This document shows positions 1 through 64,000 of a stretch of DNA of 64,000 bases, one piece after another. The stretch spans positions 30,989,646 through 31,053,645 of the forward strand of contig CM040743.1 of NCBI GenBank assembly GCA_022829145.1, in the 5' to 3' direction. This stretch comes from Albula goreensis (Eukaryota > Chordata > Actinopteri > Albuliformes > Albulidae). The first letter of the stretch is position 1. The number at the start of each line of letters is the position of its first letter. The notes beneath the pieces were generated by a model. It did no database searches. It was not told where the DNA came from and saw only the letters and a program-made list of their open reading frames with translations. The translations under genes and the position numbers were made by a program.

Positions 1-3000
1 ACTTTTGGATGATTTAACAAGAACCAGGTCGGTTTGAACCAAAACATTTTTTCAGTACATTACAGCGAAACCTAACAGGAGGGTTAAACAGCTGCAGGTT
101 GTTTAGCAGGTGTGAAGTCATAAACAGTATTCCAAACTCTTTGTTGTAATGAGTGGATGACTTATTGTAAAAGTTTAATGGAATCAAGTGAATGCAGAAA
201 TCACAGCAGAAAGGGAGTAGCTATAACTCAGCAATTGTGAGTTATACGTTCTGAATACTGTACCCTGTGGATATGTAATCATACAGCAGTCTGTTAAATC
301 TAGGAAAAAAAAACTACAAAGGTTTCATAGATGTTCTGTAATTTCCAGACTTAAGTTTCTGCCTTCTCAATTTCATGCTGCAGGAAAATGGCTGAGACTA
401 TGCTGTTGTTACTGGGATGTCAACTTATAAAGATACTGTTACAACCAGACTGCCTTGTCCTTGAATATGTGCAAAAAAGTTAACCTGACCACTTCCACAG
501 TGGTAAGGAATAACAAAGTATGTGCACAAAGGTGAAAACTCAAAATTTAAGTGGAGCACAGCTGATACATACACCACACTTGAAGAAAACAGTTTTGGCC
601 TGGTGCCAAGATGTTTTCCGCTATTTACTCTGAGTCCTGACCAGTTCCAGTGACATGGTCCAAAAAGCAAGAGTTGATTTTAATGTAATATACCTTGATA
701 TACTGTAATATTTTAATATGACAGGTACTGAATTTAGAATTTTTTTATGGCAGCAACTAAGTATTCTCCAGTTCACACATTTAAGACATACGCACTTCAG
801 TTTCCTGTAGAAATATTATTTGGGACACATTCTGCTACTCATTAGCCTGTAGACTGGGCATTATTATTCAGATTCATGCTCTCGGTGCTTAAGGGAGGAA
901 GTCTAAGAGTCTTAGTGGAACCCTGCACCACATGCGCAGAGTTCAATGAGGTGAAAGGTCAACCAGAGCTGACTGCAGCAAATTAAAAGGTGACAAGAGG
1001 AAGTCGCTTTGACTGTGGAACTTCACTGCATTCATTTGAGAGGCCTGTCCATGCTGATGCAGTAAAGATAATGGAACTGGAACTATACTTTATGTTGGCT
1101 ATATAGAACATATAAATGGTGTGACTTAAATGTAATGACTGTGGACAATTTGGAGTATGAACTGTTTAATTCCAAAGCAAAAATGCAAGAACACTTGCCT
1201 GGCAGGATTTTAAAAATGAATTTAAACCAATACTACCCAATACCAATACTTCATTTTATTCTTTCAGGCAAGGAAGAACACATTAAAAATGAATGGCAGT
1301 ATATCATGAACAGGCATTGATTTGTAGCCTGGCCATGGTGGCAAATCAATCTAAAATTTTAAAAATATTTTAATGTAATCCTAAAGGTAATAATGTCATC
1401 CTTGCTAAAGGATGCTTTCAGCTTTCAGCAGCTGCTGTGACTCTGTGCAGTGTACATTTTCAAAACAGTTTGGCATCATCAAAGCTACATGCAAAACGAG
1501 CAAGTCCAGTTCCATTCCTCTAGAGCAGAGTGGACCAACCAACCTACTGACCGATATCATGTTCGGGATATTCACCCTCTTCCACTGTGAAGAGCAAGCG
1601 GGCTCGAAACTTTAAAGCAGTTTGTAAAACAAGAACAGCGAGGGTTGGAGTGTTATAGGACAGAAAAGGCACAAAGGCATTTCAATCTTTGCTGAAGCTA
1701 TGACCACCGAATCCCATCTCTCCATAGCGTGCCATTACTTTGATGATGCCTGGAAAGAACCTAACTATGTTTCACAGACATAAGATTTTCTAGAAAGACA
1801 CATCACAGAAAAAATTGGAAGAACAGCTGAGGGCGCTTACAGATGAGTGGGAGGTATTTTCATTCATAATCACACACATATTATTTTGTGAAATTGTAAT
1901 TGGATTATTACACACAAGGAAAAAAAGTGCCTCCACATGAAAATCTGTTGAAAACTTCCAAATCACAAATGGCTACCTCTGTGTGTGACATTACCCCATC
2001 CATGCTCATGCAACCCTGGACTCATTTCCTTTTGAAATTTCAGAGCATGTGACCTTAACCTGATGGATGACCAACAATTAACAAAGTGTAACTACTTTTT
2101 CTTAAACTAAATTAGTGTTAACTGAGCTGTTCTGCACTTAGTACACAAGTATGATTCTTGCATCAACCGCAAGGAATGAACAGAGGGACATGGGATGGAT
2201 TCCAAATCATGATCAAACACGATAAAAAAACAGTGTGTCAATCTTCATAAAATTCAGTCACAGTTCCAATCACAACAGCCTGCCTATCATAAATGTACAC
2301 ATAACAGGAGGACAACAGAACAGAATGTGATCCTGGCAGGATAGCAGGCTACTACAATCCAATAGGAATGGGTCTGTACAGTCCCACTCCAAACCCATGT
2401 GTAAAGTAAATAATCCCCCCAGGTATTTTACCCTCAGACATAAACGCTTCAGGAAAGCCATACGACTGCTTGAGAGAATTCATAATTATGAAACGAATTA
2501 CAACTTTCGAATCTACACAAAATTGAGAACCAACTGACTTGGTAGGCCGGCCAAGACGTTTCCTGAAAAATTCAGACACGAAAAGCAGGAAATTGCAGAG
2601 CATGACTTCTGTTCAAATAGATATAATTATATACAGCGAGCGATCATGATATGCCAGCCCTGCCTTAGCCAAACACTGCTGGAGGGACTTATTGTCTGGA
2701 GTGACGCTATATGGCCTACCTTTCTGAGTCATAAAGTAAACAAACAGCTACTTCCTTTACCTTGTGTCTTCAAACACAATGGTGGTAAAGCCAGTGACAA
2801 ATTCAGATTACTCATGTCAAAAAATGAGGCATGATAGCTGTCAACAAATGCCGGAAAAATTTCAACTGAAAATTTTATGTGATCAACAGTGGGGACTTCT
2901 AACAAAGAATTCCAGAAATATTTTGAAATACTGTGAAATTAGACATCAGTCCCAAGTGAAATTGGATATCAAAAAGCAAACAATAACTTTGCTAAGTTAA

Positions 3001-4182
3001 ACACCCACTTGTGTATAGATGCCATTACATATTTGTGAGAGATTTATAATGCAGGTGTGGTTAGAGGTCTTTTGGGGTCACTAAGGATGTAATTGAAATA
3101 AACATTTCTAGTTCAGATCAAAGTGGTCATGAGCTTCAGCCTCAAACACATTTGTCATTTTGAGAATGTATCAGATTGTTTACATAGTTATCAGTATGTA
3201 TAATCATTTAAAACCAATGTAATATTCACCCTACTCATAACACACCTCAGAATCTTGGATGGTCATACAGAATAAGAGCCTGCAGTGAAGCACTCCATTG
3301 GCTGATAATGAGTCATCACTATTTCATTGACCAGGGGTTCTATAGATGGGAATATAAACTAAATCCCACCAGTGTGTCTAACATGTGTGCCTGTACTGTT
3401 CTGTCCAGTTAAGGATCCCATTATAAACGCTTCTATAAACACAGATCTATAACTAAAATGTGCACAGCACATTACAATTTCAATTAAAAATAACACAAAT
3501 AAATATGATTTATATTCTTGTTCCAGCAACCAAATAAAATGTAGAATGATTGAAGATGCACTGGTGGGCTACTCTCCAGTAAATAAAGTTAGTATGGGTC
3601 CAAGTGTATGGGTCCAAGTCCTCTAAATGAGATCACAGGCCTCGGTCATGACCTGGATGCTTTAGACTGGAGTATTCACTTTGTATCACTCGTCACATAA
3701 TATTTATATGTTTTTCTATTCTATTCATGACATGATAGTTACGATTGAAACACAACAACCATGTACGGAAATCCTGTTTACCATTTAGCACATATTTGTT
3801 CTGTACCGTGAATGCCTGGCACAGAGTCAATCAGGATCACGAGTTTATTTTAAAACTCTGATCAACGGAAGCTGCACCTTGTTCTTTTTTTCGACAGTAC
3901 GGAAATAGTCTGTGTGGGCCGCACTACAATAAAGGTCTTCTGTTTAAATATTTATCCGCGGACAACAATGTGGGCGTGATACTTAGAAGAGTATTGATGA
4001 AATCCTGGAAGTCAGATGTCACATGAAACTGACATTATTCCTAGAAAAATGGGAAATTAGCACAATAGAATATAATCAGTACATTGTGCAGGTGCCTCTA
4101 CCACAGGCATTGATATAGGTATATATAATTCAGTGTTTAAAAGATGGTGGGCAACACAATAAGAAGGAACATTACACTTTAG
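1..4182. other. SPIDR intron 5, no gene seen
   Basis: AT-rich intronic DNA. Open frames here (for example 2352-2603 on the minus strand) lack splice-consistent or family similarity. No further SPIDR exon recognised. Confidence 0.5.
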
Positions 4183-4532
4183 CACTGGGGTTCCCTAAGA
4201 GGAGGTCGGGACCCCCCGGGGGTTCGCGAGATTATTTCCAGAATCAAAAATCTGATGATGCATAGTGCCCACCCATCTCATTAAGTAAGTTTAACGTTAC
4301 TTTATTACAATAAAAAAGAATGCATTTATGGTTGTTAGGCTATTTTGTTCTTTTGTGATATTGAAGCGCCATTCCCTGTATGAATAGGCCTATTTGTGTG
4401 TATGTGTGATGTGTGTGTGCGTGAAAGTTTGTATTCTTCAACCACCTCCAGGGATATGTAGGGGTCGCTGGTCTCTGGCGCCGTTATTTTGGGGGTCATG
4501 GGCTGAAAAGTTAGGGAATCCCTTCTTTAGTG
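4183..4532. mobile_element. hAT-like non-autonomous element
   Basis: Degenerate terminal inverted repeats: CACTGGGGTTCCCTAA at the left and TTAGGGAATCCC...TAGTG at the right, with internal copies of GGGACCCCC and GGGGGTCATGGG near each end. About 350 bp, no coding capacity. Class assigned from the CA...TG ends and the 'GGTTCCCTA' motif; the target duplication is not clear. Confidence 0.5.
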
Positions 4533-5097
4533 TACATTATGGTACACCCGTCTGAAAATCTGTTTCTCCAAATGTTTATTTAACCATAATTTATAGTGCC
4601 ACATTTTCAGTCTTTGATGATGAAAATGCCACAGAATTTTACACAGCTTAATCATCCTTTATTCTATGTTGAAGTGGAACTATTTGCTAGCTGAGAATAA
4701 AACAGGACTGCTTCAGATATATGTAATACTGGCTCCATCTAGTGGTACAATACCAGCAACGAATGGTACAGCCACAGACATTCACACCAGAGGTCCCTGT
4801 GAAAAGTATCATTTTGAGTTTCATTTTTTACAGTGTGTAGTAAAAAGTTTAATTTTTTTCTGTGAATATTCTTTCATCTTAAAATAAGCCAAATGTACTG
4901 AATGAGTGATTAAAATGTGTCTCATATTCCCATTCTGGAGGAATTGGATAATTTGGTACCAGTTCTGAAAAGAAACAGGCACCTGACACCACCATATATA
5001 CCAAAAAATATCAACTGAAGCAAAAAAAATGATCAAAATCATGCGGTTCAATATTTCTGACCGCTTACAAGAGGGCAATATACAGAGATAAAATCTA

Positions 5098-5445
5098 CAT
5101 ACAGTGCTGTGAGACAGTATTTGCTCCCTTCCTGATTTTCCAATAGCAAGTCTAGCCTTGTTCAATCACCTGAATCTCATTTTTGATGACAAACTGTTGA
5201 TTTCTTTGTTTCAGCACTAAGGGGGAAATTACTTTTTCACAGGGGCAATATGGGTAATTGGGGACTTTCACTATTGAATGAAATAAAATGATGTAATGTA
5301 AAAACTGATGATGTAAAAACTATGTTTTATGTTTGTTTGGGTTTCCCTAATATTTTCTAACATCTGAACTGAAACCATTTAGTGAGAAAAATATGCAACA
5401 AAAGAGGAAATCAAGTGGAAATGTTTTTTCATGGCACTGTAATTT
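5098..5445. mobile_element. Terminal-inverted-repeat element, non-autonomous
   Basis: Begins TACAGTGCTGTGAGACAGTA and ends TTTTTTCATGGCACTGTA, imperfect inverted repeats flanked by TA. Sequence such as AGTATTTGCTCCCTTCCTGA is typical of a very common fish DNA transposon, here internally deleted. It lies in SPIDR intron 5. Confidence 0.6.
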
Positions 5446-6520
5446 AAAACTTAGAACACCAATTGCACCATAACTTATACTGCATTCGTAGTTCTAAAAT
5501 TCAATCCTACATTGGAATGAATTAGCAAAATACACATTGTAAATGTAGCATAATTCAGGTATAAATATTGAATTCATTCATCTGTGAATGCAGTATTTAT
5601 GGCATACATACTAATTCTGTCCGATTTCAATTTCAAGTCCAATTTGAATTTGTAAAAATGATGAACTCTCTGAAGTTCCAAACCACTTGAATGTGTAAAA
5701 GCAAGTTCTGAATTTGAATAGTATTCTCTGGCAACATCAATATGTGGCTTCACAGGCCTAATGTCATTCCTAATCTTGCAGCCAGTTCTGTTGCTTGCAC
5801 GTGTGCCAGATATTAACCAGTCCTGTGGCATCATTCCAGAAAACACAGAGCCAGCGCAGTACATTGATACATGAGGACATTTGGACGTGGATTATTTCAT
5901 CATATACTGCGTTTACATGTTTATGTTTGAGGTAATCTGCTTTAGACTTACACTTTTTCATGAACAAATGTTGCATTTTCAAAACCGTCATTAAAGTAAA
6001 TGATGCACCATGTTTTCATTTTGATTCATTCAACATGTGTGACTAATAAAATCTGTTTCCCAGTCAGTCATGCACACCAGCTGTTTCCTATCAGTGATTT
6101 TCCCACTAGTGAATAAAACACACAAAGAACTTTCTAAACATTCTGCATGCTGCTTTCACATGTTAATAATATGCAAATGTCAAGTTTGAATATAATTACA
6201 ATGTTGATCATTTTTGTTAATAACTTTTGAATAGTATTCTTGGGGACAACTGACGCCCTAGTAAATATGTATAACTCCAAACTCAAAAACGTGGAACACT
6301 TTGCGAACAATGCAATGTACATTCTCCTTTAAAAAAGATAGGAATCTCACTACATGCTACCTTGTTACCTAAAACAGACAATAAATCACAAAAGAAAAAA
6401 TGGATGTCTTTACTGAGTGGTAAATTACTATGCATTTAATGCTCAAAACAGAAATTTAATAGTCTGTTTAATACATTTTATTTACATTTTAATAAGTTAA
6501 CTTCAATTAACTGCACTTAC

Positions 6521-6648
6521 CTGAATGTGTTTTGGTGAGTGTTTTTGTTCCTTAGATGGCGAATCAGAGTCAGAAATTTTGGCCAATCTCTCCACCTCTT
6601 CCGTTTCATCATTCAGGTCACTGTCCCAGTCAATCTTGTGAAGTTCTT
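6521..6648 (-). CDS. spidr: SPIDR exon 5
   Basis: 128 bases, residues 145-187, ending in phase 0 at CAG|GTAAGT. Acceptor TGTATGTAG. Encodes EELHKIDWDSDLNDETEE, matching the conserved 'IDW' block of SPIDR. No further exon was recognised between here and position 1, so the following intron exceeds 6.5 kb. Confidence 0.8.
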
Positions 6649-9388
6649 CTACATACAATAATCATACACAATGTTCTGAGTTGTGTGTATGGATATTGTA
6701 TATAATTACTAGAATTAGGGGTCAGCTTTTTTTGTGTTTAAAAGAGCGGCTCAACCACCACCACAACAAAATACAACACACCCAAACCATGAGCTGGTAC
6801 ACCTAAAAAAAGTGTAGTATTTTATTTAGAGACTATTACAATTTAGAAACTATTTAGAGACTTAATTGTTTGCCAAATTTTATGAAATATAGATGATTTT
6901 TTAAAATAAAACCAAACTCAGAAGAAAAATTTTAAAAGTGCAAAAGTGCCTCTGAGAGGCCCACAGGGTAAAGCATTTGCCTGGGAGCCCTGAGCTTGGG
7001 TGTTTAAATCCCAGCCTCGCCTTTTGGGGGTCCACATCGGTAAGAAATCATTAGTTCAAAGGGTGGACAGTGGGTTGGGGTGAATGCTTTTTTCTGGTGT
7101 GTTCACAATGACAAATAGTTTTGGCTCTTCTGAATGTTTATTTTTCAACAAACTATTATTTATACTACTACCATACACTATTTTAGCAAATCATACACAT
7201 GAAATGATATTTAAATGTTGGCACATTACTGTTCTTCTCAAGTATTATTCTCTCCATAACCCATAATGAACAATGAATGAAAGCCTCACAACTTTAACCA
7301 TGGGAGCATCCTCTCTACCTGTTCTTTCTGAAACCCTGGGCCCACACTTAAATGGTCACAGAATTTTGAATCAAACAAAGTAGCATTTGTAAAGATGCCA
7401 GTCATGCTTTGAAAACTTCTGACACTATCTTTAGCAGTAGTTGTGTATGGAGTAGGCCTACTCAAAGTACTCACAACTGGGCAACAGAAAAAAAATATCA
7501 GTTATCTCTGGGTGAATATTTGCTGATATCAATCGGTGCATCCCTACTTAGCAGTGAACACAGACCAAGCCTTTGCTCACCTTCCTCGGGGTAAGTGACA
7601 GAGCTGAACAAGCTTAGGCTTTTGTTGAAGGGGTTTCTGACTCCTTCTTTCTGGTGTCCAGCATTACCCCCTGTGACCTCACTTGGCTGACGCATCTCAC
7701 TGTCAGACAGCTCACTGCCACTGGAGCTCCACTCAATGTCCTCCTTACACGTCCCACTTCCCTTCACTGTACAAATACAGAGTAGCGCATCAACCGATCA
7801 GAGCAAAACAAAAACTCTTACATATTTGCTTAACTGCAAACTGAATTAATTAATACAGTATCTTCTTATGGTAAGGTTTAGTAAGTTTTGAGCAAACAGT
7901 CACACAGTACAATTTATTTAATAATGCTTTCAGGTTTAATAGTTTTACATACCTGGAACTGATACGGATGATAGCATCTGCCTTCCAATTCTATTTTTTT
8001 TCCTAGAAGACCACAAAATCTGAAAAAGATAAATTACTTATTTACTAAATTCATACAGAACAGGAAGTAGTATTAACATCATAATGTTACAGTTTATGCC
8101 ACATTCCAGAGGCAGAAGTTTTCAAGCATCTTACATAAACAATTAGCTTTTGATTTCATAAACTCTTTTGTTTTTTGTCTCTTTTGTCAGTGTTTTGTTT
8201 TTCCACATGGTGATGTATGGAAAAAAATACTTTACATGTGTGCTCCTTTTCTACCTTTTAGAAACAGAAAATCATATTAGGATACGACACGATTCCTCAA
8301 CAGAGACTAACATAGAAAGAATTTATTGCAGATTTGACTTTGATCTTATTTAAAATACTCTTCTGTGTTCCAGTTTTTACACTTATTGATTAAACAGCAC
8401 ATTTTGAGTAAAAACAAAAACAGACAACAGAAGTTTGTCGTTTTCCTCAATATTTAAAAATAAAATACAGCTCACTATCGGTGTTGTTTGGGGGCCAACC
8501 ATCTCTGACCTCATGCTCCATTGGTAACATTTTTCCTACAATTTGGAATATTTTGATATCAATGATTTGACACACAGATGTAAGGATGTTTTTCATATAT
8601 TATTAACTTTATAAATTGAAAAGGTTTTAGTTAAGAACCAAAGTAAAGCCCAACTCTAAATGCACATGGAATAAATTTGAGGGGCTACCTCTTGTCCCGG
8701 AGTTCCCGAGAAGCCTTCTCCACATCGCTCCCATGACTTGGCAGCACAGGAGGGGGTACTTCTGCTCAGAGCAGATGCACTCTTTTTTAACCCATTTTTC
8801 AAATCATCAGGAAAGAGTAAACATCTTTTATCCTTTGATGTTCTCTTTCGCTGAAAAAGGAAATGATCATCGTAATGTGCATAATTACTCAAAACTTGCA
8901 AATCTAGCAAACAACATCTGGATCCAGCTGACCAAGCGAACACACGACACTTTGTGCCCAATTGCCATTATCATCGGCTAGCAATACATAATGCTAGGTT
9001 GATCACCACCTACCGACCGTTTCTTTCATCCAATGTATAGACTTGTGTGGGATCTATGCTGTGATTGCTACTTGCTTGCTAGTAGTAGTAAAACAGCACC
9101 GATTACGGAAGACCAGACAGTGATGTTTGTTGTTAATTTTGCACGTGAAGTTTGTTTAGCTGACTCGCCACATTTACTAGCCCACGTTACATCACATATT
9201 TCAGACAGTTTATATTACATCAGGGAAGCCAGCTAGCTGTATTGAACTTATAGCTAATGGCACGGTTAGCTACCTTATCTTACCGTAGCTATTCTAGCTA
9301 GTGCCTGCTGCTGTCTTCTCAGTATTACCGACAGTAGGTAGGTAACTGTCTTCTCACAGCAACAACTTACCGTATTGAAATTAGACAT
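6521..9388 (-). CDS. spidr: SPIDR, 5' part (exons 1-5), continues beyond the left edge
   Basis: Scaffold protein involved in DNA repair (formerly KIAA0146), a nuclear protein that in mammals links BLM helicase and RAD51 in homologous recombination. Five exons join in frame on the minus strand: 9388-9371, 8850-8689, 8019-7953, 7766-7581 and 6648-6521, giving 187 codons. All borders are GT-AG and phases agree. The match to human SPIDR is by short shared blocks in the right order: WERCGEGF in exon 2 (human LRCGEGF), DIEWSSSGSELSD in exon 4 (human DITWSSSGSDLSD) and EELHKIDWDSD in exon 5 (human DELQFIDWEID). The N-terminus is basic (RKRTSKDKR), a possible nuclear signal, and the rest is serine- and acid-rich, probably disordered. 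The start is the ATG of a six-codon first exon. The conserved C-terminal half is outside the window. Identification rests on remembered human sequence; I am fairly confident. Confidence 0.82.
6947..7023 (+). repeat. tRNA-like SINE remnant
   Basis: GGCCCACAGGGTAAAGCA resembles an A box and GGGTGTTTAAATCCC a B box at about the right distance. The tail is not preserved. In SPIDR intron 4. Confidence 0.3.
7581..7766 (-). CDS. spidr: SPIDR exon 4
   Basis: 186 bases, residues 83-145. Acceptor TTTGTACAG, donor GAAG|GTGAGC. Contains DIEWSSSGSELSDSE, the best match to SPIDR in the window; the acid/serine run resembles a casein-kinase-2 or SUMO-interaction type patch (inference). Confidence 0.85.
7953..8019 (-). 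CDS. spidr: SPIDR exon 3
   Basis: 67 bases, residues 61-83, phase 0 in and phase 1 out. Acceptor CTTTTTCAG, donor CAG|GTATGT. Product is basic, with SSRKKNRIGRQ. Placed by splice sites and frame rather than by strong similarity. Confidence 0.65.
8689..8850 (-). CDS. spidr: SPIDR exon 2
   Basis: Acceptor TTTTTCAG before CGA, donor GAG|GTAGCC. 54 codons, residues 7-60. Begins with the basic stretch RKRTSKDKRC and ends with WERCGEGFSGTPGQE, the block shared with human SPIDR. Confidence 0.8.
9371..9388 (-). CDS. spidr: SPIDR exon 1 (start codon, 6 codons)
   Basis: Encodes MSNFNT and ends in ACG|GTAAG, a strong donor, phase 0. The short coding part of a mostly untranslated first exon; an inverted CCAAT box lies about 220 bp upstream at 9606-9610. 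Confidence 0.65.
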
Positions 9389-9720
9389 GTTAGGTTTTGA
9401 CACGCGTAGTTTCTTAATATATAATAGCGGTAACAAACATGTAGCTCCTTTATATATTAATAAACGTAGTCTTCTTTATAAGTTTACTATGAAGTAAACT
9501 TATTATTGCTACATGCTATAAAAAGGCTCGTGTTAGCGTAGCATATTTATAAGATAGACTTCGGTTCATTTTGTGGTTTGCGCGTTTGTTGTAGGAAGGC
9601 GAATCATTGGCCAAAATTTCAGGAAGCTAATGAAATAGGAAGACTGAAGCTTTGTGGGTAATGCAGTGACAACATGTTGCAAAACGCCTTGTCTGTGTGT
9701 ACACGCGCTAACAAATTGGC
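9389..9720 (-). promoter_or_regulatory. spidr: SPIDR promoter and 5' leader region
   Basis: Upstream of the SPIDR start codon. On the minus strand there is a CCAAT box at 9610-9606. A CpG-containing stretch, GTTTGCGCGTTTG, lies at about 9577-9589, and CpGs are more frequent than in neighbouring DNA. No TATA box is placed well for a start site. The transcription start is not determined. Confidence 0.4.
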
Positions 9721-9937
9721 AATAAAGCCACTGGACTACAGCTTTTACTGTAGCAAATTGTTTTCACAAGTATATTCATTGAGTTTTATTAATTTCCATT
9801 ACTTTTAGTTGTAGTCAAGTTCATTGCATACATATATAAGCTAATTTAATATATATATATATAAAAATATTATATGTCTCCTTTTCCCTTACACATAAGA
9901 AAGTTCATTCATACATCAGTCTGTTCAAGGTGTAATT

Positions 9938-10390
9938 TCATCTTGTTTTGTTTTTTTTTTGTATTTTTTTCTTTTTTTTTGGACAAGACCAGATACAATG
10001 TGCATAATCTCGTATGATGATTCTACATTTGGGACACAGTGGGTAGGGTTTTGTGTTTGATTTAGTTGTAATGTATGGACAGTGCAAGATCCAAAATTGT
10101 GTTGCTCTGGCTCCGATACAGAATAAAATTTTCTGGACAGATTTCCACACCAGATTTTACTCCTCTGCATCAAAGAGCCAGCATTTGCAGCCAACAGGAG
10201 GGTTCCCTCCTTTTCGAGAGCCATCCAATGCGGATTTTATTTTGCCAAAATACCAGTAATTTTGGACAATCTTATCAATAATCCTATTAAGAGTGTGATG
10301 AAAAGCACAGAGTGACTGACTGACTAAATAAGTATGGTATTGAGCCTCTGAAAGAGCAAAACAGCCCAAAACCATCATCGTCATGCCACT
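9938..10390 (-). mobile_element. L1-type LINE fragment, C-terminal end
   Basis: Minus-strand frames contain PLCPKCRIIIRDYAHCIWSC followed by PK, the zinc-knuckle-like end of L1 ORF2 (CPKC ... H-x-x-W-x-CPK). Upstream there is a frameshift from NYWYFGKIKSALDGSRKGG. A 3' A-rich tail (T-rich on the plus strand, 9950-9980) marks the end of the insertion. Truncated and dead. Confidence 0.6.
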
Positions 10391-11989
10391 GTTGTAACAT
10401 CATGGATCTAAGGATTCTTTGATGTGGGAATCTGCATAGCTAATGTCCTATTGATTCAGTGGGAAAGTAGTGAGAAGGAACCCTAGTTTGAAGTATTCCC
10501 ATATCTGTAGAGATGCAGTGGTGACAGTCTTGTGGTGAAAGGCATTTGCTCTTTCAGAAACTCAATACCATTTTCTAATGTGGCCAATCATGTAGCTTAC
10601 ACCATGCTTTTCATAATATGCTTCATATAATCATTTATCATATTGTCCTGAGCTATTGACTTTTTTCATCTCTGACCTGCTATCCCACTTTTATCTCTAT
10701 TCGATAATATTTGTATATGTCACCACACAAGCTGTTTAAAATGTGTATCTGTATCTCTATTAGAAAATGAGGCTAACTGCAATACGTATTGGTAGGGTAA
10801 AATGAACCACTGACTCAACTTGCCTCAGGCCTTTTGACGCATTTTTTTTTTTTGATGATGTATGAAAAGTATTCATATGTTATTGTAGCTTTATAACACA
10901 CCAAGATGTATGAAAAGTATTTTCAAACCTAGCTTTGTTTGTGAAGAGAGAATAATACATTGTCATAATTACTTCTACAATATTGTTTGTGTTATTGAAC
11001 CCATTGGTAACCTAATTTTTGCATTACATTTCTAACCATTTTTGAATGCTGCTTATTCCATCACTAATAGACATAAATCCTTTACATTTTCAGCACTGAT
11101 ACAATATTCCACACTAATACATTATGTAAATAAATAAACTTAATATGCCCTAATCTTCTGAATGTGAAGCCATAAGTCATGAATCATAGTCCTACACATT
11201 TTTGTGCAACTAAGTATGTTTATCAAAATCACAAAATTTATCATAGCTGTATATACACAAAGTGTAATCCATGTAAAAGGAGTAATAAAACATCTAGTCA
11301 TGACCAGAGTGTATAATTTACAAGTGTGATCATGATTTCTTCCACAGTGATTTGTTTTGAAGTCTTTTTGATGACCAAGCCCCTGTCCCACATGCCAGTG
11401 TGGATCTTTATAGTTTCCAACAATATTCTATTGCAATGTGTATAATATGTGGTCTTGAATGCGGTGTTGATCATGAGTGTGTGTCTCACACTTAAAGTAC
11501 TTACTGTCAGGAAACCACAGTATATTACATCAAAACACTTTGTGTGAGAGGTTTATGCAATGCTCATTCACATTAAGCAATAACCACACCAAATTTTTAT
11601 AATCTCAGTGAATTCATGCCTTTATAGTTGTATGACATATTACATTTTTGCAAAGTATAAATGCTCAACACTTCTCATGATATGTAATGTATACATGTGC
11701 ATAGCCATTTCAACACATATGAAAGCAAAACTTAATTTACTCATAATTAATTTAAGATGAAGTGTATGCATATACACTTGCACACATTTCCACATTGATT
11801 TTTACAATATTAACAATAAGAAAATTAGGACTTTTCTAAAACACAAACAGCATTACAGAAAATCTGTGGCATATTTGCTTGTGATCTGACTGTAACAAAA
11901 CTGGAATTTTCTAATAATAATCACAATACAGACTAAATGGCATCTGCCCGCACCCAACTTCTAAAATCTAGCAAGGCAGGTTCTTCCCA
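10391..11989. other. Intergenic DNA between SPIDR and the EPT1-like gene
   Basis: AT-rich, no exon, no clear repeat beyond short duplicated words (ATGTATGAAAAGTAT occurs at about 10858 and 10905). Confidence 0.45.
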
Positions 11990-12141
11990 CCTGATTCCAA
12001 TCAGGAAGTGACGTACATGATACACAAGTTGATGGTGTGGAGATTCGTGCAGATGGAATTCTGACCGCGGTCCTTGTCACGCCCCACCAACATCGGGAAA
12101 ATTACAGTGTGCGAAAACTGGCAAGCATAAGCACAAGAAAT
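11990..12141 (+). promoter_or_regulatory. EPT1-like core promoter: CCAAT, ETS and CRE motifs packed in 20 bp
   Basis: Directly upstream of the start codon. CCAATCA at 11997-12003, an ETS-type core (GGAAG, 12004-12008) and a CRE-like TGACGTAC (12009-12016) follow one another without spacing. A GC/KLF-type CACGCCCCACC lies at about 12079-12089. No TATA box. This arrangement is typical of housekeeping promoters; the start site would fall around 12030-12100 (inference). Confidence 0.5.
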
Positions 12142-12198
12142 ATGTTTAACTACAATTATGTTACGTCGCAGCAACTTGCTGGTTTCGACAAATACAAG
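12142..12198 (+). CDS. EPT1-like exon 1
   Basis: 19 codons starting [19 protein letters not shown], same length and pattern as the first 19 residues of SELENOI. Donor AAG|GTAAAA, phase 0. Start chosen because the ATG gives the family's exact N-terminal length. Confidence 0.9.
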
Positions 12199-15100
12199 GT
12201 AAAAAGAGCTTGAAATATAACACTTTTTAAAGGGTTCATTCTGTATGACAGTAGCGCCGCGTGCGCCCAAATATGATATTAGCTAAAATGGAATAAGTGG
12301 TAAGTAACGTTACAAGAGTTTAGGATAAATTTGACAGCATAGCAAACGCATAATGTATTTACAGTAAAGGGGGAACTGGAAAAATAATTAAAAACACGAA
12401 ACGACACCCATCACAACTAGCTGTTCTCTACCAGAAGCAGGGATGATGGTGACATGGACGCTTGGTGCCAGGATGTGTTAGCCACCAAGCTGCTGGGGTT
12501 GAGCGAATCCTTCGTGATGCTCTCGCCAGACCTGATGGCTCACTCTCTGGTTAACGTTAGCTTTCTAGTTGTGAAGATGGCGGTACAGGGCAGCCTTTGA
12601 CGCTAAACACACACAAAGGATAGTGTTAATATTTATATCATAATATATGGGATTCCAGTTTAATGAACACGGTGATCCGATGTAACTGAAAGATGGTCCG
12701 TGTTCTTATTCATACAAAGGATTGGCACTGTATTTCATCTTTAAAATGTTTGCCTTGGTCACAACTATTTGCAGAGCACTGATTTTATAAAATGTTGTTT
12801 TCTGTAAAATTTAACGCAGTCGGTGGTTTATTCTGGTACCGTAGCTACATACAAGAACGTAAACTGATGGTGTCAGCAATGTCGCTGCATCACCGCGAAG
12901 TGACAACGCTGCAAGTCAACATTTATTTCTGATACCTTAAGCTTTTTCTATGATCTACAGTTGGGTTTTTGTATTAAATACACTTCAGTCAATGTGGATG
13001 GAAGGATAGAGACTGGTGAAAGAGGGATAATTAAGGCAAGAGACACATGGATTAGGAAAAAAAAAGGAAAAACCCAGAAAAAAAAACATTTTAAAAAAGA
13101 GCGTCAAGAATAAAAGCATGATATCTCACACTCATGTCTCTGTTGCCATTGCATAATTTCACATCTATAAAATAGTAACGCCTTAATCTACTTACCAATA
13201 CAAGTTGTTTACTAATTGCTTACTAATGCAGAAGACCAGGTAAATGTGTTCAACATGAAAGTACATCCTTTTGCACCACTGTGTTTACAATTAATGTTCT
13301 GTTTCATTTCAGTACAATGCAGTGGATACAAATCCTCTATCAGTTTATGTCATGCAGCATTTGTGGAACAGGATTGTTAAGGTGGGTTGATTACTAAGTG
13401 ATTAAACTCAGCTGTAAGTTATATAGAGTGTTTTCTTTACTTTTTTTTTTTTTTTTTTTACTGTATTTCATTCATGTGTACTACTTCCACATCATCAACA
13501 TACACCCATATGCAGTGTTTAGTTTCTTGCATATAAAAAAGGACAGATAAAAAGTAAAAAAGAGAAAAAATAATGTGTTGCGTTACTCTCACTGCATGTA
13601 CTCAAAATGTTATGAATTTTATGCATTTTTAGTTTTAAGTGTGATCACCATACATAAGAAATTCTTAAAGTCATATCACGTTATAATCAGCTTCTCCACT
13701 GTCTCCTCTCTTCAAGCTCTGGGTAGTTTCCAAAGTTTTCTAGATTTCCTACTCTTTTCCTAGAGTTCGCAAATGCAGTGATTGGTTCTTGCATTGGTTT
13801 TTTTCAGGTTAGCCAGTTATTATATAGATTGGTGATGAATAAGCTACACTAATGAGTGGCTGCAAGAAGGATCCTTTGACAGCCAAAGCCAAGAATTTCA
13901 GCCTGGCAGCCATCAGGCCATTCCTTTGCAGGAGAGATCCTGGATAATTTACTGAATCATTTACTGTCATTTCAGATGCTGCATGCACTATCCACTGCAT
14001 GACCTAGCTGCCTATGTACACATTAAAATACAGTGCAGTTTAGTCCAGAACCAGTACTCTGATACAGAAAATACTGCCTTACTGTACCATAGTGTTATTT
14101 TGACCTTCGGTCACAGTCACACTTCATGGCTTGCTTTTTCTCATAGTCAAGGGTAACATGTGAAAAAAATGTCAAATTAGAACAGAGATCTCCAGTGGCT
14201 TAAGCAGTTGAGGCACATGTCTGTGGTAAATCTGTGAGTCCCTCTGTGAGAACTAGGTGTTCAAGTTACAGTCATGTAATTTCCACCAATGGCCTAAGGT
14301 TCTTTCTGATGAGGAGGTAATTGGGTTATCCTTGCTGTGGTTTTTGTATGTTTTTGTGAAGGAGATTGATAATATTAGATGTAGAATAATTTGCTTTGTG
14401 CTTTGCATTTTGGTACCCTGCCCTTGTCTTAGTTTATTGAATTCTCCATGCCAAGTTCTGTGCATGATCTCTGTGACATTGTATATCGCAGAAGACCCTC
14501 TTCCAGTCCTTGGAACTTGACTTCTCGAAGAATTTATTGTGGCTCTTTGCTCTGGCATCCATTCAGTTTTGAATAATTCTTTATCTATTGGCTGTGTTCC
14601 TGACTATTTTTAAGACAACAAGTGTCCAGCCTGCTTAAAACCCATTTTTATCCATCTGGCATGAATAACTATAGGCATAAACTTATCTGTAAGCTACCAG
14701 TTATCTCTGTAATCTTGGAGAAAGTGGTATCAAAGTAACTCAGAAGAAGTGGAAACAATACTATTTATGAAAACATTCACAGCATTACAGCACAGTACAG
14801 AAGCTTCCCTTCTCAGGGTAACAAAGATCTATTGCTGAGCACAAATGCTGGATATTGCTTTGTGCTGATACTGCTTGAATTATGTGTGGCAATTGAAACT
14901 TTAATCACTGCATCCTGATTCATATATTAAAACATTAGTTTGGGATGTCTTGGTGCTCATCATAACTATCAAACAGAAAATTCATATTTTCTTTTGGAAA
15001 ATATGCATCTTCCTCCAGACCGATTGCTTACGGTGTCCCTCATGGCTCAGATTCTTGGGCCAAAATTAGTATCATTATACATCTTACCTCTAGGCCTTGT

Positions 15101-18100
15101 CATACATTGGCATAACAATTCTTTTCATTGTTGTCCTGATGATACTCTGTTTAAACCATATGATATTCCTATGTTGTGCATTCTGCATGACTCTTATATT
15201 TATATATTTAACCTTTTTCTATTCAGGTAAATCCCATTGAGATATAGATCTCATTATCAAGAGAACTGATGTTCATAAAATAAAATGACGCAAAATAAAA
15301 ACATTCATGAACAAATAATCTGAAAGAAATTACATAACAATTTGAATAATAGATGACAATAAATAAATACAATGTAATAGTAAAACATAAGAAACACATA
15401 AAATGTCAAATTAAAAGCACCAGCCATTCATTCGATTGAAATAAAGGCATAAAACCTCATCAATTAAAACAATTACATTCTGTTTTGGGGATGTTTAAAA
15501 TCTTACTTTTAAATCACCGATAAGACTGTTGTAAAAATGGATAAGACTATCCATTTTTTAAGTGCTCTGCAGCTTATTCCATGTGTGTGGAGCATAAAAT
15601 CTAAATGCGATCTTTCCAAATTCATAATTAACTCTAGGCACCTGGAGCGTCTGCCAATCATGTGACCGAGTTTGATAAGTTCCTACTGATCCATTCATCA
15701 GAGATGTAATGAAAGATGGTAATTTGCCAATAAGGGCTTTGTGAATAATAAATACCAATGCCTATCACGTCTCTCTAATAGAGAGGTCTAAACAACCTTC
15801 TCACACAGGGTGCAAAAATGGGTACCATAAACATCACCAGTAATAAATCGGAGGGCAGAATGATACACTGAATCCAGAGGTTTAAGGATCAAAGAAGCAG
15901 CATGCCTATAAATCACATCAACATAATCTAAAACGAACTGGAATTCTGATTCAGCAATCCTTCATCTGCAAAACATAGGGAAGCTGGCTCTATGTCTAAA
16001 CAGGAAACCAATATTTTGCCGTAGTTTACTCACCAGATTGGAGGTTAGGTTTGTGTGGATGTCTGTGTCTCGCTGCTCTCCAGCAATCCCTGCTGGCCAG
16101 CAGGCTACCCTTAGTCAGTCTGCATAAGTCTTCTCATGAAGTGGGCTGTGGGTTAAAAAAAGCAGCAGCTGACATCACCTGATTTGGAGGTGAACATGTG
16201 GTTGTTTGCACTCTAAGATACTGTACCACTGAGTGTGGCTTGTCAGTGCAATTTGCCCATATAAATTAAAAGCACTATGCCTTCAGGGACAGTGCATGAA
16301 TAAAAGGAATGTACATGGTGAAATAATTCATGCATCACTCAAAATCATATTCAGTGAATGCCTTGCTGTCAGAGAAAGTCCTATTTTGGATTTTACTGTA
16401 AAATAGAGGGGAAGCAACTTAGATGCAGACTTTTCATGCAGAACTAGCTGCACTCATCTTTGCTGAGTCTCATCATGAATTAAACACTGCAAGGACTGAG
16501 CAACCAGCTTGATGAAGGAATCATCTTTGGTAACAGCTCAACACACTAGCCAATAGGGTGACAATTGCTAAAATAAACAGGTAAAGGGCACTACTGTTAA
16601 CAGTCTCTATTATTTATTTAACACATAAATAAAGTCTCTGTTTATTCATTTAAACTGAGAATCGTTACATCGCTACCATGCTCATAGTCAGTTGTCCATT
16701 TGCTTTATAAAATCAAAGAGAGTCCATATTAGATTTAAACAGAGAGGGTGTTGCATTATTTTGAGGACTTCACTGTGTTTTCTGATCAACAAAAATGTGC
16801 ATTCAGTCAAAAATATCTGTCCATGTGCAACCAGGCAAAAAACATTGGCAGGCTATTACTGTATTAGAATAATGGCCCTAATGCAAATAGATGTGTTTTT
16901 TTTTTTATTAATGGATTGACTTTTAATCAGTGCTATGAATAGTTTGTCACAAGAATCATAATTTGTAACTGAATCAGTTTTTTCTCCCATTCCTAAGGGC
17001 TAGTCACCATGTGAATCTGAGGATTCATGTGTGCAGGTACTTTCTACTGTGTATGTGGGAGAGGTTTGCTTTCAAAAAAATAAAAAAAAATATATATATT
17101 TATATATATATTTTTTAAACCAATGATCCTGTAGCTTTTCTGGTGACCTATTGTCATGTTGCTTCATGAGTGGCATGTACTCTGCTTTTGGACAGTTTTA
17201 GTATCATGTACAGCAAGACTGACATGTTGGTCGACTGATTTCTTTTCATTACAGCTGAAAAGATCACTATAAAGGCAGCCATCCAGACTCCAGTGAACAT
17301 TTCCTTTTAAAATTTGCATTGCTATTGGTCTCAAAAATCCCCTGACAGTTGGGCAGTAGTACTTAGCTGCTAATTAGATACTAATGTACCCTTGTTAAAA
17401 AAAAACTAGCTACCATCTTTAAACATTAGGATGTATACAAATTTGTTCAGAAAAAGTTTGAGCAGCGTATACACAAGTGTGTCTTAACAACCAACCTTAA
17501 CAACCAAACTTTATGCTAATGCTAGCCAAAAATTGACACTACTTTCTGTCCTGAAAAGTCCTGCAAAGCAAAGTTTGAGTACTGCAATATGTATTAGTGC
17601 TATTTATTTTAGGGTCACCTTCAGAATGAATTCCACCCCACCGAGTTTAAGAAAACATGGTAGAGCTATGCTATACATTTTATGCTCTGAAATTTTAGAA
17701 GTTTGCTCTTTCAAATTATTTTCTTGAGAACTTCTATCCAATATTAGCTATAATTTTGAATGTGACTGTACAAATAACAACATTTTGAGTCAGTACAGAC
17801 ATCTAGACTGTTACACCCAACAAAAGGACCACAGTCAGATCAAAATCTTGTAAGAAGATTAATGCACTTTAGACAACCAGTTGAATGGTTAAAGAAAATA
17901 TGTTAGCTAAAATATGTTACAGTCACTGCATGGCAAATATGCTGGTTTCTATAATGTACAAGTATAATGAAAAATAATCTATGTAATGATTTCTATAATC
18001 AATGTGATAATCTATGTGAACCTATTCTACACATGCAATAATGGTCTAGGTCAAGACAATTTTATGCTGGCAGGCAGCATACTTTCATTTGGAATACAGC

Positions 18101-21100
18101 TGTGCATTTTGCTGAAAAAACCACGTTCAATGCTTCTAGATTTGGGATGGGAAAATCTAGGCCTTTGGGCTAGTTTTCATTCCTCTCCTCTCATCAGAAA
18201 CTGTTTTAGACCCTGGCCACTACATTAGTGGAATCAATAATCATTTGCATTAATGTAATGAGACTCCAAGAGCCTGTTTTGAGTGTCTTTAAATGATATA
18301 AGCCACAACAGAGATACTCTACCTGGCCCAAGGGGCCAGCAGTACTGCTGTTTTTCTTATTGAACTATAGATTGTTAAAGCAACTGATTGGTAATTCAAC
18401 TAATCATGTGTCCCTAGTTTAAAATAGCCTCTGAATAGAGGGGGAGAATGAAAACCTGCAGTACTGCTGGTCCAAAGAGCCTGGTTTGACCATCCTTGTT
18501 CTAGAGGGTAGCCAAAGAATAGGTGTCAAAAAAGGAAAGCAGCCTTATATATTTACCTTTGTCACTGCAATCAAAAACTTTTGAAGTTTTGAGTTTGTCA
18601 CCTGCTGCAGTGCTACTTGCATATTAACGAGAATGACAACTGTATTATTAATGTATTAACTATACATTGGCGTGCCCCGGTGGCTCAGCTGGAAGAGCGC
18701 ATGCCACACAAGGCCTCGGCCTTGTCGCAGCAGCCCAGGTTTGAATCCGGCTTTGGCCCTTTGCTGCATGTCCTCTCCTCTCTCTCTGTCCTGCATTTCC
18801 TGTCTACTTCTCTACTGTAACTGTCAAATAAAGTGGAAAAATCCCAAAAAAAAAAACAAAAAAAAAAACTATACATTAGCAGTCACAGAGGCCATGTGGC
18901 TCTTTTTGGATGTTTTGAAATACACAATATGCAGTTGAAATGTTTGTAATGATAATATTGATAATTTATAAAACTTTCAGTGAAGTCACATTTTCAAGGT
19001 CATTAAAACTAATGGTCTCATATTTTCATCTGTTGCAGGTAGTGCCCCTGTGGATTGCCCCCAATTTATTAACTTTTTCTGGTTTTTTACTTATTTTAAT
19101 AAACTACCTCCTGCTGTCATTTTATGACTGGAATTACACAGCATCAGGTAATTCACACAGGGGATGGATGGGGTTTCAGCTGAACCAGATCTTCTTTTCA
19201 TAAGTTTTGACTTTCAAATTCTAGTCTGAATACCTGTTCTTCATTATCATGATTTCTGTCTTAGACGATACAGTTTAATTTGGTTTATGGAGTAAATGTA
19301 ATGTACTTTGCAGTAAGACTAAAGCCTTTGTTAGGTGCATAGAGTAAAGATAGGGCTGGGCATTATACCAAGTGGTCCACTAAAATTACTCCCCATATTG
19401 AGATATTCAGCATATTTTTGTCAATGTTTTGTTTTTATTTTATTTTACCGCTGGCAATTAGTCCAAATGGTATCATAGTAAGCTTGATTGATGCTTGATA
19501 GTAAGCAAGCTATCGAAGAATAATCTGCTCATACTCTGCAATGTTCATATTTATGAACATTCTGCAATTTCAGTCCAGATACCCAGCTGTCACATGAAAG
19601 AGCTTCCCAATAATTGATCCATTGTGACATTTGTGAACTAATGAGGAATTCAGTCCCAGCTCCTTCAGCCACAGGGGTTGATCAGGGCTAGCGCTTGCCT
19701 GCTTGAGACAAACATTGCAATAGCAACGAAATGCGATCAAAATCAAAGTTCAAAATATTTTATCTCAGAGCACAATGGAATATAAACTGGCCTTTAAGCA
19801 CTTAGTAAGTTCTGTGAGTCTAACCCTGATTTTAGTAAATAAATGCATGTTTGACTTTCAGGTATGACTATGTATGTGGTGACCTTAATATCATTATTCC
19901 ACCTTAAATAAATTGTGATATCATTGTGAAGTTATATTGCCCAGTCCTAAGTTTACTTCAGGCACCTGGTTCTGGTGCATCAGTGGTACTCTGATGAGTC
20001 CATCAGCCATTTGTAGGTTGCCCACATTGATGAGGCAACAGGGTAAAATAAGGTTTAAGCTTATGAAAATGTTGGTCTCTTCACTCTTTGGCATTTGAAT
20101 GCCTGCAGTTTCTTTAACTGATCATATGTTGACTTAATATGCCTCTAGCGGCATAGGTAAAGTGGTTGGTGACGCATCTGCAGTGTACCAAAATACAAGC
20201 CTTTCCACTTTCCATGTTCATAAAACGTAGTTAAGCATACATCACTTTAATAACTTGTTTATTAGATGTTTATTAAAAAAATGTAAATGATACAGTGTAT
20301 GTGTACAGACACACACACATGTACACACACTCACACCAACACAGATAATTATGTTTATAGTGTATTGTTTCAAACAGGTCCTGGTTCACAGCATGCTCCA
20401 GACTGGGTGTGGAGTGTTTCTGGCTTGGCTACATTCTCAGCATACGCATTGGGTAAGAGAGAGAAAAACTGCTGATGTAGCAGTCTTGATTAGTGTTCTT
20501 GATGTTTAAAATGATGCACAAAAGAACCTATGGTTTACAAATTGTTAAATCAACAAAAATTAAAAGTTGATTTAAAAAGTGACATGTATTAGATGCAGTA
20601 ACTTTTAAAGGTTTCTTTTTGTTACATACTTTTTTTTATATGTAGGTATTATACTGTTTTGTAAAAACAATAACATAATTCAATTTGAAAAAGTGTTGAT
20701 TTATGTATTTTTACAATTAAGTGCCCTTAAGAAAGTAAAAAGTAACCAATTAATTGGCATTTTGCTTTGAAGGAGTAGGCAAAATTCATGCATTCAGTAG
20801 CAATTCTTGTAATTAATTTTTGAGCCAATAGTTGTATTTATTTTTTATTTAAATATTGTGCAGAATATATTAAATACATTCAGCACAATATTGTCTTGTG
20901 CAGTGATGAACCATAGTTTAAATTAGTTCCATAAATTCCTTATTTGTAAGTAACAATATATAAAAAGTTCATTTCAAGTCACCTATCAAGCATTGTGCGC
21001 AATGCATTGTGGGTGGTAGGTGTTTTAGGGCAAACCCCATCCACTCCTTTGGAGTTGAACACATTCACGTTGTGCTGAATAGTCATAAAAACATGTAATG

Positions 21101-24100
21101 GTCCGTTACTCTGTCATGCACTTGAGCACATACTCTCTATTTTTAATGTGCTCAGAGATTTTTTTATTCCAAATGAGATGTGTAAGTATGTCATGAGACC
21201 AAAGGCGGTGAAGCACACAGGACAACAACAATCCTGAGCAAACATGCCACAAAAGCCAGGCATAGCACAATAGAATAGAAAAAAAAAAGAATTGACCACC
21301 TAGAAAACACAGATAAAGAGCAACATGTGAAGTCAATAATAGTCTTTTTAAATGAGGGAGTGTTTTGGTTCAAATGCTCACATGATGAGGCTGGTGTGAA
21401 GCCACATCGTTACAAGATGCTATAATATTGGTATCTCACTATATTGGAGCCAGCTGAAGCCTATGGGTTTGAACTTAGCACACAGTCATTAGAACACATC
21501 TGACTCAGATTACAATTTCACTCACAAACTATTATATTTATGGGCTGGCGTCACAGGACCATATTTAGCGTTTTTTTTTTTCCTGTTTTTGTGTTTTTCT
21601 GATCAGAACGACCAAATGCAGACAAGATGAATAACAAAACATAGTTTATTAGGCAGCTGAAAAATCACAAAAACAGTAATCAAACTCAGACTCCAGGCAG
21701 AGGTCAAAACCAGTTGGGCACAGCGAAGGTACAAAGACATCAGGCAAAAGGAGGTTGAGAGCAGGCAGGCAAAAAGTCATAACCGGGAGGCACAGCAAGC
21801 AGGTACAGGGAGATCCAAAAGGCAAAAAAATGAGGAGACAGGCAAAGTCAGGAACAGGCAGTCAGAACAGACAACAAGGCTCATAGCAAAACAGGTAACA
21901 AGACACTGAGACAAACTCACAATAAAGTAAAGAATGAACAGGGTATAAATGCACAAGACTAACAAGCAAACGAGACACAGGTGAACAACTGGGCAGGTGA
22001 AACAAATAAGCAAAAACAGAACAGGTAACAAGGAAGGTGGGTCAGACACAAAAGACACAAAAAATGAAAACAAAATCACATGTTCAGGGATATTTTTAAC
22101 TATGCAAGTTTGGGCTCCTTCTGCAGAATGGTTTGGTCTTAATATATCTGCCATTCATCTCTGCATGAATTTTCCATTTACACAACATTTGTGAAACGAG
22201 ATCTGAAGCACTGAACCAAGATATGCATGCCCAATCTCTCTAAACACCCTGGTGGCTAAAATTCACATAAAACCACTGTCTTATTGCATTGACACAGATC
22301 ACCCCATTGACATTGACATTTCTCCCTACCAGATAAAACTAGAAAAAAGCCAACCAGTTGCAAAGGTTTGAGATCTACCTTTTTGAGATATACCAAGTAG
22401 TCAAGTCACAATAAATTCTTTAGAATGGATTATTGCTGCCTGTTTTATGAATCAAAATGTGTAAGTGTACATACATTTGAACATATAAATGTGAGACATT
22501 GTGCACATAGGTGTGCATGATAAGTCACATATACATGCAAATGTATGTTTGGTATGTAACTGTTTCTGGCTAAACTATCAACATGAGAAACATTTGTAAG
22601 TGTTTCTGTGTCTAATGTATTTTTAATTTGACAATCTATGTCATGTGTGTAATGTGTAGGTGTGCCAGGGGCAACTGTTACAAAAATATTGGGGAAGAAT
22701 TTTCTCTATTGCTCGACCATATTCTATTCATATTAGACTGGTGTAAATTAGTAATATATTTCCTACCAAAGACAAAGTGCTCTGCTTCATAACTGAACAA
22801 TAATTTACCATAAAAATGCCTTGCAGATATTAAGCTTTTTAAATGTGGACTCAGTAAACTAAATTCATCACACCACTTCAAGAAGAGGAACAGAGCTCTC
22901 AGTGGGCTCAAATGATGGCAGTTGATTGGACTGTATTAAAAAAATGTTTTTTCGAGCTTGCTGCAGTTTTCTTTAAACAAAATGTTTATTCTTTTAAATA
23001 AAATCTTTAAAAATGCTATGCCAGTTATGTTTTGTTTTAGTTCCTGAGCACAGTTGTCAATTTTCTAGGTATTGAAAGCACACAAAAGAAAAAAAGTGTT
23101 TTTTTCTAATCATACAAGAAAGAAATAATCCAGGTGTTGGAAAGTGGTCACAAAACAAACATTCGCAGGAAAAACCAGGCAAAACAGAATGATGGTTTAA
23201 AAGTCAGTCAGGAAGACAGCATTAGGAAGGGGGTACCACTAGCAAAGTCAGCTTTAATAAAGCCAGGTAACCTACTTAGAACAGAACTTGGTTTGATGGG
23301 CTTGCTCTCTTGTTGAATACTTGCATGTGCCAGTATCTTGTCTCCTATAGTGTTGGCTTTGTCTACCAGTAATCAGATTGGCAGCAGGATTTACAGCTGT
23401 GGCTTTTGGCATTTTAAGTGGACATATGACCACTACTAGAGAGGAATGGGGCAGTTGGAGCCTTATAATGTAGTTGACCCAGGGCAGCAATTTAAGTTAA
23501 TGACAGCTTGGGTATTCCCATACAGTAGGGAGCTCAAATATTGAAAATGTGTGACTAATCAAAACTAATAAATGTCTGTGTGTGATTTAATTTGCAGTGT
23601 GTGGTGTGGCTTTCTCTTACAGACTCAATAGATGGCAAACACGCTCGTCGAACCATGTCCAGCAGCCCACTGGGAGAGCTCTTTGACCATGGCCTGGACA
23701 GCTGGGCCACCTCCCTCTTTACTCTTTCCCTCTTCTCTGTGTTTGGCATCAGTGTAGACAGCGGTGTTTCAGCGTACACACTCTACTGTGTCCTGTGTGT
23801 CATCCTGCTCACCTTCATCATCTCCCATTGGGAGAAATATAACACTGGAGTTCTCTTTCTGCCCTGGGGATATGACATAAGCCAGTTGGTGAGTATTCTG
23901 TCACCACAGCCCCTTTCTCTAGTTTGGAATAAAGTTGCTAACTGTTTAGGTTACGAATATGTGTGCAGGATTGAAAGACACTGAAAGATGACTGGTCAAG
24001 AATACATTTAAACCACAAACCTGAGAGAGAATTCAGATATTCTTGGATATAGTCAACCTCACAACTATTTATTTTTATTGTAATCAACTTTGATGTTCAG

Positions 24101-27100
24101 GGTGTATAGGAATATACCAGTAGGAACATACCTCTCAGCTTATTTTATGAAAGCAATCCAGAAGTGTAAAATGCGTTGACACTTTATTTTTCAAAATAAA
24201 CATATTTTCATATGGATCTGTACCAGCACATGTTGTTCAAATGTTCCATCTTAAAATTAGCTGCAGAATCCAACAACTTCAAATAGTCATCCTATTCTGT
24301 TATAAATGTTATTGTAATGTCAAAACATCCATTTCACAGTTATAAATCTCTACAGCTCTGAAAAACACTGCCATCAATGATGTTTTATGAAAATAGAGAA
24401 AATAAGTCTTCTTGTCTGTAGGTAGACTACTGTGAGTCCTGTCAGGTAGCATGACACAGTCTCTTTTGAATCATATTGGACTAAATCAATATCTGGAAAG
24501 TAAAGCAACTGAGTAGTAGATCAGACTGTGAATTGTGAAGCTGTTTGGTCTTTGCTGACCAAGTGGAGGATGAAAATATTGGAGAGAAAAAATCATGGCT
24601 GTTACTATATGGCTATTTACAAAAAAATTGTGTGGGACAATTACAGCCTTGTTTTTGAGTTTTGTTTTTCAATACTCTGTGCACCATAAGAACATTCAAA
24701 ATAGTGTGCTTTCTAAAGTGTATTTTTTTCCTTTTTTTAGACATTAACAGCAGTGTATCTGCTGACCGCGGTAATCGGGGTAGAAGCCTGGCATAAGCCT
24801 TTGCCCTTTGGTTATTTCTTTACAGATATATTAATAGCCATGGTCATAGGTAAGTCTCATATTCATTACTGTCTGTTCCTATGCCCCTATATGTGGGTTC
24901 TTTAGTTTCATTATTCATTTTCCTCTTTGTCTACAATGACTATTTTTCTGCTTGCTCACTTGTGTTTTACAGTTCATTTTAAACTTAAACCAAACATATA
25001 GTAGTTTTGAATATTTCATAAAGGAAGTGTCACATCCTATGGACTATGCATGTTAACCTGTTGGAGTGTAAAGTACACACCATGTCATCTATACATCAGT
25101 CCCATTGTATTTTCATAGCAGTTCTTTACTTGCACATTGTTTGTTATCGCCAAAACAGGAAAACACTATTCTAGGGATTTCTTGAGACATGACAAGTTGA
25201 TTGTTTCCTCATTTTGTACTTAGGTATTTGGTACATTAGAAAGTGAGGTGGGAATGAGCCAGCTGGCTCGCAAGTTTACTGACACAAGGAATACACTTCT
25301 TACTTCATACACCAGATGTTTTGAGTATATACTCAGAACTGAATCAATTACTACTGTCCTCTAGTCCTTACAAAAATTCCATGAAAATATGCACTAATGA
25401 TTTCAAACAATCATTGAGTAGTTACCCCTCCAGATTGTTCTGCCACAGATTTAGTCATGATGTGAGCCACTTCTTCGCAAGGGGAATACTGTGCAACTGG
25501 TGACGTTGGTTCAAATCAAAAACAGCTGGTCTGGCTGTGGTAGCTGTTGGCCTTAGCACATCTGAATCTCATTACAGCACCCCAGTGCATCAGTGTGGCC
25601 TTTGTTTTCTGTAGGAGAGGAATCTAATGTCATGGAAGTCTATGGTGGTCGGGAGGGAGATAATCGCGAGAAGTTTAGGGCTCTGTATTAATTTTTCAAA
25701 CTCATGGCACAACCGTTACAGTATATATATAGCATATTATCTTGAATAACTGCTTTTGTGTTTATTGCAAAACTATGCGGTATCAAATTCTCACAAGTAG
25801 AAACATGGCTCAAATGATTACATTCCAGATTCCTGTGAAATTAAGTTTGCACTGACAAAGATATGACTCAATCCATGTTTTCAAATGAATGATGCGCCGA
25901 GTATTCAGTAACATTGGCCTTTTTTATCATAGCACTCCTAATTTGGTCTGTCGGAGTCGCCTGAAAAGTAAAAAAAAAAAAAAAAAAAGTCTTGCCAAAA
26001 CTGAGCTGCTACATCTTCCAGCCAACTCCTTGGCAATCCAAGACCTTTGTATGAACCATTGAAAACACAGCAGTTCTATATTTTCATGATTATTTTGAAG
26101 TCAATTTACCTTTTACCCAGCAGTGGTAGCCCCAGTGTATTTAAGCTTACTTAAGCTTTTACATTTTATTTTGGTCATTTTTTTATTCTGGCATCAACCA
26201 AAAATTTGCTCTCAGCACAGTTTATACAGTGCAAGGCAAACACAATGATAGTATTAAACCTTTATCTGTTCCAGTGCCTAACTGTAACAGCTCAAAAACT
26301 GGATGTGCCCCATTAGCTTTCAGGAAATGTTAAGCCAATGTCATTGCTGTTGAGCCATATTAGTGAATGCTCAGGCTATATTTAAGCTTAAAAATATGAA
26401 TATCCAGTGTTTTTCAGCTTTTGACCTCTTTAATGTTTAACTTAAGCATAGTTTTTTGTTTTCCTAGTTTTCCAAACCTTTTGCATTGCACACTACTGCC
26501 TTCCAGTTGGTCCTATCCTTCAAAATTCTAATAGTGATTTTTCTGTGAGAGGGGACATGGTTGTAAATCAATTTCTGCATTGTTTCTGTTGGCTAACTTG
26601 TAATCTGGGTCACTGAAAGGGCCTCTATGGCACTGACAGTGACCTAAATCACTGGTTCTGAAGTACCCCAGTATTCATGGTTTTCATTATTACCAGTGTC
26701 ATTTAGTTCAGGCTATAACTTTATGATTAAAACAGATTTTAACCCAGTGCCTGTTTGTCTTACCGATACCATGAGTTAAGCCAGTGAACTTCTGCACTAT
26801 TTTCCACAAATAGTTTTCTGTCAGTGACCCAATATCCATACATTTTGAATTTAGGACTGTCAGCTGTAGATCTGTCAGTTAATCAATACAAAATGCAACC
26901 TCCTAAAAATCAATTATTTTTCACATAAAAAAATAAGCATTAGTTGTCTAACAACTGATCTGACTGACTGAAAAAAATTTGTTTTTTTAGATGTTGACTG
27001 AATATGAACTGACATGAATATCTGTTTCCAATCATCACTGATTAGAAAATCTATTCATTAAAAACAATTATCAGCTATTTACATAGCATTCACTGAAATT

Positions 27101-30100
27101 GGGAGCTGTGGCCATTTACTGGCAGGAATTGGTTTTGTGAACATTACATTCACTGACAGCATGTGTTTACTGACAACAGCAGAATTTACTGACAGAAGAT
27201 GTGTCTCTCTTGCAGGCTGCAGTGCCTTTATGTCCCTTCCACAGACACTGTACAACATCTATCTGTGAGTAGACATTGACTTATTAATCTATATGTACTC
27301 CTTAGCTTGAAAGACAATGACAGAAAAAGAAATAATGCTTCTTCATTTAATAAACGTATAGTACAAACATGTGCAAATAAACAGTCTTTTACAGTCATTA
27401 TTAGTTCATTTTTTATGATACTAATAGCTGTATTTTATATCTGAATGTTGTAAGAATGTTTGCAAGAACTCATTGTAAATGTTAAGTTTAATACTGATGC
27501 ATGAGTTTGCAGATGTACGATCAATAAACTGCTGGTTGAGTGTCCAGCAGGATACTTGGTATAAAATACATAAGTTCAATAATAAATACTTTGCTGACAT
27601 AAAGGAATTTGATCATTGACTTTCATGTGACTGTGTCAGAAATAATATTTTAGACAGAAATAATTTATCTATTTGAGTACGGACATTTGCAGCTTCCCAA
27701 AACACCCCTTCACCCAAATGTTTACATACACGTACATACACAGTCTCAGACATGCACAAATATTAAATATAGTGTTGACTGTGCTTTCAATGATGATGAA
27801 ATCTTCTTGGATTTGTTACAGAATTGCAGAGAGGCAAATAACATATAGGAGTGAAAAAAATTCATTTAGTCATAAAGACAGTACCTAAGGTTTCAGATAC
27901 ACAAGATGGGAGTGGACAAGTTATTACAAAGGGGAGACAGAAAGCAAACTCTTAGTTAATTTTTGGTGTTAATGTAAAAGATAAAAGGTTGCCATATTGA
28001 GTAAAGTCTGTCCGTTGACCCAAAGAAAGATAACCTGATTTTTACATCACTGACGCAGTGCGCATGTGAGTGTGGATGAGTCTCTTTCCATTTTAATACT
28101 AGCAGTCTCCTGGCAAGAAGTGTAACAAAGACAATTTGATTGGAATCCAATTTGGGACAGTCCACATTATGTTTGAACACCAAACATGGCAGTTAAAGGG
28201 TTATGGCCAACAGATCTGTCCAGTGTGGTTGACATGGATTGAAAAATTGTGCAACAAGATATATTTAATTTGGGACAGGAAAAATCATGTGACCCAAAGT
28301 TTGCATCTATCACAAAGGGGGTATATTGTGTGGTACAATTTGGAAAGTTTTTTTTCCTTTGCCAAGAAGGATTTTGACTTGAATAAGGCTGTGTTTTGCA
28401 CTTATGGAATATAAATGATCTAGTATTTGGGCTTTGCCTCTTGTGAATTGTAATGGGATACAAACATGGTCAAGATTACTGCAATGTCAGAATTTTTTTG
28501 CGTGCAAGTAAAGAACAGCTCATTCTACATGTGCCAACTATGAATAATTTATTGATTGGAAATATTACTTATATTAAAGTTGCCCTGTTATGAAAAGGAC
28601 TACCCTTGCTGTGTCGCTGAAGAACAGAATTTAGCCAGTATTGAAAATGGCAATAAGTGGAAGCCCAGTAGGTTATTTATTTTTCACATTTTGGAACACT
28701 GTCTCCCCTTATTGTGACTAGGCCAGCATGATATTAGGAAAATCTGCAATGTGTGATAACATTGTTCAGTATTGCAATGATGATATGACTTGCGAGTGCG
28801 TATTAGCTATACAGTTCCTATGTCTTCCTACTTTAATAGGTACACTGCTAACATAGACCCAAAACATTGAATAGCCTATGCCCACTGAATAAAGAAATGA
28901 AATAACTTTTTTGAATAGGCTTTTATTGAACAAATTGCTCATGAATACCCAACCAAGTAAACAAAACATTAATTTAATTAAGACTGTATAACTATAAGAA
29001 ATAAGTTTTATTTCCTCTACTCCCTTAAAATATTTTCTTCTAAACTCAACAAAATTTCTTTAAACTAAAACAAGTGCGAACTTGCAATAGCTACGACCAC
29101 GTACACTGATGTATCTACGTGTACATGGATTCACACACACACACAACCTCACAAACACTTGACCTCCGTGGCAGATGTCGTGATGCAAAATACTGTGTAT
29201 TTGTGTGAATGTGCAATTCTTTCTACACTGTACATTTTGCCAAAGAATTTGAGGAATTATTGAAGATTATTTTTTTTAAGATTTATAGTTTGTCATCTGA
29301 CTGGCCAAATGGTGTGAATGCATGGCCCATGTATCCAGGGCTCCATCTGATCAGTCAAATGTTGGCATGCTGAGTGTGAATGCATGGCATGTGTAAATAA
29401 AATGATTTTTCATATTCATCGCGTTTATTGTCCTCGTAAGCAGCAGCAATGATAACCCACTGCAACAAACAGTAGACAAGAAACAAAATTATTTCAGCTA
29501 CCATATTAAATTAACATGTATAACACAGACTTGCCACTGCTCAGCAAACACCTATTGCTGTTGTATTTAAAAATGTTTAATTGATACATTGCAGTGTTCA
29601 AATGAACATATTTGACAAGGAAATTTTGTATCAAAATTGTAATAGACTAATATTTGTGTTTTAACATATCTGAGACTCATCCTGTCAAATATAAAATAGC
29701 ACATGCTTGGATTATTTATTTAGCAAAGTGGTCCAACATATCCATGTGTGCAAAAATATGTGAACCAGTATAATCAGTAACTGGTGACATCTTCTTTAGC
29801 AGCATTGACTTCAACTAAACATTAACTGTACCTGTTTAAAGGTGTCTTACATCAATAAAGCAATTGTCCAGAGATTGGAAACAATTGGGAATTGCTTTAT
29901 CTGTTAGCATTTTCACTCGCTTATATTTTGCACATTTTGCTTGTCTTTTTATTTTCATATGCTTTTATGTTGTGTTGTCTGATGCTGAATGTGCTCCTCC
30001 TGGCCAGGTCTGTCTTCTAAAATTCTTTTAATCTTAATAGGACAAACCTAGTACAATAAGGTTGAATAAAATGAATCAATCTGTAAGAATCCCATTTAAC

Positions 30101-32693
30101 CACACCAAACAGCAGACGTATCTGAGTGGTGAAGGAAGAATTCATTAAATTAATGGGATTCATTAATGTTACCTTGTTTTTGCTTAATTATCTAAGTCCA
30201 GATAATATTTTTGACCCTTTCCTCTCTGCAAACAGTAACACATATTGAGAATGCAAATGATGGACTGTATCCTCATTCTGTTCCTTCCTTGTTCTTGTGG
30301 CTCAATACAGATCATTGTCTATTTTGTTAGCTGGGGACATGCCTCTGGCTTGTGTTGCCTCCGAGGATACAATGTGTATCTTGTGATAATACTAATGCTA
30401 CGCAAATGCAGCTGACCTAGGTTCTGTATGTATGTTGGATGATGTAATGGTTATAGTCAAGGAGGAACGCCAGGTAAAATGAATGCAATTGATTGTGTGT
30501 TCAGTGATGATGACCTTCGATGGCAAAATGTAAATATAGTTTGCTATTCCTGAGTGCAGGAGGTCATATTGACAAGTCTCCTTGAACTATTACACTTTCC
30601 CCTTTATATACCCAAAGATCAAAGAAAGTCCACAAATCATCAAAGGAAAACACAATCACAACAAAATAGCAGTAACAACAATGACCCTTGTTTGTGATAT
30701 CTCTGGGTTCCACACTACGTTAACCATTTTTGACCCCACAAACTTTTGAAAGGTGCTCCAAGGATTTTATTCAGTGCCACCATTACATACCATCAATGAC
30801 ACCACCTTTTTCCTCATGCCATATAAAATTTAGAGCAACAACAAACATGGCTACACTGTATATTGAACAGCTAGGGAGATGTAATGCTGTTTTAATTCAA
30901 GGAAAGACAACATAGTTCTGGAGTCAGAGTCCACAGAGGCAGTCGAATGATTGTATCAGCACTGTTGGGGCAATAGCATTGTTTCTTAATCATACCTAAC
31001 TGACTCCCTGCTAGCACTGTGAGCACAGTGTGTTCTCCTTTGGGGTCAAATAAGGGGCGCACTTCTGTAAACTACCCTAACCATCTATTTTAGACCATTC
31101 TTGTTGACACAATTGCCTCTTTTCTGTGGTATCAGTGGTCTTCAGTGCATGAGCTGTTTGCTCCAAGTCCTACCACAACTTTTTAATATATTTAAGGTTC
31201 CAAACAATCAAAATCGTAAATTTATGCATTTTTATCTTGGTGTTGTCTCTTTTTTGTCATGGACAGAGTCCTGGGATTTTGGACATTAATTTTGTTCTTC
31301 ATTGCAAATTTCAATGTTTCTGATATAAAATGGCCTTAAGATGGTAAAGCATTTGTTAGTGACTTGTGTTTGCATAATGATGCTCAGAAATATTTTTTCT
31401 TCCAATGTGTCTGGCTGCCTGTTTACGTCTTCATTGAGAAACGTAACAGAACATGCTTTAGTGTTCCACATATATGAAGTGTTTGTCATTTCCATATCAT
31501 TTTATACATACCCGCTGGGAGATCATGCTAGCTGATGGGACTTTAGGCAGACTTTAAAAGCGTGTTTCTTACAGAGAGGTGTCTGTCTCCAGGGCTCACA
31601 AGCGAGGGTCACTCCTCAGGAACTCGCTGTATGAAGGCCTGCTGCCCCTCCTCTCTCCCTGTCTGCTGTTCACCCTCCTCACCACATGGGCTGTGATGTC
31701 CCCCAGCAACGTCCTCACCCAAAACCCCAGATCATTTCTCTGGATGACAGGAGTGGCTTTCTCCAATGTCACAGTATAAAGCATTTCTTCCCTTTCTCTG
31801 CCCTCTGCCTCTTCTCATTTCTTTTTCTTCATCATCGTTCAGAACAACTGTTTAACCATTTATCATTGTGGTTACTGTATAAACAGTCCAGGCAGAGGGT
31901 ATTTAATGACTTCATATTATATTGTTATACTGTACTGTACTTTAGCAATGTAAGGAAACTTATTTAATGATTAGAAGAACAAAGTAGGGCCCAGTTCCTC
32001 ATTCTCATTTTGCAATGTATCAAAATATTAAAATATAGTAAAATGATAGCTGTGAGGAACAAAACAAAAAATCAAGGAATGTTGGAGAGGTAGCTGATCC
32101 ATGAAAAGCAACTGGATTTGGCCCCGCTCACTGTATTTCCGACACTTCCTGTTTTTCTTTCTCTCATAAAGTGCAGACTCATCATTTGCCAGATGACCAA
32201 CACAAGGACGGAGGCTTTCCACTGGCTGCTGCTTCCGTTAGCTGGAATTACTAGTGGAGTAGTATTTGGTATTCCGGCGCAAATTGAGTTCCTCTGTCTC
32301 ATGGCCTACAGTACCTTGGTAACAGTCGCCCATATTCATTATGGAGTCTGTGTGGTGAGTAACTGCATAATTTTGCACACATTACTACTGCTTTTCATGA
32401 ATGGGCGTATGGGAATAGTCATGTGACTTCTTGACTGGCTAAAGGCTCTTGATATAATCTCTCATAATAATTAAAGCATGCAGAAGGAGTACTGATAAGG
32501 GAAATATGTGCTACTATATAGATGTGCTTTTGGCAGATTTTTAAACTTTAATTTCTTAAATGGGCCTTCCTCTGAATAATTGTAGGTATTATGCTTTATT
32601 TTACATTTATATTTTCTTTACTTCCAGGGGAGACAGCTGAGTAAACACTTGAACATTTACATATTCTCCTTGGGTAAACGACATCAGGAATAA
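12142..32693 (+). CDS. EPT1/SELENOI-type CDP-alcohol phosphotransferase lacking selenocysteine
   Basis: Predicted ethanolaminephosphotransferase: transfers phosphoethanolamine from CDP-ethanolamine to diacylglycerol (Kennedy pathway) in Golgi/ER membranes. Ten exons: 12142-12198, 13313-13381, 19039-19147, 20378-20452, 23623-23888, 24741-24849, 27216-27264, 31593-31773, 32172-32354 and 32628-32693, giving 387 residues (human SELENOI 397). The family signature DG-x2-AR-x8-G-x3-D-x3-D is complete in exon 5 (DGKHARR ... GELFDHGLD). Hydrophobic segments match the usual multi-pass topology. The N-terminus ([20 protein letters not shown]) and HIHYGV near the end follow EPT1, not CEPT1/CHPT1. The reading frame stops with TAA exactly where SELENOI has its UGA selenocysteine, and the last ten-residue tail is absent. 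Divergence from SELENOI (for example DSIDG for DGVDG) suggests a paralogue rather than the direct orthologue. Substrate specificity is inferred from the family. Confidence 0.9.
12454..12600 (+). other. Unexplained GC-rich open frame in EPT1-like intron 1
   Basis: A 48-codon frame ([18 protein letters not shown]...) within a locally GC- and CpG-richer patch, preceded by a good acceptor (TTCTCTACCAG at 12434) and containing a donor-like CTCTCTG|GTTAAC at 12549/12550. Used as a cassette exon it would bring an early stop (AAG CAG GGA TGA), so it is not an in-frame exon of the host gene. No family recognised. Confidence 0.3.
13313..13381 (+). CDS. EPT1-like exon 2
   Basis: 23 codons, residues 20-42. 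Acceptor TTTCATTTCAG, donor AAG|GTGGGT. Encodes [14 protein letters not shown], highly conserved at the membrane entry of EPT1. Confidence 0.92.
14530..15230 (+). mobile_element. LINE reverse-transcriptase remnant
   Basis: Frame-shifted remains of a non-LTR reverse transcriptase. [16 protein letters not shown] at about 15050-15100 matches the 'GPLLFSLYMLPLG' block, and FHCCPDDT stands where FHCYADDT should be, so the catalytic YADD is broken. Several stops. In intron 2 of the EPT1-like gene. Confidence 0.6.
15480..15975 (-). mobile_element. L2-like LINE fragment
   Basis: Minus strand encodes, in two frames, [10 protein letters not shown]...[14 protein letters not shown] and then [18 protein letters not shown], the C-terminal part of L2/Maui-type reverse transcriptases (typically [18 protein letters not shown] and VPR...AFS..AP.LWN). 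Stops and a frameshift make it inactive. It sits next to, and opposite to, the LINE remnant at 14530-15230. Confidence 0.65.
18669..18866 (+). mobile_element. tRNA-derived SINE, complete, with target duplication
   Basis: Starts GGCGTGCCCCGGTGGCTCAG, has an RNA polymerase III A box (TGGCTCAGCTGGAAGAGC), a B box (GGTTTGAATCC) and a TGCATGTCCTCTCCTCTCTC body, and ends in AATAAAGTGGAAAAATCCC plus A-runs. It is flanked by a perfect 11-bp duplication AACTATACATT at 18658-18668 and 18867-18877. Recent enough for the duplication to be intact. In intron 2 of the EPT1-like gene. Confidence 0.88.
19039..19147 (+). CDS. EPT1-like exon 3
   Basis: 109 bases, residues 43-79, phase 0 in, phase 1 out. Acceptor CTGTTGCAG, donor CAG|GTAATT. 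Encodes the first transmembrane helix after [12 protein letters not shown]. Confidence 0.92.
19351..19949. mobile_element. MITE with 'TAGGGCTGGGC' inverted ends
   Basis: Left end TAGGGCTGGGCATTATACCA and right end TATATTGCCCAGTCCTA are inverted copies (about 17 of 20 match). A 600-bp non-coding element of a type common in fish, in intron 3 of the EPT1-like gene, 200 bases after exon 3. Confidence 0.65.
20378..20452 (+). CDS. EPT1-like exon 4
   Basis: 75 bases, phase 1 to phase 1. Encodes [20 protein letters not shown], the loop and second transmembrane helix. Donor TTGG|GTAAGA. Confidence 0.92.
21595..22085. repeat. Purine-rich interspersed repeat of uncertain class
   Basis: A long stretch of AGG/ACAGGCA-type words (CAGGCAAAAGGAGG, AACAGGTAACAAGAC, CACAGGTGAACAACTGGG) typical of a dispersed fish repeat. 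The 125-residue minus-strand open frame here is composed of low-complexity Leu/Cys/Val/Phe and is not a gene. Confidence 0.5.
23623..23888 (+). CDS. EPT1-like exon 5, catalytic exon
   Basis: 266 bases, residues 104-192. Carries the whole CDP-alcohol phosphotransferase motif: Asp-Gly, Ala-Arg, Gly and the two downstream aspartates that bind metal and the CDP group. Also [20 protein letters not shown], nearly invariant in EPT1. The residues just before the motif read DSIDG instead of DGVDG, but the Gly altered there is outside the signature. Acceptor TCTTACAG, donor TTG|GTGAGT. Confidence 0.95.
24741..24849 (+). CDS. EPT1-like exon 6
   Basis: 109 bases, residues 193-229. Acceptor CTTTTTTTAG, donor ATAG|GTAAGT. 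Encodes [15 protein letters not shown], matching TAVVGVEAW of SELENOI. Confidence 0.92.
24850..27215. other. EPT1-like intron 6
   Basis: AT-rich; an A-run at 25970-25988; possible tRNA-like B-box motif (GGTTCAAATC) near 25509. No coding exon seen. Confidence 0.45.
27216..27264 (+). CDS. EPT1-like exon 7
   Basis: A 49-base exon, phase 1 in, phase 2 out. Encodes [16 protein letters not shown]. Acceptor TCTCTTGCAG, donor CT|GTGAGT. Aligns without gaps to GCALCVTLPMSLLNFF. Confidence 0.9.
27265..31574. other. EPT1-like intron 7
   Basis: The 4.3-kb intron holds a DNA-transposon remnant at 29735 and a CA repeat. The AATAAA-rich DNA and open frames (for example 28136-28414) show no family similarity. 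Confidence 0.45.
29735..29885. mobile_element. DNA-transposon remnant
   Basis: GGTGACATCTTCTTTAGCAGCATTGACTTC is split over the element and resembles the block at 48386-48420 (GGTGGCACATCC then TTTAGCAGCAAAGACTTC). Two short related pieces of the same fish DNA-transposon family. Confidence 0.35.
31593..31773 (+). CDS. EPT1-like exon 8 (with a second in-frame acceptor at 31575)
   Basis: 181 bases, residues 245-305. Two acceptors lie 18 bases apart, both in frame: ...TTACAG before 31575 and ...GTCTCCAG before 31593. The downstream one is chosen because it gives exactly the human segment length (19 residues from the Asn of NIY to the Gly of LYEG, against 19); the upstream one would insert six residues. 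Encodes [20 protein letters not shown]. The donor ACA|GTATAA is weak. Confidence 0.85.
32172..32354 (+). CDS. EPT1-like exon 9
   Basis: 61 codons, residues 306-366, phase 0 both ends. Acceptor CTCATAAAG, donor GTG|GTGAGT. Contains [12 protein letters not shown], the last transmembrane helices, and [10 protein letters not shown] (SELENOI LAHIHYGVRV). Confidence 0.93.
32628..32693 (+). CDS. EPT1-like exon 10, ends in TAA at the selenocysteine position
   Basis: 21 codons plus stop. Acceptor TACTTCCAG. Encodes [21 protein letters not shown] then TAA; the SELENOI counterpart reads on through a UGA (selenocysteine) and ten more residues. Counting from the shared Tyr and Phe-Ser-Leu, the TAA falls at the selenocysteine codon with no gaps. 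Confidence 0.9.
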   Translation, partial: GRQLSKHLNIYIFSLGKRHQE

Positions 32694-35690
32694 CATCGAC
32701 TTAGAGGAACAATGAAGACTCACTTCCACTATACTGCTATAAACTGGAACAATTCAGAATGACTGTATTTCATAGACCAAAGGGATATGGGCTAGGACTG
32801 GTTTACATATTGTGTCTGAGGAAGGTTTTGCAGCTTCTCAGGTAAGCAATTAAGAACACAGAATACTGGAACTTGTAAAGGGGCATTTACAATGCTTAGG
32901 TCTGAAATAACACTCTGGGAGAATATTTATATGTATGAGATGGTATGATATGATATTTGGGTCTAGAACAGTAAGATCTCAAAATATAAATGTCACTAAT
33001 GTCATTTATGTGAAGTGCAACACGGAAAATATTTTTTGACTACAGGACTTAAAAATGGTCTGTGACTATTTAAAGAATGACTGTAGCTACATTTTCATTA
33101 ACTTGGATTTATGTGGCTCCACAATGCATACTAATGTGGGCATGAAATTTTATAAACTGATTGACTTTCCTTAGTCAGCAGTTTGAGAAAATGCAAAATA
33201 ACTGGCCTAAATGTGCAGGTAAGACAAATGGCTGCAATGTAAATTTACACAATTTACCTGAATTGGCTGCATTAAATACGCAGCAACTCCAATGTGAAGA
33301 TAAATTAAGTAAAGAGCATGACTGAGTGCAACATATGGAGCTTGTAGAAATAATGAAGAAATTTGATTACTGGTCTTGGTTGGTGTTTTCCACACAGAAA
33401 AACTGTTAGCTGACAAAATCAACAAAATAAATTCTCTGCAACATTCTAATGGAAATGTAGCTACTGAAAAATTGTTGAAAATACAAAAAATGGACACAAA
33501 AATGGTAGCAATTTTTCTTGTGTATCTGAACTGCTAATTGGTTATGACATCCCACTCAGGAAAAAAGTAGTGCTTACTTTGTCTGCTACCCTTTTCTATG
33601 TCAAGGACCACTGTAGCATTTACAAATGTGTACATTTGAGGAGCTCCAATCTATTGACAGAGAGTAATGAGCTGCTTTTTTATCCCCAGAATATGGTCAG
33701 AAATCACTGTCCAGAAATAGTCACTGGCTGTTAAATTTCAGTTTTAAAACATTTTTGTAAGTCTTCCATGTCTGAGAAGAGATTTGATAAAATTGTAAGC
33801 AATAGGAGCATGGGAACAAAGACAGAGATGAAGCGTGTCCTGTTTTTTTTTTTTTTTACAATTATGAAATATTGATAATTTTTAAGGATAATTTTAAACC
33901 AGAAAGTCAGTTTTAAGTAGTGACTTGAGGTTTTTTATTGACAGTTTTCTTACTTTAACCGTAGGCAGGAATATCTCCAGCAGCGTTCCACTGCCAGCGT
34001 TTCATAAATCCTTCTGCGGAAGAAGGTACGAGTAATAAAAACTAAAGCGAGACTAACATTTCAAAGAAAATTAGGTAGATTTCTTGTGGATGTGCTCGTA
34101 CAGTTTCAGAGCATGATTTACTACTGCTTAGTGATGACACTGTTTCTAAAAACAGCACATTCTTTATCGTATGCCTGTTCAGTGAGATTTTAATAGCTTT
34201 TTGAAACATAGGCACTGCAATGACTGCAGCCGAGTTTGTGGGCTGCAGAGCAAAAAGGTGCAGTGGCTGACAGAATGCACTTTGGAGGTGGTACAAGTTT
34301 GTCTGTGATATCCCAAACTGACGTATGATGTTGCAGTTATAAGTGACGTTTGGATGCATTGCTTTTTTCCTCCCTGAAACTCGAAGGGAAAAAAATTGTG
34401 GTAAAAAGTGTTTGGAAAAAATGGCACTGGATGAACACTTAAGTGCCATTTCCTTCACAGATGTTTCCTCCATAAGAGTCAAACTTCTGTTTTCCTTGTG
34501 GGATCGTTCTAAATTTATCTTTTCATAATCTTAAACTTAACAGCACAGGAGTATCCAGAAGGGAGGGCACCTTTGTGTCAGCATTCCGGAAGGGCTGACA
34601 GAATACTCTGGCACAGTGGAAGGGGGAATCCCTCAGTGAGGTCAAAAAATAATAATAATACAGTAAATAACCAATATACCTCTGGAACACAAAACAAGAG
34701 TCAGTCATTTTGAAGAAGAATGGTTTTCGTTTACATATTGTAACAGGAATATTGATTTGCTGTTACTTGCTGTGAGAAATTCTATATATCCCATGTCTTA
34801 ATACAAGGGCAAGCTGAGCCCTACTCATTGCTGTATTAAGTGTGGACTGTGATTAGCTAGCTATAGTAAGGAGTTCACAGCAGTTGTAAACAATTGGCTT
34901 TGTCCAGTTGGGGGTAAAGTGAACTTGTGTCAGCCCAGACATGTGGTCTTTAGGTACCACTACAGGTACCTATGTGTCATCACTGCGCAATTTACCTCTC
35001 CTCATTGATGTTGTCTCTCCTGTTTCACTGTTTTAACTTGTAGAGGCAGAACATAATCACTGGTTTGCAGATGATTGTATTTGAGGAGTTCAGTTTGTAA
35101 CTGGCACAGAAGATGCCATAGAAATGCATACTTGAGACAGATACCACGGTTCAGTTTGCAATTCCAAACTAGAAGCAGAAACTGCATGAAGGAAATATAA
35201 ACCGGATATCCCAATTAGCAAGACCAGATTACTTCAGCAATGCCAAATATAACTCAATAACTTGGACTAAATGAACTGTTGCCTCAATTTCAGTTTCTTA
35301 ACCACAAAACTAAACTGGAACATACAAAAGCACATGGCATTGCCTGTTAAATTTTATAGTGATTACAATATTTATGAATGTAATTATTTCCTTCTAAGTG
35401 TTAAGATACTTAAAATGTTGTTTTGGAAATGTGGTATAATTAATATGTACATCAATTTGTAAATATAGTTTTGTTTTTAGTACAGTGGAAAGGATATTTA
35501 ATTATATAATTCTAATTTAATAATGTGAATTATGGATTTCCTTCATGGTGTTTTGTCTGTGAATGTCTGCACGTTGTGTGAAGATCTCATTTCCTGCTAA
35601 TATTTCACCGAGACAGAATAAACTGTGTTTGTGGTTTATATTTCATGTTTTGAATTTATACCCAATAAAAAGAAATAGATATTGGATTTT
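32694..35690 (+). other. 3' untranslated region of the EPT1-like gene (extent uncertain)
   Basis: About 3 kb without a recognisable coding exon. AATAAA hexamers occur at 33426, 34034, 35617 and 35664; the last two, 47 bases apart and followed by T/GT-rich DNA, are the best candidates for the main poly(A) site. A perfect donor-like CAG|GTAAGC at 32841/32842 and an acceptor-donor pair around 33965-34025 could allow splicing inside the 3' UTR. A T-run lies at about 33843-33858. Confidence 0.5.
35664..35669 (+). terminator. Likely poly(A) signal of the EPT1-like gene
   Basis: AATAAA followed within 30 bases by TATTGGATTTTATTG and then GT-rich sequence. A second AATAAA at 35617-35622 may be used as well. 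Confidence 0.45.
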
Positions 35691-36930
35691 ATTGCAGAAA
35701 ATGTTTGCTTGCTCATGGTGATGTTTTATTTTTAAATTGAAGAATTTTTACTTCTGTGTTAAGATGATTAAAGCAACTGAAACTGGATGGAAACTGGGCC
35801 TGATTATGAAAGGGCAGATTTTCACATTTCCACACAACTGCACCTTGGAGTCATTTAATCCACCTACACCACAGCTGCTTGCAAAAGAAACAATGTTGTA
35901 TTAAAATTACCTAGTTGCTTGCTAGATAAGTGGAATTCAGAATAAAATTAATTATTTGATACATTTTTTCAACCAGAATAAATAATTCTGCAGCCTCTGG
36001 TTGGCTCAAAGAGCTAGACATTCACCTGGAGAGACGAACTGCCTTTAACTCTGCTTTAAATCAAATTGCATGAATTACCGGCAAAATTAATGCAACACTG
36101 AGCGAAGATCACTAAACAAGTGTGCACTTGGTTAAAAAAAAAAAAAATTAAAAATCAAGTCACCAATTGACTATTACATAGGGTATGTTTGAATCAAATT
36201 TTTAAAATTGTATTTGGCATCAATTATGATGAAATACCCTTTCCTGATCTGTTCATATCTTAGATTATAGTGGAGAATTAGTAATATGTATAATTATATT
36301 TGTTCAGTCTTCAAAGCATAAAATGTTGGACTCCATCTGCTTTTTTTTAGTATATGTGACACAATGTGATTTTACAGAACTGTTCACACAGAAGAGAGGT
36401 CTAGTATTTGAATATTTTATAAAGTTGACAAGTTTTCACTTTTATATGCACATTTTCACTAAGCACGTCACAAAAAAAGTGGGAACTGACAATATAAATG
36501 TACAAATTTATGGTAATAGAAACATAGGTAGTGCATCTTAAAACAGCTCTTAGATGTGATGCTTTACAATCTACGGAGGATAACATTTCATACAGGAATC
36601 TCCTGTCAATGTTACTTTCAGCATGTATGCCACAGCAACGAGTCCACCACAGAAGAAATGTATGGCAACCAAAAAAGAAATAAACATCAAGCCAAAAATG
36701 GACTTAATTTTTCATGGGATTACCCTGTGGTCCTAAAACCTGTAGTTTATTGCCACATCCAGGCAAAACACCTACATGAGACTATATGGATTACTGTCAT
36801 GAACACAAAAATGTACCAATCTTGTGCAACTGAGGAACCACGAGGCAAAGAGAAGTGACACAGAACAGTGGTGAGACAATGAGGCGAGTCAGAACAGGCA
36901 ACGTGAAAGAGCACTATAATATGATATACA
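35691..36930. other. Intergenic gap between the convergent EPT1-like and MAPRE2 genes
   Basis: AT-rich, with an A-run at about 36134-36147. A weak hairpin at 35806-35851 was examined as a selenocysteine-insertion element and rejected. No exon. Confidence 0.45.
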
Positions 36931-36939
36931 ATATTTGGA

Positions 36940-38192
36940 GTCATTATTTTTATTCTTCAATCAAATGTGTAGGTTTTTATTATAGCAAATCCACCCAAAC
37001 CTCCTCAGCTTTGAAATGGCAGGTTAAACGTACAAAACACAGCTCACTTAACATAGTTTTTATTAAATATGTAAAAAGATAAAAGCAGGTCAAGTTATTC
37101 ACATAATAATCGAAGACAAAAAAATTACCAATGCTAACATGCAACGAATTGTGGGGAACGCATGATGAGTGAGACAATAAGACATGTCTAAGAAATCCCC
37201 AATATTTTTTTGTTTTTGCTATTTATAACTATAAACAGTACATATGTTTACATTCCTTTTCATTTTACACATAATATATGACAAAAGCATTACGGTGAGC
37301 AACTGAGTTTAGTTATAGTAAATGCATAATCAAGGAAAGTAGTGATACAATGTACTGGAATACTGTATTGTGTCAAATTCCCAGTGAATGGACCGGTAAC
37401 AACTTCCATTAAACCTGTGGTTTAAAAATTAAATATAAGCAATATATCTTACACATGGATTCACTTATGTTTCAATTCCTTGGAATTGGGATGGGTCTTA
37501 CTTACAAACTAACTTGAATTCCTGATTCATAAACACTGCAGCATTTCTCCCTTCATGTGGAAATGTAACCAAATCAAATACACTTCTTCATTCACAACAT
37601 TCTGTTAAGCACAATTATACTTTATAACAAGATCTCAGTATAACAGTTCAGAATTAAGTATAGCACAAGTTAAATGTTTGTGATGGAAGTAGAGCGGGAG
37701 GTAAAACAAAGTAATAATACTAGCTTTTTCAGGGCTATGCTTATTGCATTTTATCACAATTAATAGAACTGATATGTCAAATCCAACACTGAAATAGCAA
37801 ACTTTAAAGCACACAGTAATGGATTGGAAAGAAGCAGGTAGTGTTTCATCTAATAAAAACTAACCGACCTAAATGTAACATCTTCTCATACCTGAGCTCT
37901 GAATGAATCTTCTGCACACCGGAGTGCTTCGCTCTTACTGTCCTGGGATCAGTCAGCAGTGGCCAGAGCAGGATACTTTATGTGTTAATGAAAATGAGAT
38001 GCAGTACTTCAACTGTCACGAAAGCACACAAAATGCTCAACAGTGGATTCTTAGAAGGGGCTGCGTATGTGCTCAATCCTCAGGACAAGGAAAACAAATC
38101 ATGACAAAATAAAAAGCTGAAAAACAGTTCCCATGAAATCAAAGGTTGTGATGGCGGTGCATGGCGTTCGTGCTCCTCCAGGGGCATGGTGT
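36940..38192 (-). other. mapre2: MAPRE2 3' untranslated region
   Basis: Follows the TGA at 38193. AATAAA hexamers on the minus strand lie at 37064-37059, 36981-36976 and 36954-36949, so the transcript probably ends near 36930-37040. No coding exon seen. Confidence 0.5.
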
Positions 38193-38273
38193 TCAGTACT
38201 CCTCCTGTGGCTGGGCTTCCTCTTCTGGGGCTGGCTGCTCAGGGTCATCCCCTGGGTCCCCTGCTCCCTCCTG
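38193..38273 (-). CDS. mapre2: MAPRE2 exon 7, acidic tail and stop
   Basis: 26 codons and TGA. The acidic, Pro/Gln-rich tail ends AQPQEEY. The acceptor is a tandem CAGCAG, so one Gln may be included or skipped. Confidence 0.93.
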   Translation of the reverse strand, partial: QEGAGDPGDDPEQPAPEEEAQPQEEY

Positions 38274-41200
38274 CTGAGACAACCGTAACAATCAGGAACG
38301 GTTACCACCAACTGGAGTCTCTATGACTCAAATGTATGAGTACCATAAAAAGGTTTTTTGTAAGAAATCAGTCATATTCATGTTAATAGGTGCTTTCAAA
38401 ATTCATAGTTTAATAAAAACTACATGTAACATTCAGAGCTGGTATCCTTGCTGATAATCAAACTAAAAAAAGGGCTGAATGAATTTGTATTGAACTCTTC
38501 CCCCCCCCCCACCATAGTGAGCTAACATGCACACTGATAAAAGTAGATGCCGACAACGTAACATTGCCAAGAGTGGGGATTTTCAATCTGAATTTCTTTA
38601 ACTTGTCAGCTATTCATGATAACATAAGACAAAAAGCAAATGCAAACAGTGATACAAGATCACAAATGCCAATATAACAAATAGAGGCTATTTTGAATCC
38701 TTCCAGGATTCAACTAGATCATACACAACACCTTATTACTTAAAATTTTATTTCAATAAGTCAATAGATTTTAACCTTCTACAGGGAAAACGACCTCAGA
38801 AAAGAAGCCTGAACAGGTAACCACTCTGCTTGACAAGTGGTATCAAAAATAATTGTAACATACTAATTTCTGTAAACTTTCATCTGGGAACCAGGACATA
38901 TTTTTAAAGCTGCGGCTTCATTTGGAATTACATGTTCACAACTGATACTCAAAACTACTGACAGTTAATAACCAATTAGGAACATTGCTTAAAATATTAA
39001 CAATGAATTCTTTCTTTCTTATTAACCAAATTTCAAGTCAATATCTTTGGATTGGCATGTGTGGCAGATACATTTTCTCCTTTTGTGTTCAAACAAAGGT
39101 CAGACCAACAGGAATAGAAATAGCACACTGAAAAGTGCTAATGTTTTGTATGTGAACCATTAGCTTTCAGCTATGAACTGAAAAATATAGCACCTTCCAT
39201 AATGGCAGTAAAGACCTGAATATTGCAAGATACCCTGTGAGGAAGAAACAGAGATGTAAAGAGGAAAAAAAAAAAAAAAAAAGGCCTCACCTGCTCTTCT
39301 GTGGAGTACAAGACTTCCATTAGCTGCTGCACAAACTGGGCACTGTCTTGTCCCTGTTCTTGGCACAGCAACTCGATCTCTCTCAGCTTTCCGAAGTAGA
39401 AGTCCCTTTCCTTTTCCACACCTTCTAATGCAAGTTTTAACGTGTTCACCTGCCAAATTCGCACCAAACAGGAACAGTCAGCCTGAAGTATTAGTCAGTC
39501 ATAAACGCATCAAATGGCAACAGTGAGATTAATGTGTCTGTCTGCTACAAACACACCAAGCAGAAACAGCACAATTAATGCACTCCCATGAGCAGATCTA
39601 TTTGATATTGGTATTCCATATACCATTCACATTAATCAGTGACACACGAATGACTTGAATGGTTTCAAAATTGACAGTTATCAGACTGAAAACATTTTCC
39701 TCAATAAACCATGGTAACAGTATTTCATGTTATTTGACCTACGATTGGTTGCCAATTAGTCAGTCAAAATTGATCTAACCAGGAATGTTTGTGCATTCAG
39801 CAAGAAAGGTCACTGTTGCTGCTCCTCAATCACCTTGCTTTCTGTGAGAAATTGTTTGTGTAGTTGTGCTTCTGTGGCTAGGTCGCAAATTCCCAGCCAC
39901 TATTCCCTGCTGCTACAGACAGAGCAAGACAGTGGATGAGCCGACTGCCTCCTCCTATTTTAATGTTTTGCTTTTCTAGCTGCTGCAGCGTTCATTAGCT
40001 AGGTGACAAGTTTGCTATTAGGTATGTCAATTAACTAAGCTGTTCCATTATTACTTCAGAGGCTTGATGCCACTGGTTGGTGCACAGAACACTGTCCCAT
40101 GGCTGGGAGTTGGAATCCCAACCATGTAATTACTGTCTATGGGTGTAGGCTCTCACAGGGACACCCATACTTGTTTCAGCCTCACCAGGGAGAAACTGTG
40201 GGTAGTTCAGATAAACTCCACAGTTTCATTGCTCACTTGTGACCTCCCTTAGTTGGGTTCCCACTGAGAAAACCTATAGAAAATTATGAGGGCTCCACCA
40301 ACAACTGTGACTGCAAATGACAGCATTGGAAAACTACATTAAGAAACAACCACAACTGAGGCTGGGTGGTATTCACTATTAACCCTGCCTCATTAACAAG
40401 GACCACAGTGATTGTCTACAAATAGGTTTTTTCCCCCTTTATCTGGACAGATTTCCCCAGCCAACCAGTGCAGGCATCAAGATGGTATGTAATTTACAGA
40501 GAGGAATCTTGAGCAGTACCAGATGCTAAGCAAATGAAAGGATGGCTGTCAATGAGATCAATGCACTATGGTCCCATCCAATGTTGGGCACAGACTCAGA
40601 ATATATGCATCTGTATTATTAAGGCAGCACCTATTTTTTGGATCATATTTACAGTGATATTACTTGTTCATTCATCAATGACTACATAAACAATACACCA
40701 GTGCTCTGCCTGCTCTTAAAGCTCTTATTGCATGGACATAAACTAGCCATTGAACTGTTATCACAGAAACAACACTGGATAATTTCACTCAGAAAGCTGC
40801 GATCAGAGGCAATGCTTGTGTGTTAACTTCTTAGATTATATACATACTCTGTGACGGGATGCTTTACCTGGTCATTGAGCTGTGTGACCTGTGCCTCCAG
40901 TTCCTTTTCTCCTTTGGCGGGGGCTGATGGTGTGGGGATCTTTTTAGCTGATGAGGGTCTTGATGACGGTGTTGAGGGTTTAGCGGCTGAACTCGACTTC
41001 GTTGCGCCTGCACATACACAGATTTACAATATTAGAAGACGGCACAGAAAAGCACAGGAGGCTGACAAAATAAGGGAAACAGTATCTTAACATTTATCAA
41101 CCAATGAGGAACTGAGGCACCCTTTGCCTTCAGAACAGTTTAAATCCGTCTTGGAATGATGCTGTACAAGTTTTTGACTGCTACACTTTTAGTTTCAAAT

Positions 41201-44200
41201 TGGGACATCCCTCAAGAGATTCTTTACAAAATGGAGGAGGGTAAATGCACTACACATTCTATGTTCCACTACCTTCCATTAATATTCAATGATGTTTGAT
41301 GTTTAGGGAGGACATGGAAGGTATTTCATCTGGACATCAACTCTTGAATCTTGAAGAAGTTTGGATAAGGGTCACTGTCTTCCACAGCCAATATTTATGG
41401 GGGACTCTTGGCGCCTGATAACAGTTAGACATTCATTTGGTGGTATTACAGGATATGGCACCAGCCTTATGGCATTATTTTCATGCCAAATTTCTGTGTG
41501 TGAAGGGGTATTTTATATGCAAAAAGAGATTTTTTGTACATGCAGCTTAATTTAAAGTGAAATGCATCATCGCACACATAATTATTAATTTGGAGCAAAG
41601 AAAATTTGAAAGCTCCTTCCTGACTGGATCTTGTACAACAGTTTAGAGGACAAAACCTGCAGCATGTAGATTACTCTTGTTTCTAAGGTGGGTTCCCACT
41701 TTTAGATGGTCATCACACATATTTTAAACAGTCTAGTGAATATCCATCATGACCATACCATCTAAAGCACAATCGATATCGACACCTGCAGTCTAAACTA
41801 GTAGATCTACAATTATGGCATTTGTCTCGTGACCGCTGTGCTCCTAAATACATGAAATTCAAGATCTGCTGTATCAGTGATGTTGGTCTGGCAAGGAATA
41901 AACTCCAGAACACACACATGGATCTGCATACACACACACCGAATTTGCACTCTGCGTTAACGTCCACATTCTCTTGCCAGTCCCACTGTCATTCCCCAAA
42001 TGATGCGGACAAATAAATAAAGCAATTTCGGAGGGAGACTCATTGTTCTGCACAGGAAATGATCCTGCTCTCACAAATAGTTTTTGAGTGATGTCAGCAG
42101 GCCATAAGCCACTTACTGGTCTCTGGAGCCATTTACTTCCCTGAAGCCTGTATTCCGCATGCAAGTGCTGAACTGAAGACTGTTTTGTAGTCTTCTGGGA
42201 GTGCTTTATACATCTTGTTACACCACTTTTTTCACAAGGCAGATTCCTTCCCAACTGAACAGTCTTCAGTTTCACCAATGCATCCAACCCGCTAAAGGAA
42301 CATTACCAATGCCCACAACCAAGAATTAATGGAATATAATGAGAGCAAGGACAATGTATTTAATTCCCTTTTTAATTTAGTTTCAGGGCATACACAGAGC
42401 GTGGGCAAAACATATCCAATAACAAGTAATGAATAAGGCTATAAAGGGAACTGTGCTTGCTCCACACAGTGCATCTGGTCTTTGAAATGGCTTCATATTT
42501 GTTGCCTGATATACAACCATGTGGAGCACTCATTAGACCAAATGAGTCCCACGAGATGGTTCTCCACACCACTTTAGATCCACCACCATATTCAACAGTT
42601 AACAACAGACAAGAGTGAAAGATGACTCATCAGACCACACAACCTTCCCATTTCTCAGGGGTCCAGGATCTGTGCACCTTACACCAGGATAAGTATCTAC
42701 ATTAGCCTTGGATACAAGCAGTTTCTGAAGGGCAGCCCTGCCATAAACACCAGCTTTTTGTTGTTTTTGCTGTGATTGAGCCACAGAGGTCTTGATTCAA
42801 CCTTGGTGAGCTTCAACTTGCATCCACTGGTCCTCTTTGCTGACACAGTTTATGCCTGGCATAAACTGTCATCATTATTGACACTACTCCTCTTGCCAGA
42901 GTAAATAGTTTTTGTCACTTGCGGTTAAATAAGGATTTTTTGCACTAGGAAACTTAAAAACAACCTGAGATTATTGGGCAATACATTATAAATGACTTAT
43001 CATTGGCAAACTGCTTATCAGTTAAAAAACATCTATGGAATAATTGAACAAAAAGCTTTTAGTTGGCAGTGTTTTCCTAATGGTCCATAGTTCAGGGACT
43101 GTGCTTACCTGCTGTGGGGGAACTAGCCGCATGGTGAGACTTCTTCGGCAGATTGAAGATCTGTTCACCAGGGTCTGGGGGAGGAATGGCATCTTGGCCC
43201 TGCCTGGCCTGAACTGGATTGTACTCCTTGCCATCATAGTTGGCATCGAAGAACTTCTTGAACCACTGGATGAAATCTAGATTATCTTGAAAGCGGCCTT
43301 TGACCAGCTTCTCCACAGGAATGATCTGACGAAAAAAAAATATATATAAAAATAACACAGGGTCAAGTTTTTAGGCACGTTTTAAATTTGGCCAGCAGGG
43401 GGATTCTGGAGTGCCTATGTGCTGCTGTATGTCTGAGGATTAGCCCGCTCACCTTGTCCACGTTCATCCTCTTGAAGGAAGCCTGCAGCAGCTTGAAGTT
43501 GTGAATATACTCATGCTCCAGTTTGGCCTGAAACTTCACCTTCTTCAGACTGATGCAGCCTGGAAACAGCATGTCCATGAACTGACAATATGCTGCTCCT
43601 GTGAAGAGAACCACATACAGCTTAACCAATCAGTCTCCTTGACCTGGGATAACACGGCAGAGTGCAGAAATACATAAGCTTGTGTTGACCCGGGGTCAGC
43701 CCAGGGCAGGGTTAACACAAACAATAATGTATCCACACGCTGCTGCCAATCCATGACTAAGCAACACCCTTTGCTTACATTGCCAGTTCAGAGCAAGTTT
43801 GGCATAGCTATATGATGTCATTGTCATCATATAGCTATGATAAATCTAAGCACTGCAAATGCAGCCCCATATCAGCCAGTACTAATCCAAGGCAACAATT
43901 GCTACATTACGCTGCAGATTCACTAGGTGGGAAAGTTTTGGTTGGCATGCAAATCCACACCTTTGGTGAGACCAGGAGTTGATTGAGAAACTTCTATCTT
44001 CCTACAGAGCCCAGCTGGTGGATTATGGAGCAAAAACTCACTGTTCTGAGACTAATGCATGAATAATAATATACACATAAACTACAAACATACACAAAAA
44101 AATGTATAATATCCATTCTATGAAATTCATAAATTAAATGAGGTTGCTGGGTGGTTGTTCCCCTAAATGACAACTGAGTTTCAGAACTAATATCCCAACC

Positions 44201-47200
44201 ACTAAATCAACACTGGCCAGCAGCTCCGACTGGGTGACACATAAGTTAGGAGTAAGTTGAGGAGGAGGAACTGTCCACTCACTGCACGCTAGCAGTGGCT
44301 CTGGTCATTCAGTAACCTGTGCACCGCCTTTACCAGCTGCATAGGAGTGCACACCTGAAAGCAATGACTGTGCAGCTGGTGGACAATACACTGAAAAAAG
44401 CAGCTAGAGGAAATTACACAAAAAAGAAAATGTTTGTTTCAATCACTGTAAAATGGTGACATTTGGTGACATATGGAGGCAGGGTATAACTTAATTCTAC
44501 AACAAATTGAACAATACAATACAAACAAAGCAATACAAGGTAACCGCTTGAAATTCAAATCAAATTGATTTACAAACTCATCCGTATTGATTTTTCACAC
44601 ACATCCAATGCTTGAAATACAAGAAAAACTGGACAAAGGAGGACACTAACAATTCTTCATCTGAACACAAAGTATCTGACTACTGAACCTGTGCTACAGG
44701 AGAAAATAAGAACTGAACATGTTTACCATTTGCTTCCATTGTTGCTTCCTGGCGTTCCCTATCCTCATACATGCTGCTGTGGATACTGGGCAATCATCTG
44801 CCTCATGCTCCTGCACTATGCATCTCCCTTGACCTCAATTCTGTCCTCTAAATGTACACTACTTACTGCCAAAGAAAACAAATGAAGAGAAATATTTATC
44901 ACAGATGAAAAAAACACGACAAATACATTCAATTTGACAGACATTTCATCCTCATCAATGTCAAAGAAAGTGTTTAACACCATAACATCCATGTTTTTGG
45001 TCAAGTGTACATTCCATTATGCCCAATGTAAAGGAACCCAATGTAAGTCCAGCAGAAGATGAAATTAAGCACCTGAAATCCAGACAGTCATTCTAACAAT
45101 GAATACTGAACAGCATTATAATCTGTACCTCTCATTATAAACTTGCTGTCTGCAGACTGACACCTTTTCACATTTTACTGCCACGTTTTATTTCTCGCTA
45201 AACAAACATACAAGAAAAAATAATTTTTTCAAATGAAACACTGAGGGCTCACCCCTACCTGCTCCACTAGTGGTGGAGGTTTTATAACGCATACAGCCTG
45301 ATTCACATCATTCCCGGGCTTTTAGTCTGGAATCACAGAGGGACACATTTTCAGCGCCTGCCTCTGGGGGTGAGTATGCAGAGAGAGGTCAGGAAGTGGA
45401 CCATGCCCTTTTATGTGTGTCGCTCCGCTAAGTGGCTGGCAGTCACAGCTAATGAACTAAAGCAGACCGTGACACAGGAAAACCTCAAATGGCCTCCCCC
45501 TATCTCTGCCCCTGTGAATCCTGTGCTGGAGGGTGCACAGCCACCATCTACCAAAGTAGCCCAATGACAACAACTGCCATTTCAGCCCACACTCAACAAG
45601 GAGGTCAGGAGGTTACGGTTAAAGTTGTTAAAATTAAAATAATTAAATACATTGGAGTTAAAATTGTATTACCCGCCGACCTTTTCGAACAGAGGCCATT
45701 CTGTGATGTGCTCTGGCTTAGTAAACAGATCAGAAATTTAAAATGCCCTGTTCAACTAAGTACTTACAATTAAGAGGTGTGACTGTAATAACCACTGATA
45801 ATCTTTAGTCCAGAGGTTTACACAAGCAAGAAACAACCCTCTGTTTTTATGAAGACAAGCACTGTAACCTAAAAATGATAGGCTCTGAGGATGGACATCC
45901 TACATACAGAAATAAGACATTCATGAGGACAGACAAGCAACGCTAAGAATGCCGTTTAAAAACTATCACACTGTATGTCAGTCATGCTCGCTATTGAAAA
46001 TGAGGTTGTGCAACCAAGTACAGAAATCAGTAATGGGAGCATTTGTTTCAACTGAAGGAAACTCAGAATAAACAGTATGCGTAACAGAAGCAGTTCTTCA
46101 GAGAATATCAATGGTTGTGTGAATACAGAGTCATTCAGTAAGATTTGCATTGTAGAAATTGCATACTGCCAATCAGACCCAAGAGAATAAAGTGAGAAAA
46201 TAACTTATAACGTTAATGTCACACCATACACAGTTTGACCATCATCCTGACGATTATGAAAATGAAGAGGATAAATTTCCATCACTATCTGTGTCATGGT
46301 GCCACATTCCTTACACATTTAGGCTACATTTGTTTTTGTTTTAATATAACCTATTAAATGTGGAAATGTGTACTTTCAATTATAGAATGCGGAACAACTG
46401 TAAAATCATCTCCTCCTCAAATACACTCATGCACTCATGCACCCTTGTACACCTCTGCTGCTTTTTGACAGCAGCTGTAGCCTACACTTCATTTATTCTG
46501 ATTGGCTGGCAGTAGTAGACTGGCAGTAGTAGAAGGGGGAGTTTATAGAGAGTGTTGAAGGTGTGACATAATTCAATGCAAGCAAACTTTTATGGACCTG
46601 AAAGTATTTTATTAAACATTAAATGAAACAAGGATGTATATCCCACTACATTATTTTGCAAGCTACCCCAGATTAAGAACCAGGGATTTAAACCTATAAA
46701 TAAATATAAAAATGTGACCAATTCCTTGCTGGGTTACCACCTGCTCCCATTACGGATTAAATTAATTCCACAGCAATTATATTAGCATGACTACACAATG
46801 TGTTACTTTTATTTGCCAAGTAAGCCAATGGCTAACAGCTTATTAAATTATGTACGAACAGTTAAAGGTTATTTGGTCTAGGTATTTTGCTTCAGTTTTG
46901 GGAAACAATCACTGGTCACTGTGAGAGCTATTTATATTTTAGCACCTGTAGTCACCAAATGTTGCTACATCTAATTTGAGCTATATTTCTGTAAATGGAT
47001 CTAATGTGCATCATTACAGGTAAAGTATGGGTTCTTAGACAATCTTAGGCAACAGTCTCTAACAAAAGTCCAAAGCAAAACTAAAACTGTAATCCAATTC
47101 TCAGAGAAGGAAGCTAACAATGCTGAAAACACATGAGAAAGCTTTTTACACTGAATTACAGAAACAAATTTGTAACACCCACTATTCTTCTTAAAACAAC

Positions 47201-50200
47201 TCCCCACAACAACTAGATTCAATGCACTGCAATCAATGCGGTCAGAAGTGTAACAGTCACAGACCACAAATCCATCCAAACTCCATCTCAGGTCAGTATC
47301 ACATTGACAGATACCTGTCAAGGACTGCCACATCTATGTGGTTAATGTGTAGTTTATGTTGCTTCAATTCATTGCAGTTCATCTTTCCCACTGCTCCTTA
47401 GCACTGAAGAAGAGACCAACTACTTTAAAATGGCAAATATAACAAATTTCTCTTACCTGAAGATAGCTGCTCCACTTTAGTATAGTTCAGACAGAGAATG
47501 TCGTTGACCCAGGCAGTGATGTCATGTCTGCTCATAGTCTCCTGGGTTATTGAGGTAGAATACACGTTGACCGCCATCCCCCAGCTGAAAATAACAAAAT
47601 AAACCAAATTCATTATCACATACATTTATGGGAATGCTATACACACTGTACAATCATTTGTAAAGGCATTACGATTTTGCAGGGTGCAGTAATGAAGACG
47701 GTGAGCAAACGCTTTATGTAGAGATTAACTATGTTCCATCTTCAGAAGGAATGCTACCTACTAACAAATAGATAGAAAATCTGTATTTATTACTAGCTTA
47801 TTAAATGACAAAAGGACGAATGCACTTCCATTATTGGCTAAATAAATACTCGACAGTGGAGAGACCCAAGTTAAGGCATTTCCTACAGACAAACGGAGTT
47901 CTGTACTGAAATATTTCCTGACTTCTTGAGTAGACAGCACTTCAACTGTTAGTCTAGTCTGAAGACATATCTCTGGCCTGCTCGTGTATCATTTGATAAT
48001 GCAGCCCAAGTATTTGGAGAAAACTCTCGTCTTCCTTTATGATGCCATTTAGTTAATTTTCAAATTTGCACAAAATGTTCCAGGCGCTTGTTAAAGAAAG
48101 GCAGTTATTGGAGACCAGCAGTTATTCACACTTACAATTTTGCACATGAAACTAAGCAAAACTGATAGAAACCAAGCACAAATCTGCTGAAAGCTATTAC
48201 ACTTATACATCCACAAAACCTCCAATATCCATATCTCAAGTGATACAGTGGTAATGTCGGTAGTGCAGTCAGAGTGCTGTTGAAATGTCTGTCTAGTGGT
48301 TAGGAATAACATTACTGGTAACAGAACAATCCATCATTAAATGTCATTTGTGCTTAATTATGTCAGCCTATCGTTTACTACCTGGTGGCACATCCTTTAG
48401 CAGCAAAGACTTCAACTCAACATCAGTTCAACTGCATCAGTGTCTCAAATCTTCTTTGAGCCATTTCAGCCCCTTCCTGCTTTCAGAATTGTTTCAACTC
48501 TGGCATTTGAGGGTTTTCCTGAGATTCTGCCACAACATTTCAACTGCGTTTAAGTACCAACTTTGACAAGGACAGTCTTAAAAAGCTTCATAGGCTATTT
48601 TTTTTTTTCTTAGGCTTTCTGCCATAATCTGCCTGAATACTTAGGACACATGTCTCTAGGCATGACCCACTTTTGGTTTAGTGACAGCGAATGAAAGGAT
48701 GACCCAGACACCAGTTTCTAGAATTTTACAGTAAAAACACTAAATTTGTGGTTTTCTCTATCATAGCAAATTATCCAGGTCAATAGATAACAAAGCAGCC
48801 CCAAACCATGGCAGTCCTACTTCTATGCATGGTAACGGAGATGATATTCCACTGTTGAAAGATGATGTGCAGTGCCCACCAAAAAGACAATCAAACCATG
48901 GTTGAATCTATTCCCTTTGCGCTGTCTAGAGAACATTCTTCTGCAAGAACCTCCACAACACCACTGGAAGAATGTTGTCTAGATAAGTCAAAAAGGTGTC
49001 TTTTGCCACAATGAGAGAAAAGTCTAGGCGTGTGGCTCTCCACTACTGCCACAACACAATATTATAAAAAGCTTCAGAAAATAGAAACAAGGAATTTAAC
49101 CCATGAATGTATGTATTAATGGTCAGTACTTGGATGGGAGACCTGGAAAAAAGCTGATAACGGCAGTGCTTGTGTTGGCATTCAAATGAAAAAGTTTAAT
49201 GTTTAAGACAATCAATGATGCTACTTTTCTGGTGTATTCAAAATGTGCTGAATAGGCACAGACTCTTTCAGGAGGAGAGGATGCTGCAGCAAATGCACTC
49301 ATAGCAGGGCTCTCTCATCTGAGACATACGTTCTGCCAAGTCTGGCCAAATTTTCAAGAGAAATCTATAGTAGCAATACCATATGAGATACAGCTAAGCA
49401 CCATCAATCCATCAACCCAGTGGAAGGGTCTTCAAGTTTCAAGTCGCTGTCATGTCTTCAACATCTCAATCCAGTTGGTTATTGTTTGAGGGAATGCTCT
49501 CCCAGGTGCCACAGGTTAACAAACCAAAGAGCAGACAAGGAAATTTCATCCAACCTAAAGCTCTTTAAGCCAGTCAAAGATGATATCGCACAACAAGTCA
49601 GAGATAGAATCACTGGGAATTTCCTTACCTGAAGTCAAACAAAAACAGTGAGCAAGTCAAGCCAGATAAAGTGCATTTTAAAGGCAAAAAGGTCTGTTAT
49701 TCCTAATGAATATCTTGTTTGCTGCATGTTAGAAGTAAATGAGTAAGATTTAGTTTTTTTAACCATTATATGCTTTTAATGATCATTACTGAATGTTTTT
49801 GATCATTACATTTCTCAATGGAAAAAACAATACACAAGTTATCTGACTGAAAGTGAGTCTATGTGGGTGCTTCTGGGAACACCATGTACCTCCAATCAAA
49901 AATGAAACTTTCAACGACAATTTCATACACTACGGATTTCCTAGATGTCTCAGAGGCAACATAATTGATTTTCATGTAACTATTCTCCGTCTCTGTATTG
50001 AAATTTGGCAGTACTTAATGTTTTGGAGATTCATGTCAACTGTTTATGATTGAAAAATTAGTTCATCAGTTAAAAAACAACTACTGAGAGGCCACATAAT
50101 TAGACACCAGCAATTTCCATGAAATACAGCTTATTCCATGACAGACTATTATCAGACTATGCTATTTAAAGCAGGCAGGCAGATACTTATAGAGTGTGTG

Positions 50201-53200
50201 TGTGCGCAATTCAGAGGATGAATGGGTAAGATTAAAGAATTTGTCTGAGAGTCTTTCAGTGTGCCATGGGCAGTAGGCATCAGGCATGCTGGCATGTGTA
50301 TATCAAGAAATAACAGCCTGGCATGGGGGTTTTCATGTACAATAATGTCACGTGCAATAAAAATGGCCCAACATCCAAAAACAGGCAGCCAGCCATGGCG
50401 TTCCAGTAGTCGGAAACAGACTGCTGATGAAAGAGGCTGATGTAGGCAGACACAATTTATGCAGCATAACAGATGGGCTTCAGTCAGTCAACTGACAGTT
50501 GAGTGTGACAATGGTCCATGGTTCCATTCTGCCAAGTGTCTACAATGCAGGCTGGCAGTGGTGGTGTAATGGTGTGGGGTATTCGTAACACACACTGGGT
50601 ACCTTGATGAAAGTCCAACAATGACTGCCTGAGGGTACTTGAACATCACTGTGGATCAGGTACATTCCTTCATTGCAGCAGTTTGTCCATCTGTGAATTG
50701 GCTTTTTCAGCCTGGATAATGTTCCAAGCCACAAGACTAGGATTGTCCAGGAACGGTTCCAAGAACAAGACAGTGAATACAGCTTACTACAGCGGCCTCC
50801 CCAGTCACCACATCTCAATCCAATCAAGTCTCTGTGGACTGAGATGGAACAAGCTATTTGGAGTAGAGATCCACCACCAGATAATCTTCAACAACCGTTG
50901 ACAAAGTGTTAAATGCAAAGCATGGATGCTGCCCTATTTTGAGTCCATTGCCTGACAAACACAGGCTGTTCTCAGGGCAAAAACACTCCATGAGATTTAT
51001 GTATCAAATAAAGCGACCTCCAAGTGTATTTCTGATGCATACCCAATTGACAGAAAGAATCAGTGATTTCCCTGTAAGCTCAAAACCTAATGTGAAAATA
51101 TTGAGATATTCTGCTAGAAAGCTAATGTTAAAAAATGAATGACTTGTTCAACTGTCAAAAATGAGTGGAATTGTCAGGCAGCTACAAATATCTCCGCTCA
51201 AAACACTGCCACTAGAAATATCTAAAGCCCAACAAACAGACGGTTCACAAGCTGTGGGGCTTTATAACAGGCTAGCTATACTTGTGTTAGTTTTATCTGT
51301 TTGCAAGACATACAGATAAAATTGTCAAGAAGTGCTGCCAGTCCTTACTGCTAATTTAGGATTAACATTAAAAGATGAACAAGTTAAAGCTATCCAGATG
51401 AGGAACCCTTAGGTCTGAAACATACTTCTCATAAGTACTTGAGCGCAGACACTACTAGCAAAGCAAACTCAATTTCTTGTCTCATTTTGTTCCAAAATAA
51501 GTCACCCAAAACTTTTAATGCAACCTTACTTCAAGCGTTGAAGAAAGGTGTGGTATAACAGACAGCTGAATATGAGATACTCTCATCTAAATTGAAGTAT
51601 CAGTACGAAAGGTATTTACAGATGACCCAATTTCTCCCACAGGGCCCCTTGAGGACAATGTTTTTTTCTTTTTATTACCTCCACAAGACTGGAATCATGT
51701 GTATTGGGCAATATGGGCAAATTGGCCACACACTCTTTTTTGTGTTCATGTATTTGTGTTAGGTATGCTGGAAACCTTAGTACATGGCATTGGTTTAATG
51801 GGGAGGTGCTTTTGTACAAAATTGATTACCATTTGTTCTTCTCACATCTGCTGATATCCAACCAGAATAGAACATAGAGAGTCCGAGGGCACAGCACTGC
51901 TCCAATGTCAACAAGATGAAAGCTACTTCACCACAGACAGTGTACATACATGGTTACTTGTCAGCCAGACTATCATCTATAGCTTCCTTTTTGTTATTTT
52001 AGCCACAGCCTGCTTTTCCCTCACTAATTTGTTAATCAAATGTACACAGCATGTGCTCCATCCATGATTTACTCTGTAGCTGTAATAGCAGCATTGAACT
52101 GTACAAGGTGTGAAATTTTGTACCTGAGATTTCTTTATGCTGTTCTTAAGTGTTTATATGACACAATTTTATATTTTTCTTTTTAGTCTGAGTTGCTAAA
52201 AATTATCATTAAAATGAAGGGTAGCTGGCTAACAGATAGCAAAACACTTCTGGACACAATGTCACGTGTAGTAATAATCTGAATAGTCTGAATATTCTTT
52301 GCAACAATGGCTGTATGTGCTGCAAATTCATACATCACATGCTTGCATCAGCTAAACCTCCCATTGTTCTGTGTATTTGGTGCTTGCAATTGGTTTCCAA
52401 ACTGAAAAAGTGACTTCCAATAAATTGTCAAGTAGGCATCATCCTTTAGGCTGCCATTTGCTAAACATTTAATTTCAATGAAGAGCTAAATCGTTGATAA
52501 AATACTCTTTTTTCTTTACACTGAAAGGACAAACAAATTTTAGCTGACCTGCCATCTCATAAGGATTACTAAAGACTTGTATCTTGTGTTTTTTTTTGAA
52601 GAAAATAAAACTGACCTCCTGCTCATTTCGTGGTACATGCTAATCACAACAAAACGTCTGCATGATCATCAGCTAATACAACAAAGCGGTGCAAAAAGAC
52701 ATTCTGCGCTGCTGAGAAACACTTCACTAGATTGAGGGGGATGGGGATATTTATGGTGTGACTTCCATTCATAGTGACTGAGAACTTTTCCCATTATTCT
52801 TTTTGTCAATGTGTCCTATCTCTAACACCATGCAGCAAACACAGCCAACTGACAGGCATCTGTTGTATTATCCGAGTTACTGGCATGACAGGAACAGGGG
52901 TACATCTGCTTTGGGATTCAAACCATGGCCCTAAATGGCTTCTCCGCACAACTGATGTGATTAGTCTGCTGAGTAAAGGTCCAAGGTCCTCAGGGACCAC
53001 AATCAAACTGCTTCTCAAGGGATGATATCACAGTCTACGGTACACATTCACATGGCAATTCCCATTGCTGAACTAGCCTCTATATAGAATTTTATTAGTT
53101 CTGCATTCACCTTCTTTTAAATTTATGTTTAAATCAACCAACAAATGGGTGCAGCATAAATTCAGAATTTTGGCAATGTACACTTTCTTTAAGATGAATG

Positions 53201-54858
53201 TAAATCTTTCATTCAGACATAATAAACATTTCAGGGCTGTTGGGATGTTAAATTCAGCAGGATCAGTTACTAACCTAAATGTGTCTTATGCAATATCAAG
53301 AGTCCTATATATACACAGAGAGCCACGTCCATGCTGATATATTATGCTATGAACATGAGCGTATTCCCTTCCCACAGTCCATAATAAAGATGACAATAGT
53401 TATAAATTAAGTCAAGCAAAATCAGTTCTCTTATCAGAGGAAATCTTGAAAAATTTTGGCCTGCGTGATGCCAGACTATATATTAAAAACAAAAAAATGT
53501 TCAGAGGTGGGGGGAAGCAGAGGGCACAGAAATGTGCCAGCAGCAAGACAGTCAAACTATGTGACAGCAGAAAAGGCTGAGCATAAACCTGTTCTGCGTT
53601 TATCACAGTTCTATTCTTCTGAGACCTCCGCAAGAATTGTCACTGGGTAATTCAACTTCATGGAAACACAGGATCACATACAAAAGCTAACATATTGTAC
53701 AATAATGTTGTTCAATTTATCATTTCAAAATTAATGGGAAAAAGGAATTCCTATAACAGACAGGACGGGGGACAGGTAATGCTCACACGTGCAACCATTC
53801 AGACAACGTGCTATGCCAACAATGAAATATTAACCATGCTAGCCCATATGCGGAAAGCATTCCGCTTTTCTCTTAAACCACCCCAGAGGATGTAACGTGC
53901 TATATCCTGCAGTGCCAATGGTTCCTGTTTAGAAGGGAAATAATCAAGGTCCATTTCATCTTAGGATATTTCTTGGCAGCTACAGCGGATTATTGTGTAA
54001 TGTTCCATCCATTCGTTTTGCGCCTAACTTCAGACACCTTAGCTACACTATACGTCTGAATGATGCATCCGTAAACACAAAAAAAGATCTCCCCAGCGAC
54101 ATCTACTTAAAGATATAAACATGACACGAACAAATGAATTACCGAACCAGCAAGATTTCAAACCGTAAGATTTCAAAAATCTCGGCTGTCACACTGTCCA
54201 CATAAAAAAAGGTTTAGCCCTTACAAAGCGCCATCAATCTTTCGATTTAACCTAATACTCATCCAATCTCATTGCCGCAGATGTACGAGAATGTTCCATT
54301 TTAGGCAGCTTGCCATTTCGCCATACCAAAATACTGGATAAGCGAATCAATACTTCTGATTTTTAAGGGATAAACCGCAAGTCCTCAGCAATATCCCGGA
54401 AACCAATGGCCTTTCAGTGAATTGCGCCACGGAGATGGAATCAGTAGCTATCACCATACAGTTAAATGATGGGGACGTGCAACCAAGTAACCATGTAAAT
54501 AACGCCCACTGCACATTCAAACAAATTATGTGAAATATGTTACAAAACTGTTCAACAGATAACTTCATAATAATGCATGAATCGCCTTATGATGTATAAT
54601 TAAACGAATAAAGCATGAATGTTATGTAATGTCTGCGTTTCCTGATTTCACTGCAGCCCTGTTTACGTTAGCTAAAAACGCTAACTGGTTAGCTAAGCTA
54701 GCTAACAAGCACAAAACGCAGCACTGCTCCCGTTACCTGTAGGCGCGCTCCCCACGTACGGTATTTTTTCTGTATGGAATGATGTTGGTTCCATTGTCCG
54801 GGATAATGTCGTTGTTATTCTCTCCATTTGGGGATAGTGCTTGGGTGGGACCAGGCAT
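38193..54858 (-). CDS. mapre2: MAPRE2 (EB2), microtubule-associated protein RP/EB family member 2, complete
   Basis: End-binding protein that tracks growing microtubule plus ends; EB2 is the weaker CLIP/APC recruiter of the family. Seven exons on the minus strand: 54858-54737, 47584-47457, 43598-43453, 43325-43109, 41007-40868, 39449-39291 and 38273-38193, giving 330 residues (human 327). The N-terminal extension starting [17 protein letters not shown] is specific to EB2, ruling out MAPRE1 and MAPRE3. The calponin-homology domain spans about residues 57-160 ([11 protein letters not shown] ... [12 protein letters not shown]). It is followed by a Ser/Pro/Ala linker ([14 protein letters not shown]) and the coiled-coil EB-homology domain at about 235-304 ([20 protein letters not shown]). 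The acidic tail ends EEY, which binds CAP-Gly domains. All borders are GT-AG. The gene converges on the EPT1-like gene. Confidence 0.96.
39265..39282 (-). promoter_or_regulatory. mapre2: U-tract next to the MAPRE2 exon 6 donor
   Basis: Eighteen consecutive T on the transcribed strand begin eight bases into the intron. U-rich stretches at this place recruit TIA1/TIAL1 and help U1 recognise a donor. The donor itself (CAG|GTGAGG) is good, so the effect is uncertain. Confidence 0.35.
39291..39449 (-). CDS. mapre2: MAPRE2 exon 6, EB-homology domain
   Basis: 53 codons, residues 252-304, phase 0 on both sides. Encodes [20 protein letters not shown], the dimerising coiled coil and SxIP-binding pocket. 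The donor CAG|GTGAGG is followed after six bases by 18 consecutive T on the minus strand. Confidence 0.96.
40055..40340 (+). repeat. Possible tRNA-like SINE remnant
   Basis: GATGCCACTGGTTGGTGCACAG... followed by GAGTTGGAATCCC, a B-box-like motif, then about 200 bp of moderately GC-rich body. Low-confidence call; in MAPRE2 intron 5. Confidence 0.25.
40868..41007 (-). CDS. mapre2: MAPRE2 exon 5, linker
   Basis: 140 bases, residues 205-251. A basic Ser/Thr/Pro/Ala linker of the type that contacts the microtubule lattice, then [12 protein letters not shown] entering the coiled coil. Acceptor TATGTGCAG, donor CAG|GTAAAG. Confidence 0.93.
41085..41560. mobile_element. DNA-transposon remnant
   Basis: Contains TGAGGCACCCTTTGCCTTCA and GAACAGTTTAAATC, matching a widespread fish transposon whose internal region reads 'GCCTTCAGAACAGCTTCAATTC'. 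Degenerate, in MAPRE2 intron 4. Confidence 0.4.
42372..42800 (-). mobile_element. Tc1/mariner transposase pseudogene fragment
   Basis: Minus strand encodes [11 protein letters not shown], matching the first catalytic Asp block (WSDES.F.L) of Tc1, then after a frameshift [19 protein letters not shown] (Tc1: YGGGSVMVWGCISWDGVG). Internal stops. In MAPRE2 intron 3. Confidence 0.65.
43109..43325 (-). CDS. mapre2: MAPRE2 exon 4
   Basis: 217 bases, residues 133-205. End of the calponin-homology domain ([20 protein letters not shown]) and start of the linker with [14 protein letters not shown], diagnostic for EB2. Acceptor TTTCGTCAG, donor GCAG|GTAAGC. Confidence 0.96.
43453..43598 (-). CDS. mapre2: MAPRE2 exon 3
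   Basis: 146 bases, ending in phase 0 at residue 132. Encodes [20 protein letters not shown] and FKRMNVDK; these are EB2-type residues in the calponin-homology fold. Acceptor CTTCACAG, donor AAG|GTGAGC. Confidence 0.96.
44000..47456. other. MAPRE2 intron 2
   Basis: No exon recognised. The part around 45240-45600 is more GC-rich and less repetitive than its surroundings, but its open frames (45370-45567, 45489-45773) match no family I know. Confidence 0.4.
47457..47584 (-). CDS. mapre2: MAPRE2 exon 2
   Basis: 128 bases. Acceptor GTTATTTTCAG. Starts [20 protein letters not shown], the beginning of the calponin-homology domain. The internal Met (WG-M-AVNVY) is the start used by shorter EB2 isoforms and by EB1/EB3. 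Donor TCAG|GTAAGA. Confidence 0.95.
48370..49065. mobile_element. DNA-transposon remnant
   Basis: Starts with GGTGGCACATCCTTTAGCAG and continues with TTCTGCCACAACATTTCAAC. The minus strand shows [12 protein letters not shown] around 48830-48790, a Tc1-like VMVWGC block. No open transposase. In MAPRE2 intron 1. Confidence 0.45.
49121..49182 (+). repeat. 5S-rRNA-like fragment, probably from a 5S-derived SINE
   Basis: GTCAGTACTTGGATGGGAGA followed by CCTGG is the 3' third of 5S rRNA (box C and beyond). The following AAAAAAGCTGATAACGGCAGTGCTTGTGTTGG resembles the body that follows 5S in fish SINE3-type elements rather than the 5S end itself. Hence a SINE piece, not a 5S gene. Confidence 0.5.
50225..50930 (+). 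mobile_element. Tc1/mariner transposase pseudogene
   Basis: Plus-strand remains of a Tc1-like transposase: SGGVMVWG-like block at about 50550-50580 and [20 protein letters not shown] at 50804-50860, where Tc1 has SPDLNPIE.LW. The catalytic Glu is replaced by Lys and there are frameshifts. In MAPRE2 intron 1. Confidence 0.7.
52890..53015 (-). repeat. Possible tRNA-like SINE remnant
   Basis: On the minus strand a B-box-like GGTTTGAATCCC (52925-52914) lies downstream of CTTTACTCAGCAGACTAATCA, spaced like a tRNA. No tail or target duplication recognised. Confidence 0.3.
54737..54858 (-). CDS. mapre2: MAPRE2 exon 1 (coding part)
   Basis: 122 bases, residues 1-41. Starts [10 protein letters not shown] and contains [15 protein letters not shown], the EB2-specific extension. 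Donor ACAG|GTAACG, phase 2. Confidence 0.95.
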
Positions 54859-55030
54859 TGGGGCTTTCCAAAACGGAACGGACTCTCGTTCGCTCTGAGT
54901 GTGAATAGGTAGCTATGCTAAAGCGCTGCTCGACGTCTTACTGCTTATTCTTCACAAACCCTTGACGTCAAGCTCTGCCCCCAAAGCAGTAGCACTAGAG
55001 TCATGTGACTGTGGGGGTGGGGGTTCGCTA
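54859..55030 (-). promoter_or_regulatory. mapre2: MAPRE2 proximal promoter and 5' leader
   Basis: CpG-richer than the surroundings. A perfect cAMP-response element TGACGTCA at 54963-54970, a GTCATGTGAC E-box at 55000-55009 and a G-rich box GTGGGGGTGGGGG at 55011-55023 lie 100-165 bp upstream of the start codon. No TATA box seen. Confidence 0.5.
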
Positions 55031-55439
55031 TAGCAACCGGCAAATTCATCAAATGGAGTCTAGAAGCATTAGGCCCGTTCGCAGTACTGTAAATTAATAT
55101 TAACAACTGTTCTCATTTCGAATGGAATATCCTGATTTATCAAACTATTTATTATCTTTACACTAACCTTGTAAACAACAATCATTTATACAAATCAATT
55201 TTACACAATCGCATTTCAGCTATAACGCGTTTTAAGAATATTAAATAAATAGAAAGTAAATATATCTTATGAAAACTACAAATTTAAGTTAAAAATACGG
55301 AATTATTGTGACTAATGGTTGGAGGATTTAGAACATCACACAACATTTTGATCTATTGCTATCAGTGTACATTTGGCATCAATACAGGAATGTAGACAAA
55401 GACAATACCTCATAGCTACCAAAAAATATGGTGATGGGT

Positions 55440-55800
55440 CATTGATGTAACGGGCATATTTTTTCAGTTTTTCTCGTGAGTATCAGAACATTCAACCTAA
55501 AACCTAACTGCCTATGCCAGAAGGCTGAAACATGGCTGCAGGTGGACCTTAGCATGACAATGACCACAAGATGAAAAAAAAGAATCGGCTGACTGAAAGA
55601 AAAATAAAATAATATACACAACAACAACATAAGCATTTTGTAATAACCGACTAGAGTTAAACCCAATTGAAAACCTGTGGTCTGAATTGAAGAGGGACGT
55701 CCATAAATAGACCTCAGTGCATCAAGGATTTCAAAAGATTCTGCATGGTAAAATGGTTCAAGATCCCTGCGTTCTACAGTACCCAATGTTTTCTACAGGA
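55440..55800 (+). mobile_element. Tc1/mariner remnant
   Basis: Plus strand reads LNPIENLWSELKRDVHK then a stop at about 55655-55709, the final DDE block of a Tc1-like transposase, preceded by degenerate GACAATGACCACAAG (the 'QDNDPKH' block). Upstream of MAPRE2. Confidence 0.65.
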
Positions 55801-58800
55801 TCTAGAAAACCCAGCAATAATCCAGGTCTGCAGCTGGTGTAAATGAGTTAACATGTGTTCAAAAACCCGGGTGAAGACGCGTCTGACACAGCTCTGCTAT
55901 GGTATGAAAAGGGTTTTGCCTCACACGGGACGTGTTTACGGGGTGCGAGGGATCTCGTTACATGGTTAGTTATGTTTCTAAATACTAAAATGAGGTTACA
56001 CGACACAGAAGTTTAAAAACAGTAAAACAGTAACTACTAAGTGGGTACAAATTCTCAACTCGCCATAAAGCTAATACTGCTAGATTGACGGTAAATTTGT
56101 GAATGAGCAGGATGCTCGAAATTGCTGAAATAAATGATCTGACGACTGAACATCGTTTTTAAAAGGCTGTTTTGCTAATTTTGCTTGCCAGCTATCAATT
56201 AGGCTACAAACAAATATTAGATCTTTTTTATTAAGTCGTATAGGTAAAAATTCAAGAATCATGCAGGTCGCTATTTTGCAGGTGTGATTTTTATTCAGTA
56301 TTAATCTACCGTGTAAGTAATTTTCACGTCTGTAAAGTAAAAACTTGGCATCAATAATACGTACTGTATTTCGACAAAAAACAAGTCACCTGGTTATAAT
56401 AATCCATTGTGAATCAACATCTCAGTAACCTTAAAATGTAATTTGTTTTGGCACTTGATTTCCCCTTCTTTCAAACTGTCTACCATTGAGACTGTAGCAG
56501 AAATCCTGCAGGACCGTTTTCATGGTTGGACCATGGATACAACCATGAAGATCAATTAACAGAACAAGCCTACAAATAAGCTAAATTTTAGTAAACCATG
56601 CAATCTATTAGTTGCAATGGGGGCACATGTAAAAATTTGAATGCATCTGAAATAGTGCATCTTGCCGACTAATTTCAGTTAAAGTTAATGCTGGCTCAAC
56701 TTACCCTTTAGGGCAGAACGTTTGCATGGCATGATATCATCATTATTTTTTATTAGGTCTACATTTTATGAGCAATTTGCCTTGATTCCATGTTTGTGGA
56801 GCCAATATTTTACATTGACCGTAATAAATACATTGTTTGACAAGGGTTGCTCTAATTAAATCTAAAATTTAGTGTTACACTTGTATAAAAGCAATAAAAT
56901 AAAGGTCACATAAACATTCCTTACCCTCCAATGCACCCCTATTTACTGTCAAAACCAAAACTTGCTATTATTGTTGAGCCTGAAGCTTGCCAACATTAAC
57001 TAACATCACCTTGGTAATGTCAGATAAATTACATACATCAGTCTGCAGTCATTAAAGCACAGTCTTGCATGTTGGACAAGCAGTCTGTGAATATGTGGGC
57101 TACATTTGCATATATATAAGCATGCAGCCAAACCCTCCGTCTTTCATTCAGACCACAAGTTTTAAATTTTGTTCATTTCCAAATTCACTTAAGCCTATGA
57201 AAATCCATTGTTATCTGTCAGACAACAATGCAAATGACAACCGTTACAGTGGGCAGGATTAAATGTTCAGAGTTAAATATTCAACCTACACCTCTGTGGT
57301 CTGTAGTGAGGACCCTTTTAGCAGGTACACACAATGATAGGCCTAGTTCTATAAAAATCAGAATGGGTGATTGAAGATAATTCATGCAAACAGAAACAAT
57401 TCAATTATCACACACAAACACAGCACTGTAATCAACCTCATTAAGTGCCCTCATCAGACTTGTGATGTTATGATTGATGGATATTTACTTATCTTGATTA
57501 AAGATCTGCAAATGTTTAAAGGGTGCTTTCAGTAACCCCTTGTTATTCAGTAACTTCAAAAACCCAAATGGACTACTGTGTGTGACACTTTTCTGATGAT
57601 GTCATCACTTTCTTTTACAAACTGCTCGGGTACTTCAACCTGGTCAACTTTTTTCAGTGATAGTAACTGTGCATTGTAATTACCTACACAAGTTCACAAT
57701 GGCAAGACATTATATCAGTATGGATATGACTGCAGCTGCACATGCAAGTCTGTTTGATGGCTCAGTGTTTTAAACGACAGCATTTGAAAATTGTATTTTT
57801 GGTAAGAGAAAAGCTTTTGAATGAAAACCTTTAATGGTTTTTGCTCATTGAACTCCAATTCATTTTGAAAGAGAGAATTGGTAAGGTTGTTTGACTGACC
57901 AATTAGGCAAAAATGCCTTTGAAAGTGGTCGCTGTCAACTCAAATGCCATGGAAAGCGGTCATTGTCAAGTCATTGTTTAAGGTTAACAATATAATAAAA
58001 CACTTGAATGGAAAGACCTTGAAGCGCATAAAGATACTCTGGTTTTAAATGCAATGACATCTGCCATTATTTGAGATGAACGCAACTAATATTTCAGGTC
58101 AAATTATTGTTTGTAAACACTTAAACACTCACCTGAAATGTGTGTTGGAGCACACCCAGTGCCAGGAGTAGCAGCACCGGAAAGGGAAGCAAACATGTTA
58201 GGTTAATAAAGCTAGCCGTCATTCATTGTTTCATATTGTCATAGTTCTGCTATGATGTCAGTCAATGTAAATATTGGTAAACAGCATGACTTGTGTCGGC
58301 CCCGAGGTATGTAAATAGCACTATTTGTTTTCCTATTATTCATAGCAAAACAAAATGTTTCCTTGAAGTGTATTAAGAAAGCAGGGAGGGGGAATTGACT
58401 TTCATACTAAAATGGTGACATCTTTTTATGTGTTCATAATGTAATTGGTGGGTGGGAAATAATATACAAAAGTGTGGGCCTGTGATGTTTCAGGGTGGGG
58501 GAAAACTTGACAATATGTTACTGGTGACCAGTCAATGGTCTTTGCATTTTTTAAATAATTGTGCATTGTAGTTAAAGTAAAAAAAAAAATGAATTTATTA
58601 TCTTGCTTGGATCAATGAAGTTAAAGGCTATTGATGCTGTAAAAAAAATTGGAATATCCTAGACCTTGGTAGCAGCTTACTAAGTTGTCAAAAGAAAAGC
58701 TCCCCTGTATCTCTGACCTGATACAGTGTATCAGACCTGACTGTCATATCCGATACACTAGCTAGGTCTCCAGGACTTCTACCTATATATATATATATAT

Positions 58801-61800
58801 ATATTTTTGATATATGGGTATTGTAGTCATGACAACCTATGTACATCGCACTTTATGGCACAGCAGTTCAGACCACTGCTGTAGTTGCTTGAAAGTCTCA
58901 TGCGTTTACTATGATACCCAAGGACCATTTGGTCTTGAGTGTCCTCCATTCAGGTGCCAGTCATTTATCGAGCTACCACCAGCACTAGTTGGAATAAGTC
59001 ACTAAATTTATGACTGAAGCATCGTTATAAACTATGCTTTAACTAAAATGTTTACTGTAAAGTGAAAGTGTGGACTAATGTACTTCATTTGCTTGACAAC
59101 TAAAACGTCGACAAACTATCAATCCAGACTACAAATTTACCATTTCCATTGTGGTGCCGGGGGTACAATGCAACTGAAACATATCGTCAGATACAAGAAT
59201 TAAGCAGTGAACAAATAATTTAACTACAATACTATTTTGTTTACTCTAGCTGTACATTCTCTACTTTCCCCATCATGAATAGTTCTTACTAACATTTATA
59301 TAGTTTGCGTTAAGAATTTCAGGACTGTTACCGTTGCACAAAACATGTAATGAACGCAACAATTTTTGTGCATGCAGGGCTACATATTTTCATTAGGGCT
59401 CATAAATGTAGTTTCTACCAACAAAAAATGCAAGCAAAAAAAATATTGATGAATACAAAAATATTTTCTAATTTGTTAGTATGCACAGTTTATGATCAAA
59501 ACTGTGTGTAAGCATAACTAATGTGTGATGCCCAATGTCCTATACTGTACAAACAGGCAGTGCAGCAAGTCTGGACTCATCACATTGGAAAAGTGGCACC
59601 CAAACAGATTTGGACAGAAAAGGAGTTGTAGCAAGAGCTCTGAAGAGCTGAAAGAGACCGGCCTCCACCGAAACATGTGTACTAGCGCCACTGTGTGTCC
59701 ACAAATGACTCAACGTTTAGAAGGTCTGTGCTGTTGGAACAGGAATGTTTTGTGGAAACTCAAATGTTATCAGCTGTTCAAGAAGGAGGAAATATACCTG
59801 GGACCACTGCCTCCAACCAAGGAATGGTCAGGCCCTGCTATAAAAGCAAGAGACACACAGAATTGTCCCTTTGAGACTGAGCAAAAATTGCAACTGTGCA
59901 ACTGCCTTCTCTGCTTTTTGTCAACATCCATGTGAGTTTTTTGGAGAAAAAGTGAAAGACAGAGGGGAAGAAATGTTGCAGAAAAGCACAACATTACACT
60001 TCCACTGCTTTAAACTGAATTTATAATTTGAGTACATGAACACTGTACTGGACAGTGTCTGAGTTCTGGGTGGAAAGTAAATATTAAAAAATACACTGAA
60101 GTATCCCTTCAGGGAAGGCAGTTAGGATTACAAAGGGTTAATTAATTAACGTTATTCATTCAAAATTACATTGTTCTCTTTAATCATCAGTAACATGTAT
60201 ACTGCATATTGCTAATGGCACACTTACGTGTCATTTTCCGCAAAGTGAGGGGCTAACAGCCATCAGAGAAATAAGAGAAATTAAAAAAAAGAAACCTCCA
60301 GTCCAGTTTCCTCTAATTAAACAAATACCTCCCTCTCCAGACAGCTTTTCAGGCTGAGTGCAAAAACTGAAATAATTTGAAATGTAAATTATATTGGTAT
60401 TTTTTTTTATCACTTAATCAACAGAACAAATAATCAATCAGCACCATTTCTTAAAGTAGAATCTCATATGACTAATACATGAGCTAGACATTATGATATT
60501 AAAATGAATAACTCAAGAGGGCCTGTGGCTCTCTGAGATCAATTCTTTTCAGAAGTACATACATTAATTCATACAACTGCATGGGTCAGGGACATAACAC
60601 ATTTTTTTGACGGTATGTTACCAAACTCTATGAACCTCTCTCACACACTTGTGCATGTGTGTTTTATCCACATTTCCCTCGATTTTGCCATGATATAAGC
60701 CTCCAAAGCCATGCATGTTATGTCAACATATCCATTTTAAGGATTATGATTTAAGATACGGATTATAGGAAACAGTAAATCACTGACTACACTTTGTTAG
60801 GACTGAATTCATAATTTTAAATTGAAGATTTTCACCAACCTTTTTCATCCACGCCACCCTGTGAAATGTTGCAGTCTGTCCTTCGATAGTCTGAAAGAAT
60901 AGATACAACCGTTGATTTACAAGTGGCACAATGGTCCTGCATTTGGAAGTGTTCTACTGGTACATGGAAATGTGGACAGAAGCAGACAGAGGCTCTACTG
61001 AAAGAGAAAAACAATAGATATCTGTTGGGGGAGTTTCTGTGGTCAACAGATGTGCTATCTTGTCTTTTCTCTGCTCTCACAGATGTAAAAGCAATCAGAG
61101 ATTATACATTATGAACCCAAGCATGTATATTTAGGTAGTGAAGTTTGTCTAACAGCTTTAATCCAACATAAGCTACAACATAATACTAAAGAGCCGGCTA
61201 ATACTTGTAGTTCATACATTTTGTTAGTTTTTCCACAACTTAAGACAGCCAGCTACCTATTTCATATTCCTTAATCCCAGGCACAAATACAAAACTGAAG
61301 CCTTGAAAATCAAGAATCCAGAAAGGTTTGTCTATTGAGCCGTGGAAAAATAATTATATTATGACATAATGAAATCTTAGCTGGGGAATCAGGACTCCAG
61401 TTCCGGAGTCAAAAGTGGACCACTGAATTTCCTGTCACATTTAATACTGCCAGGAAAAAAATGTGAATTGTGCGTGACGCATTAAACGTGTCCAATTGTT
61501 TGCTCTAAGGTCTGACTTGGTGTATGTGGGCTAATTAGTGTTTTTGCTCATTCGATTGTGCTGGTTAGACCACATGCTCATGAGATGAGTCTGAAGGGTT
61601 AGGCCTCCAGAACAATGTTGACCGGAATGGAGATAAAATAATCAGCGCTGATTCATTGTGTCGAACACTGTTCTAAAGAATTGGTTCATTAGAAAGATTT
61701 GAGCACTACGGTTTTCCTCCTTTTCTGCTGTAATGCTTAGCCAGTTGCTACCTCACCAATTCGCACCTCAAACCATATCCCATAATGGTAAGCCTGGGAG

Positions 61801-63798
61801 TTTTTAGAACATACTGCTGTACCATAAATGTTCCTTTACTCCATCTGCTTCCTGAAGGCCACATTTGCTGCTGAACACATTAATGCACACATTCATGCAT
61901 TATTCATGACGTTTTGGAAGCAGTGTTTTATGATAGCACAAGAGTACATTTACTTTAGTTTTGGTTCCTTAGAGTGCAAAGCAGATGGTATATATTTTAG
62001 AAATTTTTCCCACCAGCTACACGTGCACTTACTTGCCCCTACCACACCAACACCAATGACTGGTACATTTGTCATTTTCCTAGGGTGTGTTCATGTAAGA
62101 ACATGCTGGGAAGGGAAGAACCACCTGCACGTGTCATGCCAAAATAAAATTTAAAGGATTTTCAACCTTTATTGAGTGAAATTGTTGTATAATTATTGCC
62201 AACCCTTTGCCTCATACAATTGGGTTCTTAGAATCTTTCATGCAACTCCCTAAAATTCTGCAAAGCAGGTGATGCAATTAAATCAAGCAACTGATTCAGG
62301 GCAAACTAAGTATGAAGTAATAGTATGAAGTAACAGTTCACGGAAATAAGTAACTGCAAAGTGAGAAGCGGTTGCAATGGGAAGGACCATTATTTACTAG
62401 CAGCGTCACAAAATGAGCTGGAGGGAAAAGAGCATCCAATCTATTCTGGTTGCTGTACAAGTTTGGTATGACTTGTTCCATGGCTAATGGTGACAGCGTT
62501 GGACTGGTGTGAATTGTCCCAAGTGTTTTCTAGCAGATCTGGTGTGAAAGTGGCCACAGTGTGCACTATTTTAGTTGAAAGGACATCCCATGAACTGCAT
62601 GCTTGGAGCTGAATGTAAAAAAAGGTTGAGAGTGCAACATGAGACTTGCCTATTTAAAAGCAAAGACAATTAGCACTATGCACAAAGAACTACAAATGCA
62701 GTAGTATCTAAGAAACAATTCCAATTAACAAAGATTTAAAATATTTATATTGGTATAATAAGGCTTCTTGAGAAGACTTTCAGCATTACAAATATTTCTC
62801 AGAGTGTATCTCTTTAAGTTCTACTATAGATAACAAATATATAAATAAATAAACATTATTAGTCTGTTGTTGGATGAAAGATTAGACAAATATCTGATAA
62901 AAATGATCCCAAATGCAATTACTTTTTGATTGACTGCTAGATATTTTTAAACAGGTGAACAAAGTAGAGCCTGAGGTCTTAATTCAATTTCACCAATCAA
63001 TTTTCAATTTAAAAAATTAGGGTAGTTAGGTATACTAATAACGACTGCACATAAAACAACCTTATATGATTTCATCAACAATTAAGCAAGCAATAATTGC
63101 ATGCCTCCTTCAGGCAAGTTTTGAAGAACGCATACAGAAACATGAAAAAGCCCAAATGACACACATGAGCAAATTCAGGAAACATACAGCAGCTTCAATA
63201 GATTTCACGTAGGTTTGTGTAACATACGGCTAGAAGTGTTCGCATTAACTTGGCTACATTCATTCACAGGCAGATACATCTACATCTATATTTTGCATGA
63301 GACAGTCGTCCGTTTTAATTGATTGTTTTTGTTGAGATTGCACCATGTTTGATAGGGTAATTACTTGTCATACAGATTTACACAGATGCAATTCAGTTTG
63401 CAGGATACTTTGTAAATAGCTAATTTAGCTTGCAAGTGTGCGTTTGAATCGAAGCAAGTTCATTTCCTGTGTGCAAAATCCCGAATAAAAATGAAATGAA
63501 GATAACATTCTTGAAAGTAATATCAAATAACATCAAAACCGGCAAAGACCATGCTAACTGGCATCATTGACAATTATAGTAATTGTTTGTCCAACTTAGC
63601 TTAGCATATTAGCAGGAATGATGAACCGAAACCAAAGCCCACGTTGACACATTTGACTTTTACGATGATCTGCCACTTTTAAAACACTGAAGCAATCGTA
63701 AATCAGACGCATTAAGCTGATCTGCTTGGATGAGAGTGACAGCGGCAATTAATGCTGCTACAAAAAGATATAACTGATGCATCTTGCACTTCACTCAC
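55801..63798. other. DNA upstream of MAPRE2 exon 1
   Basis: Eight kilobases without a supported exon. Contains the (TA)n repeat at 58784, an open frame of 136 codons at 59525-59935 with no recognised similarity, and non-repetitive sequence at 61440-62060 rich in homeodomain-like motifs. If the 63.8-kb exon is a MAPRE2 first exon, this is its first intron. Confidence 0.45.
58784..58805. repeat. (TA)n microsatellite
   Basis: Eleven TA units. Other simple repeats in the window: (AC)-rich DNA at 20309-20340, (CA)n at 29131-29146, a T-run at 13441-13459, an A-run at 25970-25988, an AT-rich run at 17074-17116 and a C-run at 38500-38510. Confidence 0.9.
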
Positions 63799-63900
63799 CA
63801 GTTCTCTCAGTTCACTGTTTCCTGGTGTGTCGTCCACAAGCAGCTGCTCTTCTGATTTACTCCACCCTCACTTCACTCTCACTTAATCACGTGATCACGC
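63799..63900 (-). other. Candidate non-coding first exon, possibly alternative MAPRE2 exon 1
   Basis: On the minus strand a strong donor CTG|GTGAGTGA ends at 63799, directly downstream of an E-box (TCACGTGA, 63887-63894) and a CpG-containing stretch. There is no ATG in the exon, as expected for an untranslated leader. Spliced to MAPRE2 exon 2 it would give a protein starting at the internal Met of MAVNVY, like known short EB2 isoforms. It could instead belong to an unrelated gene or be a chance donor. Confidence 0.3.
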
Positions 63901-64000
63901 GAACAAATACACCAAGCGAGTACATTTACCACCCATCATAACGTCTGTGACATTGGCCGAAAAGATTATGAGGAGTCAACTGTATATCATTCCAGCTCTG

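Follow-up and report, generated by a model that had tools for sequence, protein, structure and literature searches.

The genome of Albula goreensis carries, beside the selenoprotein gene SELENOI, a related gene that ends in an ordinary TAA stop at the very codon where SELENOI encodes selenocysteine (Sec). We named this gene EPT1L. With a probability of about 0.73, our analysis of the sequence suggests that EPT1L is a Sec-free SELENOI ohnologue, derived from an early vertebrate genome duplication (2R) and kept under constraint alongside SELENOI. EPT1L lies on contig C3, within the stretch of 64,000 nucleotides analyzed here (the window), and its SELENOI paralogue lies on contig C7 of the same genome.

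Rebuilt from the window, EPT1L is a complete 10-exon gene of the EPT1/SELENOI type on the forward strand (12142-32693), with 387 codons and a stop in a reading frame that is open from end to end. Its nine introns are of the GT-AG type and match those of the C7 SELENOI gene in phase. Exon 1 (12142-12198, with the start codon at 12142; 57 nt), exon 2 (13313-13381; 69 nt), exon 3 (19039-19147; 109 nt), exon 4 (20378-20452; 75 nt), exon 6 (24741-24849; 109 nt), exon 7 (27216-27264; 49 nt), and exon 8 (31593-31773; 181 nt) have the same length in both paralogues. Among the first nine exons, only exon 5 (23623-23888) and exon 9 (32172-32354) deviate, being 3 nt longer and 3 nt shorter in EPT1L, respectively. 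The coding part of exon 10 (32628-32693) ends in GKRHQE-TAA and is followed by a probable 3' UTR (32694-35690), whose end is placed from poly(A) signals only (AATAAA at 35617 and 35664). Exon 5 encodes the complete CDP-alcohol phosphotransferase motif, D-x2-DG-x2-AR-x8-G-x3-D-x3-D, and the predicted protein matches Pfam PF01066 with 35.5 bits (cut-off 22), which places it among the CDP-alcohol phosphotransferases. Within this superfamily, EPT1L belongs to the EPT1/SELENOI group. It shares 212 of 386 aligned residues (54.9%) with C7 SELENOI and 211/386 with a provisional human SELENOI sequence, but only 27.7-29.3% (98/354 to 105/358) with CEPT1/CHPT1, and both its exon structure and the tree described below point to the same group. 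The CEPT1/CHPT1 enzymes, of which the same genome has probable members on C12, C14, C17, and C25, resemble EPT1L in their PF01066 membership, in the motif, and in having no Sec. An earlier note on this DNA had recognized an EPT1-family enzyme with an intact catalytic motif, in good agreement with these data, and had called it active-looking, a description that fits the sequence.

When the EPT1L and C7 SELENOI coding sequences are compared, 253, 286, and 151 of 386 codons are identical at positions 1, 2, and 3, respectively, which, as far as sequence can tell, is a pattern of constraint. The corresponding NG86 estimates are dN 0.39 and dS 2.5, with dS saturated and the values thus indicative only. 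EPT1L is probably functional in this one species, its activity and expression, as well as its substrate and location, being inferred. A different reading would make EPT1L a decaying pseudogene, or else a selenoprotein gene with an assembly or base error at the TAA. The splice signals of intron 8 speak for decay, since a weak donor (ACA/gtataa) combined with an AAG-type acceptor at exon 9 means that efficient splicing is not assured. Nevertheless, 387 open codons spread over 10 exons, 55% identity to SELENOI, an intact catalytic motif, and the codon-position pattern all argue against decay or error, as do the features downstream of the stop, and we regard this reading as very improbable.

The TAA of EPT1L (32691-32693) lies 63 nt past the acceptor of the last exon (32628 to 32691). 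In C7 SELENOI, whose coding exons occupy C7:23325738-23341387 and end in TGA followed by LEEEKIGLHAAEV, the matching acceptor also lies 63 nt from the Sec TGA (positions 22156 and 22219 of the C7 stretch after reverse complementation). Hence, the two codons correspond without insertions or deletions, a comparison that requires no alignment of the diverged last residues. The earlier note had proposed that the stop replaces Sec without a gap, and this holds; the 12 residues that it read in the last exon before the TAA are exact. EPT1L is thus not a selenoprotein in the sense of reading an in-frame UGA as Sec near its C-terminus, because the corresponding codon is TAA. Moreover, reading beyond this codon yields HRLRGTMKTHFHYTAINWNNSE and then a stop, which is unlike the LEEEKIGL tail, so a TGA/TAA base error alone would not restore the tail. 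A custom tail pattern run on the forward strand of both the window and the C7 stretch, in search of a SELENOI-like tail exon, matched only in C7. We also noted GT sites at 32641 and 32674 inside exon 10 of EPT1L, which leave room for other tails.

The earlier note had called for a SECIS search 3' of the TAA and for a genome-wide search for another copy having both UGA and a SECIS. In EPT1L, Rfam searches with a limit of E<=10 gave 8 matches in 32000-40000 and 6 in 32600-36200, with no SECIS among them. None emerged clearly from our own SECIS scan of the UTR either, in which the best site had -7.8 kcal/mol and the median of the shuffles was -8.0. The second copy was found on C7, where a SECIS_1 match lies 1.08 kb past the UGA with 30.7 bits and an E of 0.0073, short of the Rfam gathering score of 35. 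This match ranks first in its UTR in our own scan, which is not very specific, as one shuffled version of the window UTR scored -14.9, better than the -11.0 of the true C7 site. The DNA after the EPT1L stop has GACTTAGAGGA in common with the C7 tail (GAC-TAGAGGA). Dinucleotide shuffles reached its score in 74/1000 cases in a short, most favorable test and in 311/1000 in a wider 150-nt test, and we therefore did not count it as a tail remnant. A candidate SECIS remnant from DNA alignment was likewise rejected, 153/200 shuffles scoring as high.

With regard to the age of EPT1L, the tree groups, with moderate support overall, C7 SELENOI with human SELENOI to the exclusion of EPT1L (SH-aLRT 96.8, UFBoot 99); it comprises six sequences, with a provisional human SELENOI and a very distant outgroup. 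On the same six sequences, two alternative topologies are each marginally rejected by the AU test (p 0.045) and are not rejected by the KH and SH tests (p 0.050). The EPT1L branch has a length of 0.345, less than the 0.305 + 0.185 that separate its node from C7 SELENOI, and EPT1L is probably not a recent copy of SELENOI. The neighboring genes point in the same direction. Tail-to-tail with EPT1L lies a MAPRE2-like gene on the reverse strand (39291-47577; matches at 39291-39452, 40862-41014, 43101-43328, 43447-43608, and 47437-47577), which is identical to human MAPRE2 at 178/198 residues and to MAPRE3 at 146/198. About 47 kb from C7 SELENOI, and on the same strand, lies a MAPRE3-like gene with 177/196 identities to MAPRE3 and 146/196 to MAPRE2 (provisional human references in both cases). 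A provisional human DTNA query found two strong dystrobrevin loci, at C3:31.10 Mb and C7:23.76 Mb, the latter about 0.42 Mb from SELENOI. The early vertebrate genome duplications would be expected to leave such a pair of segments, one bearing a MAPRE2-like gene and a dystrobrevin, the second bearing the other dystrobrevin and a MAPRE3-like gene. The two segments are thus paralogous neighborhoods, as judged with provisional human references and map positions, and they differ in gene order. This probable ancient-ohnologue status had escaped the earlier note.

Alternatively, EPT1L could have been copied from SELENOI in the teleost-specific duplication (3R) or later, and could have lost Sec and then diverged rapidly. 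EPT1L is known here from one genome, probably that of a teleost, human is not known to have a second EPT1-type gene, and such a placing is among those that the KH and SH tests leave standing. On the other hand, the grouping of the two SELENOI proteins, the AU test, and the short EPT1L branch all disagree with it, and the neighbor of EPT1L is MAPRE2-like and not a second MAPRE3. We consider such an origin unlikely. The 2R origin that we favor agrees with the suggestion of Mariotti et al. that SelI may stem from a duplication of the genome at the base of the vertebrates (PMC3316567).

The SelI-specific cysteines provide a further difference between the paralogues, on which the earlier note was silent. 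Cysteines 133, 229, and 310 have been reported as SelI-specific, and Mariotti et al. (2012) consider Cys133 the best candidate for a Sec partner (PMC3316567). EPT1L retains the equivalents of Cys229 (exon 7) and Cys310 (exon 9) and has Thr at human position 133 (GACAGCTGGGCCACC at 23697, exon 5), where C7 SELENOI and human SELENOI have Cys; the codon is ACC in EPT1L and TGT in C7 SELENOI. Thr is also found in five of six outgroup sequences (human CHPT1, human CEPT1, chain 8urt_A, and the loci on C12 and C17), the sixth, Xenopus CHPT1, having Ile. The earlier note had left two routes to the present stop, loss of Sec by a UGA-to-UAA change or read-through never gained, and the evidence leans to the second. 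That Sec was never gained in EPT1L is somewhat favored, in view of Thr133, which is the usual residue in the outgroups, of the early divergence from SELENOI, and of the lack of remnants. The direction of change is inferred from six CEPT1/CHPT1-type states, one of them not Thr; a pattern search of viral contigs for relatives that might serve as an outgroup gave 107 matches, of which none was confirmed.

Under the proposed scenario, 2R would have produced EPT1L and SELENOI as sister genes, with EPT1L translation still ending at an ordinary UAA in the position of the ancestral terminator. In SELENOI, the same position would have become a UGA read as Sec once the 3' UTR had acquired a SECIS, and Cys133 would have arisen near the catalytic aspartates. 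Whether the two genes form a before-and-after pair of Sec gain, with UGA-Sec, SECIS, and Cys133 all acquired on the SELENOI branch and the plain stop and Thr133 kept by EPT1L, is evenly balanced in our judgment. If true, this would suggest a Cys133-Sec387 redox pair as a vertebrate invention added to a working lipid enzyme. The converse, that Sec predates the duplication and was lost in EPT1L through a UGA to UAA transition, decay of SECIS and tail, and drift of Cys133 to Thr, is a lesser though serious possibility. The two codons differ by a single base at exactly corresponding sites, and EPT1L retains the SelI-specific Cys229 and Cys310. Moreover, SelI was found in all vertebrates examined, with elephant shark also used (PMC3316567), and Sec is therefore old. 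Loss would nonetheless require Cys133 to revert to the usual outgroup residue, and neither tail nor SECIS left a significant remnant. The latter is weak evidence against loss, because both would be unrecognizable after more than 400 My.

Sec-free paralogues retained alongside a Sec-containing one are familiar from GPX5, GPX7, and GPX8, described as Cys paralogues of selenoproteins (PMC12822975). These have Cys at the Sec position, whereas EPT1L translation stops there and the proposed Sec partner Cys133 is also absent; no Cys forms of the SelI tail were found by Mariotti et al. (PMC3316567). Human SELENOI made in bacteria and cut before Sec retained EPT activity (PMC8540796, PMC3316567), and the role of its Sec has been described as unknown (PMC10298544). 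A review states that there are no data for or against a Sec role in choosing CDP-ethanolamine over CDP-choline (PMC8540796). In the literature searched, available in part, we found no description of a Sec-free SELENOI paralogue; the gene may already be published, and such fish genes may also be auto-annotated in databases. In passages of a mormyrid-fish paper, selenoi figures solely as a gene that is expressed (PMC12188244). Keeping the catalytic motif without Sec, tail, or Cys133, EPT1L fits the proposal of Mariotti et al. (PMC3316567). It would provide a natural control protein for the tail, for substrate choice, and for the selenium dependence of ethanolamine-lipid synthesis, and the pair within one animal would be a natural way into the purpose of the selenium tail.

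Finally, the divergent neighbor of EPT1L consists of one or more reverse-strand exons of a DUF4502 protein (7501-8967). The piece at 8659-8967 matches PF14950 with 37.6 bits (cut-off 27) and the piece at 7501-7797 scores 15.7, under that cut-off. This neighbor is presumably SPIDR.

We rebuilt a complete gene of the EPT1/SELENOI type on the forward strand of the window (12142-32693), as ten exons separated by GT-AG introns. Its product of 387 residues ends in GKRHQE followed by TAA (32691-32693). The CDP-alcohol phosphotransferase motif, described as intact in the earlier note, is indeed complete, and Pfam PF01066 matches this EPT1-like protein at 35.5 bits (cut-off 22). Moreover, a search of the same genome (932 Mb, 208 contigs), probably that of a teleost by its gene content and size, revealed a true SELENOI on contig C7 (coding exons C7:23325738-23341387, minus strand), whose C-terminus reads KKPSTD-TGA-LEEEKIGLHAAEV-stop. 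Altogether, we consider the EPT1-like gene to be an ohnologue of SELENOI lacking selenocysteine (Sec), born in an early vertebrate duplication, constrained and kept beside SELENOI (probability about 0.73).

The stop lies exactly at the Sec codon, as stated in the earlier note. The last-exon acceptor of the EPT1-like gene lies 63 nt ahead of the stop, and the matching acceptor of C7 SELENOI likewise lies 63 nt ahead of the UGA, a comparison independent of aligning the diverged last residues. The genome-wide check proposed earlier for a second copy with UGA and SECIS leads to C7 SELENOI, where a SECIS_1 match lies 1.08 kb past the UGA (30.7 bits, E 0.0073, under the Rfam gathering score of 35). 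A core-motif scan also ranks this site first in the C7 UTR, at -11.0 kcal/mol, against -10.7 for the best among 40 shuffles of that UTR. The SECIS search suggested for the DNA 3' of the TAA gave no SECIS among matches at E<=10, either in window 32000-40000 or in 32600-36200. In the core-motif scan, which is of low specificity (one shuffle of the window UTR reached -14.9), the best site of the EPT1-like UTR scored -7.8, level with the median shuffle (-8.0, n = 40). Reading past the TAA revealed no SELENOI-like tail, and candidate remnants of a tail or SECIS 3' of the stop were no better than shuffles. Judging from AATAAA signals at 35617 and 35664, the 3' UTR is probably about 3 kb long; use of those at 33426 or 34034 would make it shorter.

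Mariotti et al. (2012; PMC3316567) report that Cys133, Cys229 and Cys310 (human numbering) are conserved in SelI and missing from other homologues, and name Cys133, which sits near the catalytic aspartates and, by prediction, on the Sec side of the membrane, as the best candidate Sec partner. C7 SELENOI has cysteine at all three positions. The window copy shares Cys229 and Cys310 but differs by Thr at 133. Thr is also found there in five of six outgroup sequences (human CHPT1, human CEPT1, the exons on C12 and C17, and chain 8urt_A, matched by the near-identical 8ul9_A); the sixth, Xenopus CHPT1, has Ile. Hence, the Sec-free copy is also without the proposed partner and carries the usual outgroup residue instead, a suggestive pattern from one paralogue in one species and not a statistical test. 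Column 317 follows the same pattern, with Thr in the window copy and Cys in C7 and human SELENOI. Cysteines at columns 158, 161, 346 and 364 are private to the window copy relative to both SELENOI sequences. Regarding the choice left by the earlier note between loss and a Sec never gained, Thr133 and the early split from SELENOI lead us to lean towards Sec never having been gained. That Sec was once present and then lost is a less probable but real alternative, for which room is left by the conserved Cys229 and Cys310 and by the occurrence of SelI in every vertebrate surveyed in PMC3316567.

The EPT1-like protein would be an ordinary membrane EPT with no need for selenium, its substrate presumably that of the family. 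According to two reports, bacterially expressed SELENOI without Sec and tail retained EPT activity (PMC8540796, PMC3316567). In principle, then, a protein that stops at the Sec codon can still be an active enzyme; Mariotti et al. doubt that this bacterial activity mirrors the function of intact SelI (PMC3316567).

Over 386 codons compared between the window copy and C7 SELENOI, the first position agrees at 253, the second at 286 and the third at 151; NG86 estimates are dN 0.39 and dS 2.5, the latter saturated. That a 387-codon frame has stayed open over ten exons while the two copies diverged so far favours a working gene. The opposing evidence is intron 8 (31774-32171, plus strand), whose donor is weak (ACA|gtataa) and whose acceptor is of the AAG type. 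Retention of this intron would place a stop one codon past exon 8.

The window copy is identical to C7 SELENOI at 212/386 residues and to human SELENOI at 211/386; the two SELENOI sequences share 287/395. In a maximum-likelihood tree of six sequences, C7 and human SELENOI group together with the window copy outside (SH-aLRT 96.8, UFBoot 99). The topology tests behind this dating are marginal: AU gives p 0.045 for each of the two alternative placements, which KH and SH leave unrejected (p 0.050). The neighbourhood points the same way. The MAPRE gene lying tail-to-tail with the EPT1-like gene matches human MAPRE2 at 178/198 and MAPRE3 at 146/198; the one about 47 kb from C7 SELENOI matches MAPRE3 at 177/196 and MAPRE2 at 146/196. 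EB3 heads the PDB matches of both, and since no name among the matches listed, a few of which are truncated, says member 2, this ranking cannot separate them. MAPRE-type matches occur on C3 (the contig of the window, which spans C3:30989646-31053645), C7, C9, C12 and C14. Two strong dystrobrevin loci were found: one at C3:31.10 Mb, about 43 kb past the window, the other at C7:23.76 Mb, some 0.42 Mb away from SELENOI. Further, isolated hits (C2, C5, C9 and other parts of C7) have E 3.6e-6 or weaker and are probably relatives. Thus, three gene families are common to the same two segments. Human 2p23 carries MAPRE3, DTNB and SELENOI, and 18q12 carries MAPRE2 and DTNA. The paired segments fit early duplications of the vertebrate genome; a possible origin of SelI in a duplication at the root of vertebrates was suggested by Mariotti et al. 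(PMC3316567).

EPT1-type protein matches were confined to the window and C7 loci (at least two). Ranked next were at least four loci, on C12, C14, C17 and C25, probably CEPT1/CHPT1 genes, with exons read for C12 and C17. With these counts as lower bounds, at least four probable CEPT1/CHPT1-type loci stand against at least one SELENOI and one EPT1-like locus; duplicates were apparently retained in the CEPT1/CHPT1 group but not in the EPT1-type one.

No Sec-free SELENOI paralogue was described among the matches listed in a non-exhaustive full-text literature search. A Sec-free paralogue of a selenoprotein is of a known kind; unusual here is that it ends at the Sec codon and is without the proposed partner cysteine.

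Elsewhere in the window, broken frames at about 42375-42796 (minus strand) and 50543-50909 resemble Tc1-type transposases by eye; Pfam gave no match for three pieces of them. Exon(s) of a DUF4502 protein, presumably SPIDR, lie at 7501-8967 on the minus strand (PF14950, 37.6 bits for 8659-8967), the nearest about 3.2 kb from the EPT1-like start codon and on the opposite strand.
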